Of a stretch of 47,468 bases of DNA, positions 1 to 47,468 are shown piece by piece (within the stretch, counting starts at the first letter, position 1; each line of letters opens with the position of its first letter). The stretch is from an uncultured bacterium (GTDB taxonomy: Bacteria > Nitrospirota > Thermodesulfovibrionia > Thermodesulfovibrionales > CALJEL01). The stretch covers positions 1 through 47,468 of the forward strand of contig CALJEL010000076.1 of assembly GCA_938074335.1 (NCBI GenBank), written 5' to 3'. The notes under the pieces are model-generated. The model made no database searches. It was not told the DNA's origin and saw only the letters and a program-made list of their open reading frames with translations. Position numbers and translations under genes: made by a program.

Positions 1-37
1 CTGTTAAACTTAGTTCAGTGATTTCTTTCACTGACAT
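1..37 (-). CDS. 5' end of a gene running off the left edge
   Basis: Only the first 12 codons are present, reading MSVKEITELSLT on the minus strand. The ATG at 37-35 is preceded by an AGGAGGA ribosome binding site (45-51) at good spacing, so this is a real gene start. The product is not recognisable from so few residues. The start and about 100 bases of its upstream region recur at 3853-3987, where the copy is broken by a 2-base insertion. Confidence 0.6.
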   Translation of the reverse strand, partial: MSVKEITELSLT

Positions 38-145
38 GGGTGTGTCCTCCTTTCTTTAAAAAGTTTAATTAAATTAAATCAATGGAGAATACACCCTTTT
101 GTCTTAATTTTTCAATTTACACAGAAAATTTTACACTACCCTCAC
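1..145 (-). repeat. Direct repeat, copy 1 (gene start plus upstream region)
   Basis: This block, from the first codons of the left-edge gene back through its ribosome binding site and AT-rich leader, is closely similar to 3853-3987 in the same orientation. Shared landmarks on the plus strand are CACTGACATGGG, AAAAGTTTAATT, a GGAGRATACACCCTTT segment, and CAATTTACACAG followed by ATTTTACACTA. The similarity begins at a TAGTG that in the second copy is the stop codon of a HAMP-gene remnant. Confidence 0.75.
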
Positions 146-156
146 TACTTTAGCTG

Positions 157-186
157 TTGACATTTTTGCTTCTGAAAGGGTAATTT
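157..186 (+). promoter_or_regulatory. Candidate leaderless promoter of the PHP gene
   Basis: A perfect TTGACA box (157-162) is followed 18 bases later by a weak TAATTT. The ATG at 194 lies 37 bases after the first T of the -35 box, where transcription should begin, and no Shine-Dalgarno sequence precedes it. The same geometry occurs at 1989 and, on the minus strand, at 9412. Confidence 0.45.
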
Positions 187-193
187 AACTTAC

Positions 194-865
194 ATGATAG
201 ATTTACATACCCATAGTGTATTCAGTGATGGTGAGCTTATTCCTGCTGAGCTCATAAGAAGGGCTCAATATAATGGATATGAGGCTATTGCCATTACTGA
301 CCATGTGGACCATTCAAACATAGACATTGTTGTCCCAAGGCTCCTTGAAGCTGTGAGACACTTAAATGACCATGTCTCTATAGAGGTCCTTGCAGGTGCG
401 GAGATAACGCATGTACCTCCTTCATTAATACCAGACCTCGTCAGGGAGCTCAGGACAATGGGTGCAATGATTGTACTTGTGCATGGAGAGACCCTTGTTG
501 AGCCTGTGCAGGAAGGGACGAACAGGGCAGCTATTGAGGCAGATGTTGATATCCTTGCCCACCCAGGGATCATGACCACAGAGGATTTATTATTTGCAAA
601 GGAGAGGGGTGTTTATCTTGAGATTACCTCAAGAAAGGGACACAGCCTTTCCAATGGATATATTGCAAGAGAGGCACAGAGATTCGGGATTCCCATTGTT
701 ATAAACACAGATGCCCATGCACCATCTGATTTAATAACAAGGGATATGGCAATAAAGATTCTCCTCGGAGCTGGCATAGAAGAGACAAGAATAAATTCAG
801 TATTTTTAAATTCAAAACAGGTGGTAGAAAAGGCACTTAGGAGGCATTATGCCAAAGCCCATTAA
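194..865 (+). CDS. PHP-domain metal-dependent phosphoesterase
   Basis: This 223-residue protein is a compact PHP-domain hydrolase, expected to be cytosolic and to remove phosphate from a small metabolite using bound divalent metals. The metal ligands are all visible: HTH at residues 5-7, DH at 36-37, H40, E70, H97, H123, E143, and D173 with H175. It resembles the histidinol-phosphatase-like/YcdX-like branch, but no his genes are nearby, so the substrate is unknown. Its last 17 bases overlap the TPR gene downstream, implying co-translation. The start has no Shine-Dalgarno sequence and fits a leaderless transcript. Confidence 0.85.
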   Translation: MIDLHTHSVFSDGELIPAELIRRAQYNGYEAIAITDHVDHSNIDIVVPRLLEAVRHLNDHVSIEVLAGAEITHVPPSLIPDLVRELRTMGAMIVLVHGETLVEPVQEGTNRAAIEADVDILAHPGIMTTEDLLFAKERGVYLEITSRKGHSLSNGYIAREAQRFGIPIVINTDAHAPSDLITRDMAIKILLGAGIEETRINSVFLNSKQVVEKALRRHYAKAH

Positions 866-1511
866 AAAGAGGATCATAAAAAAGACAGAGCCAGAAAAGG
901 AGATCAAATCAACCTTTGTCAGACTTCAGGAAGGATTCAAAGAGAGAGGTCAGGATTTAAAAAGGATATTAATTATCAGTGCAGTAGCCCTTGTGCTCAT
1001 TTCTGGTTTTATTATATACAGTCTGTATTCAAAATCCAGGGCATCAAGACTTTTTTATGAAGGTTACAGGGCCTTTTATGTTGAAAGGGTTATTCCTGCA
1101 GGTGGCTATATGAAGGCCCTTGAGGCATTGAAGAAGTCCTATGATTCAAGGCCGGATCCCCTTACGCTTCTTTACATAGCTGACGGTTACCAGAAGATGG
1201 GTTCTCTGGATGAGGCATTGAAGATACTTGAGGAATTCAAGAAGAAGTATAATGACAACAGATACCTCATGCCATTATGCTATCAGAGGATGGCTATGAT
1301 TTATAAAAAGAAGGGGCTTAATGAAGAAGCCCTCAGGGTATATGAGGAGCTATATAGAAATGGTTATACCCTTAAAGACCTTGCCCTTTATGAATCTGCA
1401 AGGATCCTTTCAGAATCAAAGAGAACTGAAGAGGCAAAAAACAAAATGGAGCAGCTTAAAAAGGAATTTCCTCAATCACCTTATCTCGGGATGCTGAAGT
1501 CTGAAAAGTAA
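849..1511 (+). CDS. Membrane-anchored TPR protein
   Basis: This 220-residue protein has a lysine-rich cytoplasmic N-terminus, one membrane helix (about residues 40-60) and an external part made of TPR-like helix pairs (about 80-215, with alternating SLDEALKILEEF and LNEEALRVYEEL patterns). TPR domains mediate protein-protein contacts, and the topology resembles YfgM-like periplasmic TPR proteins. It overlaps the PHP gene by 17 bases and is probably translated with it. No catalytic motif is visible and the partner is unknown. Confidence 0.75.
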   Translation: MPKPIKKRIIKKTEPEKEIKSTFVRLQEGFKERGQDLKRILIISAVALVLISGFIIYSLYSKSRASRLFYEGYRAFYVERVIPAGGYMKALEALKKSYDSRPDPLTLLYIADGYQKMGSLDEALKILEEFKKKYNDNRYLMPLCYQRMAMIYKKKGLNEEALRVYEELYRNGYTLKDLALYESARILSESKRTEEAKNKMEQLKKEFPQSPYLGMLKSEK

Positions 1512-1566
1512 TCATCTGCTTTAAAGGGCTCAAGTTTTTTGTAATGCACGCAATCCCCTTAAGAAA

Positions 1567-1926
1567 TTATTTTTGATGAAGTGCTATCTCCTCCAGTATC
1601 CTGAACACAGCCTTTCTTGTATTTCTGTCCTCTATCTTTCTGAAAAGTTCCAGAAGCCTTTTCTCCTCTCCTGTCAGCTCACCATAGGGAGACTCCTCTT
1701 CAGATAGAAGCTCTTTTTCTGACGGAAAGAATTTGCTCACAGGCATATCCAGTGCCTCAGCTATATCAATAAGCCTTTCAATGCTTATACTGCTTTTCCC
1801 TGATTCATATTTCTGCACCTGCTGATAGGACACACCTATCAGCTCAGCAAGCCCCATCTGGGATAGGCCCTTCTGGAGCCTGAATCTCCTTATTAATCTT
1901 CCTATGAGATTGCTGCGGTCTTTCAT
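1567..1926 (-). CDS. XRE-family transcriptional regulator
   Basis: This 119-residue protein carries a Cro/CI-type helix-turn-helix at about residues 8-62, with recognition segment LAELIGVSYQQVQKYESGKS. A short acidic and helical tail (about 75-115) may dimerise. It is transcribed divergently from the response regulator at 2023. Two short palindromic sites, AACTTAAAGTTGTAT (1971-1985) and CAACTAAAAGTTGTAT (1999-2014), lie between the genes and are natural candidate operators. The second overlaps the response-regulator promoter, so this protein may control its neighbour as well as itself. Confidence 0.85.
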   Translation of the reverse strand: MKDRSNLIGRLIRRFRLQKGLSQMGLAELIGVSYQQVQKYESGKSSISIERLIDIAEALDMPVSKFFPSEKELLSEEESPYGELTGEEKRLLELFRKIEDRNTRKAVFRILEEIALHQK

Positions 1927-1970
1927 ATCTTAGCCAGAAGATTATGGCAATTGCTACCATTAAGTCCATA

Positions 1971-2017
1971 AACTTAAAGTTGTATCTATTGACAGACGCA
2001 ACTAAAAGTTGTATAAA
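1971..2017 (+). promoter_or_regulatory. Promoter of the response regulator with two overlapping operator-like sites
   Basis: TTGACA (1989-1994), a 17-base spacer and TATAAA (2012-2017) make a near-consensus sigma-70 promoter. The ATG at 2023 falls only 5 bases after the -10 box, so the mRNA should be leaderless, and no Shine-Dalgarno site is present. Two related sites, AACTTAAAGTTGTAT (1971-1985) and CAACTAAAAGTTGTAT (1999-2014), are centred about 29 bp apart. The second covers the spacer and part of the -10 box, a typical repressor position. Confidence 0.65.
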
Positions 2018-2022
2018 ATACT

Positions 2023-2388
2023 ATGCCCCTGGAAGGCAGACATCGCATACTCATAATAGACGATGATGAGGCTATTATTAAGCTCTTAAGTGATTTCCTC
2101 ACCCTTGCCGGCTTTTATGTAAGAACTGCAAGGGATGGTCTTTCAGGCCTTGAGCTTATTAAAAAGGAGACCTTTGATATTATAATCACTGATTGTGATA
2201 TGCCTGGTATGAGTGGTATAGAACTGACAGCTTTACTTCGTTCAATGAATCCCTCTTTATCTATAATTGGAATAAGTGCAGATAGAAAAGGGGAAGACTT
2301 TCTCAAGGCAGGTGCTGACCTTTTTATATCCAAGCCTTTTAAGCTTTCAAGTCTTCTTGAGAAGATTGTAGAAAGGTGTTCAGGCTGA
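2023..2388 (+). CDS. Single-domain response regulator (CheY-like)
   Basis: This 121-residue protein is one receiver domain. It has the acidic cluster D13-D15, the phospho-acceptor D57 in TDCDMPGMSG, S85 in the switch position and K104 in SKPF. There is no output domain, so it must act through protein contacts, as CheY or Spo0F do. No kinase gene is adjacent. The only plausible start has no ribosome binding site and lies at the expected transcription start of a strong promoter. Its 3' end overlaps the convergent mltD-like gene by 9 bases. Confidence 0.85.
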   Translation: MPLEGRHRILIIDDDEAIIKLLSDFLTLAGFYVRTARDGLSGLELIKKETFDIIITDCDMPGMSGIELTALLRSMNPSLSIIGISADRKGEDFLKAGADLFISKPFKLSSLLEKIVERCSG

Positions 2389-3639
2389 TGGGGTTTTTCT
2401 TCTGTAGGACCTTCTCTTTTTCTTGAGGTCATCAGGATCTGGTTTAAAACCATCAGGGGGGAGTTTTATCTCTATATCAGGCTTTAGAGCATGCTCCTTT
2501 ATTTCAGGATTAAGGGCATAGATCACTGATTCAGGAATTTTGTATTTTTTTGCAATTCCTGCTATTGTCTCACCTCTTTTTACAATATGAATTTTAACAG
2601 TATATCTTTCTTCCTTCGGGATGGATAATAGATTTTGAATAAATATCTCCTTTTTATCAGCAGGGATTCTTATCCTGTAAGTTGCCTGATCTGGAGGGGT
2701 ACACCATCTCTTGAGTTCAGGATTCAATAATCTTATGGTCTGGATATCTGTCTCAGCAGCCCTTGCTATAACCTCAAGGTCTACAGGAGATTCAATCTCC
2801 ACCTCTGAAAATTCAACGGGCTGATGGTATTCAATATCTTCAAATCCATATTTTTCAGGTTCAAGGGCAATGAGACTTGCTGCTACAAATTTTGGTACAT
2901 ACTCCCTTGTCTCTCTTTTCAGATAGCGTTTTTTCTGAAGGAGTGTCCAGTGGTCATCTGCCCTGGTTTTTCTTAAAGCCCTGAGGACCTTTCCTTCTCC
3001 AGCATTATAGGCTGCCATGGCAAGGTGCCAGGAATTGAACATATCATAAAGGTCTTTTAGATACCTGGCAGCAGCCTCTGTAGACTTTACAGGATCACGC
3101 CTTTCATCAATCCACCAGTTTATGGTAAGGCCATATTTTTTTGCTGTTGATGCTATAAACTGCCATGGTCCAACAGCCCTGCTTCTTGAATAGGCATTTG
3201 TATTAAAACCACTTTCTATTAATGGTAAAAATACAAGTTCCTTTGGTAGGCCATTCTTTACAAGGATTTCCTTCATAGTATCAATATACATTCCAGCCCT
3301 TGAAAGCCAGAGGCTGAATCGGTCTCTCAATCTATTTGTAAAGGTATTTATATGCCTTTCCACAGCCCTTACAGCAAGGTCATTTGAATCATAATCATGA
3401 ATCAGGACCTTGAGGTCATAGATATCTTCTTCCGAGGCTGAGGCAACAGGGTCTTCTTCTTTATCACTCAGTATCTCTGTTTTTAAGGTATGGTTCTGGT
3501 CTGAAGAATTGTCATTGGTTATAAGGTCAAATTTGTTTTCCAGTGTGGAGATAGAATTATCACCATAAGCAGATTGAATAAAAATAATGATAAAGACAAT
3601 TATGAAACCAGAAATAATGCTTTTCAACCCAGGACTCAC
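2380..3639 (-). CDS. mltD: Lytic transglycosylase with LysM domain (MltD-like)
   Basis: This 419-residue exported enzyme should cleave the MurNAc-GlcNAc bond of peptidoglycan to give 1,6-anhydro ends. It starts at GTG 3639, seven bases after AGGAGG. A hydrophobic signal segment (about residues 5-27, ending QSAYG) is followed by an acidic linker. The SLT domain lies at about 135-270, with the catalytic Glu in LIESGFN, the GPWQFI motif and MAAYNAGEGKV. One LysM repeat (about 350-398, YTVKIHIVKRGETIAGIAKKY) binds glycan strands. The family often has two or more LysM repeats; only one is clear here. Confidence 0.88.
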   Translation of the reverse strand: MSPGLKSIISGFIIVFIIIFIQSAYGDNSISTLENKFDLITNDNSSDQNHTLKTEILSDKEEDPVASASEEDIYDLKVLIHDYDSNDLAVRAVERHINTFTNRLRDRFSLWLSRAGMYIDTMKEILVKNGLPKELVFLPLIESGFNTNAYSRSRAVGPWQFIASTAKKYGLTINWWIDERRDPVKSTEAAARYLKDLYDMFNSWHLAMAAYNAGEGKVLRALRKTRADDHWTLLQKKRYLKRETREYVPKFVAASLIALEPEKYGFEDIEYHQPVEFSEVEIESPVDLEVIARAAETDIQTIRLLNPELKRWCTPPDQATYRIRIPADKKEIFIQNLLSIPKEERYTVKIHIVKRGETIAGIAKKYKIPESVIYALNPEIKEHALKPDIEIKLPPDGFKPDPDDLKKKRRSYRRKTPSA

Positions 3640-3741
3640 TCTAACACCTCCTGCTTTAATTTAGCAAAAAACATGCTAAAGAAAATAATAAAATTTTTCT
3701 TTTAAAAATAATGAGATTTAATTTGCCAGCGTTGTTATCCC

Positions 3742-3776
3742 TGACAAAAACTGTCATATTATACCAAAAACTGTCA
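3742..3776 (-). promoter_or_regulatory. Extended -10 promoter of the mltD-like gene with flanking direct repeats
   Basis: On the minus strand TGG-TATAAT (TATAAT at 3763-3758) is an extended -10 element about 120 bases upstream of the GTG start. The sequence TGACAGTTTTTG occurs twice in the same orientation, at 3776-3765 and 3756-3745, 20 bp apart on either side of the -10 box. The second copy extends into the small palindrome TGACAGTTTTTGTCA. This looks like a two-site operator, but the regulator is unknown. Confidence 0.45.
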
Positions 3777-3852
3777 AAAAAATTTGCTAAATTTTGCACT
3801 CTAAAATCCTGCCAGAAATCCTTAGAATTGCTTTAATATTCCTTCCAGAAAT

Positions 3853-3987
3853 CTGTTAAACCCCCAGTTCAGTAAGTTCCTTCACTGACATGGGAGTGCC
3901 CTCCTTTTTTGAAAAGTTTAATTTAAATTAATGGAGGATACACCCTTTCCTCTTAATGTTTCAATTTACACAGTAGATTTTACACTA
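3853..3987 (-). repeat. Direct repeat, copy 2 (broken gene start plus upstream region)
   Basis: This block matches the block at 1-145 in sequence and orientation, including AGGAGG and an ATG (3891-3889). It reads MSVKELTELGV and then stops at 3858-3856. Compared with the intact start, two extra bases in the GGGGG run shift the frame, so this copy encodes only 11 residues. It lies directly downstream of the HAMP remnant. Confidence 0.7.
3856..3891 (-). pseudogene. Truncated start of a gene related to the left-edge gene
   Basis: The reading frame MSVKELTELGV ends at a TAA after 11 codons because of a 2-base insertion relative to the MSVKEITELSLT start at 37. No continuation longer than about a dozen codons is found in other frames. 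The ribosome binding site is still good, so the peptide could still be made, but nothing suggests a function. Confidence 0.6.
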
Positions 3988-4116
3988 TCTCTTCAGGATC
4001 TCTATTGCCTTTTTTAACGATACCTTCATCCTTTCAAAGGCATCTGCAAGAAGTTTCATCTCATCATTAGTTTTTACTTCAAACCGTTTATCAAGATTCC
4101 CACGGCTTACCTCAGT
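3985..4116 (-). pseudogene. Remnant of the 3' end of a HAMP-domain gene
   Basis: Read on the minus strand, this stretch encodes TEVSRGNLDKRFEV, then NDEMKLLADAFERMKVSLKK, then AIEILKR and a TAG at 3987-3985. It matches the C-terminal HAMP segment of the intact heme-HAMP protein at 42469-43350 (DEISRGNFAKDFEVKAGNEI and so on). Everything upstream (membrane helices and heme domain) is missing, and the frame is +1 relative to the PATAN-like remnant joined to it. Confidence 0.8.
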
Positions 4117-4486
4117 TGGTGATAGTATTTATAAAGATCTCCATTACGCTCTGAACCTTTTCAAAAGGGATAAGCTCATTATCCTTTAAATCTGTCTCCA
4201 CAGGTGTAACTGTATCTTCATCAATCCCGAAGGTCTTTAATAATTCCTCTGTCAAAGGGCTATCCAGTTTTTTTAAGGGCTTTATCCCTTCAATAAAATT
4301 CAACTCAATGATCTCTTTATTCTTTATATATTCAATTGTCTCATCCGGTGGTCTGTTCCCAATGGAGATATAAACTACCTCCCCCTCTTCTATACTGACC
4401 TTGCAGAGATGAGGCTCATCCTTAAACTTGATAACAATCTGCCCTGTCTTCTAAGCCTTGAGGTATTTTTTAAGTTTAAAAATCAT
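4112..4486 (-). pseudogene. Degraded paralogue of the PATAN-like gene at 43363-43884
   Basis: The frame begins at ATG 4486 (MIFKLKKYLKA), meets an in-frame TAG at 4453-4451, then reads on as QIVIKFKDEPHLCKVSIEEGEVVYISIGN through to FEKVQSVMEIFIN and a TGA at 4114. It aligns along its length with the intact gene at 43363-43884 (SVKLKDEPHLLKVYIDRGEVVYVTLGT). The last third is missing: the frame runs straight into the HAMP remnant of the next gene. A nonsense codon plus an internal deletion mark it as a pseudogene. Confidence 0.8.
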
Positions 4487-4525
4487 AAATTTCTTTAAAC
4501 TGATCCCCCAGAAAATTATTGCAAT

Positions 4526-4531
4526 TATAAT
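4526..4531 (+). promoter_or_regulatory. -10 box upstream of hemW
   Basis: A perfect TATAAT lies 12 bases before the ATG at 4544, so transcription should start a few bases before that ATG. No clear -35 box is visible. The promoter and ATG lie outside the inserted repeat element, so transcription and translation both read through the insertion. Confidence 0.45.
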
Positions 4532-4543
4532 TTATACTAAGAT

Positions 4544-6094
4544 ATGAGTCAAGCCATCCTTCAGGACCCTAAACTGCCGATAGGAATGGCGGGGGATGCC
4601 GAAAAGACAATACCAGCACCCCAGAAAATCGTCAGATTTTCTGGGGACCCCGCTTGCGACACCTTAATAGTGCAACAGAGCGGCAGAGCGACAGAGCGAC
4701 AGCTCTGGGAGAGAGGTAGCCGCAGGCTTCAGCCTGCGTGGCGTAGGCTTCCAGCCTGCGAATGGTGGAAATACAAAAAACGCCTTCAACAGGCTGGAAG
4801 CCTGTTCTACAAGCTTGCGGCTACCAGCTTTAGCACTATGGTGTCGCACTGTCGCACTATCGCACTGTGGCTCGGCTTTGAGGCATCCCCCGCCATTAGA
4901 GCACGGGGTGAAGACAAGCTTCACCCCGTTAACCCCGATAAAAATGCATTTCTATCAGCAAATTTAGGTCAGGATAAAATCACTGGTCTTTATATCCATA
5001 TACCTTTCTGTGCCAGAAAATGTCCTTACTGTGACTTTTATTCTCTGGAAGGCAGGTCCTCAGGATTAATTGACGATTATATCTCCGCCCTGATAAAGGA
5101 GATGGGTCTTTATCACGAACAGATGAACCATATAAAGACGGTTTACATTGGTGGTGGCACACCATCCATCCTCAATATTGCTCAACTTACTGTTTTACTT
5201 GAAGGGATTTACAGGTATATTAAGGGTTCAGGACTTATGGAGTTTACAGTGGAGGTAAATCCTAAAAGTATAACCGGCGAGAAATTAAGATTATTTAAAG
5301 ATTATGGTATTACGAGGATAAGCCTCGGGATTCAATCATTTAATGAAAGGGATTTAAAGATCCTTGGAAGGCTCCATTCCGTAGATGATTCATTAAAGGC
5401 GGTTGATGATATTAAAAGGCTTTTCTTTAACCTATCTGTGGACCTCATTTACGGCATTCCGGAACAGACCTTAAAAGACTGGCAAGAGAATCTCTCCATC
5501 ATTGAAGACCTGGATCCAGATCACATCTCTACTTATGAACTGACCGTGGAAGAAGGAACTCCCCTTCATCAAGAAATATCAAGGGGCCTATTAAAAAAAC
5601 CTGATGAAAAAGAAATAGTAGATATCTACGAAAAGACCCATAACTATCTTGAAAAAAAGGGTTATATTCACTATGAGGTTTCAAACTTTGCAAAAACTGA
5701 TAGACTATGTCTTCATAACCTCAACTACTGGAAGAGGGGAGAATATATAGGCATTGGAGCTGGTGCTCACTCATTCATTAATAAAAAAAGAATAGAAAAT
5801 TATAAGGACCTGAGGATCTATCAGAATTCATTAAAGGAAGGCAGGTTTCCCTATAAGAAAATAGTTGAACTAAGCCCTGAGGATGAGTTCGTAGAATTTA
5901 TCATGCTCGGTCTAAGGCTCAAAGAAGGGATATCCCTTGATAGAATTCCTGGAGAGACTTCATTTAAAGAAAGGGTTCTCAAAAGGTGCTTACCATTAAT
6001 TGAAAGAGGTCTCCTGAAAAAGGAGGATAATTTCCTTAAGCCCACGCTGAAAGGTTTTCTCCTGCTAAATGAGGTAATAACAGCGCTTATTTAA
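4544..6094 (+). CDS. hemW: HemW-like radical SAM protein with an in-frame repeat insertion
   Basis: HemW (formerly called HemN-like) is a radical SAM heme chaperone of the coproporphyrinogen III oxidase family. The 4Fe-4S/SAM motif is C156-x3-C160-x2-C163 (CARKCPYC), followed by IGGGTPSIL, the VEVNP segment, and the family C-terminal domain. The true oxidase HemN has a longer N-terminus with extra conserved residues; the LYIHIPFC start is HemW-type. At 516 residues it is about 136 longer than usual. The excess is residues 9-144, encoded by the repeat element at 4567-4968 plus one 6-bp duplication. Without it the protein would begin MSQAILQDKITGLYIHIPFC, a normal start. No other good start codon lies between the element and the core. 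Confidence 0.85.
   Translation: MSQAILQDPKLPIGMAGDAEKTIPAPQKIVRFSGDPACDTLIVQQSGRATERQLWERGSRRLQPAWRRLPACEWWKYKKRLQQAGSLFYKLAATSFSTMVSHCRTIALWLGFEASPAIRARGEDKLHPVNPDKNAFLSANLGQDKITGLYIHIPFCARKCPYCDFYSLEGRSSGLIDDYISALIKEMGLYHEQMNHIKTVYIGGGTPSILNIAQLTVLLEGIYRYIKGSGLMEFTVEVNPKSITGEKLRLFKDYGITRISLGIQSFNERDLKILGRLHSVDDSLKAVDDIKRLFFNLSVDLIYGIPEQTLKDWQENLSIIEDLDPDHISTYELTVEEGTPLHQEISRGLLKKPDEKEIVDIYEKTHNYLEKKGYIHYEVSNFAKTDRLCLHNLNYWKRGEYIGIGAGAHSFINKKRIENYKDLRIYQNSLKEGRFPYKKIVELSPEDEFVEFIMLGLRLKEGISLDRIPGETSFKERVLKRCLPLIERGLLKKEDNFLKPTLKGFLLLNEVITALI
4619..4646. repeat. Conserved hairpin (12-bp stem) of the repeat family
   Basis: CCCCAGAAAATC, loop GTCA, then GATTTTCTGGGG form a perfect 12-bp stem. 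The same stem recurs at 11386-11413, 19730-19756, 22823-22850 and 44498-44525, with loops that differ in sequence. Confidence 0.9.
4715..4825. repeat. REP/REPIN-like unit nested in E1
   Basis: The unit is bounded by GGTAGCCGCA and its inverse TTGCGGCTACC. Inside are the hairpin CGCAGGCT-TC-AGCCTGCG (4721-4738), a related TAGGCTTCCAGCCTGCG (4744-4760) and AACAGGCT-GGA-AGCCTGTT (4788-4806). This is the form of repetitive extragenic palindromes mobilised by REP-associated tyrosine transposases in other bacteria. No such transposase is in the window. Confidence 0.7.
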
Positions 6095-6098
6095 TTTC

Positions 6099-7094
<996 letters not shown>

Positions 7095-7109
7095 TCAATT
7101 AAATTTTTA

Positions 7110-8000
7110 TTATTGCTTTATCTTAATCTCCTCAGAATAAGGGCCTTCTTTTAATGGACCCAGGGCTGTTATCCTGTAATAGACTTCTTTAAAACCGTTA
7201 AGCCTGTCCTCAAATAATGGATAGGCTACTTCACCAGCCAGGACAAATCCGCTGCCAGTATTTCTGTATATCCTGTAACCTCTTAACCATTTTTCAGGAT
7301 TTTCCCTCCATGTAAGCACCACACTACCATCAACAAGAACATACCGCAACCCTTCAGGTTTTGCAGGAATGTAATCTTCAGGCCTGATAATAACCTCTGC
7401 AGAATAACCCTCCACTGAGTCCCCAGTGCATCTAAGCCTGATTATCCTTATTTGTTCAGGATCAGGCTTTATCTTAAAAAATTTCAGGCTTAGAGGTTCT
7501 CTGTTAAGAAGTTCCTCACCCTTATCTGAGAAAATACTATAAACATTATAAAGACATTCCTCCCTGCTATCCCATGATAGAACTATCTCTTCAGATGTTA
7601 TCTTAAAATTAAAGCCTGATGGTGCCTCTGGCAAGGGCAAAGATTCAACGGTAATCCTCTGCTCAGCCTTTATTCCTTTATTATAAGTGGAGATAATCAC
7701 ATATTCCCTGCTATCAGAGCTTAAAGGAGTGTTATCAATAAAAATATTCTTATTTGTCTCCCCTAATTTCACCAGTTCTTTATCCTTTCTATAGATTACA
7801 AAATAAATACCATCCTGAGGATAAGGATATTGCCACTTTAGAATTATACCCTCAGGTCTCAGGAGATAATTGAGATTTTCAACTGGTCTTGCAACCTTCA
7901 ATCTTTTATATGAAGGAAGGGCCTTTTTCCCGCAGCCATAAAAGAGACTCAGAAATATCAAAAGGGATAAAAAAATAGAGAGGCTTCTTCGTATCATCAA
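7110..8000 (-). CDS. Lipoprotein with fibronectin type III-like domains
   Basis: A signal segment (residues 5-19) leads to the lipobox LFYGC with C23 as the predicted lipidated residue. The 296-residue chain continues with three beta-rich units of about 85-90 residues that have fibronectin-III spacing (EGIILKWQYP, EEIVLSWDS, GSVVLTWREN, the last followed by GYRIYR). It should sit on the periplasmic face of a membrane. It overlaps the end of argH by 4 bases (ATGA), so the two are translationally coupled, although a link to arginine synthesis is not obvious. No enzymatic motif is visible. Confidence 0.75.
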   Translation of the reverse strand: MMIRRSLSIFLSLLIFLSLFYGCGKKALPSYKRLKVARPVENLNYLLRPEGIILKWQYPYPQDGIYFVIYRKDKELVKLGETNKNIFIDNTPLSSDSREYVIISTYNKGIKAEQRITVESLPLPEAPSGFNFKITSEEIVLSWDSREECLYNVYSIFSDKGEELLNREPLSLKFFKIKPDPEQIRIIRLRCTGDSVEGYSAEVIIRPEDYIPAKPEGLRYVLVDGSVVLTWRENPEKWLRGYRIYRNTGSGFVLAGEVAYPLFEDRLNGFKEVYYRITALGPLKEGPYSEEIKIKQ

Positions 8001-9376
8001 ACAGTCTTTCTCAAAAGTGTCCTTAATGCCCTTATCTGCCTTTTTATCTCCTTCGGAGATGTACCACCCTTTGACCTCTTTGCCTTTATAGAACCCTCAG
8101 GAGATAAGAATTTATATATATCAGATTCTATAAAAGTAGAAAAACTTCTGAATTCTTTTACAGTAAGTTCATTTAGCACCTTGCCCTCTTCTATACAATA
8201 CCTGACTATCTTGCCTGTTATCTCATGGGCCTTTCTGAAGGGAAGACCTTTCCTTACAAGGTATTCTGCCACATCAGTGGCGAGGCAGAAACCACTGGAG
8301 GCCCTGTACATACTGTCTTTATTAAATTTAATAAGTGGAAGCATTTCAGAAAGTATGGAGAGGGATGACCTCAGTGTGTCTGCAGTATCAAAGACAGGTT
8401 CTTTGTCTTCCTGCATATCCCTGTTGTATGTGAGAGGGAGTCCCTTCATAACTGTAAGAAGGCTTATAAGGTTTCCATAAACCCTTCCTGTCTTTCCTCT
8501 TATTAACTCAAGGACATCAGGATTTTTTTTCTGAGGCATGATGCTTGAACCGGTAGTATAGGCATCAGGAAGTTCTATAAAATTGAACTCCGAGCTGGAC
8601 CACAAAATGAGTTCCTCCGACAGCCTTGACAGATGCATCATAAGGACAGAACAATTAAACAGAAATTCAAGGCAGAAATCCCTGTCTGATACCGCATCCA
8701 TACTGTTTAGCGAGATAGAACTAAACCCGAGTTTTTTTGCAACAAAATCCCTGTCTGCTGGAAGGGAGCTACCTGACACGGCACAGGCTCCAAGGGGCAT
8801 TACATTTATCCTTCGAAGATTTTCCCTGAATCTTTCCAGGTCTCTTAAAAGCATCCAGGCATAGGCAAGGAGATGATGACTCAACAACACAGGCTGTGCC
8901 TGCTGGAGATGGGTATAGCCCGGCATAATAATATGCTGATTCTTCTCAGCAATCTTGATAAATATATCTATCAGATTCTTTATAAGCTTAATTAACTCCT
9001 TCACTTCATCTCTAAGATATAACCTCAGGTCAGTTACAACCTGATCATTTCTTGAACGGGCAGTATGAAGCCTTGCACCGGCTTCACCTATCTTCTCTGT
9101 AAGGCTGTATTCAATGTTCATATGAATATCTTCAAGCTCTTTTTTGAACTCAAACCTGCCACGCTCGATATCCCTGAGGATATCCCTGAGCCCATTAATA
9201 ATCTTCTTACCATCCTGCTCCGGAATAATGCCCTGCCTCATGAGCATCTCTGCATGGGCAAGACTTCCAAGGACATCATATCTTGCAAGTCTTATATCAA
9301 ATGAAAGGGATTCTGTAAATTCCTCCACAGAAGATGCTGTCTTCTCTTTGAATCTTCCACTCCATGGTTTCTTCAT
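7997..9376 (-). CDS. argH: Argininosuccinate lyase
   Basis: ArgH splits argininosuccinate into arginine and fumarate, the last step of arginine synthesis. The fumarase/aspartase-family signature GSSIMPQKKNPD is present, as are the HTARSRNDQV and GYTHLQQAQPV motifs. I place the start at ATG 9376 (MKKPWSGRFKEK), giving 459 residues. The frame is open to a TTG at 9412, but that TTG is part of the TTGACA -35 box. No Shine-Dalgarno site precedes 9376, which fits a leaderless mRNA. argB lies 2 kb away and in the other direction. Confidence 0.93.
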   Translation of the reverse strand: MKKPWSGRFKEKTASSVEEFTESLSFDIRLARYDVLGSLAHAEMLMRQGIIPEQDGKKIINGLRDILRDIERGRFEFKKELEDIHMNIEYSLTEKIGEAGARLHTARSRNDQVVTDLRLYLRDEVKELIKLIKNLIDIFIKIAEKNQHIIMPGYTHLQQAQPVLLSHHLLAYAWMLLRDLERFRENLRRINVMPLGACAVSGSSLPADRDFVAKKLGFSSISLNSMDAVSDRDFCLEFLFNCSVLMMHLSRLSEELILWSSSEFNFIELPDAYTTGSSIMPQKKNPDVLELIRGKTGRVYGNLISLLTVMKGLPLTYNRDMQEDKEPVFDTADTLRSSLSILSEMLPLIKFNKDSMYRASSGFCLATDVAEYLVRKGLPFRKAHEITGKIVRYCIEEGKVLNELTVKEFRSFSTFIESDIYKFLSPEGSIKAKRSKGGTSPKEIKRQIRALRTLLRKTV

Positions 9377-9382
9377 GAAGTT

Positions 9383-9412
9383 AAGATAATCTTTTATATA
9401 AGAAAGTGTCAA
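9383..9412 (-). promoter_or_regulatory. Candidate leaderless promoter of argH
   Basis: On the minus strand TTGACA (9412-9407) is followed after 17-18 bases by TTATCT/TATCTT. The ATG at 9376 is 36 bases from the first T of the -35 box, which is the expected transcription start. No ribosome binding site lies in front of the ATG. Confidence 0.45.
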
Positions 9413-9421
9413 TAGCCCAAT

Positions 9422-9520
9422 TGAACAGTTTAAACAGTTTGAACAGTTAATAACTCACTAATTCACTAACTCACTTCACTGTCTGGTGTGCTGTCGCACT
9501 ACCTTTAGGCATCTTTAGAC
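9422..9520. repeat. Short-word repeat tract downstream of the AraC-type gene
   Basis: Three copies of a 10-base word related to AACAGTTTGA (9422-9450) run into TAACTCACTAATTCACTAAC (about 9452-9471) and then CTGTCGCACTACC and TTTAGGCATC. The same words occur at 18043-18068, 34324-34480 and in the composite elements. The region is non-coding. Confidence 0.6.
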
Positions 9521-9633
9521 CATATCCTTATCCTTTGCACCATAATCCGAGATGAGCCAAAAAGATTGTATCGTTTTATAAAAAATCTCTTTCCAATGGT
9601 AAAGATTCGCAGAAAGGTTTGGTTACCTCTATA

Positions 9634-10389
9634 TTATTCAATATTGAAAACTTCTTTTCTATACCTGCTCGGTGTAACCCCGATATATTTCTTGAAATAT
9701 CTTATGAAATTGCTCAAATCATCAAAACCTACTCCTGCTGATATCTCAGAGATCGATTTTCCAGAATCTTGAAGCAATCTCTTTGCCTTTTCAAGTCGCA
9801 TCAGACAAAGAAACTTCTTAGGGCTCTTCCCTGTATATCTTTTAAAAATCCTGCAGAAATGGAACCTGCTCAAACCAGCCTCCCTTGCCATATCAAGTAT
9901 TGAAAGTTTCTGATCGAGGTGCTCATTCAAAAAATATATAACCCTCAGGATGTTCTCGGGTATATCGGTTTCAGAGGAATCAAGAAGTTTTGATATCTCA
10001 ATGTCAGAGAAAGGATACCTCCTCTCCTTTGGCCCTCTCTTAAGTAAAAGGATGTCGTTTAATCTCTTCTTTAATTCATCAAAATTTACTGGTTTTTTAA
10101 AGAATTCCCTTGCCCCTGCCTTGAAGGTCTTAATTGCTATCTCTTCTGAACTCTCTTCAGTTAAAAAAACAACGGGTATATCAGGTCTCCGGGTCTTTAT
10201 TTCTTTTAATAGAGTTATACCCTTATGGGGATTATAACCACAATCAATAATGAGAAGATCCATCTCAATCTTTCTGACAGTCTCTGACTGGCTCAGGGGA
10301 TATACAAGTATAGACTCTCCTTCTAATGAAAAACTCCCATAAATACCCTCCCCTTCATCTGAAAGGATAACTATAGGTTTTCTGCTCAT
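9634..10389 (-). CDS. Response regulator with AraC-type DNA-binding domain
   Basis: I choose the start at ATG 10389 (MSRKPIVILSDEGEG), which has GGAGG upstream; an upstream ATG at 10407 is less likely. The 251-residue protein has an N-terminal receiver (about residues 1-118), with acidic pair D11-E12, phospho-acceptor D49, and the KKP motif near residue 100. A C-terminal AraC helix-turn-helix pair (about 150-248) includes MAREAGLSRFHFCRIFKRYTG and the family signature ISAGVGFDDLSNFIRYFKKY. REC-AraC fusions usually control small regulons. No partner kinase is adjacent. Confidence 0.82.
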   Translation of the reverse strand: MSRKPIVILSDEGEGIYGSFSLEGESILVYPLSQSETVRKIEMDLLIIDCGYNPHKGITLLKEIKTRRPDIPVVFLTEESSEEIAIKTFKAGAREFFKKPVNFDELKKRLNDILLLKRGPKERRYPFSDIEISKLLDSSETDIPENILRVIYFLNEHLDQKLSILDMAREAGLSRFHFCRIFKRYTGKSPKKFLCLMRLEKAKRLLQDSGKSISEISAGVGFDDLSNFIRYFKKYIGVTPSRYRKEVFNIE

Positions 10390-10407
10390 AAGCCTTAAAC
10401 CCTCCAT

Positions 10408-10810
10408 GAGAACTCTTAAAAATCTTATTGAAAAAATTAATTTCCATCTCCTTTATTCAAGCGGACAGCGACCATCAATTTATTTACTAACAATTAACTT
10501 TCAAAAGTTTAAAAAGCAATAATTATGCCTGTTTTAACTGGTAATTATTAAACATTTTTATTAATAAAAATTTTTTAAAATGCGTATTTTCACCATTCAA
10601 GGTGAGTGTTTTTCCACAGCTGGATAAGTTTCCTCTTCCTGTCTTTTCTTTATCCTTTGATATCCCTTTGTCATTCCTTTCTGTTTCTAAAATCTTTACC
10701 TCAAACAGTAAAATTTTTATTTACCCTTTTTTAAAATTTGTAACCTAAATAATATTTAAGTTGTGGATAACCAGTTAGAGCTTACGGACATTTTTGAGAT
10801 CTGCTGAACT
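10408..10810. other. AT-rich non-coding stretch with DnaA-box-like sites
   Basis: I see no gene here. The stretch is very AT-rich, especially 10480-10590 and 10700-10760. A perfect DnaA-box sequence, TGTGGATAA, lies at 10762-10770. TTTTCCACA (10610-10618, one mismatch to TTATCCACA) is followed at once by GCTGGATAA (10619-10627), giving an inverted pair. AATAATTA and TAATTATT form an inverted repeat near 10520-10550. Too few boxes are present to call an origin. Confidence 0.4.
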
Positions 10811-11511
10811 GCTGATAAAATGTGCGGTATGAATGCCTTTATAGCGACACCTTAGTAGTGCGACCACCTCATCCCTTCACCTCTTCACCCCTTCACCTAC
10901 GAGGTTACTGGTGTGAGGCATACTGCACATTGAAAATATATTTCTGTTGACAGATTACGGATCTCCTCAATTTGCTGATAGAAATGCATTTTTAATGGCG
11001 GGGGCTGCCTCAAAGCCTTCTTAGACCAGCAGTGCAGTAGTGCAGTAGTTTTTATTGATAGAGCAGTAGACCAGCAGTTTTTATTAAGGAATTTTTTCTT
11101 ATTATTTAACCTTTATTTTGCCATTAGAAAACTGGCAGTCTGCCTCAAAGTCTTTACAATGCGACAATCTTTATTTATTATGTAACAAAAATTCATCACT
11201 TAAAAAGGTGAAGTCAGTTATGTATAGTAAGCTTATTAATAGTATTACACCAAGGTGTCGCAGGTAAAGCCTTTTCGGCAGCCTGCCAGTTTTTATTGAA
11301 GGTTTATTATAAATTTCTATTGGCAGATTGCGGTCAACTGTTGCTCTGCTGCGCTGCTGCTCTGTTAAGGTGTCGCAGGCGGGGTCCCCAGAAAATCGTC
11401 AGATTTTCTGGGGTGCTGATATTGCCTTTAGAGCACGGACTGAAGACAAGCTTTACCCCGTGAACCCCAAAATATCGGCGTCCCCTCCATTCCTATCGGC
11501 AGTTTAGGGGG
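10811..11511. repeat. Composite repeat region E2 (several partial elements, mostly inverted relative to E1)
   Basis: This non-coding stretch holds partial copies of the family. There is an end-like TTGCTGATAGAAATGCATTT near 10972, AATGGCGGGGGCTGCCTCAAAG (about 10997-11018), words built on AGCAGTAGTGCAGTAG (about 11027-11075), GCCATTAGAAAACTGGCAGT (about 11119-11138), and the 12-bp-stem hairpin at 11386-11413. A decayed second hairpin lies at 11432-11462, and an end CCTATCGGCAGTTTAGGG at about 11493-11510. It lies between the divergent AraC-type and argB genes. Confidence 0.8.
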
Positions 11512-11579
11512 ATCTATGCATAGTTGACAGAATATGTTTTCAGGATTTAAAATTCATTTTTAATTAACGGAGGAAGTGA

Positions 11580-12458
11580 ATGAAAAAACTTGCTGAGAAG
11601 GCCTCTATCCTTGTAGAGGCACTGCCGTATATAAGAAACTTTTATGGAAAGACCTTTGTAATAAAATATGGAGGTGCTGCACAGACAGATGAGGTCCTGA
11701 AATCTTCTTTTGCCCAGGACATAGTGCTTCTCAATTATATAGGAATTCATACAGTGGTTGTTCATGGAGGCGGACCAAAGATATCAAGGACCATGGAGCA
11801 GATGGGCAAAAAACCAACCTTTATTCATGGCCAGAGGGTTACTGACAGGGAGACCATGGATATTGTGGAGATGGTTCTTGCTGGAATAATTAATAAAGAG
11901 ATCGTTAATCTCATAAACAGTCATGGAGGAAAGGCTGTGGGCCTGAGCGGTAAAGATGGAGGACTCATAAAGGCAAAAAAGAAGTTGATTAAAAAATTCT
12001 CTCCCGATTCACAAACAGAGGAGATCATAGACCCTGGCCTTGTTGGAGATGTAGAGGAGATCGATCCTTCCATACTCCATACACTCAAGGAAAAAAACTT
12101 TATACCAGTAATCGCACCTGTAGGATATGATAGAGAAGGAAATACACTTAACATAAATGCCGATTATGTGGCCTCTGCTATTGCTGGTGCACTGAGGGCA
12201 GAGAAACTTATCCTCCTTACTGATGTGGAAGGAATAATGGATGAGAAGGGTAATCTCATATCATCTATCAGGGCATCAAAGGCCGAGAAACTCATTGACA
12301 GGGTGATTAAAGGTGGCATGATTCCCAAGGTTCAGGCATGCATATCTGCCCTCAAGCAAGGCACATCAAAGACTTATATTATTGATGGCAGGGTTGAACA
12401 TGCTCTCCTGCTTGAGATATTTACAAAGGAAGGAATAGGAACGGAAATAGTCCTTTAA
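11580..12458 (+). CDS. argB: Acetylglutamate kinase
   Basis: ArgB phosphorylates N-acetylglutamate with ATP, the second step of arginine synthesis. The 292-residue protein starts after a GGAGG site. It has the amino-acid-kinase glycine-rich segment [10 protein letters not shown] (residues 60-69), K28 in FVIKYGG, the [15 protein letters not shown] substrate motif and a [10 protein letters not shown] segment. The last part ([18 protein letters not shown]) is the conserved ArgB C-terminus. It is followed three bases later by mtgA in an apparent operon. Confidence 0.95.
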
Positions 12459-12461
12459 GAG

Positions 12462-13253
12462 ATGGCCTCCAGAAGGAAATTTTTTAAATACCTGCTACTC
12501 TTTTCCATCCTTGCATTGCTCTTTTTATTTATTGCCTATTTATTCACCATTCCCGATACGGTCTGGCTCAGACATAAAAATCCTGAACTGACATCCCTGA
12601 TGCAGTACAGACTTAAAACCAATCCAAAAGGCTATCATATTAAGAAGAAATGGGTTAATCTCTCAGAGATATCACCATATCTGATAAAGGCTGTCATGAT
12701 TGCAGAGGATGACAGGTTTTATATGCATGAGGGTTTTGATATTGAAGGCATTAAAGAGGCAATCAGAAAGGACTTAAAAAAAGGAAGATTTGTAGCAGGA
12801 GGGAGCACCATCTCCCAGCAGCTTGCAAAGAATCTCTTCCTTACACCTGAAAAGACATTAGCAAGAAAGCTCAAGGAGGCTCTGATCACTTGGAGACTGG
12901 AAAAAAATCTATCAAAAAAGCGGATACTCGAGCTCTATCTCAATGTAGTTGAATGGGGGCCAGGGGTCTTTGGTGCAGAGGCTGCCTCAAATTATTATTT
13001 CGGAAAATCAGCAAAAGAGCTCACACCCGAGGAGGCTTCAAGGCTGGCTGCGATCCTCCCGAATCCCCTTAAATACAAACTGAATGACTCAAGATATGTT
13101 GAAAACAGGTCAGCCTTCATACTTGAGATAATGAGGAAAAGGGGTATAATCCCTCCAGATTATGAACTGGAAAAGGAAATAGAAACGGTAGAATCAGAAG
13201 AAGCTGATACACCTGATAATACTGAAATCAGATCAGAAGAAAAGATAGAATAA
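12462..13253 (+). CDS. mtgA: Monofunctional peptidoglycan glycosyltransferase
   Basis: This GT51 enzyme polymerises lipid II into glycan strands without a transpeptidase domain. The 263-residue protein has one N-terminal membrane anchor (about residues 9-29). Motifs are AEDDRFYMHEGFD with catalytic E82, GGSTISQQLAKNLFL, EKNLSKKRILELYLN and the VVEWGPGVFG segment. The C-terminal 30 residues are unusually acidic (EKEIETVESEEADTPDNTE). It starts three bases after argB, probably translationally coupled, although the pathways are unrelated. Confidence 0.92.
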   Translation: MASRRKFFKYLLLFSILALLFLFIAYLFTIPDTVWLRHKNPELTSLMQYRLKTNPKGYHIKKKWVNLSEISPYLIKAVMIAEDDRFYMHEGFDIEGIKEAIRKDLKKGRFVAGGSTISQQLAKNLFLTPEKTLARKLKEALITWRLEKNLSKKRILELYLNVVEWGPGVFGAEAASNYYFGKSAKELTPEEASRLAAILPNPLKYKLNDSRYVENRSAFILEIMRKRGIIPPDYELEKEIETVESEEADTPDNTEIRSEEKIE

Positions 13254-13258
13254 GTGAC

Positions 13259-14176
13259 CTACCTCACAAAGGTAAGCCACTGTAAGTATTTCTTATTCTT
13301 TCCCTTTACTATGTCAAAAAAGAGGCCCTGCAATCTCTTTGTTATCTCACCCGGCTTTCCGCCTCCGATAATCCTTCCATCCACCTCTCTTATCGGTGTT
13401 ACCTCTGCTGCCGTACCTGTAAAAAATGCCTCCTCTGCAATATAAAGCTCATCCCGTGTAAACCTCTCTTCACGCACATTAATACCCTCATCCCTTGCTA
13501 TGGTTATGATACTGTCGCGTGTTATACCCTCAAGAATAGAGGTTGGTGGAGTAGTCTTCAGGATCCCCTTTCTCACGATAAATATATTTTCTCCACTTCC
13601 TTCAGAGACATATCCATCTGCATCAAGAAGAAGTGCCTCATCATAACCATTTGCTATTGCCTCACGCTTAGCAATCTGAGAATTTACATAATAACCGCTT
13701 ACCTTTGCCCTTGCCATAATGGAATTTACATGTCCCCTGATATAGGAAGATATCTTTACCCTTATGCCATTCTTTAATCCTTCATCACCAAGATAAGAAC
13801 CCCAGGGCCATACTGCAATCGCCAGATTTACAGGATTGCCCTTGGGGAAAAGGCCCATGGCACCATATCCAAGATAGGCAATAGGTCTTATATAACATTC
13901 TGTTACCCTGTTGACCTTTACTGTCTCGATTACCGCCTTCTTTATCTCGTCCATTGAATAAGGTATCTCAAGCATAAATATAGAGGCAGACTTTATTAAA
14001 CGCTCAACATGCTCATCAAGCCTGAATATAGCAGGGCCATTGTCAGTCTGATAACATCTGATACCCTCAAATACTGCAAGGCCATAGTGAAGACTGTGGG
14101 TAAGGATATGCACCTTTGCCTCATCCCAGGGTATCAATTTACCATCCATCCATATCTTTTCAGTCTTGGTTATCAT
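13259..14176 (-). CDS. ilvE: Branched-chain amino acid aminotransferase
   Basis: This fold-type IV PLP enzyme transfers amino groups between glutamate and the 2-oxo acids of leucine, isoleucine and valine. The 305-residue length is typical. The PLP-binding lysine is K158 in ARAKVSGYY, with the FEGIRCY segment (residues 36-42), YIRP (95-98) and the signature [10 protein letters not shown] (192-201). It lies 13 bases downstream of the acyl-CoA dehydrogenase and should be co-transcribed, which suggests branched-chain amino acid or branched acyl-CoA metabolism. Confidence 0.93.
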
Positions 14177-14189
14177 CTCTGCTCCTCAA

Positions 14190-15347
14190 CTATTTTTTCT
14201 TAAGTGTTTCCTTTATAAGCTCCTGACCTATTACATTTCTCTGAATCTGATTTGTCCCCTCATAAATCTGCAATATCTTTGCATCACGCATCATCTTTTC
14301 CACAGGATATTCCCTCATATATCCATAACCACCCAGTATCTGCACGGCATTGGTTGTTACCCTCATTGCCATATCAGTGGCAAATACCTTAGCCATTGCT
14401 GATTCCTTTGAAAAATCCTTTGCACCGCTGTCCATATATCTTGCAACAGAGTAAACCAGGGCCCTTGCAGCCTCTATCTCCGTAGCCATATCAGCAAGCA
14501 TATGCTGTATAGCCTGAAAACTTATTATGGGATGTCCGAACTGATGCCTCTTCCTTGCATACTCAAGGGCAACATCAAAGGCACCCTGGGCAACACCAAC
14601 TCCCTGCGCTCCAACTCCCACCCTTGAATGGTCAAGGGTCTTCATAGCCACAATAAAGCCCATTCCTTCCCTGCCGAGAAGATTCTCCTTAGGGACCCTG
14701 CAATTTTCAAATATGAGCTCCCTTGTAGCGGATGCCCTTATGCCCATCTTTTTTTCCTTCTTACCAAAAGAAAAACCAGGTGTTCCCTTTTCAACTATAA
14801 ATGCTGAGGCTCCTCTTGGACCCTTTGTCCTGTCTGTTATGGCAATCACTGTGTATATCTCTGCCTCTCCGCCATTTGTAATCCATTGCTTTGTGCCATT
14901 GAGGATATAATAGTCTCCCTCTTTCTTGGCGGTTGTCTCTATGCCTCCTGCATCACTTCCAGCATTAGCCTCTGTAAGGGCAAAGGCAACCAGCCTTTTA
15001 CCGCTGGCGATGTCTGGAAGATACTTCTTTTTCTGTTCCTCATTACCAAATAGTATTATAGGGTATGTACCAAGGGCATTTGCAGCATATGTGGTAGATA
15101 CTCCAAGACATGCCCTTGAAAGTTCCTCCACTGCTATACAAAGCTCAAGGGCACCCTTCCCAAGACCTTCATATTCCTCAGGGATAAATATCCTGAGAAG
15201 ATCAGCCTGAGCAATCGTCTTCATTATCTCCCAGGGGAATTCCTCTTTCTCATCAAGCTCCTCCCTCACAGGCACAATTTTTTCCTCAGCTATCTTCCTT
15301 GCAATGTCCCGGATCATTAACTGTTCTTCATTAAGAAAATAATCCAT
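14190..15347 (-). CDS. Acyl-CoA dehydrogenase
   Basis: This FAD enzyme oxidises acyl-CoA to trans-2-enoyl-CoA and passes electrons to an electron-transfer flavoprotein. The 385-residue chain has the usual layout: alpha-helical N-terminal domain, the beta domain with ALTEANAGSDAGG and WITNGGEAEIY, and the C-terminal helical domain with GGYGYMREYPVEKMMRDAK. The catalytic base is the Glu in IYEGTNQIQRN. It resembles short-chain (butyryl-CoA type) or branched-chain members. With ilvE directly downstream, a branched-chain acyl-CoA substrate is plausible but not shown. Confidence 0.92.
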   Translation of the reverse strand: MDYFLNEEQLMIRDIARKIAEEKIVPVREELDEKEEFPWEIMKTIAQADLLRIFIPEEYEGLGKGALELCIAVEELSRACLGVSTTYAANALGTYPIILFGNEEQKKKYLPDIASGKRLVAFALTEANAGSDAGGIETTAKKEGDYYILNGTKQWITNGGEAEIYTVIAITDRTKGPRGASAFIVEKGTPGFSFGKKEKKMGIRASATRELIFENCRVPKENLLGREGMGFIVAMKTLDHSRVGVGAQGVGVAQGAFDVALEYARKRHQFGHPIISFQAIQHMLADMATEIEAARALVYSVARYMDSGAKDFSKESAMAKVFATDMAMRVTTNAVQILGGYGYMREYPVEKMMRDAKILQIYEGTNQIQRNVIGQELIKETLKKK

Positions 15348-15436
15348 ATCTTCCTCTTCCTCCCTTTAAAATCTTTCTCAGGATATTAGGTGATTATTTT
15401 CTCAAAGTATAAAGACCTTTGTCAAGGAAAAGAGGT

Positions 15437-15710
15437 GACCCACCCCCTATTTTGCCATTAGAGAACTGGCAGTCTGCCTCAAAGTCTTCTTAGACCAGCA
15501 GAGCAGTAGTGCCAGTAGCACAGACATTCTTGTCTGTGGCTTACGCAGCAGTTTTTATTGATAGAGCAGCAGACCAGCAGAGCAGTAGAGCAGTAGCTAC
15601 AACAGTGCGATAGTGCGACAGTGCTACAGTGCGACAGTAGAAGTACGGCATGCCGTGCCCCTACACAGAACAACCCTTCCGCAGCACTGTCGCTCTGTCG
15701 CACTATTTGA
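15437..15710. repeat. Composite repeat region E3
   Basis: This non-coding stretch lies between divergent genes. It begins with TTTTGCCATTAGAGAACTGG and TCTGCCTCAAAGTCTTCTTA, runs through words based on GAGCAGTAGAGCAGTAG and AGTGCGACAGTGCTACAG, and ends in GCTCTGTCGCACTATT. Nested inside are the hairpin CACAGACA-TTCT-TGTCTGTG (15519-15538) and a decayed GTAGGGGCACGGC-type palindrome (15637-15664). The latter is followed by ACAGAACAACCCTTCC, which precedes the same palindrome in opposite orientation in E6. Confidence 0.8.
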
Positions 15711-15773
15711 CTATTATAAAGATATTCTGTTAAAGTAAAAAAGTTTTATTTAATTAATTTAAGAGGTGGCGGA

Positions 15774-16289
15774 ATGGGTTCAAAAAAGAAGAAAACACCT
15801 TCCCTGAAGACAGGGGGCACAAAGAAATTAAAAAAGACCATAAAAAAGGTTAAGGAAAAAACAATCTCATCCAGGAAAAGGAAAAAGTCTGTCTCTAAAG
15901 TCAGCAAACCAGAAACCTCTTCCAGTATATCCAGAAAAGATGCGATCAAAACCATTAAATCACAATTACTTCAGCAAAAAAAGATCCTTCTTGGAGAGGC
16001 TGGTGCTACATTAAATAATATGCCAGCAGCAATACTTTATCCAGACATGGGAGACCAGGCCGGAATGGAAATAGAAAGGAATTTTCTGCTGAGATTAAGA
16101 GGAAGGGAGCAGAAGCTTCTTAAAAAGATTGATGAGGCACTTGAAAGGATAGAGAATGGGACCTTCGGTCTCTGTGAGATATGTGGCAAAGAAATAGACT
16201 TAAAAAGACTCATGGCAAGACCCGTGACAACCATGTGTATAGAATGCAAGACTGAACAGGAAGAGGAAGAAAGGCTCAGGGAGATGTAA
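15774..16289 (+). CDS. DksA/TraR-type zinc-finger protein with basic N-terminal extension
   Basis: The C-terminal part of this 171-residue protein has the DksA/TraR C4 zinc finger, C134-x2-C137 and C155-x2-C158 (LCEICG...MCIEC), preceded by a long helix pair (about residues 56-130). DksA-like proteins bind the RNA polymerase secondary channel and change promoter output, often with ppGpp. The first 50 residues are a lysine/serine-rich, probably disordered tail not found in E. coli DksA. A good AGAGGTGGCGG site precedes the ATG. The zinc finger has all four cysteines. Confidence 0.85.
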   Translation: MGSKKKKTPSLKTGGTKKLKKTIKKVKEKTISSRKRKKSVSKVSKPETSSSISRKDAIKTIKSQLLQQKKILLGEAGATLNNMPAAILYPDMGDQAGMEIERNFLLRLRGREQKLLKKIDEALERIENGTFGLCEICGKEIDLKRLMARPVTTMCIECKTEQEEEERLREM

Positions 16290-16313
16290 CTGTGGAATTC
16301 ATGAATTACCCTG

Positions 16314-17099
16314 CTAAGGGACCTTCTTTGAAGCCTGAAGAGTATCTCCCAGCATATTAAAAGACAGGGCAGTAATCGCAATTGCCAGGCCTGGAAAAAG
16401 AACCATCCAGGGATCACTCAGCATATAGGCCCTTGAGGAGCTTATCATTCCTCCCCAGGTAGGTACAGGTGGCTGGGCACCAAGTCCAAGAAAACTTAAG
16501 GCAGCCTCAGAAAGTATAAAACCTCCTATCTTCATGCTCATGTAAACAGAACCAAGATAAAAGCACTGGGGCATTATATGTTTCAGTAGTATCCTTGTTT
16601 CACTGGCACCGATAGCCCTTGCTGCCTGGACAAAATATTCATCTCTTATAGTTAGCACATATCCTCTTATTAATCGTGCAAAGGGTGCCCATCCCACAAG
16701 GGAAAGGGCTATGAGTACGGTATAGATATTCTGTGGTAACACAACAGATATTGCCATGGCAAGAAGGAGCGAAGGAAAGGCCATCAGCAGATCCACCATA
16801 GCCATCATGAGCATATCAAGCCTTCCTCCAATAAATCCTGAAACAGCACCTGTTATGAATCCTAAAGAGAATGAGAGGAGGGCTGCTCCAATAGCAACAG
16901 AAAGTGAAATCCTCCCTCCGTATAGTATCCTTGAAAGAATATCCCTTCCTTTCTGGTCTGTTCCAAAGGGATGTTGCCATGATGGAGGTTTCCTTATCAG
17001 CTCAAGGTTCATTTCATAAGGATCATAAGGAATCAGCAAAGGTCCAAAGATCACACTTAAAGAAATAAAGATTATAATACTGAGGGATATGGTCTTCAT
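16314..17099 (-). CDS. ABC transporter permease, DppC/OppC family
   Basis: This 261-residue membrane protein has an N-terminal helix, the FGTDQKGRDILSRILYGGRISL motif typical of DppC-type permeases, and five further membrane segments. The ATPase-coupling EAA loop is EYFVQAARAIGASETRILLKHIMP. It pairs with the DppB-type permease upstream, overlapping it by 4 bases. Such pairs import peptides, nickel or related solutes with a binding protein and two ATPases, but none of those genes is adjacent, so the substrate cannot be assigned. Confidence 0.87.
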   Translation of the reverse strand: MKTISLSIIIFISLSVIFGPLLIPYDPYEMNLELIRKPPSWQHPFGTDQKGRDILSRILYGGRISLSVAIGAALLSFSLGFITGAVSGFIGGRLDMLMMAMVDLLMAFPSLLLAMAISVVLPQNIYTVLIALSLVGWAPFARLIRGYVLTIRDEYFVQAARAIGASETRILLKHIMPQCFYLGSVYMSMKIGGFILSEAALSFLGLGAQPPVPTWGGMISSSRAYMLSDPWMVLFPGLAIAITALSFNMLGDTLQASKKVP

Positions 17100-18031
17100 A
17101 ACCTGCTGTCTTTCTCCAGTCTCACCCTTGGATCAAGGAAATGATAAAGTATGTCTACAAAGAGGTTTATCATTATAAATATCACCGTTGCGGTTATGAT
17201 GCATCCCATCACTACAGGATAATCTCTCTTCATAATACCTTCAAAGGTGAATCTTCCTATACCATTCCATCCAAATATTGTTTCTGTAAGGACTGCTCCG
17301 CTCAGGTAGCTCCCGAAATCTATTCCTATCACCGTAACAACAGGGATGATAATATTTCTCATAATATGCACTGAGTATAGCCTGAAAGGCCTGATACCCT
17401 TGGCAAGGGCTGTTTTTATAAAAGGCATGGAAGAGGTCTCTATTACCATTGTCCTTGTAATCCTCGTTATGGATGCAATAGCAGGCATGGCAAGGGTTAT
17501 AGCTGGAAGAAGCAAGAATCTGAGGCCTGTTCCTGATGGAGGCAGAAGCTTAAGCTGAAGGCTGATAAGGTAGATCAATATAAGACCAATCCAGAATACA
17601 GGCACACTCAGACCTGTAATGGCAAAACCCGAGATTACCCTATCAACAGTAGAGCCATTCTTCAGTCCTGATATAAAACCTGCCAGTAATCCAATGGGAA
17701 TTGCTATAAGCATTGCAGCCATAGCAAGGAGGGCGGTATTTGGAAGTTTTTCAAGTATGTCATCCATTACCCTTTTTTGAGTAAAATAGGATCTGCCCAG
17801 TTCACCTTTAAGGAGCATCAGGATATATCCTGCATATTGACCTATGACACCCCTGTCTGAGCCAAGATGTCTCCTTATCTTTTCAATGTCCTCTGCTGAG
17901 GCCCTTTCACCTGCCATTATGAGGGCTGGGTCTCCAGGGATGGCCTTAAGTATTACAAAAGAAATAAAGGTTATTCCAAGAAGAAGCGGAATTAACAGGA
18001 AGATCCTCTTTACAATATAAAATGCCATCAC
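17096..18031 (-). CDS. ABC transporter permease, DppB/OppB family
   Basis: This 311-residue permease has the typical DppB N-terminus (YIVKRIFLLIPLLLGITFISF), the PGDPALIMAG segment, and an EAA loop around PFIKTALAKGIRPFRLYSVHIMRN. Six membrane helices are apparent. It is the first gene of a two-gene permease unit with the DppC-like gene. A pair with no substrate-binding protein or ATPase gene is unusual; those parts may be encoded elsewhere. Confidence 0.87.
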   Translation of the reverse strand: MMAFYIVKRIFLLIPLLLGITFISFVILKAIPGDPALIMAGERASAEDIEKIRRHLGSDRGVIGQYAGYILMLLKGELGRSYFTQKRVMDDILEKLPNTALLAMAAMLIAIPIGLLAGFISGLKNGSTVDRVISGFAITGLSVPVFWIGLILIYLISLQLKLLPPSGTGLRFLLLPAITLAMPAIASITRITRTMVIETSSMPFIKTALAKGIRPFRLYSVHIMRNIIIPVVTVIGIDFGSYLSGAVLTETIFGWNGIGRFTFEGIMKRDYPVVMGCIITATVIFIMINLFVDILYHFLDPRVRLEKDSRL

Positions 18032-18042
18032 TCACCTATTAA

Positions 18043-18068
18043 ACAGTTCGAACTGTTTGAACTGTTGT
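18043..18068. repeat. AACAGTT-word repeat upstream of the permease genes
   Basis: AACAGTTCGAACTGTT is a 16-base palindrome followed by TGAACTGTTG. The word matches the tract at 9422-9450. It lies between rfbC and the DppB-type gene, about 12 bases before the latter's start, and could be an operator or part of the dispersed short-word repeats. Confidence 0.5.
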
Positions 18069-18132
18069 TTGGGATTCCTGAACTGTATAACCCTGGTACT
18101 CAAAACAGATTTCCAGCGGCAATTACGGTGAA

Positions 18133-18669
18133 TTATAATTCTTTTAAGGTTGGCCACTGTCTATCCCGCTCACTGAGAAGTGGTTCCTTAATAGGCCAGT
18201 CTATGTTAAGCTCAGGGTCATTCCAGATTATGCCAGCCTCATGTTCCGGAGAATATTCCCGTGTGGTCTTATAAAGAATCTCTGCTACATCACTCAGGAC
18301 CTGAAAACCATGGGCAAATCCTGGAGGGATATAAAGCATCCTTTTGTTCTCCTCAGAAAGAATTAGGCTTATCCATTTACCAAAGGTGGGAGAATCTTTT
18401 CTTATATCCACTGCCACATCAAAGATCTCTCCCCTTGTACACCTCAGTAATTTTCCCTGAGCCTCTGGCTCCCTCTGAAAATGAAGACCCCTTAATACAC
18501 CTCTTACAGAGCATGAATGATTATCCTGGACAAATTCTTCTTTGATACCAGCCTTAAAAAAATCAGAACGCTTATAAAACTCAAGGAAAAACCCTCTATT
18601 ATCCTTAAATACAACAGGCTCAATCAGTATAAGGTCAGGGATTTCAAGTCTGTGAAATCTGAAAGGCAT
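18133..18669 (-). CDS. rfbC: dTDP-4-dehydrorhamnose 3,5-epimerase
   Basis: RfbC (RmlC) epimerises dTDP-4-keto-6-deoxyglucose at C3 and C5 on the way to dTDP-L-rhamnose. The 178-residue cupin has RGVLRGLHFQ with catalytic H63, Y133 in EILYKTTREYSP, and the PPGFAHGF segment. It begins three bases after rfbA. The remaining pathway genes, rfbB and rfbD, are not in the window, so the cluster here is partial. Confidence 0.92.
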   Translation of the reverse strand: MPFRFHRLEIPDLILIEPVVFKDNRGFFLEFYKRSDFFKAGIKEEFVQDNHSCSVRGVLRGLHFQREPEAQGKLLRCTRGEIFDVAVDIRKDSPTFGKWISLILSEENKRMLYIPPGFAHGFQVLSDVAEILYKTTREYSPEHEAGIIWNDPELNIDWPIKEPLLSERDRQWPTLKEL

Positions 18670-18672
18670 GCT

Positions 18673-19542
18673 TTAATCCTCCTCCGCTATCTGGAGCAGA
18701 TATCTGCCGTAGGAATTTTTCTTTAAAGGCTCTGCAAGTTTCAGGAGCTGTTCTTTATCTATATAGCCAAGTCTGTAGGCAATCTCCTCTATACAGGCGA
18801 TCTTGAGCCCTTGCCTCTGTTCAATTATCCTTACATATTCTGCAGCATCTAAGAGGGAATCATATGTGCCTGTATCAAGCCAGGCAAAACCCCTTCCCAG
18901 AAGCTCAACCCTGAGCTTACCCCTTTTAAGATATTCATTATTGAGATCGGTAATCTCAAGCTCACCCCTTTTTGACGGTTTAAGGGTCTTTGCTATCTTC
19001 GGAGCCTCATTGTCATAATAGTAAAGACCTGTTACAGCATAATTGGACTTTGGTTTTTGAGGCTTTTCTTCAATGGATATCACCCTGCCAGAGCTGTCAA
19101 ACTCCACCACGCCATATCTCTGCGGATCAGAGACATAATATCCAAATATAGTGGCACCGTCTCTATGTGTGGCGACCCTTCTTAAAAGCTCTGGCAGTCC
19201 GTGTCCGAAGAATATATTATCTCCTAAGATGAGCCATACATTATCATTGTCAATAAATTCCTCTCCAATAATAAGTGCCTCTGCAATGCCCCTCGGCTCT
19301 GGCTGCTCTGCGTAATAAAAACAAAGTCCCAGTTGACCTCCGTCATTGAAGAGCTTCCTAAATCTATCAATATCCTGAGGTGTAGTTATTATCAGTATAT
19401 CCCTCACCCCTGCCAGCATCAGTGTGGCAAGGGGATAATAGATCATGGGTTTATCATAGACAGGCAGCAACTGCTTTGTAGTGCCTATGGTAACCGGATA
19501 AAGCCTTGTGCCACTTCCACCAGCAAGGATTATACCTTTCAT
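18673..19542 (-). CDS. rfbA: Glucose-1-phosphate thymidylyltransferase
   Basis: RfbA (RmlA) makes dTDP-glucose from glucose 1-phosphate and dTTP, the first step of dTDP-rhamnose synthesis. The 289-residue length is typical. It has the nucleotide-binding signature [20 protein letters not shown] (residues 8-27), metal-binding D in [10 protein letters not shown], and [20 protein letters not shown]. It is first in an operon with rfbC and lies divergent from the HAD phosphatase, with composite repeat E4 between. Confidence 0.95.
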
Positions 19543-19633
19543 AAAATAACCACTCCTTTTAAAGGATTATATAAATAATATCTTAACAGTATAGCATAAA
19601 CTTTAATCAGAGCATTAAAGCAGTTAATTTGAT

Positions 19634-19932
19634 CCCTAAACTGCCGATAGGAATGGCGGGGATGCCGATATTTTGGGGTTCACGGGGTGAAGCTTGTCTT
19701 CACCCCGTGCTCTAAAGGCAATACCAGCACCCCAGAAAATCTGACGATTTTCTGGGAACCCGCTTGCGACACCTTAATAGAGCGACAGTGCGACAGAACG
19801 GCAGAGCGTGGGGTTGTAGGGGCAATTCATGAATTGCTCCTACTGTCGCACTATCGCACTGTGGCACTATTTGAGGCAGACTGCCAGTTCTCTAATGGCA
19901 AAATAGAGTAATAAAAACTGCTGCACTATTAT
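19634..19932. repeat. Composite repeat element E4
   Basis: The left end CCCTAAACTGCCGATAGGAA is identical to that of E1. Hairpin 1 (19681-19709) has a perfect 12-bp stem CACGGGGTGAAG with loop CTTGT. Hairpin 2 (19730-19756) has the CCCCAGAAAATC stem with loop TGAC, the reverse complement of the GTCA loop in E1. A 28-base near-perfect palindrome of the GTAGGGGC type lies at 19816-19843. The right part ends CAGTTCTCTAATGGCAAAATAGAG without a clear terminal repeat. It lies between the divergent rfbA and HAD genes. Confidence 0.85.
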
Positions 19933-19938
19933 ATGCTC

Positions 19939-19947
19939 TGTTATAAT
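19939..19947 (+). promoter_or_regulatory. Extended -10 leaderless promoter of the HAD phosphatase gene
   Basis: TG-T-TATAAT (TATAAT at 19942-19947) is a perfect extended -10 element. The ATG at 19953 begins 6 bases after it, exactly where transcription should start, and no ribosome binding site is present. The -35 region falls at the right edge of repeat E4 and is not recognisable. Confidence 0.6.
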
Positions 19948-19952
19948 TATTC

Positions 19953-20609
19953 ATGGCCATTAAACTTATTATATTTGACCTTGATGGAACCCTTGTGGAT
20001 TCAAGGATTGATATTACAAATGCCATAAACTATGCCCTGAAGGATTATGGTCTTGGACCTTATACTGTAGAGGAGATAACATCCCTTGTGGGAAGGGGGA
20101 TAACAAGGCTTATAGAAGACCTTATCAGGCCCTATCCAGAGATTCCAGTTAATAATGTTATTGAAAGATTTCTCCATCACTATGAAAGACATCTCCTTGA
20201 CAATACAGGACCCTATCCATCGGTAAAGGAGGTCCTTGAGGAACTCAGGGAATATAAAAAGGCTGTTATATCAAATAAAAGGCAATATCTATCAAAAAAG
20301 ACCCTTGAAGGTCTCGGTCTTCTTAAATACTTTGACATTGTCCTTGGCAGTGACAGCACCCCTCAGAAGAAGCCCTCACCAGTGCCTGTGCTCATGGTCC
20401 TTGAGAAATTGAATATCCCTGCCTCTCAGGCAGTTATTGTTGGAGACAGTGACCTTGATATAAAGGCTGGCAGGGCTGCAGGGGTGATTACAGTTGCTGT
20501 CAGTTACGGTTATAGACCAAGGCAGATGCTTTCAGAGGCAGACTGTATCATTGATGATATTAAGGAACTACCACCTTTATTAAAAAAACTCACAGAGCGT
20601 GGAGTGTAA
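19953..20609 (+). CDS. gph: HAD-family phosphatase, phosphoglycolate phosphatase-like
   Basis: The 218-residue protein is a haloacid-dehalogenase-type phosphatase with nucleophile D9 and acid D11 in FDLDGTLVDS, a helical cap (about residues 18-85), the Ser/Thr motif AVISNKRQ, the Lys in PQKKPSPVPV, and GDSDLDIKAGRAAG for magnesium. The pattern matches phosphoglycolate phosphatase, though pyrophosphatase PpaX-like relatives cannot be excluded. Its end overlaps the convergent histidine kinase by 20 bases. The start appears leaderless. Confidence 0.85.
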   Translation: MAIKLIIFDLDGTLVDSRIDITNAINYALKDYGLGPYTVEEITSLVGRGITRLIEDLIRPYPEIPVNNVIERFLHHYERHLLDNTGPYPSVKEVLEELREYKKAVISNKRQYLSKKTLEGLGLLKYFDIVLGSDSTPQKKPSPVPVLMVLEKLNIPASQAVIVGDSDLDIKAGRAAGVITVAVSYGYRPRQMLSEADCIIDDIKELPPLLKKLTERGV

Positions 20610-22132
20610 TGGTAAAGACCGTGCCCTCACCTTCCTTTGACCTTACAGATATCTCTCCTCCATGGCTGATCACTATATTATGGGCAATGCTTAAACCCAG
20701 GCCAGAGCCCTTTCCAACTTCCTTTGTGGTGAAAAAGGGTTCAAAGACCCTTGAAAGTATCCTCTCAGGGATCCCTGGGCCATTGTCCTCTATCTCTATC
20801 TTTATAGAGCCATTATGCCTTGATGTCCTTATCCCGACTCTATCTCCCTTACCAGAGTCCCTTATTGCCTGAATGGCATTATTTAAAAGATTCCTGATAA
20901 CAAGGTCAAAAAGCCCTCTGTCAATCCTTACAGGACCAGAGTATGAAAAATCCTTCACTATCTTTATATCCCTCACATCTTCAAAGTCCTTAAGAACCTC
21001 ATTGATAAAATCACCAAGGAGCACCTCTTCAAATCTCAACTCTCCCTTTCTTCCAAAGATAAGGAGGTCATTCACTATCCTCTGAATCCTTTTTGCTGAG
21101 TCCATTATTTGAAAAAGAAAGTCCTTTCTTTTCTCATCTGTCTCCTCTATTAGAAGCAGCTCTGTAAAACCAACTACCGCTGTAAGGGGATTGTTTATCT
21201 CATGGGCAATCCCGCCTGCCATTGTCCCGAGAGAGACAAGCCTTTCAACCCTTTTCAGTCTTTCTTCCATCAACCTCTGCTCTGTAACATCCCTTAGAAC
21301 AAGGATCCACCTCAACCCATCATAAATTCTGTAGGTTCTAATATCAAAGGACCTGTCTTTAATACTGATTATCCTTGAGCCACGGCAATCACAGGTCATA
21401 TCAAAAAAGACCTTGCAGAAGTCCTCTCTGAGGAGTCCATCCTTAAAAAAACTCACCTGCTGAGAGATTAAACTGCACAGGTCTTCCTTCCTTATCAAGG
21501 ATTATTATCATATCCCTTACTGAATCAAAGGTCTCCTGCCAGGCAAGTGCCCAGTCTGTGATGGTCTTTTCCTTTTCTTTTATATCCTTTTCAAGAGATG
21601 TAACCCTTCTCAGGGAATAAAGGGAAAAGGCAAGGATAATGCCACCTCCTGCAAGAAAGGTTAAAAGGAAGATTATCCTTATTGTGTCAAAGGAGGCCTT
21701 GAATTCACTGCTTCTTAGCATAAAGGAAAACCTTGCCTTCTCAATGGCCATCCTGCTGAAAGACTCAAGAGAACCAATAAATAAAGGAAGCTCAGACTTT
21801 TCTGTTAAAGCCCTCTCCATCCCTTTTTGTAATCCTTCAACCTTCTTGATAACAGGATCAGCACCAGAATGGCATCTATTACAGGATGAAAGATCATTTT
21901 TTATTCCTTCTACTATGAGGGCAAGCTCTCCCTCAGGTCTCTTATTACCTATTGCCTCAATAAGTCTAAGACTATCTTCATAGACCTTAAGCCTTGCATT
22001 AAGGCTTTCAATAACAAGGAGATTATCATGAAAGTGTCTCTGCAGGATATAGAGATTTGTGATAATGATCACAAGACCTGTTCCACTGAGTAACAGGAAT
22101 CCAAGGATTATGGAGAGCACAAGTCTTTTCAT
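20590..22132 (-). pseudogene. Heme-binding sensor histidine kinase split by a frameshift in a T7 run
   Basis: The upstream frame (22132-21443) has a membrane helix, a CxxCH c-type heme site (C84, C87, H88), a second helix at about residues 150-172, and the start of a PAS domain. It stops just after a run of seven T (plus-strand A at 21445-21451). The other frame (to 20590) carries the rest of the PAS, the phospho-acceptor region GGIAHEINNPL and the ATPase domain (EDNGPGIP, GSGLGLSIAHNIV). With six T the two join as NLSAGEFFKDGLLREDF. The joined protein is about 514 residues, a periplasmic heme or redox sensor kinase. It may be truly broken, slipped at the T run, or a sequence error. Confidence 0.8.
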
Positions 22133-22225
22133 CTCTGGAAACTAAGCCTTTTTTCTAAAATTATATATTTATGCTATCTCAATTTTTAAAATTAGAACTA
22201 TATCTTTATGATGTTTTCAAGAGTA

Positions 22226-22257
22226 TCACAAACATGAATAAACTGTCAAATTTGTGA
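22226..22257. promoter_or_regulatory. Inverted repeat upstream of the small HTH gene
   Basis: TCACAAA (22226-22232) and TTTGTGA (22251-22257) form a 7-bp-arm inverted repeat with 18 bases between. A TATAAT-like GATATAATAAA lies at about 22281-22291, before the HTH gene at 22323. The arrangement could be an autoregulatory operator; no other support is visible. Confidence 0.35.
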
Positions 22258-22322
22258 AAGACATAGAGGGCAGATAAAATGATATAATAAAATCAAAAGG
22301 CAGGTATCCCCTTTTAAGCCTT

Positions 22323-22700
22323 ATGTCAAAGATGGAAAAGGAATATTTAGAGTCACTTAAAAAAAGACTCCTTCTACTTAAGGGTAATCGCTCCATAAAG
22401 GAGTTTGCAGAGAGCCTTGGTCTTCCTGTAAGCACAGTTTACTATTATCTTAATGGCAGGGAACCAGCACTGAGTTTCCTCTTAAGGGTTGCTAACAGGA
22501 TGAATGTAAGTGAGGAATGGTTACTAACAGGAAGGGGAAATATATTCAAGGAAAAAAAGGATGAGGCTATCGAGATAGAACAGGTCCTTGAGTTCCTGAA
22601 GAGGAACTGGGAGAAATGGTCGGTGAAAAAAAGGCACTGGTTTGAAGTTCATTTTAAGCAGCTCTTACCAGAATTTGAGATATGGCTCAAGGATAGATGA
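22323..22700 (+). CDS. Small helix-turn-helix regulator (phage-repressor-like)
   Basis: This 125-residue protein has a Cro/CI-like DNA-binding domain at about residues 14-75 (KEFAESLGLPVSTVYYYLNG; VANRMNVSEEWLLTGRG), followed by a charged helical tail (about 80-125) ending HFKQLLPEFEIWLKD. The EEWLLTGRGN phrase is common in phage-repressor N-domains, but no peptidase domain follows. It stands alone between the split kinase and repeat E5, whose left end begins right at its stop codon. Confidence 0.75.
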   Translation: MSKMEKEYLESLKKRLLLLKGNRSIKEFAESLGLPVSTVYYYLNGREPALSFLLRVANRMNVSEEWLLTGRGNIFKEKKDEAIEIEQVLEFLKRNWEKWSVKKRHWFEVHFKQLLPEFEIWLKDR

Positions 22701-22702
22701 TA

Positions 22703-23072
22703 CGGAAAAATGCTGATAGAAATTTCCACTAACCTTTTCAATAAGACTAGCAGGCTGCCCATATTCCGGGGTTCACGGGGTGAAGCTTGTCTTCATCCCG
22801 TGCTCTAAAGGCAATACCAGCACCCCAGAAAATCTGATGATTTTCTGGGGACCCCGCTCGCGACACCTTAATAGTGCGACAGAGCGACAGAGCGACAGGC
22901 AATAATAGAGCACTAGAGCAACAGAGCAGCAGCGCAGCAGTTAAATAATAATTTAAAAAAAATTCCTTAATAAAAACTACTGCTCTGCTGGTCTACTGCT
23001 CTATCAATGAAAACTACTGCTCTACTGCACTACTGCTCTGCTGGTCTAAGTGAAAATGCATTTCTATCGGCA
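22703..23072. repeat. Composite repeat element E5
   Basis: The ends are CGGAAAAATGCTGATAG (22703-22719) and CTATCGGCAAATTGAAG (right edge near 23072), an imperfect inverted pair. Hairpins lie at 22774-22802 (one mismatch) and 22823-22850 (perfect stem, loop TGAT). After GCGACACCTTAATAGTGCGA the element continues as AGCAGCAGAGCAG-type words and their inverse (about 22975-23045), so most of the right half can fold back. It lies in the gap upstream of the 57-aa membrane protein gene. Confidence 0.8.
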
Positions 23073-23130
23073 AATTGAAGTCAAGATGGTGCTATTGAAG
23101 TCTCTCATCTCCATATGATACCCTTATATA

Positions 23131-23304
23131 ATGCAAAAGGACTCAAAGTTAGAGTTATGGTTTTTTCTGTTTTTTTCAGGCCTTCTTATCTTTAACTGGC
23201 CATTCCTTGCAATTGCCTATAAAAAGGCCTGGCTCTATCTTACAGGTGCATGGGCTATATTTATAGGTCTTATCATGGTCTTTTCATTCACCGTGAAGGA
23301 ATAG
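23131..23304 (+). CDS. 57-residue membrane protein upstream of the SSS-kinase
   Basis: The frame reads MQKDSKLELWFFLFFSGLLI through FNWPFLAIAYKKAWLYLTGA to FSFTVKE and a TAG at 23302-23304. Two hydrophobic helices (about residues 9-28 and 33-53) flank the motif FNWP and a short charged turn. It ends four bases before the SSS-kinase gene, so the two are probably coupled. In Pseudomonas a small gene, cbrX, precedes cbrA in the same way; homology is not proven here. It may be a partner of the transporter domain. No clear ribosome binding site is visible. Confidence 0.75.
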   Translation: MQKDSKLELWFFLFFSGLLIFNWPFLAIAYKKAWLYLTGAWAIFIGLIMVFSFTVKE

Positions 23305-23308
23305 CAAG

Positions 23309-26266
23309 ATGTTCACATCAGCCAATCTTTTTCTGATCGTGCTTTGTTATCTCCTCCTGCTTTTTGGTCTTGCCTATTATGCTGAAAAAAAAGAAAGGGC
23401 AGGCAGAAGCCTTGTAAACAATCCTTATATATATTCCCTTTCCCTTGCTGTTTACTGCACATCCTGGACATTCTATGGAAGTGTTGGTAAGGCTGCCACA
23501 TCAGGCCTTTCCTTTATAACCACATACATAGGCCCAACACTCATGGCAGTACTCTGGCCTGTAATTTTAACCAGGGTAATCAGGCTTGCAAAAAACCACA
23601 GGATAACAACCATATCAGACTTTATAAGCTCAAGATACGGGAAATCCCTTTTTCTCTCAGGCCTTGTTACCTTTGTAACAGTTGCAGGTATAACTCCCTA
23701 TCTGGGGCTTCAGATAAAGGCTATTATCAGCACATTCAGCATCATCTCAGGTGAAACAAAGACGAGTGCCTTTGCAGGCCTAGTCTTTACAGGAATGCTC
23801 GGAATCTTTGCCATTATCTTTGGAGCAAGAAGGCTTGATTCCTCAGAAAGACATGGAGGGCTTGTCTTTGCCATAGCCTTTGAATCAATCATAAAACTGG
23901 TAGCCTTTATCTTTGTGGGAATCTTTGTAACCTACAGTCTATTTGATGGACTGGGAGACATCCTCAAAAGAACTGAAGAAACTGAACACTCCATCCTCCT
24001 GTATCTCGGTAAAGGGACGGGCACTGATTATTCTGAATGGTTTGCCCTTACATTCCTTTCCATGATGGCAATAATGCTGCTGCCAAGACAGTTTCAGATG
24101 ACTGTAGTTGAAAATTACAGTGAATCTCATATCAAAACAGCAGCCTGGCTCTTTCCACTGTATTTATTTTTGATAAATATCTTTGTGGTACCGATTGCCC
24201 TCGGGGGGCTACTTCAGGGAGGTGATCCTGGTGGTGCAGATTACTTTGTCCTTACCATTCCACTGGGTCATGGCAATAGATACCTCTCACTCCTTGCCTT
24301 TCTCGGTGGTTTTTCAGCAGCAACGAGTATGGTCATTGTTGAATCACTGGCATTAAGTACCATGGTTATGAACAGCTTCATAATGCCAGCAGTCATAAGA
24401 TTTCATGAGACAAAGGGCTTTGCCGATATAGTGCTTAATATAAAAAGGCTCGTTATACTGACAACAGTCTTTCTTGGTTACCTCTTTGCAATATCTATAG
24501 GTGAATTTTACAGCCTTGTGGACATAGGACTGAAGTCCTTTGAGGCTGTCACACTATTTGCACCAGCCTTTTTTTTAGGCCTTTACTGGAAAAGGGCAAC
24601 AAAGGCAGGTGCGGTCGCAGGACTTATCGGAGGATTCTTAGTCTGGTTTTATACCCTTATAGTGCCTGCAATGCTAAAGGCAGGACTCGTTGAACCCGCA
24701 GGATTTATAGGAAGACTTGTAAGCTCGGAATCCTTCAATCCCCAGGCACTCTTTGGAATAGAAGGTCTTGGCAAGTGGGGCCATTCCCTTCTGTGGAGTA
24801 TGATCGTGAACCTGCTTCTTTTTACAGGGGTATCTGCTTTTACAAAACAATCAAGGGATGAGGAGATACAGGCACTTGTTTTTGTTGAGTCCTATGAAAA
24901 GGCTGGTGAGCTTGGATATGCAGGATACTATACAATTGAATCTATAGAAAACATACTTGAAAGATATATAGGAAGAGAAGGTGCGGAAAGGGCAATAGAG
25001 GAATTTCTTCTTGAAAAAAACAAAAAAAGGCATGAACTCAATCAAAAGGATCTTATGGAATTGAGAAATCATGCAGAAAAGGTGCTCTCAGGTGCCATAG
25101 GACCATCAATAGCAACCATTATCTTTGAAAATAAACATATATTAACTGAGAGTGAAAGGGCAGAGCTATCAGAGTCTATAAGGAATATCACGGAAAATCT
25201 CAGACTATCCAGACAGGAACTTACCAGGGCACTGGATGAGCTATCCTATCTGAAGGAATTCAGTGAAAATATTATAGAGAGTGCACCCTTAGGAATTATA
25301 ACGATTGACAATGCCTTTTATGTCAGATACTGGAATAAGCAGATGGAGATACTCACAGGGATAAATAGAAAGGATGCTATAAACAGACACCTGACCTCAT
25401 TGATTCCTTGGCTTGAGCCATCAGCTATAAACATAGCTGTAGAGTCAGAAAAGATTATAGAAAGCCCATCCCATCAGATATTCAGGATTAATATAAGTCC
25501 CTTCAAGGACCCTTCCGGTGGTCATGTAATAATATTTGAGGATATAACAGAAAAGAAGAAGATGGAAGAACAACTCCTGCAGACATCAAAACTTGCCAGT
25601 ATCGGAAAGCTCACAGCAGGTATATCCCATGAGATCGGGAATCCCCTTGCATCCATATCCTCACTGGTTCAGGAACTTCTTACAGAGGAAAAACCGGATC
25701 AAAGATTTCTGGGAGAATCCCTCAGGACCATAAATAATCACATTGAAAGGATAGCAAGGATTGTAAGGAGTCTCAGCGACTTTGCAAGGATATCAAGTTC
25801 GGAAAAGAAGACCTCGAATCTTGAGGAGATACTTAACAGGACATTGAATCTTGTGAAATATGATAAAAGATTTAAGAACATAAAATTAAATATAGATATA
25901 AAAGACCTGCCAGAACTGCTCCTCAACCCTGATCAGATACAGCAGGTCTTTCTGAATCTCTTCCTTAATTCCCTTGATGCCATGCCAGAGGGAGGCGCTA
26001 TAGATATTTCTATAAAGAAAAAAGACGATTATGTGGAGATTATATTCAGTGATACAGGTGCTGGCATAGAGGGATCCATAATTGACAGGATCTTTGACCC
26101 CTTCTTTACTACAAAACCCTCTGGCAAGGGGACAGGTCTTGGTCTCAGTATATGCTATGGAATAATAAAGGACCATAATGGTTCTATCACTGTAAAAAGC
26201 AAAAAGGGAGAGGGAACCACATTCATTATAAAACTGCCGATCCAGAGGAGCACTAATGCTACTTAG
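23309..26266 (+). CDS. Sodium/solute-symporter-like sensor histidine kinase (CbrA/CrbS-like)
   Basis: This 985-residue fusion has an SSS-type transporter domain of about 13 helices (residues 1-500), a STAC-like linker (about 515-600, with AGYYTIESIENILERYIG), a helical segment, a PAS domain (about 645-750), the phospho-acceptor H774 in GISHEIGNPLASISS, and the ATPase domain with NLFLNSLDAMPEGG, SDTGAGI and GTGLGLSICYG. In CbrA and CrbS such proteins couple solute sensing or uptake to a response regulator. The next gene is an NtrC-type regulator. With actP-acs downstream, acetate or a related carboxylate is a likely cue; the ligand is inferred. Confidence 0.92.
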   Translation: MFTSANLFLIVLCYLLLLFGLAYYAEKKERAGRSLVNNPYIYSLSLAVYCTSWTFYGSVGKAATSGLSFITTYIGPTLMAVLWPVILTRVIRLAKNHRITTISDFISSRYGKSLFLSGLVTFVTVAGITPYLGLQIKAIISTFSIISGETKTSAFAGLVFTGMLGIFAIIFGARRLDSSERHGGLVFAIAFESIIKLVAFIFVGIFVTYSLFDGLGDILKRTEETEHSILLYLGKGTGTDYSEWFALTFLSMMAIMLLPRQFQMTVVENYSESHIKTAAWLFPLYLFLINIFVVPIALGGLLQGGDPGGADYFVLTIPLGHGNRYLSLLAFLGGFSAATSMVIVESLALSTMVMNSFIMPAVIRFHETKGFADIVLNIKRLVILTTVFLGYLFAISIGEFYSLVDIGLKSFEAVTLFAPAFFLGLYWKRATKAGAVAGLIGGFLVWFYTLIVPAMLKAGLVEPAGFIGRLVSSESFNPQALFGIEGLGKWGHSLLWSMIVNLLLFTGVSAFTKQSRDEEIQALVFVESYEKAGELGYAGYYTIESIENILERYIGREGAERAIEEFLLEKNKKRHELNQKDLMELRNHAEKVLSGAIGPSIATIIFENKHILTESERAELSESIRNITENLRLSRQELTRALDELSYLKEFSENIIESAPLGIITIDNAFYVRYWNKQMEILTGINRKDAINRHLTSLIPWLEPSAINIAVESEKIIESPSHQIFRINISPFKDPSGGHVIIFEDITEKKKMEEQLLQTSKLASIGKLTAGISHEIGNPLASISSLVQELLTEEKPDQRFLGESLRTINNHIERIARIVRSLSDFARISSSEKKTSNLEEILNRTLNLVKYDKRFKNIKLNIDIKDLPELLLNPDQIQQVFLNLFLNSLDAMPEGGAIDISIKKKDDYVEIIFSDTGAGIEGSIIDRIFDPFFTTKPSGKGTGLGLSICYGIIKDHNGSITVKSKKGEGTTFIIKLPIQRSTNAT

Positions 26267-26285
26267 AGGTTATAATATATAGATT

Positions 26286-27635
26286 ATGGCTGAAAGACTT
26301 CTCATAATTGAGGATGAGGAAACACTTGGCGCATCCCTGAAAAGGGTCTTCACCAAGGAAGGCTATTCTGTTGACCTTGCAACAAATGCAGAATCAGGGC
26401 TTGAGCTTATAGATAAAGTACTTTATGACCTCATAATCACAGATATTATACTGCCTGGTATGAATGGAATAGAATTTCTCAAAAAGGTGAAGGAGAGGTA
26501 TCCTGATCAGATTGTTATTATAATCACTGCCTATGCATCCATTGAGACAGCCGTGGAGGCCCTGAGGGCAGGTGCCCATGATTATGTGATAAAGCCTATA
26601 ATCCATGAGGAAATAAAACAGATAGTAAGGAATGCCCTGAAGCAGAGGGCTCTTCAGAGAGAAAATATACTGCTTAAGAAAGAGATTGAAAGGCACTATG
26701 ACTTCAGCCATATTATTGGAGAAAGCCCTGCTATAAAAAAAATAATAGATGAGGTCAAAAAGATAGCGAATGCAAAGAGCCATGTCCTTTTGCTTGGTGA
26801 GACAGGCACTGGTAAAGAACTTATTGCAAGGGCTATTCATTTCAACAGCAGCAGGGCAGAAAAACCCTTTATCCCCATAAACTGCAGTGCAATACCAGAA
26901 AATCTTCTTGAATCAGAGCTCTTCGGTCATGTAAGGGGTGCCTTTACCGGTGCTGTAAGCTCAAAAAGAGGACTTTTTGAAGAGGCAAACGGTGGCACGG
27001 TATTTCTTGACGAGATAGGTGAGCTGAGTTTACCACTCCAGGCAAAGCTCCTGAGGGTCCTTGAAGACCAGGAGATACGACCAGTTGGAAGCAATCAACC
27101 AGTAAAGGTAGATATAAGATTCATCTCGGCAACAAACAAGGACCTTTTACAGCTCGTCAGGGAAGGAAAATTCAGGGAGGATTTATTTTACAGATTAAAT
27201 GTAATAAGTATTGTCCTGCCACCACTCAGGGAAAGAGGAGAAGATATTGAACTTCTAACCAGATACTTTATTGAGAGGTATTCAAAGGAACATGGAAAGG
27301 AAGTAAAAGGAATTGATGAGGATGCCTTAAAATTATTAAAGAAGTATCAATGGCCAGGGAATATAAGGGAGCTTCAGAATGTAATAGAAAGGGCAGTGCT
27401 TATAACAGAGGATGGCCTTATAAAAAAGGAACACCTGCCTGAAGGATTAATTCAAACAAAAGACTCCTTTTTAGAAGAAGCCCTCAAAAATAAGCTCTCC
27501 ATTGAAGACTACACCAAGTCCTTTATCCTTAGATATCAGGGTCAGTACACAGAGCAGCAGCTTGCCGATATGCTTGGCATTACAAGAAAATCCCTCTGGG
27601 AAAAAAGAAAGAGATGGGGTATAAGTAAGAATTAA
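26286..27635 (+). CDS. NtrC-family sigma-54 activator (CbrB-like)
   Basis: This 449-residue response regulator has a receiver with phospho-acceptor D53 (TDIILPG), an AAA+ ATPase domain with GETGTGKE and the sigma-54 contact loop GAFTGA (residues 218-223), and a Fis-type helix-turn-helix near the end (EQQLADMLGITRKSLWEKRKRWG). It should open sigma-54 promoters when phosphorylated by the SSS-kinase, 19 bases upstream. TATAAT lies 10-15 bases before its ATG (26271-26276), so a second, nearly leaderless promoter is possible. The first downstream gene has a good sigma-54 promoter. Confidence 0.94.
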   Translation: MAERLLIIEDEETLGASLKRVFTKEGYSVDLATNAESGLELIDKVLYDLIITDIILPGMNGIEFLKKVKERYPDQIVIIITAYASIETAVEALRAGAHDYVIKPIIHEEIKQIVRNALKQRALQRENILLKKEIERHYDFSHIIGESPAIKKIIDEVKKIANAKSHVLLLGETGTGKELIARAIHFNSSRAEKPFIPINCSAIPENLLESELFGHVRGAFTGAVSSKRGLFEEANGGTVFLDEIGELSLPLQAKLLRVLEDQEIRPVGSNQPVKVDIRFISATNKDLLQLVREGKFREDLFYRLNVISIVLPPLRERGEDIELLTRYFIERYSKEHGKEVKGIDEDALKLLKKYQWPGNIRELQNVIERAVLITEDGLIKKEHLPEGLIQTKDSFLEEALKNKLSIEDYTKSFILRYQGQYTEQQLADMLGITRKSLWEKRKRWGISKN

Positions 27636-27672
27636 GTTAAATGTTATCCTCAACAGTAATATATAATTCCTC

Positions 27673-27710
27673 TCCTGCTACAATAAGTAGCAGGATTTAC
27701 TTCCTGTTAC
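27673..27710 (+). promoter_or_regulatory. Inverted repeat and half-site upstream of the sigma-54 promoter (possible activator site)
   Basis: CCTGCTAC-AATAA-GTAGCAGG (27674-27694) is a perfect 8-bp-arm inverted repeat, and a further half-site CCTGTTAC lies at 27703-27710. They are about 80-115 bp upstream of the -24 box, the usual place for an enhancer-binding protein. From memory, TGTTAC-type half-sites have been reported for CbrB in Pseudomonas. The inverted repeat also lies 38 bases after the activator's stop codon, so it could be a terminator instead, although no strong T run follows. Confidence 0.5.
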
Positions 27711-27789
27711 ATCAGTTAATACATTTCCTCTGATCAGATCCTCACATTAACACATTGATTTTATTTAAATAATCGCTCTATTTTCAACC

Positions 27790-27805
27790 TGGCATCTATT
27801 TTGCT
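27790..27805 (+). promoter_or_regulatory. Sigma-54 promoter of the DUF294-actP-acs operon
   Basis: TGGCATCTATTTTGCT matches the -24/-12 consensus TGGCAC-N5-TTGCW, with the GG and GC dinucleotides at the exact spacing. Transcription should begin near 27816, five bases before the ATG at 27821. No Shine-Dalgarno site precedes that ATG. A sigma-54 activator gene ends only 155 bases upstream. Confidence 0.75.
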
Positions 27806-27820
27806 TTTATTTTATCCGCT

Positions 27821-29719
27821 ATGGTGCTTGAGGAAGTCTTAAACTTTTTGAAAAAGGTGCCGCCTTTTCAGTTTCTTGATGAGGAGATTCTGAGAACCCT
27901 TGCCTCCAGAATCACAGTTGAATATTATCCAAAAGACACGGTAATCCTCAGACAGGATGGTCAGCCAAGTGAATACCTGAGGATAATAAAAAAAGGCAGT
28001 GTAAAGGTCTTTGTAAGGACAAAGGACAATGAAGAGGTACTGATAGATTATAGAGGTGAGGGTGATTCCTTTGGCTTTCTATCCCTTGTAAGTGGAGACA
28101 GGTCAAGGGCAAATGTGGTGGCTGCAGAGGATACCCTGTGCTATCTTATTGAAAAGGACCTCATAGTCAGCCTTCTTGAAAAAAACCCCTCCCTTACAGA
28201 GTTTTTCCTTAAATCCTTTCTGAATAAATATATTGACAGGACATACAAAGAGATGAGAAGCAGGAGTCTCCTTTATGGAGGAGGAGATAAACTCCTTTTT
28301 ACCACTCCAGTAAGGGAGCTTATTGCAAGAGAGCCTGTTACAGCTCCCTCTGAAATATCCATCAAAGAAGCAGCAGAGATAATGTCCAGAAATAGAATCA
28401 GCTCCCTTGTCTTAATGGATGGGAATGCACCAGTAGGGATTATCACAGACAGGGATCTCAGAGAGAAGGTGGTTGCAAAGGGCAAGGACATAAATGAACC
28501 TGTTAGCTCCATAATGAGCGTATCTCTTGTAAAGATAGACTCAAAGGAGTATTGCTTTGAGGCACTCCTCAAGATGGTGAGATACAATATCCATCATTTG
28601 ATAGTGGTGGAAGACGGCATACTGAAAGGCATAATTACAAACCATGACCTCATGATGTTGCAGGGTGTCTCACCCATATCAGTCGCAAGGGAGATAGAAA
28701 CCCAGCAGTCTATAGAAGGTCTTGTCCCTGTTTCAAAAAAGATAAACCATATCATCGGCCTGCTTCTAAGGGATGGTTCAAAGGCAACCAGCATAACACG
28801 AATCATAACAGAGTTGAATGATCGTCTGCAGAAAAAGATACTTGAACTGGCAGAGAAAAGATTTGGCAGGCCGCCCTTACCCTACTGCTGGATAGTCTTT
28901 GGAAGTGAAGGAAGGAGGGAACAGACCTTCAAGACAGACCAGGACAATGCATTAATCTATGCTGATCCAGCCAGCCCTGAAGAGGAGAAAAAGGCAAAGC
29001 AATATTTCACGGTCTTTGCTGATTTTGTAAACAAGGGTCTTATTGAATGCGGCTACAATGCCTGCCCTGCTGGATACATGGCCTCTAATCCCCAGTGGTG
29101 TCAGCCCCTTAAGACATGGAAAAAATATTTCTCAAACTGGATATCAGAGCCTGTCTCTGAGTCGGTGCTTAAATCCTTAATACTCTTTGATTTCAGGGGG
29201 CTGTATGGAGACCTCAATCTCGCAGATGAATTAAGGACTTACCTTAATTCACTCCTTGAGGGCAATAAGGTCTTTCTTGGTTATATGGCAAATGCCATTA
29301 TAAAAAACAGACCACCCATAGGATTTCTCAGGACCTTTGTTGTTGAAAAGTCTGGAGAGCACAAAGATGAGCTGAATCTGAAGGTTAAAGGCATAGCACC
29401 CCTTGTGGATATCATAAGGCTCTTCAGCCTTGAGAAGACCCTTAAGGAAACCTCAACCATTGACAGAATAAATATACTCAGTACCAAACACAGCATCGTA
29501 AAAGACCATGCCGATGAACTCTTGCATGCCTTTGAATTCATGATGCTCCTGAGAATCCATCATCAATTTGAACAGATGGAATCAGGAAAAAGTCCTGACA
29601 ATTTTATAAATCCCAATAAACTGAGCAATCTTGAACGGAGAACATTGAAAGAGGCCTTCCATCTTATCTCCAGACTTCAGGATACCCTCATAGAGAGGTA
29701 TAAGGCACTCATATGGTAA
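27821..29719 (+). CDS. cNMP-binding/CBS-domain DUF294 nucleotidyltransferase-like protein
   Basis: This 632-residue cytosolic protein has a cyclic-nucleotide-binding fold (about residues 12-130), two CBS domains (about 155-280), a DUF294 nucleotidyltransferase-like domain with GSEGRREQTFKTDQDNALIY (about 365-385), and the DUF294 C-terminal domain. It resembles GlnD-type uridylyltransferases, and relatives are often found beside actP/acs and a DnaQ-like exonuclease. Its biochemical role is not established; a regulatory transferase acting on acetate metabolism is plausible. It is first in the sigma-54-driven operon. Confidence 0.88.
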   Translation: MVLEEVLNFLKKVPPFQFLDEEILRTLASRITVEYYPKDTVILRQDGQPSEYLRIIKKGSVKVFVRTKDNEEVLIDYRGEGDSFGFLSLVSGDRSRANVVAAEDTLCYLIEKDLIVSLLEKNPSLTEFFLKSFLNKYIDRTYKEMRSRSLLYGGGDKLLFTTPVRELIAREPVTAPSEISIKEAAEIMSRNRISSLVLMDGNAPVGIITDRDLREKVVAKGKDINEPVSSIMSVSLVKIDSKEYCFEALLKMVRYNIHHLIVVEDGILKGIITNHDLMMLQGVSPISVAREIETQQSIEGLVPVSKKINHIIGLLLRDGSKATSITRIITELNDRLQKKILELAEKRFGRPPLPYCWIVFGSEGRREQTFKTDQDNALIYADPASPEEEKKAKQYFTVFADFVNKGLIECGYNACPAGYMASNPQWCQPLKTWKKYFSNWISEPVSESVLKSLILFDFRGLYGDLNLADELRTYLNSLLEGNKVFLGYMANAIIKNRPPIGFLRTFVVEKSGEHKDELNLKVKGIAPLVDIIRLFSLEKTLKETSTIDRINILSTKHSIVKDHADELLHAFEFMMLLRIHHQFEQMESGKSPDNFINPNKLSNLERRTLKEAFHLISRLQDTLIERYKALIW

Positions 29720-30414
29720 AGGAGATGATAGCAAGCCTGAGGATATTTAGAGAAAGGCAAAAACTAAAGGATATACCCATCCTTGAGGCATCCTATGTTG
29801 TTATTGACACAGAGCTTACAGGTCTTGATGAGAAAAGGGATTCTATTATATCACTGGGAGCGATAAGGATGAAGGGTGGAAGGATCTATCCTGGAGATTA
29901 TCTCTACAGGATTATAAAACCAGAGCGAGTTCTCACAAAAGAAAGTATCCTTATCCATGGTCTCACACCTCAGGAGCTTGAGTCAGGCATGGATATTGAA
30001 AAGGCCATTGCTGATCTTGAAAATTTTATAGGTGATGAAATAATCGTCGGTCATTGTGTATCCATTGACATAGCCTTTATCAACCGGCAGATTAAGAAAT
30101 CCTTCAGAAGGACATTAAGAAATCCTGTTATCGACACCTGGCTTATCTATGAAAATTTAAATAAGAGATTTCCCTCGGAAAGATGCTTTTCTCAAATGGC
30201 TGATAATCTATATGATGCCTCACGGTGTTTTGGTATACCTGTGGAAAATGCCCATAACGCCCTTATAGATGCCTTCATTACAGCCCAGTTTTTTCAGAGA
30301 CTTCTGCCTCTTCTTATGAGGTCAGGAATAGAAAGAATAACCGAGCTTTTACGCATCGGAGATCCCTTCAGGGGAGGTGATAGGTTCAGGAACCCAGAGA
30401 TTCAAAATCTTTAA
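29713..30414 (+). CDS. DnaQ-like 3'-5' exonuclease
   Basis: The 233-residue protein has a DEDDh exonuclease domain: D32 and E34 in VIDTELTGLD, an Asp in HCVSIDIAFINRQ, and the His/Asp pair in HNALIDAF. It overlaps the DUF294 gene by 7 bases and is part of the same operon. An exonuclease of the PolIII-epsilon family recurs in this position beside DUF294-actP-acs in other bacteria. Why a nuclease sits in an acetate operon is unclear; a nucleotide or signalling substrate is possible. Confidence 0.87.
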   Translation: MVKEMIASLRIFRERQKLKDIPILEASYVVIDTELTGLDEKRDSIISLGAIRMKGGRIYPGDYLYRIIKPERVLTKESILIHGLTPQELESGMDIEKAIADLENFIGDEIIVGHCVSIDIAFINRQIKKSFRRTLRNPVIDTWLIYENLNKRFPSERCFSQMADNLYDASRCFGIPVENAHNALIDAFITAQFFQRLLPLLMRSGIERITELLRIGDPFRGGDRFRNPEIQNL

Positions 30415-30458
30415 TGAAACCTTGATTTTCAAGGTCAATCCTATCAGGAGGTTAAAGA

Positions 30459-30764
30459 ATGACAAAAAAAAGTGCTCATGAGATACTGGAAGATGAAGAA
30501 TTCAGGACACTTGCAAGGCAGAAAAACTTAATTTCCCTAATCCTCACCATACTTGAACTCGTAATTTACTTCGGGTTCATCTCACTTATTGCCTTTAATA
30601 AGCCCTTTCTTGCATCAAAACTCTCCGGTTCTATGACAGTGGGTATCCCTGTTGGCATAGGCGTAATAATACTCTCATGGATACTTACAGGTATCTATGT
30701 GAACTGGGCAAATAAAAAATATGACCGCATGGTCGAAAATATAAAAAACAGGATAGGAGGCTAA
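30459..30764 (+). CDS. DUF485 membrane protein (YjcH-like)
   Basis: This 101-residue protein has two membrane helices (about residues 25-47 and 60-84) with cytoplasmic ends, and the DUF485 start [20 protein letters not shown]. In E. coli the equivalent gene yjcH lies between acs and actP and is co-transcribed with them. It is thought to assist the acetate permease. A ribosome binding site (AGGAGG) precedes the ATG. The gene ends one base before actP. Confidence 0.88.
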
Positions 30765-30765
30765 G

Positions 30766-32304
30766 ATGCAGACAGTTATTGGACAGACGAATCCAGTTGC
30801 CATATTCTTCTTTCTTCTCTTTGTTGCTGTAACCCTTGCAATAACCTACTGGGCAGCAAAAAGGACAAGGACCACAAAAGAGTTCTATGCTGCTGGCAGG
30901 AACATAACAGGATTTCAGAACGGTCTTGCCCTCGCAGGAGACTATATGAGTGCTGCCTCATTCCTTGGAATAGCAGGTCTTGTCTCCACAAAGGGATATG
31001 ATGGCCTGATCTATTCAGTAGGATGGCTTGTGGGATGGCCTATAATAATGTTCCTCATTGCAGAGCCCCTGAGGAATCTCGGTAAATACACCTTTGCAGA
31101 TGTTGTTGCCTACAGGCTGAGCCAGAGGCCCATAAGAAGTGCAGCAGCACTTGGATCCATAATAACTGTCCTTACATATCTGACAGCCCAGATGGTTGGC
31201 GCTGGAACACTTATAAAACTCTTGTTCGGGCTTCCCTATGAAGTTGCTGTTATTATAGTTGGGTGTCTCATGATTGCCTATGTGCTCTTCGGTGGAATGC
31301 TGGCAACCACATGGGTTCAGATCATAAAGGCTGTGCTCCTGCTGGGAGGTGCTACACTGCTTGTTATTCTTACACTTGCACAGTTTGGCTTCAACTATGG
31401 CGAGCTTTTCGGTCAGGCTGCTCAGAAATATGGAGATAAATTCCTTGAGCCAGGTGGCCTTGTAACCAATCCTATTGATGCCTTCTCACTGGGACTTGCC
31501 CTGATGTTCGGAACAGCAGGACTTCCCCATATCCTCATGAGATTCTATACTGTGCCAAATGCAAAGGAGGCAAGGAAATCAGTCTTCTATGCCACAGGTT
31601 TTATTGGATACTTTTACATCCTCACATTCACCATAGGTTTTGGCGCAGCAGTGCTTGTTGGACAGGACATCATTAAAGGTATAGACAAGGGTGGAAACAT
31701 GGCAGCACCACTTCTTGCAGAGGTGCTGGGTGGAAACATATTCCTTGGTTTTCTTGCAGCAGTAGCCTTCGCTACCATACTTGCTGTTGTTGCAGGCCTC
31801 ACACTTGCAGGTGCATCAGCCCTTTCACATGACCTTTATGTGGGTGTTATAAGGAAGGGAGTATCTGCTGAGAAGGAAGAGGTAAAGGTGGCAAAGATAG
31901 CAACCCTTATACTGGGTCTCACCGCCATATTCCTCGGAATAATATTCAAGGGCCAGAATGTGGCATTCATGGTCGGGCTTGCCTTTGCAGTTGCTGCAAG
32001 TGCTAACTTTCCAGCCCTGTTCATGTCCATAGTATGGAAGAGGTTCACAACGCAAGGTGCGGTTTCAAGCATAATCACAGGGCTTGTCCTTGCAACTGTA
32101 TTAATTATACTGAGCCCCACTGTATGGGTTGATGTATTCAAGAATCCTTCTCCTATATTTCCGCTTAAAAATCCTGGCCTGATCTCTATGACAGCAGCTT
32201 TTATTGCTGGTATAATAGTTTCTCTTGCCACCAGGGAGCCGCAGGCAGAGGCAAGATTTGAGGAAGAAAAATTAAGAACCTATGTTGGCATAGGTGCAGA
32301 ATAA
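30766..32304 (+). CDS. actP: Cation/acetate symporter
   Basis: ActP is a sodium/solute-symporter family permease for acetate and related short carboxylates. The 512-residue length and about 13 membrane helices fit. Typical phrases are [32 protein letters not shown] near the N-terminus and [21 protein letters not shown] in the middle. It shares a fold with the transporter half of the SSS-kinase upstream but lacks kinase domains. The C-terminal tail ends 10 bases before the true start of acs. Confidence 0.92.
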
Positions 32305-32314
32305 GGAGGTAAAT

Positions 32315-34282
32315 ATGGCAGAGAAGATTGATGTATTGCTTGCTGAAAAACGAACATTCCCACCGTCAAAGGAATTCAGTGAAAAGGCCCATATAAAGAG
32401 CATGAGGCAGTATGAGGAAATGTATAAAAGGTCCGTGGAAGACCCCGAAGGCTTCTGGGCAGAGATGGCAGAGAAGAATATCACATGGTTTAAGAAATGG
32501 GATAAGGTACTGGATTATGACTTTCACAAACCCTATATCAAATGGTTTACAGGTGGAAAACTCAATGCCTCCTATAACTGCCTTGATAGGTTTATAAATA
32601 CACCAACAAGGAACAAGGCTGCCCTTATCTGGGAGGCGGATGATGGCTCCTACAAGACCTATACATATCAGCAACTTTATTGCGAGGTAAATAGATTTGC
32701 CAATGTCCTTAAAAAACATGGTGTAAAAAAGGGTGACAGGGTAACCATATACCTTCCGATGATTCCTGAGCTTCCTGTAGCGATGCTTGCCTGTGCAAGG
32801 ATAGGAGCTATACACAGCGTGGTATTCGGTGGATTCAGCGCACAGGCTTTAAGGGACAGGATTCAGGACTGCAAGGCAAAAATCCTGATTACAGCAGACA
32901 GAGGTGTAAGGGGTGGGAGATTGGTTCCGCTTAAGGCAAATGCTGATGAGGCACTTCAGGAATGTCCAACTGTAGAGAAGGTTATCGTGGTAAAGAGAAC
33001 AGATGGGGTTGATATGGAGCCTGGCAGAGACCTCTGGTGGCATGAAGAGATAAATGCGCCTGATATTAAAAACTATTGCGAACCAGAGTGGATGGATGCA
33101 GAAGATCCACTCTTTATCCTCTATACCTCAGGTTCAACAGGAAAGCCAAAGGGTGTGCTTCACACAACAGGTGGATACATGGTTTATACAAACCTTACAT
33201 TCAAATGGATATTTGATTATCATGATGAAGACATCCATTTCTGCACAGCAGACATAGGATGGGTTACAGGACATAGCTATATTGTATATGGTCCATTAAG
33301 CAGTGGTGCAACAAGCCTGATGTTTGAGGGGATACCCACATACCCTGACCCTGGAAGGTTCTGGCAGATATGCGACAAGCACAAGGTAACAATATTCTAT
33401 ACAGCTCCAACAGCTATAAGGGCATTGATGAGAGAAGGAGAGCAGTGGATCAATAAGCATGACCTGTCATCATTAAGGGTACTTGGAACAGTTGGTGAGC
33501 CCATAAATCCTGAGGCATGGATATGGTATCACACCCATGTTGGTAAGGGTAGACTTCCTATAGTTGATACCTGGTGGCAGACGGAGACAGGGGGAATCCT
33601 TATAACACCTCTTCCAGGAGCGATGACCTTAAAGCCTGGCTCAGCAAACAGGCCCTTCTTTGGAATTGTTCCAAAGGTCCTTAAGGAAGATGGCTCAGAG
33701 GCGGGCGTAAATGAAGGCGGTTATCTGGTTATTGAAAAACCATGGCCTGGAATACTCAGGGGCACCTATGGGGATCCTGAAAACAAAAGGATTAAAGAGG
33801 TCTATTTTTCCAGATTCCCTGGAAGGTATTTTACAGGTGATGGTGCAAGGGTCGATGAAGACGGCGATTACTGGCTCATGGGAAGGATTGATGATGTCAT
33901 TAATGTATCAGGTCACAGGCTCGGGACTGCTGAGATAGAATCAGCCCTTGTAAGCCACGAGGCAGTAGCAGAGGCAGCAGTTGTTGGTTATCCCCATGAG
34001 ATTAAGGGTGAAGGTATTTATTGCTATGTAACACTTAAAGAAGGTTATCAGCCCTCAGAAGATCTTAAGAAGATACTCATAGGGCATGTAAGAACAGTTA
34101 TAGGTCCTATAGCCACACCTGATAAACTCCAGTTTGCACCGGGTCTTCCAAAGACAAGGAGTGGCAAGATCATGAGAAGGATCCTCAGGAAGATAGCCCG
34201 TGGAGACATAGAAGACCTCGGAGATACCTCTACACTGGCTGATCCATCAGTGGTGGACAACCTTGTAAAGGGAAGGCAATAG
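32315..34282 (+). CDS. acs: Acetyl-CoA synthetase
   Basis: Acs activates acetate to acetyl-CoA via acetyl-AMP. I place the start at ATG 32315 after AGGAGG, giving 655 residues; the frame extends upstream to 32294, overlapping actP. Motifs are [12 protein letters not shown] (ATP loop), [28 protein letters not shown], and [15 protein letters not shown] with the lysine that is acetylated in relatives. With actP and the SSS-kinase/activator pair upstream it forms an acetate scavenging and sensing unit. A terminator-like hairpin follows. Confidence 0.96.
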
Positions 34283-34286
34283 CAGT

Positions 34287-34312
34287 AGGGGCAGGGCTTA
34301 ACCCTGCCCTTT
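34287..34312 (+). terminator. Terminator-like hairpin after acs
   Basis: GGGCAGGG (34289-34296) and CCCTGCCC (34302-34309) form an 8-bp GC-rich stem with loop CTTAA, five bases after the acs stop, followed by only a short TTT. It is the likely end of the acetate operon. Confidence 0.6.
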
Positions 34313-34323
34313 AAGAAAACGCA

Positions 34324-34480
34324 AGTGAGTTAGTGAATTAGGGATTAGTGAAGTTAGTGAATTAGTGAGTTAGATAATCCTAATTCACTAATTCACTTGC
34401 ATACTAACTCACTACTTTAGCTCACTTGCATACTAACTCACTACCTTAGCTCACCTGCATACTAATTCACTCCCTAAACT
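34324..34480. repeat. TTAGTGAA-word tract with three 29-bp tandem units
   Basis: GTGAGTTAGTGAATTAGGGA-type words (34324-34375) are followed by their inverse (TAATTCACTAATTCAC), then three 29-base units at 34394-34422, 34423-34451 and 34452-34480, each beginning CACTTGCATACTAACTCAC or nearly so. The third unit drifts into CCCTAAACTGCC, the left end of the composite elements. There are no unique spacers between units. Confidence 0.75.
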
Positions 34481-34605
34481 GCCATTTTTAGTGAGACAGA
34501 GCGACAGCTCTGAGGAAGGGTTGTTCTGTGTAGGGGCACGGCATGCCGTGCCCCTACTGTCGCACTATCGCACCGTCGCACTGTAGGTGTCGCACTATCG
34601 CACTA
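34470..34605. repeat. Composite repeat region E6 with a 28-bp perfect palindrome
   Basis: After CTCCCTAAACTGCC come GAGACAGAGCGACAG, GAGGAAGGGTTGTTCTGT, and a perfect 28-base palindrome of the type GTAGGGGCACGGC/GCCGTGCCCCTAC (34530-34557). Words on CTGTCGCACTATCGCACCG follow. The palindrome and its neighbour GGAAGGGTTGTTCTGT also occur in E3, in opposite orientation. Confidence 0.8.
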
Positions 34606-34634
34606 TTGAATACTTTCATAATTTTTGCTATAGT
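34606..34634 (+). promoter_or_regulatory. Promoter of the PstS-like/MCP operon
   Basis: TTGAAT (34606-34611), a 17-base spacer and TATAGT (34629-34634) form a good sigma-70 promoter directly at the right edge of repeat E6. A ribosome binding site (AAAGGAG) follows before the ATG at 34657. The TTTTTGCTATA phrase recurs at the promoter near 47231. Confidence 0.6.
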
Positions 34635-34656
34635 ATCAATAAAAAAAGGAGCATGA

Positions 34657-35160
34657 ATGAATCATAAGAAGCTCACTATCCTGATCATAGGTCTTTTATC
34701 ATTCTTTATCCTTACTGATAGCCTTCTACATGCCCAGAAGATAATAAAAATCAGGGGTTCTACAAAGGGAGTTGAAGGTGCAGGTGAAGGGCTTGTTGAT
34801 ATAGGGACTGCCTCAAGAAACCTCCATCCTGATGAATATGGAATGGCTGGTGCAATACTCATCGGTCATAACAGTGAGGCCATTGTAGAGGTCTCAAAAG
34901 ACCCGGGAGCCATTGGTTATGTATCAATTGGCTCTGCAGAGAGGGTGAAGAGAAAACTCGGCAAGATTAAAAGGATAAAGATTGATGGCATAGATGCCTC
35001 AAGGGAAAATGTGAAGGATAAAACCTATCCCATAATAAGGCCTCTCAATCTGCTGACAAAGGGAAAACCTTCTGGAGATGTGCAGGGATTTATAGAATTT
35101 CTCTTCACACCCCAGGGTCAAAACATAGTTAAAAAACTTGATTATATTCCAATAAAATAG
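34657..35160 (+). CDS. Shortened PstS-like periplasmic binding protein
   Basis: The 167-residue protein has a signal peptide (about residues 1-26, ending LLHAQ) and segments typical of phosphate-binding PstS-like proteins in the right order: IKIRGST, then GEGLVDIGTASRNLHPDE, then GAIGYVSIGSAERVK, then YPIIRPLNLLTKGKPSGDVQGFIEFLFTPQGQNIVKKLDYIPI. Family members are usually about 270 residues. Two inner stretches appear to be missing, after RGST and after HPDE, without loss of frame. Full ligand enclosure is doubtful. It lies nine bases before the MCP gene and may present a ligand to it or be a decaying gene. Confidence 0.7.
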   Translation: MNHKKLTILIIGLLSFFILTDSLLHAQKIIKIRGSTKGVEGAGEGLVDIGTASRNLHPDEYGMAGAILIGHNSEAIVEVSKDPGAIGYVSIGSAERVKRKLGKIKRIKIDGIDASRENVKDKTYPIIRPLNLLTKGKPSGDVQGFIEFLFTPQGQNIVKKLDYIPIK

Positions 35161-35169
35161 GAGAAGACC

Positions 35170-36873
35170 ATGAAAGGACTTTCTGTCAGAGTAAAGATAT
35201 TGCTTACCCTTATAGGCCTTTTGCTCCTTGCCACAACAGGTATCTTTATCTATCATGCCATTGAGATGGCTGAAGAACTTGAGAGGACATCCCTTGATAG
35301 ACACAAGCTCTTTGTAACCTCTCAGGCATCAAGGGCCTTTAACCTTCTTATTACCGAAGATATTAATGTCTTAAAAACCCTCACCGATGAGATAAAATCA
35401 ACAGAGGATATTCTATATGTAGTCTTTACTGATGCTGATGGAAAGGTCATAACCCATACCTTTGGAAGTGATGTCCCGCAGGAGCTTTTAGCAATAATAA
35501 GAGAAGGCAAACCAAAGGTAGAGGAATTCATTCTACAGGGTTTTGGAGAACATTATAATATAATCTCACCCGTAGGAGACTACGGCTTTCTGACTGCAGG
35601 CTTTAAGAAACCCTCAACCTTTGAACTCATAAAAAAGGAGATCGGGGACTTCCTCATCGTCTATGGTATAGCACTATCAATCGGAATAATCCTTTCATTC
35701 TTCATGTCATCAAGGATACTTAACCCTCTCAATGACCTAATGAAGGGTATAGAAAGATTTGGTAAGGGAGAGGCAGAAGAGATAAAGGTAAGGTCAATGG
35801 ATGAGTTTGGCGAAATAGCAAGGGTATTCAATGAAACACAGCAAAGGTTAAAGGGACTAATTCTGACCGAGGCAGAGAGGCAGAAGATGCAGGAAAATAT
35901 AGTAAACTTTCTCAATCTCCTGAGTGCTGCTTCAGAAGGAGACCTCAGTCAGAGGGCTGAGGTCACACCGGATATATTTGGCTCTCTTGGTGATGCCTTT
36001 AATCTAATGATTGAGGGTCTTACAGGACTTATAAATGATGTTAAGAACTCTGTTGAGGGAGTCTCTAAGGAGGCAACAAGGATACTAAATATACTTAAAG
36101 AAATGGAAAAGGGTGCAGAGACACAGATGGCTGAGGTGAAAAAGGCAACAGAGGCAACTGATGAGGCAGCCCATTCAGCCATGGCAATAAGTGAAAAAAC
36201 AGCAGAAGCTCAACAGATAGCAACTATGGCAATCCAGGCAACTGAGAGGGGTTCAAAGACCGTACTTGAGGCTATTGATGGAATACAGCTCATAAGGGTT
36301 ACCATACAGGCAATTAATAAGAGGATGAAATTCCTTTCTGAAAAACTCATGGAGATAGGAACGATCTCAGGCCTGATTACAGAGATAGCCAACAGGACAA
36401 ACCTCCTTGCAATCAATGCCTCTATAGAGGCATCAAGGGCAGGTGAACAGGGCAAAGGATTTATTGTCATAGCAGAGGAGATCAGGGGACTTGCTGAGAG
36501 GGCAGCAAAATCCACAAAACAGATAGGTGATATAATTGGAGCAATCCAGACAGAGTCAGGAGAGGTCACAAGACATCTTGAAGAGGCTACTGGATTTGTT
36601 GAGAAGGAGACAAAGATTGCACAGGAGACAGGAAAGGTCTTTACAGAGATTGATGATATAATCAAAAAAATCAGCACCATAATTTCAGAGATACATGAGT
36701 CCTCAGAAGGTCAGAAAGGTCTGAGCTCCAGGGTAGTCCTCTCCATGGAAGAGGTCCAGAGGATCTCACTCCAAATGCTCAAGCTTGTCCATGACTTCAG
36801 GGATGTGGCAAGGACACTTTCCGGGACATCGGAAAGACTGATGGGCTCTGTCCAGAAATTCAGGGTAGAGTAA
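35170..36873 (+). CDS. Methyl-accepting chemotaxis protein (PilJ-like)
   Basis: This 567-residue receptor has a first membrane helix (about residues 8-30), a periplasmic region of about 125 residues that may be a small Cache domain, a second helix (about 160-180), and a HAMP domain. A second HAMP-like unit ([35 protein letters not shown], about 248-285) is typical of PilJ-type receptors. The signalling domain has the hairpin tip [27 protein letters not shown]. It should feed the CheW/CheA pair encoded on the opposite strand, probably controlling type IV pili. No CheR or CheB is in the window. Confidence 0.9.
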
Positions 36874-36904
36874 GGCAGATTAGCAGGCTGAGGAGGTAAC
36901 AGAC

Positions 36905-37501
36905 ATGGAGAGAATCAATTATCCCCTTCTTACAGATATAGTAAAAAGGCATAAGGAAGAAATTGAAGAAATCCTGTCAAGGCATGACCTTGACATTGCC
37001 TTAAAGACAGCAAGGTTAAGACTCCTTGTAAGGCAGATTGCTGAAGAACTTTCAGGAAATACTGGATACGGATCAATTGATGAATTTTTTGAAGACTATG
37101 ACAGAGGCTCATCGCCACTTATAAAGCTTGAAGGAGAAGGTGTCAGGTATGGTGAGGTGATTATCCTTAAGGATTGCCCGATGGTGACTGTATTTGACCT
37201 CTTTAAAAATGGAAATGGCTTTCCTGAATACTGGAAAAAGATGCCCGAAGAATATATGACTCACTTCAAAAATGAGGCAATCCTTCATCCCCTGTGTATT
37301 ATTCATCAGAGGTTCAGGGATGAGCTTGCATCAAGGATTAAAAAGGGTAATTCCGTTGTTCACTCTATAGCAGTTGCCTGTAGATCTACAAGCTCAGGAA
37401 AGATTGTATATTCAGAATTTGGTCTTCAGATAGCAAACATGGAAAAAGAAGCCCTTGAGCTTATTATTAATGGCAGGGCCTGCGCCTTTGTGGTGAAATA
37501 A
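36905..37501 (+). CDS. Protein of unknown family in the chemosensory cluster (paralogue 1)
   Basis: I do not recognise the family. The 198-residue protein has no signal peptide or membrane helix. It is a paralogue of the next gene; conserved between them are CP (C91), the phrase FKNEAILHPLCIIHQRFRDEL with H128, C131 and H134, and a near-terminal AC (C193). The paired Cys and His residues suggest a bound metal, heme or iron-sulfur centre, or a redox role; this is inference. It follows the MCP gene by 31 bases with AGGAGG and overlaps the next gene by one base. Confidence 0.75.
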   Translation: MERINYPLLTDIVKRHKEEIEEILSRHDLDIALKTARLRLLVRQIAEELSGNTGYGSIDEFFEDYDRGSSPLIKLEGEGVRYGEVIILKDCPMVTVFDLFKNGNGFPEYWKKMPEEYMTHFKNEAILHPLCIIHQRFRDELASRIKKGNSVVHSIAVACRSTSSGKIVYSEFGLQIANMEKEALELIINGRACAFVVK

Positions 37502-38103
37502 TGAAACAATTCAATCTTCAGGGAACTGAGCTCACAGCACGCTTTAGCCCCCATATTGATGAGGTAAAAGACATAATCATTCGAAGGGGAGATATTACCC
37601 TTGCTGTCTCATCCCTGAGGAGATTTGCAAGAGGTTTTATAAGAAACTTCATTCAGGACCTCGTATCCACCATTGATATTGATGAACTTAATAATATAAC
37701 TGAATCAGAAGATATTAAAGACAATATTTTCTTAAAAAGGCTTGATGGAAGACTCCTGAGATATGAATCTTCCAGAGGGGAATTGTTGATAAGCACAGTC
37801 TGTCCTTTTGCAAATTTCTTTGCTACTATTACTGAAGAGACCTTTCTTAATGAATATATAAAGGCATTTAAAAATGAAGGCATCATACATCCCTTCTGTA
37901 TAGTACATCAGATAATTAGAGAAGAACTGCTGGCAAGGATAAGCAAAGGTCCCCTCTTCACACATCCTGTATTAATTGGAACACGGAATATGATTACAGG
38001 TGCCCTTGCTATTTCAAAAAATAACCTCTCACTTATCAATATATCAGAAGTGGACTTTAAAAAGATACTTAACGACTATGCCTGTGTTTTTTTAATACTT
38101 TAA
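37501..38103 (+). CDS. Protein of unknown family in the chemosensory cluster (paralogue 2)
   Basis: This 200-residue soluble protein is the tandem paralogue of the preceding one. It keeps CP (C101), FKNEGIIHPFCIVHQIIREEL with H130, C133 and H136, and the terminal AC (C195), while most other positions have diverged. The start overlaps the previous stop (TAATG), so translation is coupled and the two proteins may form a complex. Its end overlaps the end of convergent cheA by 4 bases. The function is unknown; a cytosolic ligand or redox sensor for the chemosensory array is one possibility. Confidence 0.75.
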   Translation: MKQFNLQGTELTARFSPHIDEVKDIIIRRGDITLAVSSLRRFARGFIRNFIQDLVSTIDIDELNNITESEDIKDNIFLKRLDGRLLRYESSRGELLISTVCPFANFFATITEETFLNEYIKAFKNEGIIHPFCIVHQIIREELLARISKGPLFTHPVLIGTRNMITGALAISKNNLSLINISEVDFKKILNDYACVFLIL

Positions 38104-40424
38104 GCCTGAACAGGCAGATATTTCCTCAAGACCTCAAGCATAGCCCTTTCTTCAAAGGGTTTAACAAGATAATCCCTAACCCCACTCTGAAGTGCCTTGA
38201 GTTTATGTTTTTCCGCACTCCTTGAGGTAAGGACAATAACAGGTATATCCTTCCATCTTTGTGAGGTCTTGAGTCTGTGAATCAGCTCATAACCATGCAT
38301 CACCGGCATCTCAAGGTCAGTTATAACAAGGTCAACAGGATTTTCTTCAAGTATATTAATAGCCTCTGCTCCATTGGTAGCACTCAGAACCCTGAACTTC
38401 CTTGCCTCAAGGAAGAGCGTGAGATATTTCCTCACACTCAATGAATCATCCACCACAAGAATAGATTTCCTTGTCTCTTTCTTTTCTTCTTTAAACCCGA
38501 ATTCAGCGGGTTTTACCTCAGTCTTAAATATACTCAAAGGATTAAGAACAAACCTCAATTTTCCATCTCCAGAGATTGTTGAACCTGAATAGATCGTAAG
38601 TCCTGAAAGAAATTTGTTCATCGGCTTTACGATGGTCTCTTCCTGACCCACTATATCATCCACCACAAGACCTGCCCTTCTATCAGTAAGATTACAGACA
38701 ATAAGAGGTCTCCTTGATCCCCTGACTCCACCATTATGACCATATCCTAAAACATCCGAGAGCCTTTTTATCTCTATCTCCGAACCCCTGTGAAGGAATC
38801 TGTCTGGTGAATCTGTCATATCAATCTCTGTTACCTCCTCAACAAAATTCATGGGTATAACAAACTCTGCACTCTCTATTCTTACCACTACAACATTTGT
38901 TATTGCGAGGGAGCTCGGAACCTTTATTGTAAAGGTAGTTCCCATCCCCACCTCAGAATCCACCTCTATAGAACCATTAATCTGGGCTATAAGATTCCTT
39001 ACCGCATCAAGTCCCATACCCCTTCCTGAACCCATGTCGGCTGAAGTGCTTGTGGTAAATCCTGGCATGAATATAAGGCTCAGGAGTTCCTGTTTTGATG
39101 GCTTGTGCTCAGGTTTCATAAGACCGAGTTTTACAGCCTCTTCAAATATCCTGTATGTGGTGATACCCCTTCCATTATCATGGACCTCTATAAAAACAAA
39201 AGGGCCTTCCCTTCTGGCATTTAGCATTATGACACCAGAGGATTTTTTACCCTTTTGTTTTCTTTCATCAGGCCTTTCAATACCATGAATAATCGCATTT
39301 CTCACAAGATGCATCAAGGGATCAAAAAGCCTCTCAAAGATAACCTTATCAATCTTTGTATCACCACCTGATATAAGAAGCTCCACTTCCTTTCCATATT
39401 GCTCTGCCATTTCCTTTACAGGTCTTGAGAATCTCTGGAAGAGCCTTCCTATCTCTATCATCCTCATCTCGGATATCTCTGTTCTCAAAAGCTTGATCAG
39501 GTTATCAATTGACTTAAGATCATCAGAAAAGGTATCAAAGAACTCTGAAAGACCTTTAAGTGCCTCGGCTATATCTGCTGTCATCTCCTGTAGTTTTCTT
39601 GAAAAAAGGTTCAGGTCATCGTATCTGTCAAATTCAAGCTCACCAAATTCTGCAAGGAGAGGATCCACATATTTGACGCTTCCAGGAAGTGAATAGGAAT
39701 AACGGTCTGAAAAAGAGCTGACCTCCTTGAGAAGTTTTGCACCAGAGTCTGTTATCTCATCAGCTATATCAATTGTTTTTTTGATTCTCTGCAGGAGGTA
39801 ATTTTTCTTTATTGTTATCTCACCTATAAGATTAAGGATATTTTCAATCTTAGCAATGTTTATCCTTATAAAATTTCCGGTAAAGAGTTCAATATCCTCT
39901 TTCCTTCTGCCAATGGTTATCCTCTTTTCCAGTACAGGTGAGGCAGGCTTTATCTCCTCAACAGACGGTTCAGCAACAACTGGCTGCGGAATTTCATCAA
40001 CCTGTTTTATCTCTTGTTCTTTTGAAGGTTTGCTGACCTGTGCCTTTAAGCCCTCTTCTATAAATCTTATAACCTCTTCATCCGCTCCAGGGGTCTCCTT
40101 CTCTCCTGAAGCTACCTTCCTTATCTGTTCCTTAATTGTATCAAGACCATAAAGGAGCAATTTCTTTATAGTGTTATCTGCCTTTCTCTGACCATCCTTT
40201 AATTCCTCAAGGATATCCTCCATCTTGTGGGCAATCCTGCTTATGGCATTGAGTTTAACAAGTGCAGCAGCTCCTTTAAGTGTATGGGCAGACCTGAAAA
40301 GAGACTCTATAGATGAGGCATCTGTAATCTCCTCAAGATTGGATATCCCTTCTTCAAGGTTATGGATGTGTTCCTCAGCTTCCTGAAGAAAGAATTCAAG
40401 GAGTCCTGAGGTATCGTAAGACAT
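38100..40424 (-). CDS. cheA: Chemotaxis histidine kinase CheA with C-terminal receiver
   Basis: This 774-residue hybrid has an Hpt domain (phospho-acceptor H47 in RSAHTLKGAA), an 80-residue linker, a dimerisation helix pair (about 185-300), the ATPase domain (HLVRNAIIHG, DNGRGI, GMGLDAVRN), a CheW-like domain, and a receiver with D703 (VITDLEMPVMHG). No CheY-binding P2 domain is apparent between Hpt and dimerisation regions. CheA-REC fusions are typical of pilus or gliding systems such as ChpA and FrzE. It overlaps cheW by one base. Confidence 0.93.
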   Translation of the reverse strand: MSYDTSGLLEFFLQEAEEHIHNLEEGISNLEEITDASSIESLFRSAHTLKGAAALVKLNAISRIAHKMEDILEELKDGQRKADNTIKKLLLYGLDTIKEQIRKVASGEKETPGADEEVIRFIEEGLKAQVSKPSKEQEIKQVDEIPQPVVAEPSVEEIKPASPVLEKRITIGRRKEDIELFTGNFIRINIAKIENILNLIGEITIKKNYLLQRIKKTIDIADEITDSGAKLLKEVSSFSDRYSYSLPGSVKYVDPLLAEFGELEFDRYDDLNLFSRKLQEMTADIAEALKGLSEFFDTFSDDLKSIDNLIKLLRTEISEMRMIEIGRLFQRFSRPVKEMAEQYGKEVELLISGGDTKIDKVIFERLFDPLMHLVRNAIIHGIERPDERKQKGKKSSGVIMLNARREGPFVFIEVHDNGRGITTYRIFEEAVKLGLMKPEHKPSKQELLSLIFMPGFTTSTSADMGSGRGMGLDAVRNLIAQINGSIEVDSEVGMGTTFTIKVPSSLAITNVVVVRIESAEFVIPMNFVEEVTEIDMTDSPDRFLHRGSEIEIKRLSDVLGYGHNGGVRGSRRPLIVCNLTDRRAGLVVDDIVGQEETIVKPMNKFLSGLTIYSGSTISGDGKLRFVLNPLSIFKTEVKPAEFGFKEEKKETRKSILVVDDSLSVRKYLTLFLEARKFRVLSATNGAEAINILEENPVDLVITDLEMPVMHGYELIHRLKTSQRWKDIPVIVLTSRSAEKHKLKALQSGVRDYLVKPFEERAMLEVLRKYLPVQA

Positions 40425-40834
40425 CAGATATCCTCCCTGATCATATAGGTCTCAAAAAATTTATTGATGTCAATAATATCTTCCTCAGGTATCTCCCTTG
40501 AGCCAGTAAAACCTGGTAGCCCCTCCGAAAGAAACCCTATTTCTTCTTTCATTGCCTCCACCACTATAAGCATGTTAGGTTCTTCAGCTGATGCGTCAGT
40601 ATTGTAAATCTTCGCAAGGTCAATAACAGGAACAACCGTTCCTCTTAATGGAATGGCACCCCTTATATAATCGGGTGCAAGAGGAAGAGGAAAGACCTCT
40701 TTAATCTCTACAACCTCTTTGAGGTTATCCAGCGGGAGATAATAGCTACGACCTCCCCTTCTGAAAAAACAATAGGAGGGCCTTTCAACTTCCTGTTCAG
40801 GAGAATCTTCTATCTTTCTTGCCTCATCCACCAA
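40424..40834 (-). CDS. cheW: CheW-like adaptor protein
   Basis: CheW links receptors to CheA. This 136-residue protein is a single CheW domain with EVFPLPLAPDYIRGAIPLRGTVVPVIDL. The N-terminal 20 residues are acidic and non-conserved. The start overlaps the end of the CheY gene by 11 bases; the exact start is uncertain (a GTG/ATG pair lies nearby). It is translated just before cheA (TGATG overlap). Confidence 0.88.
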   Translation of the reverse strand: MVDEARKIEDSPEQEVERPSYCFFRRGGRSYYLPLDNLKEVVEIKEVFPLPLAPDYIRGAIPLRGTVVPVIDLAKIYNTDASAEEPNMLIVVEAMKEEIGFLSEGLPGFTGSREIPEEDIIDINKFFETYMIREDI

Positions 40835-41189
40835 GATATCTTTTCACTGTAAGGAGAAGTTCAAGTGGTTCACAGGGCTTTGTAAGATACTCATCAGCAC
40901 CCTGCTTTGTACCCCAGAGTTTGTCACTGGGCTGATCCTTTGAAGTAAGAAGTATCACAGGGATATTCTTCAGTTTTTCATCGCGCTTTATGTCTCTACA
41001 GAGCTGAAAACCATTCTTCTTCGGCATAACAACATCAAGAACAATAAGGTCAAAGGGTTCAGACCTTACCAGTCTTTCTGCCTCCTCTCCATCTGTTGCA
41101 ATAACAAGTTCATGACCTGTCTGTGATAGGACAGATTTTATAAACTGTATATCCGTAGGACTGTCCTCCGCAATAAGAATCCTTGACAT
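40824..41189 (-). CDS. CheY-like response regulator
   Basis: This is a 121-residue single receiver domain with acidic pair E8-D9, phospho-acceptor D52 in LDVVMPKKNG, T in LLTSKD, and the KPCEP lysine motif. Within the cluster it is the likely output of CheA, comparable to PilG/PilH. A GGAGG site precedes the ATG. Confidence 0.9.
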   Translation of the reverse strand: MSRILIAEDSPTDIQFIKSVLSQTGHELVIATDGEEAERLVRSEPFDLIVLDVVMPKKNGFQLCRDIKRDEKLKNIPVILLTSKDQPSDKLWGTKQGADEYLTKPCEPLELLLTVKRYLGG

Positions 41190-41199
41190 CTATACCTCC

Positions 41200-42465
41200 T
41201 TATTTTGTCTTTTTCTTAAGGATTCCTGCCCTTGTGAGCGTATATATAATTCGTTTCACCTCATTTTCCTCCATACCGCTCATTTTAATTATATCACTAA
41301 GCGTTCTTTTTCCGTCAATAAGAGAAAAGATCCTTAACTCATTATCATCAAGATTTATATCCTCCATAGCAACATCTGTCATCAATCTTATAAAGACCAT
41401 GTCAGGGTCCTGGAACATCCTGGCAGCATACTTTCTCTCATCTACCCTCCTTGCTCCCTCAAGGATAAGATGAGAAGCTGGTATCCTCACCTTCACATCA
41501 GCAAGATGCCCCGGTATCTGCATCTTTTCAAAAAAGAAATTTCCGCTATCAAGTTCCATAGAAGAATAAACAGCCTCCCTTGTGCGATCCTCCAGTATCT
41601 TCATTATCTCATCCTCTGTGAGTATCTTCTCATCCACAAAGGCCCTGAGTATAGGAATCCCTGATTTCTTTGCAGTCCTGTATGCCCTGTAAAAGGCCTC
41701 TCTTGATACATTCATCTTTTTTTCTATAATCTCACCTGAAAGAAGGCTCTTGCCCTGCTTGCTCGTTGAGCCATAGTAGATATTCCCCTTATCAAAGTAT
41801 ATTTCTGCTGTCATGAGAGGTGAATAGAGAGATAGCTTTCCAGTAGCCTTTGTGGTGTCAAGGAGCTGTAAAAGGTCTGAAAGGCTGAAGTCACTGATAT
41901 CTCCGCTGAGGATTATACTTGAGGTCTTTACAACACCTGAATGTTTGAGGATATCAGAAAGTGTCCTCTGTATTAGTACAGGTAATTCTTTGTAAAGATA
42001 CCTGCTTAAAAGTCTGTCTATTGTCTCTTCAACAGCACTTTCTGTAAGCACCTCTGCCTCTTCAATCACCTCTGCAACACCTGCAAGCTCTTCCTGAGGG
42101 CTCAATATAGAATTTACCTTCTCAACGAGTTCTTCTGGTTGAAAGGGCTTTATAAAATAATCAACCACACCAAATTCTTCTGTAAACTTCTCACCAACAG
42201 CCTCTCCCTTGGCTGTAATGAGTATAATCGGCACATCTTTAAGTGATGGATTTTTTCTGGCAAGTTTACAGAACTGGTAGCCATTCATCTTTGGCATCAC
42301 AAAATCTACAAGTATAAGGGATGGTGAGACCTTCTGGGCAATATCAAGGCCTTTCTCTCCATCCTCAGCAGTGTAGACATTATAGCCATTCTCCTTAAGT
42401 ACAACCTCTGCAAGTTTTCTTACAGTTGCACTGTCATCAATAACAACTACATTGCCTCTTGGCAT
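41200..42465 (-). CDS. Response regulator with PATAN (DUF4388) domain
   Basis: The 421-residue protein has a receiver (about residues 1-122, phospho-acceptor D54 in LVDFVMPKMNG), a linker, and a PATAN/DUF4388 domain (about 185-325, with GDISDFSLSDLLQLLDTTK and TAEIYFDKGNIYYGS). A winged-helix-like C-terminus (about 345-421, LSDIIKMSGMEENEVKRIIYTLTRAGIL) follows. In cyanobacteria, PATAN-receiver proteins regulate type IV pilus motors in phototaxis, which suits this cluster. It sits between the heme-HAMP and CheY genes. Confidence 0.87.
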   Translation of the reverse strand: MPRGNVVVIDDSATVRKLAEVVLKENGYNVYTAEDGEKGLDIAQKVSPSLILVDFVMPKMNGYQFCKLARKNPSLKDVPIILITAKGEAVGEKFTEEFGVVDYFIKPFQPEELVEKVNSILSPQEELAGVAEVIEEAEVLTESAVEETIDRLLSRYLYKELPVLIQRTLSDILKHSGVVKTSSIILSGDISDFSLSDLLQLLDTTKATGKLSLYSPLMTAEIYFDKGNIYYGSTSKQGKSLLSGEIIEKKMNVSREAFYRAYRTAKKSGIPILRAFVDEKILTEDEIMKILEDRTREAVYSSMELDSGNFFFEKMQIPGHLADVKVRIPASHLILEGARRVDERKYAARMFQDPDMVFIRLMTDVAMEDINLDDNELRIFSLIDGKRTLSDIIKMSGMEENEVKRIIYTLTRAGILKKKTK

Positions 42466-42468
42466 GGT

Positions 42469-43350
42469 TTATTTCTTCCTCAGGATATCCATTGCCTTCA
42501 TAAGGCTGATCTTCATCCTTGTAAAGGCATCTGCAAGGGTCTTTATCTCATTACCTGCCTTCACTTCAAAGTCCTTTGCAAAATTACCCCTGCTTATCTC
42601 ATCAGCAGTCTGAACAAGCTCCTCAATAGGTTTTATAATGCTTGCCTTAATTAACCTGTCAATTACAAAGATAATAAACAGGAAGAATAAACTGTAAACA
42701 ATTGAAAATATCAGCAGTGCCCTTTTAGCATTCTGGATCGGAACATTTGCAGGGACATATACTGTATTTGCACCTATTATCTCTCCCACCTTCCAGTTGT
42801 ATCCAGATGTGGTGCCATATCTCTTTTTCTGTTCCTCTGTAACTGTCGCAGGATCTCCATGGCACCTGAGGCAATGGCTATCAACCACGATAGGTGTCAT
42901 GATAACATATGAGCTTCCCTGCTGCGTATCTATAAAACCACGCCATTGATCTGAGAACCTGCCGCTTCTGAACTCATTAATCTTTTCGGTCTCAAACCGA
43001 TTCGCCTTATTAACAGGGTTAAGCGGATTTATGCATGCGAATTTAAATGAATACTGCCTGTCGGATTCTGTAATTATATCTGATATCTCCCTGATAACAT
43101 AAAAACCTGATGTTAGTTCAACAGGTTCTTTATCTGAAAGTTCCTCAAGCACAGGTCTCATTGTTCCACCTACATATTCCTTTATGGCATCCATAGCCCT
43201 GAGCATCATCTGTGCCCTTTCAATACTCTCCCTTTCAGCATTCTTTAAAAGAACCTGATAACTTATAGCAATTATAAATGGAAGTGAAACAAAGTAGACT
43301 ATAACCATTATCAGTGTAAAACTCTTTCTTAATCTTAGATTCCTGAACAT
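42469..43350 (-). CDS. Heme-binding DUF3365-HAMP membrane protein without an output domain
   Basis: The 293-residue protein has a membrane helix (about residues 10-32), a periplasmic DUF3365/Tll0287-like domain with one c-type heme site (C160, C163, H164 in SHCLRCHGDP), a second helix (212-231) and a HAMP domain (232-285), and then stops at RKK. Such sensors normally continue into a kinase, MCP or cyclase domain; here there is none, so it must signal through partner proteins. The neighbours upstream and downstream both contain PATAN-type domains. A degraded copy of its HAMP end survives at 3985-4116. Confidence 0.87.
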   Translation of the reverse strand: MFRNLRLRKSFTLIMVIVYFVSLPFIIAISYQVLLKNAERESIERAQMMLRAMDAIKEYVGGTMRPVLEELSDKEPVELTSGFYVIREISDIITESDRQYSFKFACINPLNPVNKANRFETEKINEFRSGRFSDQWRGFIDTQQGSSYVIMTPIVVDSHCLRCHGDPATVTEEQKKRYGTTSGYNWKVGEIIGANTVYVPANVPIQNAKRALLIFSIVYSLFFLFIIFVIDRLIKASIIKPIEELVQTADEISRGNFAKDFEVKAGNEIKTLADAFTRMKISLMKAMDILRKK

Positions 43351-43362
43351 ATTCTCCTCTCC

Positions 43363-43884
43363 TTAGATTTTGTATTTTGAACTGAACCTTCCCTGTTCAG
43401 AAGCTGGTAATTCTTTAGTGAGGGAATCTACAAGCATTAGATAATCTCCTTGAGTCATGGGATTGCCTCTTGTATATGCAATCTTTGAGAACAGATCATC
43501 AATTATGAGTTTACCAATAGGACCTATGAGCTCAATAAACTCTGCCTCTAACCTCTGCACATCTTGAGGGGATACTGTAACACCGGTGCTTGCTTTTAAT
43601 GCCTCTGCTGAGAGTAAACCAAGGGCCTCTATCAGTTTCTCTGTGCAACCCCCCTCAACTCTATGGGGTGCTGTTACACCTTTAAGGAAAAAATATTCAA
43701 CAGGAACTGCGTTCTTCAATCTTGAAAAACACTCCTCATTCTTTAAAGTTCCAAGGGTTACATATACAACCTCACCCCTGTCTATGTAAACCTTCAGGAG
43801 ATGGGGCTCATCCTTGAGTTTAACTGATAAAACACCACTGTCTGCCTTTGTAACATGGAGTTTTATTATCTCTGCAAGCCCCAT
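43363..43884 (-). CDS. Small PATAN-like protein
   Basis: This 173-residue soluble protein has a PATAN/DUF4388-like start (residues 10-60, GVLSVKLKDEPHLLKVYIDRGEVVYVTLG, cf. the REC-PATAN protein) and a helical second half (about 105-165, RLEAEFIELIGPIGKLIIDDLFSKI). It is 12 bases upstream of the heme-HAMP gene. A pseudogene copy followed by a HAMP remnant at 3985-4486 shows that this pair once existed twice. It may be the cytoplasmic receiver of the heme sensor signal; this is inference. Confidence 0.75.
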   Translation of the reverse strand: MGLAEIIKLHVTKADSGVLSVKLKDEPHLLKVYIDRGEVVYVTLGTLKNEECFSRLKNAVPVEYFFLKGVTAPHRVEGGCTEKLIEALGLLSAEALKASTGVTVSPQDVQRLEAEFIELIGPIGKLIIDDLFSKIAYTRGNPMTQGDYLMLVDSLTKELPASEQGRFSSKYKI

Positions 43885-43886
43885 CC

Positions 43887-44195
43887 TCAGCAGCCCCTGA
43901 GACTCCTTATGTAAGTTCCAATCTTCTTACCATTTTTTATGATATACCGAACAGAGATCTTTTCTCCTATCTCAATCTTAAGTCTTTCAATTCTTGAAAA
44001 CACAGCATCATCCTCAAAAAATATGGTTGTCTCTACGCCCTGTTTATCCTGAATAACTATGGTTTTTTTTGCCTTATCCAAACTCACCAGTTTGCCTTTG
44101 ATAAGCTCGGTATCCTCTGAGCTGGCCACCGTGGTGATGGTAAAAACAAAGGCTATCAGAATAATTAAAATCGATGCCAAGTTAACTTTTTTCAT
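43887..44195 (-). CDS. Small exported protein of unknown function
   Basis: This 102-residue protein has a signal peptide (about residues 1-25, ending TTVASS) and a beta-rich mature part (KGKLVSLDKAKKTIVIQDKQ, then FFEDDAVFSRI, then KIEIGEKISVRYI), suggesting a small barrel like those of periplasmic OB-fold proteins. It ends in a single Cys, not a lipobox. It is the first gene of the chemosensory operon, two bases upstream of the PATAN-like gene, and has an AGGGAGG site. The function is unknown; it may assist the periplasmic heme domain. Confidence 0.72.
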   Translation of the reverse strand: MKKVNLASILIILIAFVFTITTVASSEDTELIKGKLVSLDKAKKTIVIQDKQGVETTIFFEDDAVFSRIERLKIEIGEKISVRYIIKNGKKIGTYIRSLRGC

Positions 44196-44243
44196 AGCCC
44201 ATCCTCCCTTTCTTCTTTAAGCCCTTAAGCAAAGGCTAAATTC

Positions 44244-44252
44244 ATTATACCA
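44244..44252 (-). promoter_or_regulatory. Extended -10 promoter of the chemosensory operon
   Basis: On the minus strand TGG-TATAAT is a perfect extended -10 element (TATAAT at 44249-44244), about 50 bases upstream of the exported-protein start. The same TGGTATAAT form is seen in front of the mltD-like gene. Confidence 0.55.
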
Positions 44253-44381
44253 CAAAATATTTAACCAGAGATTTGCTAATGCTTTTTTATAATATTAAAC
44301 CCCTCAACCGCGGGCTTAAGAAGTGCAGCGCAACCTTCGGGCGATAGGGTTTTCAAGTTATAATGCAATTACCTCAATCAA

Positions 44382-44764
44382 CCGCAATTTGCCGACAGAA
44401 TCTAATAACCCCTTTGATAAAACTGGCAGGCTGCCGAAATTTTGGGGTTCAGGGGGTGAAGCTTGTCTTCAGTTCGTGCTCTAAAGGCAATACTAAACCC
44501 CAGAAAATCGTTAGATTTTCTGGGGACCCCGCTTGCGACACCTTAATAGAGCAGTAGAGCAGCAGCGCAGCAGTCAAATAATAATTTAAAAAAATTCGTT
44601 AATAAAAACTACTTCTCTGCTGCTCTATTAATAAAACTACTGCTCTACTGCACTGCTGCTATATCAATAAAAACCGCTGGTCTACTGCACTACTGCTCTG
44701 CTGGTCTAAGAAGGCTTTGAGGCATACCCCGCCATTGAAAATGCATTTCTATTGGCAAAATAGG
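44382..44764. repeat. Composite repeat element E7
   Basis: The ends CCGCAATTTGCCGACAG (from 44382) and CTATTGGCAAAATAGGGG (to about 44765) form an imperfect inverted pair. The GGGGTGAAGCTTGTCTTCAG hairpin is decayed on one side. The 12-bp-stem hairpin (44498-44525, loop GTTA) is perfect. AGCAGTAGAGCAGCAG words and their inverse fill about 44550-44705, then AAGGCTTTGAGGCATACCCC. Weakly similar flanks (AATCA, GATCA) might be a decayed target duplication. It lies between the divergent chemosensory and pilin genes. Confidence 0.8.
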
Positions 44765-44838
44765 GGATCAGTCAAAATCTTGACATTTTATATAAATAGT
44801 TTTAGCATTGTATAAAATAAACCTTTGAGGAGGTTAAG

Positions 44839-45429
44839 ATGAAGGTATCAATCAGAAAAGGCTTTACCCTTGTAGAACTTGCCATTGTCCTCGTAATTAT
44901 CGGGATACTTTTACTCATAATCCTTAAAGGAGCCTCCTTAATCGAAAATGCAAAGATAAAAAGGCTCGGCACCCTTACAAGAGAGATCACAGCAGCCTTT
45001 TACACCTACTATGACAGGTATAGTAACAGATTCCCTGGTGATGACAATACAGTTTCCAGTCGATGGACAGGTTCTGTTGATGGAAAGGCTAATGGTCTCC
45101 TTGATGGAAGTTTTGTATTCAATTGTAGTGGAGGTGAGGTTGTAAATCAGGAGTCCTGCAATGCCTAGAGTCATCTGAGACTTGCTGGCATAATTACAGG
45201 CTCTGGAAGGATAAACCCTGCACATCCCTATGGTGGCTCGGTAAGTGTTGCCTATGGAACTGTGAATGGAATCTCTGCGAACTGGATAGCCTTTAATAGT
45301 GTTCCAAGGGATGTGGCAAGGACAATAGATATCCAGAATGATGATGGAATATATAATACGGGTACCATACAGGCAGATGGGGATTATAATCCCATGATTT
45401 CTCTTGTTACCTTATATTCAAAATTATGA
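44839..45429 (+). pseudogene. Type IV pilin-like gene interrupted by an amber codon
   Basis: The frame starts after GAGGAGG. It has a prepilin leader (MKVSIRKG, cleavage before FTLVE with Glu at position 5), a hydrophobic helix (about residues 9-34), then YYDRYSNRFPGDD and a Cys pair. It reads to TAG at 45166-45168 after 109 codons. The same frame then continues for 86 codons as SHLRLAGIITGSGRINPAHP to LVTLYSKL and TGA at 45427. Related pseudopilins have W-x-HLR-x-AG here, so a TGG-to-TAG change is the simplest cause. A truncated pilin could still be made. Confidence 0.82.
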
Positions 45430-45432
45430 TAA
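45412..45432. repeat. Direct repeat flanking the MNT-HEPN pair, left copy
   Basis: The last codons of the pilin frame and its TGA, beginning TTATATTCAAAATTATGA, recur exactly over 21 bases at 46373-46393. Confidence 0.85.
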
Positions 45433-45517
45433 CGACACACTTCTCTTTTTAACATGAAGCCCGGTGCTTGAATAATTAATTTCAGATTGACTTAAGAGGA
45501 TCAACCAAGGAAGTAAA

Positions 45518-45856
45518 ATGGCCCTATTTATTGAAGCATTGATTAAAAAAGAGCAGTCCGATATAGAAAAGATTCGCAAAGAGGCAATGCAGAGAGCGAA
45601 AGAGATAGCCCTTTTGCTAAAGGAAAGATATGGAGTAAGAAAGATAATCCTTTTTGGTTCCCTGGTTAAAAAGGCCTATCTCCATAAAAGGACGGATATT
45701 GACTTGCTGGTAGAAGGACTTCCCGAGGAGCTTTTTTTGAAAGCTGGTGCTGAGGCTATGAAACTGGCATCACCTTATGATGTGGACATAATACCCCTCG
45801 AAAGGGCATCAAAATTCATAATAGAAAAGGCCTTAGAGGAAGGAATCGAATTATGA
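45518..45856 (+). CDS. mntA: MNT-type nucleotidyltransferase (antitoxin of HEPN/MNT pair)
   Basis: The 112-residue protein is a minimal nucleotidyltransferase with G47-S48 and the acidic residues D60, D62 and D90 (LFGSLVKKAYLHKRTDIDLL; YDVDII). MNT proteins of this kind adenylylate or otherwise neutralise a HEPN RNase partner. A helical N-terminal extension of about 35 residues precedes the core. AAGGAAGT lies before the ATG, and the stop overlaps the HEPN start by 4 bases. Confidence 0.85.
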   Translation: MALFIEALIKKEQSDIEKIRKEAMQRAKEIALLLKERYGVRKIILFGSLVKKAYLHKRTDIDLLVEGLPEELFLKAGAEAMKLASPYDVDIIPLERASKFIIEKALEEGIEL

Positions 45857-46248
45857 AATTCAACATCCTAAAAGCAGAAATTGACAATGAGATAAAAAAA
45901 CTTGAAAGCTTAACTGATGAGGCAAAGGGACTTTATAACAAAAAGGCATCAAATATAAATATCAGAGCTGGAGGCTCTATACTTCATGATTTTTATACAG
46001 GTGTGGAAAATATCTTCCATATTATAGCTTCAAATATAGATGAAAGGATACCTGCAGGAATGAGCTGGCATGTAGAATTACTAAACCAGATGACTCTTGA
46101 TATAGAAGAAGTGCGTTCAGCAGTGATCTCAAGAGAAACCGCGAGGAGTCTTGAAGAATATCTTCGCTTCAGGTATCTCTTTAGAAAGAGATACGGATTT
46201 GATCTCGATTGGATGAGCATTAAGAAACTTTATAAAAAGGATGCCTGA
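45853..46248 (+). CDS. hepT: HEPN-domain protein (HepT-like toxin)
   Basis: The 131-residue helical protein has the HEPN R-x(4-6)-H motif as R38...H45 (RAGGSILHDFYTGVENIF), the usual catalytic pair of HepT RNases. It is coupled to the MNT gene (ATGA overlap). The pair forms a HEPN/MNT toxin-antitoxin module, which may defend against phage or stabilise the locus. It is boxed in by 21-base direct repeats derived from a pilin gene end. Confidence 0.82.
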   Translation: MKFNILKAEIDNEIKKLESLTDEAKGLYNKKASNINIRAGGSILHDFYTGVENIFHIIASNIDERIPAGMSWHVELLNQMTLDIEEVRSAVISRETARSLEEYLRFRYLFRKRYGFDLDWMSIKKLYKKDA

Positions 46249-46299
46249 GGTTCTTGAAAGATTTAAAGAAGATATTAAAAATTTTTTTTGAAACATACT

Positions 46300-46350
46300 G
46301 AATCCAGAGAAGGCAGTTCATCCACCTACGAGGTGCTGGTGTGAGGCATC
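46300..46350. repeat. Fragment of the composite repeat family
   Basis: CACCTACGAGGTGCTGGTGTGAGGCAT closely matches CACCTACGAGGTTACTGGTGTGAGGCAT at about 10895-10922 in region E2. It is a small non-coding remnant after the HEPN gene. Confidence 0.6.
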
Positions 46351-46364
46351 TGGGCAAATGACAG

Positions 46365-46393
46365 TAATTACATTATATTCAAAATTATGATAA
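46365..46393 (+). pseudogene. Remnant of a second pilin 3' end (right direct repeat)
   Basis: GTAATTACATTATATTC and the following bases encode VITLYSKL and TGA, matching the pilin ending LVTLYSKL. The 21 bases 46373-46393 are identical to 45412-45432. Nothing else of a pilin is found upstream, so this is either a duplicated fragment or the far side of an insertion or recombination event. Confidence 0.65.
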
Positions 46394-46401
46394 ACTAAAG
46401 T

Positions 46402-47124
46402 ATGCTAAGCACCTATAAGATAGAGACCTTTGAGGACATCCTCAAGGCACTAAGGGAGAGACCTGAATGGCTTGAAGAACTCAGGAGACTTATCCTTACA
46501 GAGGAACTCCTTGCCCTTCCGCAGAAATTTGAAAATTTCAGAAAAGAAGAGTTCCAGCCTTTAAAGGAAAAGGTTGACAGAATTGAACAGGATGTGGGTG
46601 TGCTTAAACAAGATGTGACTGTGCTTAAACAGGATGTGGCTGTGCTTAAGCAGGATGTGGCTGTGCTTAAGCAGGATGTGGCTGTGCTTAAACAGGATGT
46701 GGGTATTTTAAAGATTGATGTGGCTGAACTGAAAGGTGAGAGTTTTGAAAGAAGGGTCAGGGAAAGGGCACCAGCTTATTTTGGCAGGTTTATAAGAAGA
46801 TGTAAGGTAATCTCCTCTGAAGAACTTGCAGATATCCTTGATGATGCCATGGAGAGGGGTATCATCCAAGAAGAAGAAAGGGATGATGCCCTTAATATTG
46901 ATGTGGTTGTCACAGGTGTGCTTAAACAGGACAGAGAAAAAAGGATAGTCCTTGTAACAGAGGTCTCAATAAAGGCAGACAGGGTTGATGTGGAGAGGGC
47001 ATCTGAGAGGGCAAGGGTTATTGAAAGGGCAATGAACCTTCCTGCTATTGCCATTGTAATAGGAAAGGAATCTACAGAAGGAGCCCAGCAAAGGGCAAAG
47101 GAGCTTGATGTGCTCCTATGTTGA
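46402..47124 (+). CDS. Coiled-coil protein with nuclease-like C-terminal domain (DUF3782-like)
   Basis: The 240-residue protein has a helical N-terminus, a heptad coiled coil (about residues 50-115) of repeated VLKQDVA units, and a C-terminal domain (about 116-240) with DDALNIDVVVTG, LVTEVSIKAD and AIAIVIGKES, which resembles a PD-(D/E)xK nuclease fold (D..D-VxxxE pattern). Such proteins are frequent in multi-copy families of anaerobes and cyanobacteria. The function is not established. It begins 9 bases after the pilin remnant, with no good ribosome binding site. Confidence 0.7.
   Translation: MLSTYKIETFEDILKALRERPEWLEELRRLILTEELLALPQKFENFRKEEFQPLKEKVDRIEQDVGVLKQDVTVLKQDVAVLKQDVAVLKQDVAVLKQDVGILKIDVAELKGESFERRVRERAPAYFGRFIRRCKVISSEELADILDDAMERGIIQEEERDDALNIDVVVTGVLKQDREKRIVLVTEVSIKADRVDVERASERARVIERAMNLPAIAIVIGKESTEGAQQRAKELDVLLC
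46591..46737 (+). repeat. 21-bp tandem repeat inside the coiled-coil gene (7 units)
   Basis: Seven 21-base units begin GATGTGGCTGTGCTTAA or variants. Units 1-5 are nearly identical, and units 6-7 have drifted. Each unit encodes one heptad (DVAVLKQ), so copy-number change lengthens or shortens the coiled coil in frame. A 14-base piece of the unit (GTGCTTAAACAGGA) recurs at about 46918 in the C-terminal domain. Confidence 0.9.
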
Positions 47125-47208
47125 AATTTGTCAAAATATGACAAAATTTGTTATAAATGACAAGCTCAAAAAATAAAACCCCTTGATAACAAAGAAGTTC
47201 TAAGCTCT

Positions 47209-47236
47209 TTGTTTGAGGTATAATTTTTGCTATAAT
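47209..47236 (+). promoter_or_regulatory. Sigma-70-like promoter near the right edge
   Basis: TTGTTT (47209-47214), a 16-base spacer and a perfect TATAAT (47231-47236). The preceding phrase TTTTTGC matches that of the promoter at 34621-34634 (TTTTTGC-TATAGT-ATCA; here TTTTTGC-TATAAT-TATCA), so both may serve a similar class of genes. Confidence 0.5.
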
Positions 47237-47294
47237 TATCACACTTCCTGCATTAGGGGTAATGTCAAAAATTTCATGAAAAAGGGAAGGATTT

Positions 47295-47393
47295 ATGGAA
47301 ACAGTAGGGGATAGGGTTCTATTAGCGACAGAGGGCAAAGATGACAAGGCACAAGTAGTGAATGCAGAGGACATTAGGGTGAACAGGGCTTAG
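47295..47393 (+). CDS. Possible 32-residue peptide
   Basis: This short frame (METVGDRVLLATEGKDDKAQ, then 12 more residues) lies 59 bases after a good promoter and has GGAAGG just before the ATG. The composition is protein-like, but the length gives no certainty. It might be a remnant of a larger gene. Confidence 0.25.
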   Translation: METVGDRVLLATEGKDDKAQVVNAEDIRVNRA

Positions 47394-47468
47394 ATATTTT
47401 GAATAATAGATTATAGCATTAGGCAGTTTTGATCTTTGACAATCTGGGTATAGGCATCAGGCAGCAAG

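Follow-up and report, generated by a model that had tools for sequence, protein, structure and literature searches.

What do two small proteins of no recognizable family contribute when they are encoded between the receptor gene and the kinase gene of a chemosensory cluster? The question is raised by P0001 and P0002, adjacent genes on contig C76 of a 2.22 Mb genome (G000), positioned between an upstream MCP gene and a convergent CheA-REC gene (Table 1); the window referred to throughout is the whole of this contig, 47,468 nucleotides. The Pil/Pix-type set is complete in the window, with an MCP, a CheA that carries a receiver (REC), CheW, CheY and a PATAN-type (DUF4388) regulator. A CheA-REC hybrid and a DUF4388 regulator within an MCP-CheA-CheW-CheY set form what we take to be a Pil/Pix-type gene order, and DUF4388 is presumably the PATAN domain. 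The DUF4388 regulator is encoded at the end of the cluster distal to P0001 and P0002. The receptor was described as PilJ-like in the initial annotation; it is an MCP with HAMP and MCPsignal domains, but the domain search listed no PilJ-type model at E<=1, so that the designation derives from the surrounding cluster and not from a domain. In cyanobacteria, PATAN regulators have been linked to type IV pili (PMC7690835).

Table 1. Features of the window and of loci L099 and L100
Feature	Coordinates	Strand	Remarks
PstS-like solute-binding protein, short	34657..35160	+	upstream of MCP; domain search
MCP (HAMP, MCPsignal 2.1e-35; sCache_3_2 below cut-off)	35170..36873	+	upstream of P0001
AGGAGG ribosome-binding site of P0001	36891..36896	+	8 bases 5' of ATG 36905; read from sequence
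P0001	36905..37501	+	198 aa; four-Cys member (Cys91, Cys131, Cys159, Cys193, His134)
P0002	37501..38103	+	200 aa; diverged paralogue without third Cys (IGTRN replaces VACRS)
CheA hybrid: Hpt, HATPase, CheW, C-terminal REC	38100..40424	-	convergent with P0002
CheW	40424..40834	-	domain search
Stand-alone receiver, CheY-like	40824..41189	-	local REC profile
REC-DUF4388-wHTH response regulator	41200..42465	-	architecture equals N-terminal part of L099 fusion
Tll0287-like domain with CxxCH motif, HAMP	42469..43350	-	domain search; motif read by eye
Two Roadblock genes	L099 2022-2765; L100 7027-7793		beside DUF4388 regulator and TRAPPC3-like domain
Ras-like 155-aa GTPase	L099 2749-3216; L100 7781-8248	-	convergent with two Roadblock genes
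Third Roadblock gene of L099	102-560	-

P0001 and P0002 are 29% identical over 199 columns (E 3e-26), a similarity far above chance, and the pair is real and paralogous, as first proposed. The stop codon of P0001 and the start codon of P0002 have one base in common (TAATG, 37499-37503), which makes the suggested translational coupling plausible, and the 3'-end of P0002 overlaps the CheA gene by 4 bases. CP, the HPxCIxHQ sequence (HPLCIIHQ in P0001, HPFCIVHQ in P0002) and a C-terminal AC, singled out at the outset as kept between the two proteins, are all present in both. The third cysteine of the family, Cys159, is a threonine in P0002. For both proteins, Pfam yielded nothing below E 0.1 and NCBIfam nothing at E<=1, and the original assignment to an unknown family was borne out, with no meaningful profile match and none to a well-known family; a search of solved structures by sequence also returned no match. 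Weak Pfam matches of single members, including Piezo_cap, DUF6897 and SBDS_C, look like chance.

Among the genomes read, the tandem arrangement is seen only in the window genome. In a congener (G192, contig C10, about 5990-6570 of locus L096), P0001 is missing between the MCP and a P0002-like gene that carries a frameshift, through either gene decay or an assembly error. The other frame beyond this frameshift reads GTRN, as in P0002, and loss of the third cysteine is therefore common to the genus. Other chemosensory relatives have a single family copy within the cluster and G192 has only a P0002-like gene, so that an obligate form of the heterodimer envisaged in the initial annotation is not supported. 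The window genome also retains, at G000:C87:1320-1448 (L003/L069), the C-terminal 42 aa of a third family member; upstream of this remnant there is no open frame.

The family is thinly spread. Within the phylum, 198 genomes were searched with P0001 at E<=1e-3 and 18 matched, and profile A2 at E<=1e-5 matched 24 of 395 genomes. In the genome-contig collection, P0001 as a single sequence gave no match and profile A1, constructed from 25 of 27 loci (excluding L018, with an unclear start, and the L003 remnant), identified 34 loci. These belong to Nitrospirota, Desulfobacterales/Desulfobulbales, other Deltaproteobacteria or Proteobacteria records and one Omnitrophota, the named relatives being mostly Nitrospirota. 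The A1 search used one peptide motif, P[FL]C[ISL][VL]HQx[IFM]R, which forces part of the PxCxxHQxxR conservation in its 34 loci; rows from the P0001 phylum search are free of this forcing. The A1 sequences and all loci of L042-L061 except L044 (19 of 20), minus three identical sequences, gave 41 distinct rows. Gly77, Cys91, Pro129, Cys131, His134 and Arg138 are invariant, Gln135 is present in 39 rows, and Cys193 in 40, the exception being the frameshifted G192 copy. The Cys/His set first noted is therefore retained, except that the histidine of "HP" (position 128) is His in 21 rows and Ser in 20, and was incomplete, having missed Cys159 (39 of 41 rows; Thr in P0002, a gap in the G192 copy). 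In the tree, the chemosensory type forms one clade (starred) together with L005 and L021; P0002 groups with the G192 copy as its sister, and the great length of their branch makes their exact place unsure.

An AlphaFold2 model of P0001, based on alignment A1, has a pLDDT of 92.9 and a pTM of 0.88, and a second model, for the 205-aa branch (L056), a pLDDT of 88.9; the two are not fully independent, as their alignments have members in common. Foldseek placed a Thorarchaeota TRAPPC3 first for P0001 (E 0.77) and returned a best E of 0.092 for L056, with no match to either model reaching E 0.001. All 33 structural rows listed for P0001 are TRAPP/Bet3, BcsD, DmpR/MopR or guanylate cyclase H-NOX, and all 50 listed for L056 fall within the same TRAPPC3(Bet3)/V4R/BcsD/H-NOX superfamily. 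Among the matches listed, the best for P0001 is Bet3/TRAPP (Z 7.1, rmsd 3.5, 139 aligned; BcsD 6.2, DmpR 5.0, MopR 4.9, guanylate cyclase 3.9) and the best for L056 is BcsD (Z 8.0, rmsd 3.7, 133 aligned; Bet3 7.5, MopR 6.7, MJ1460 V4R 5.3, H-NOX 5.2, with PoxR and DmpR also present). Z values of 7 to 8 could by themselves be chance; the stronger argument from these models is that both lists contain nothing but one superfamily. The predicted structures have the helices and antiparallel sheet of the V4R/TRAPPC3/H-NOX superfamily, at moderate Z, and such a fold, if correct, is of the type expected for the soluble sensor or adaptor that was originally suggested. V4R and Bet3 are regarded as homologous (PMC2253512), TRAPPC3 has been placed in one group with V4R, H-NOX and CeSD in a study of Asgard archaea (PMC10933270), and V4R, HNOB and ATC hydrolase have been described as similar (PMC5847659).

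Comparisons of sequence profiles contribute little to the fold assignment. P0001 and P0002 do not match V4R (PF02830) at the gathering score, and one of 25 family members matches at E 0.082. Aligned by hhalign with 22 of 31 V4R loci, a set biased towards Cys-bearing V4R because the nine loci without the Cys pattern were dropped, the family scored 14.8 (E 0.19), a value matched or exceeded in 5 of 100 column shuffles; PxC is paired with PxC and Cys159 with the second V4R cysteine, and neither subgroup taken singly gave a sensible alignment. With ATC hydrolase (L135 excluded), the score was 20.0 (E 0.048; 95th percentile of shuffles 15.7, maximum 20.6), and Cys91-Pro92 falls on the CPF of that enzyme.

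In the P0001 model, Cys91 follows strand 2, Cys131 and His134 are at the start of the long helix, Cys159 is at a strand end and Cys193 opens the last strand, with three of these cysteines predicted to be about where V4R sensors hold zinc. The zinc in DmpR is liganded by three cysteines and one glutamate, Cys151, Glu172 (as printed), Cys177 and Cys185 (PMC7264223). Four cysteines hold the zinc of Asgard TRAPPC3, tethering the sheet to helix D; the ligand positions are not fully conserved, and mouse TRAPPC3 is without the zinc site (PMC10933270). Based on DmpR, Asgard TRAPPC3 and the modelled cysteine positions, a Cys4 zinc site is the best guess for the family, with Cys91, Cys131, Cys159 and Cys193 probably forming a metal site, most likely for zinc. 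The loss of one ligand in P0002 would then have a precedent.

The V4R proteins (DmpR, MopR, PoxR, MsvR) are like the family in predicted fold, in a cysteine at the helix start within PxC, in cysteines of the last strands and in a signalling role. The family differs in having no V4R profile match and in lacking the V4R C-terminal zinc hairpin (Glu-x2-Cys ... Gly ... Cys): column 156, the place of the Glu ligand, is Gln in 31 and Glu in 1 of the 41 rows, and the last two cysteines are separated by 33 residues in P0001 rather than about 7, with Cys91 an additional invariant cysteine. With TRAPPC3/Bet3, the family has in common the predicted fold (Z 7.1-7.5), four cysteines, as in Asgard TRAPPC3, and, at some loci, adjacent Roadblock and Ras-like GTPase genes. 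Unlike TRAPPC3/Bet3, it is bacterial and tied to receiver/PATAN regulators, with no TRAPP complex known; residues aligned by structure are about 7% identical. TRAPPC3/Bet3 itself is characterized by a dimer formed through its N-terminal helices, with flanking longin/Roadblock subunits.

The gene neighbourhoods of the family were surveyed with local iterated profiles in six frames. In type A, present in five genomes (the window, L096, L101, L031 and L098), the family accompanies an MCP-family gene, a convergent CheA-REC gene, CheW, REC and REC-DUF4388-wHTH. The chemosensory setting noted initially thus recurs; the link to DUF4388 and Roadblock, like the fold, had been overlooked. Compared with Pix/Pil-type clusters with PATAN regulators, the window has the same MCP, CheA-REC, CheW, CheY and REC-DUF4388, with P0001 and P0002 added between MCP and CheA. 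Three of the five type A genomes encode Tll0287-like sensors near the family (on the minus strand of the window, at L032 10339-11262 and at L096 11278-12159), and the kinases of both type C loci (L099, L100) have CxxCH in their N-terminal region; for all of these, including the Tll0287-HAMP protein of the window, a c-type heme input is possible. At the far end of the window cluster, a minus-strand gene (43363-43884) encodes a protein of 173 aa whose N-terminal part matches DUF4388 weakly (E 0.0018); a counterpart is kept at L032 (11272-11796).

In type B, a REC-DUF4388-Roadblock gene, often preceded by a histidine kinase and an NtrC-type regulator, is directly upstream of the family gene at 15 of the 34 genome-contig loci and at L097; at L056, Pfam confirms REC, DUF4388 and Roadblock. 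These 15 cases are largely one syntenic block and so not independent. L046 and L052 have one Roadblock gene directly upstream and another downstream, and the gene immediately upstream at L030 encodes DUF4388. In total, DUF4388 or Roadblock is on the locus in 22 of 34 cases, with neither nearby at the other 12 (L029, L033-L042, L044). As the entire window genome (2.2 Mb) has five DUF4388 matches over the cut-off, the linkage is unlikely to be by chance. At L035 (3676-11803) and its relatives L034, L036, L037 and L044, a family copy is near infC/thrS, a gene for a DUF362-ferredoxin protein and iron genes (FeoB and a DtxR-type repressor at L035, by Pfam), raising a possible link to iron.

Type C provides the one fusion seen, a single L099 protein with the order REC-DUF4388-wHTH-family domain, its wHTH called from weak MarR/DprA matches. 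Two Roadblock genes follow at each of L099 and L100, which also have an opposite-strand Ras-like GTPase gene, with Ras and Roc matches over the cut-off, and a histidine kinase gene. In a Roc/Ras search of 11 genomes, matches over the cut-off occur only at these two loci, with none in the window genome or in eight other family-bearing relatives; weaker matches in the window genome are in long frames (329 to 906 aa) that by size look like other GTPases. Based on their translations, gspE/gspF-like genes (1845-4778) and pseudopilin-like genes (10054-12461) flank the L100 locus, a location from which a role of the module in a secretion or pilus apparatus is possible. An association of PATAN genes with neighbouring MglB and MglA has been reported (PMC4316618), with the same closeness of DUF4388, Roadblock and small GTPase; the family loci add a TRAPPC3-like member, and V4R is not mentioned in the available part of that paper. 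For Asgard archaea, the combination of V4R/TRAPPC3 with Roadblock has been considered (PMC10933270). The literature searched, including the available parts of PMC10715001, PMC11580455, PMC12826048 and PMC9880817, describes no comparable module in Bacteria, a weak negative as subscription papers were mostly outside this literature.

We read P0001 and P0002 as members of an undescribed family of predicted TRAPPC3/V4R fold tied to PATAN regulators, and favour, with moderate confidence, a role in which a metal site and sensing by this fold are read by the DUF4388 regulator. Each protein would be a small, cytosolic and probably dimeric TRAPPC3(Bet3)/V4R-fold domain, in which the four cysteines, with His134 alongside, would bind a metal, most likely zinc, that pins the beta-sheet to the long helix and shapes a pocket. 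Ligand binding, or a metal or thiol redox change at the cysteine site, would alter the dimer, and the altered dimer would be read by the recurrent genetic partner, the DUF4388 (PATAN) response regulator; in the window, the reader would be the REC-DUF4388-wHTH protein of the Pil/Pix-type MCP-CheA-CheW-CheY cluster. P0002 would be a degenerate partner subunit, as found among Bet3 paralogues. The window pair is the chemosensory form of the family, with a tandem duplicate seen only here.

A protein that senses nothing and is purely a scaffold or adaptor, connecting MCP/CheA with the DUF4388 regulator in the way that Bet3 links TRAPP subunits, is conceivable but on the unlikely side. Bet3, a structural TRAPP subunit, is the best fold match of P0001, the linkage is conserved, with a fusion in L099, and the protein is small and stand-alone with no output domain; however, the invariant His134 and Arg138 beside the cysteines suggest more than structure, and V4R relatives bind ligands (PMC7264223, PMC10933270).

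It is unlikely that, rather than structural zinc, the four near-invariant cysteines hold an Fe-S cluster, or that the invariant His134 binds heme, in a sensor of redox state or of a gas, even with a heme-type Tll0287 sensor gene in the window cluster and a fold common to H-NOX, a heme sensor. The heme motif of H-NOX is YxSxR. This motif is absent from P0001, the YESSR of P0002 is YDSVK in the G192 relative, and P0002 is one cysteine short. V4R cysteines can act as redox switches in MsvR (PMC3729527), but characterized relatives with cysteines at about these places bind zinc (PMC7264223, PMC10933270). The initial suggestion of a metal, heme or cluster thus remains plausible, by analogy with these relatives, for a metal, and gained no positive evidence for heme or Fe-S.

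More broadly, and as a distinctly improbable extension, the family could belong to a bacterial TRAPP-like switch in which a TRAPPC3/Bet3-fold protein, Roadblock and a Ras-like GTPase are docked by PATAN to a receiver, so that two-component signals, together with the metal or ligand site, would set a GTPase in control of pili, secretion or polarity; all the parts are present at L099 and L100, and the window pair would be a chemosensory offshoot without the GTPase. That the family is instead an ATC hydrolase-related enzyme of C-S bond hydrolysis, a metabolic side gene of signalling clusters, is very improbable: ATC hydrolase (PF14196) and MetOD1 likewise have Cys-Pro after a strand (here CP(F/M) after the second) and a cysteine near the C-terminus, the hhalign score approaches the shuffle maximum and the similarity to V4R and HNOB is on record (PMC5847659), but the enzyme pattern is without His134, Arg138 and Cys159, PF14196 is missing from the Pfam families that 25 members matched at E<=1, the genes around the family serve signalling and, in one case, the family domain is joined to a response regulator.

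The reading of P0001 and P0002 as a metal-binding TRAPPC3(Bet3)/V4R-fold pair assigns a predicted fold and a probable metal site to a family with no library match, names a partner that can be tested, and adds a component to PATAN-linked pilus-type signalling; relatives of the pair adjoin signalling genes with a possible role in the control of pili or cell polarity. Papers cited here argue for a prokaryotic origin of the TRAPP complex from V4R and from Asgard archaea; a link between the TRAPPC3-like, Roadblock and Ras-like proteins of Bacteria would, if physical, bear on that origin.

Follow-up and report, generated by a model that had tools for sequence, protein, structure and literature searches.

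A chemosensory operon within the 47,468-nucleotide stretch of DNA analyzed here (the window) encodes a membrane receptor whose only cytosolic part is a HAMP domain, next to a small partner protein (sp) with a PATAN-like N-terminal part and a STAC-like C-terminal domain. Our leading interpretation, held at a probability of roughly two-thirds, is that the two form a receptor split in two, with HAMP signaling in trans via the STAC-like domain of the detached output protein. The pair is conserved, its sensors and outputs are swapped among bacteria, and it occurs one-to-one in this genome.

A HAMP-terminal receptor and its small neighbor

The genes concerned are arranged on the minus strand in the order exported protein, sp, HAMP receptor, REC-DUF4388 regulator, CheY, CheW and CheA-REC, with intergenic gaps of 12 and 3 nt flanking the HAMP gene. 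The features referred to below are:

43887-44195, minus strand: predicted exported protein, 102 aa, two bases upstream of sp (ORF)
43363-43884, minus strand: small partner protein sp, 173 aa (41 full-length relatives in the phylum)
43675-43884, minus strand: minimal PATAN/DUF4388-like N-terminal domain of sp, about residues 1-70 (DUF4388, 18.7 bits)
43366-43575, minus strand: STAC-like four-helix domain of sp, residues 104-173 (AF2, Foldseek, profile match to AF1502)
43513-43524, minus strand: GPIG motif within the STAC-like domain
42469-43350, minus strand: HAMP-terminal receptor, 293 aa, two TM helices (Pfam; end point conserved across relatives)
42751-43245, minus strand: periplasmic Tll0287 (sCache_heme) sensor domain (Pfam PF11845)
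42859-42873, minus strand: CXXCH motif CLRCH, a c-heme motif (sequence)
42502-42645, minus strand: HAMP domain (Pfam PF00672)
42472-42501, minus strand: C-terminal tail of ten residues beyond HAMP (paired receptors in several phyla end in comparable short helical tails)
41200-42465, minus strand: REC-PATAN response regulator, 421 aa (Response_reg 87.6 bits, DUF4388 86.5 bits)
40824-41189, minus strand: CheY-like single receiver (Pfam)
40424-40834, minus strand: CheW (Pfam)
38100-40424, minus strand: CheA-REC hybrid kinase (Pfam Hpt, HATPase_c, CheW, Response_reg)
35170-36873, plus strand: conventional MCP, convergent with the Che genes (MCPsignal 125 bits)
3985-4486, minus strand: decayed second pair, an sp remnant followed by a HAMP C-terminus (sequence comparison)

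Pfam matches to the receptor comprise Tll0287-like (119.9 bits, residues 36-200) and HAMP (41.5 bits, residues 236-283 of 293); the protein thus consists of a sensor, TM helices and HAMP, and stops 10 residues past the latter. A first-pass annotation of the window had described a DUF3365-HAMP protein stopping directly after HAMP, inside a CheA/CheW/CheY operon and followed by a REC-PATAN gene, and both the end point and the gene order were confirmed. It had also considered that the gene might be the truncated form of a longer receptor, which is not borne out: paired relatives in several phyla terminate 0-21 residues past HAMP. A truncated MCP or kinase receptor was ruled out, since paired relatives end at the same place. 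In a regular-expression comparison, the strict HAMP-tail pattern matched 50 of 90 terminal HAMP domains; only 3 fused HAMPs were found, too few for a contrast with the terminal ones. The CXXCH motif, together with the PF11845 match, makes the sensor domain a candidate for covalent heme attachment.

The N-terminal part of sp falls below the Pfam cut-off of 25 for DUF4388/PATAN (PF14332). As 37 of the 42 family members match this model at E up to 1 (best 2e-6), we call it PATAN-like only. In the neighboring regulator, both REC and DUF4388 exceed the curated cut-off; a tblastn search of this protein against plasmids gave coverage of about the receiver part only. The earlier description of a small PATAN-like protein before the HAMP gene therefore holds for the N-terminus, at sub-threshold level; genes and order at the locus were likewise right, whereas the second domain of sp and the MCP gene beside the Che genes had been overlooked.

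This second domain, ~70 residues at the C-terminus, has no Pfam or NCBIfam match, and an identity with DUF8082 was dropped as no Pfam model matched. A GP dipeptide between predicted helices 1 and 2 is invariant in 42/42 family members, mostly preceded by I or V and followed two residues later by G or A. The AF2 model consists of four helices (pLDDT 97), and a Foldseek search with it returned as its top two matches the chains of AF1502 (5a1q; prob 0.82, TM 0.54, E 0.47), all further matches having a probability of 0.21 or less. According to the CASP11 summary, AF1502 is a STAC structure of four helices with LGPx(x)A between helices 1 and 2 (PMC4834066; PDB 5A1Q), the A of this motif not being strict in the sp family. 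The same source places its gene with that of Af1503, an Archaeoglobus fulgidus receptor with HAMP as only cytosolic part (PMC4834066). Searched against all PDB sequences, the whole-family profile matched AF1502 alone below E=0.05 (E=0.0037), aligned over the GPI motif; AF1502 ranked fourth (E=0.041) with a shorter cross-phylum profile, and hhalign to AF1502 yielded E=4.8e-6 on a fragment picked from the profile alignment. Because fold, motif position and genomic partner all match AF1502, we label the domain STAC-like; the resemblance to AF1502 is modest, and formal homology to STAC is probable.

The predicted exported protein upstream of sp is present in the congener (L013) and absent from a further relative (L014); it therefore probably does not belong to the unit of sp and receptor. 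A chemosensory system devoid of an MCP was ruled out, as the MCP at 35170-36873 adjoins the Che genes. Two tandem genes of ~200 aa (36905-38103, plus strand) lie between MCP and CheA; the second has no Pfam match, and a relative of it adjoins cheA in L015. A promoter and terminator scan gave a chance-level result.

Conservation of the pair and exchange of sensors and outputs

A profile of sp, seeded irrespective of neighbors, matched 53 of 396 genomes of the phylum Nitrospirota, to which the window belongs. Among the 41 full-length sp genes with surroundings read, 38 share their locus with a protein ending 0-10 residues past HAMP, 34 of these within 350 bp and on the same strand; these counts, like those for other phyla below, are not phylogenetically independent. 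The co-occurrence of DUF3365-HAMP with short PATAN genes, for which the first-pass annotation had suggested a genome survey, is thus widely conserved. Viewed from the receptor side, 19 of the 20 full-length HAMP-terminal Tll0287 proteins listed for the phylum are located in an sp locus, the sole exception (L264, G019:C124) having no sp nearby. HAMP end and sp stay while sensors are exchanged: Tll0287, dCache_3, a single Cache-like domain and Mcp40H-20_sensor all occur, and two genomes (G158 and G194) each contain two pairs with different sensors. The gene order is reversed in L087 and L092. Three sp loci (L069, L072, L073) have no HAMP-terminal gene; in the genomes of the latter two (G155, G179), a protein of 636-638 aa encoded ~6 kb away is similar to the Tll0287-HAMP profile and is possibly a receptor with attached output.

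When about 85,000 species genomes were scanned with a Tll0287-HAMP profile and 80 loci kept, the association proved to extend beyond the phylum. Outside Nitrospirota, a STAC-like gene was found within about 4 kb of 14/25 HAMP-terminal versus 0/40 output-fused Tll0287 proteins (Fisher p=7e-8). Eight of the 11 HAMP-terminal receptors without such a neighbor have the domain elsewhere in the genome. The remaining three (L118, L120, L139), whose genomes lack the domain, carry a HAMP tail that is RLNMIRTHKGKEHG-like, not S(L/M/V)xxAMxxL-like, an observation on three related sequences, and perhaps use another kind of partner. They also have in common a different neighborhood of 828-aa, 356-aa and ~334-aa genes.

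Surveys with domain profiles examined loci of about 1.5 kb per side, so that a partner missing there may still exist farther away, and the sets include some duplicated loci and some in which a single protein contributes two domains. In 18 genomes plus the phylum of G408 (a Desulfobulbaceae MAG, the genome of L121), 37/48 STAC-like genes are accompanied by a HAMP-terminal gene within the ~3-kb locus. The corresponding count in the phylum of the Nostoc genome G409 is 19/27, in 18 cases on the opposite strand at a distance of up to 350 bp. Because some seeds of the domain profile A6 were proteins adjoining Tll0287-HAMP genes, these cyanobacterial figures may be inflated. The STAC-like domain is C-terminal in 133/138 ORF matches. 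No HAMP-STAC fusion of the Rosetta stone type was present among 5710 ORFs.

What is attached to the STAC-like domain varies between lineages. Its partner is a PATAN domain in Gammaproteobacteria and frequently in Desulfobacterota, roadblock/LC7 in Desulfobulbaceae (PDB 7f8m, E=8e-5), TIR in Nostoc and Cyanothece (L132, L135 and L138, with Pfam matches for the first two); a unicellular cyanobacterium (L115) has a caspase domain in this position. Ser/Thr kinases bear the domain in Sulfitobacter and Loktanella, where the genes overlap, and also in cyanobacteria (L236, L237), and there is a weak winged-helix match in L231. The cyanobacterial TIR, caspase and kinase genes (L132, L135, L138; L115; L236-L263) adjoin Tll0287-HAMP genes on the opposite strand, and some cyanobacterial effector genes bear two STAC-like copies.

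These data bear on which part of sp the receptor would touch. The first-pass annotation had proposed that HAMP directly contacts the PATAN domains of both the small protein and the REC-PATAN regulator. PATAN-like partners are indeed usual in Nitrospirota and frequent in Desulfobacterota, and a REC-PATAN gene sits in the same operon here; nevertheless we regard this as unlikely, given that receptors also pair with PATAN-free STAC-like proteins carrying TIR, caspase, kinase or roadblock domains. Nor is REC-PATAN a necessary partner of HAMP, being absent near many Nitrospirota pairs (L081, L086, L087, L089, L091-L094, L098-L104). The core of that model, an output-less HAMP sensor that would signal to its small neighbor by touching it, withstands both of the refutations named in the first pass: the pair is conserved beyond this organism, and the HAMP gene is no truncated longer receptor. 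PATAN as point of contact is probably wrong, because across phyla the STAC-like domain is kept while the N-terminal domain changes. Distances between HAMP domains correlate better with those of the STAC-like part (0.87) than with those of the PATAN part (0.71) over the 38 pairs, but not within the 18 Tll0287 pairs (0.76 for both), where the comparison is not discriminating.

We consider it just as improbable that the receptor acts in the chemoreceptor array, e.g., by joining the MCP at 35170-36873 as an accessory subunit, with sp tuning CheA or CheW. In the window and in many Nitrospirota loci the pair does have Che genes around it and an MCP nearby; however, about a dozen Nitrospirota pairs (L081, L086, L087, L089, L091-L094, L098, L101, L102, L104) have no Che genes, and the kinase, TIR and caspase pairs are found outside Che operons as well. 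Still less credence is given to two co-transcribed proteins that serve one pathway and never touch, the STAC-like domain binding, e.g., a transporter, as the STAC domain of CbrA docks on its SLC5 transporter (PMC13022988). Transporters are no recurrent neighbor of the STAC-like genes, whereas HAMP-terminal receptors are, even in divergent gene pairs.

Proposed signaling in trans and related systems

The split receptor remains our preferred reading: since HAMP end and STAC-like domain recur while sensors and effectors are swapped, we infer that the two bind each other and that HAMP controls the effector in trans. HAMP proteins are dimers, and the 293-aa protein would be a membrane receptor without output, presumably dimeric as well. 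Its periplasmic c-heme Cache domain would detect NO or redox state and alter HAMP. The STAC-like domain of the 173-aa protein would dock on HAMP and its short helical tail, and docking would change the availability of the PATAN-like domain. This PATAN unit probably shares its target with REC-PATAN, most likely a motor ATPase of type IV pili, and a signal independent of phosphorylation would thereby converge with the CheA pathway.

Tll0287/DUF3365 is described as a c-heme Cache family, sCache_heme, and a HAMP-bearing member from P. azotoformans binds NO and releases it slowly (PMC12889525), for which reason NO may be the ligand here. The window receptor resembles these sensors in its periplasmic domain with CXXCH; the portion of that paper available to us describes fused outputs and stand-alone domains and mentions no in-trans output partner for members ending in HAMP (PMC12889525). 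In Synechocystis, PixE, PixG and LsiR are PATAN response regulators, and PixE interacts with the motor PilB1 (PMC7690835), which makes the pilus motor the leading candidate target and a type IV pilus output plausible; PilB/PilT-type ATPases are present in the genome. PATAN as output module and the chemosensory setting are shared with these regulators (PMC7690835), but sp has no REC domain and its control would come from HAMP, not from phosphorylation. The roadblock, TIR and kinase versions show that pili are not the output in every case.

The closest precedent is Af1503/Af1502, likewise a receptor with HAMP as only cytosolic part and a small four-helix partner with a GP motif between helices 1 and 2. 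As far as the published description available to us goes, Af1502 is an archaeal STAC domain on its own and tied to transport genes, whereas the bacterial domain comes attached to an effector, PATAN in the window and roadblock, TIR, caspase, kinase or wHTH in other bacteria, and the bacterial pair, unlike the archaeal one, can sit in a Che operon. In the SLC5-STAC histidine kinases CbrA and CrbS, STAC similarly lies between membrane sensor and cytoplasmic output; these are single polypeptides with transporter input, in contrast to the two proteins and Cache-HAMP input of the window pair (PMC13022988). No report of a bacterial pair of the Af1503/Af1502 type was found in the open-access literature, although an earlier mention elsewhere is possible. 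A bacterial variant of the arrangement, with the STAC-like domain linked to effectors, would be new.

More broadly, we lean slightly towards a general bacterial class of HAMP-terminal receptors and STAC-like-tagged proteins, in which HAMP drives swappable effectors in trans without phosphotransfer between them. The proposed class spans at least Nitrospirota, Desulfobacterota, Cyanobacteria and Proteobacteria, with PATAN, roadblock, TIR, Ser/Thr kinase, caspase and winged-helix effectors. HAMP-ending receptors have no recognizable output, and for Af1503 the published account left unclear the role of the STAC partner coupled to it in the genome. Should HAMP dock on the STAC-like domain, receptor outputs become predictable from genome sequence, and a general class would also explain signaling by Af1503-type receptors. 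The recurrence with interchangeable sensors and outputs suggests that signaling via a receptor with its output on a separate protein is widespread in bacteria. Four sensor types and at least six output types provide natural constructs for testing HAMP signaling outside kinases and chemoreceptors, and the recently described c-heme, NO-binding Cache family gains candidate targets including TIR and kinase proteins.

The pair in its own genome

The genome encodes a single intact STAC-like protein and a single intact HAMP-terminal receptor, in adjacent genes. A stop right after HAMP occurs in just two of the 26 HAMP matches, the window receptor and a decayed copy; the others with frame read continue at least 90 residues from the HAMP start. 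Apart from these, L276 meets a contig end, and L278 and L299 belong to frames 702 and 451 aa long. The decayed copy at 3985-4486, already noticed as a fossil pair in the first pass, proved to hold remnants of both genes in the order of the intact pair: an sp remnant (4106-4474) interrupted by TAG and TGA, and a HAMP remnant (3988-4116) that retains HAMP tail and stop. The sp remnant is closer to sp of other clades (best L066, 44%; L016 also close) than to that of the window (36%), and by this sequence comparison the fossil therefore derives from another clade of pairs.

Relative to the congener G001, dN/dS amounts to 0.14 for sp and 0.06 for the HAMP gene, indicating purifying selection on both. 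That the receptor is itself a decaying or truncated sensor with an incidental neighbor is barely credible: the decayed copy shows that such pairs can be lost, but receptors of four phylum-level groups end at this very point, and the dN/dS values speak against it.

Several further elements were observed. A repeated element of 92-145 nt (4603-4694, 19660-19804, 22753-22898, 44429-44573), with copies next to the intact operon as well as the fossil pair, holds an apparently perfect palindrome, CCCCAGAAAATC...GATTTTCTGGGG, together with short tandem units in decay. A TAG splits a second Tll0287-HAMP sensor kinase of this genome (G000:C38, about 13.0-14.8 kb; L002, L265) into frames of 240 aa and 401 aa. 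A gene at 46402-47124 on the plus strand contains about seven 21-nt in-frame repeats (LKQDVAV) in a predicted coiled coil.
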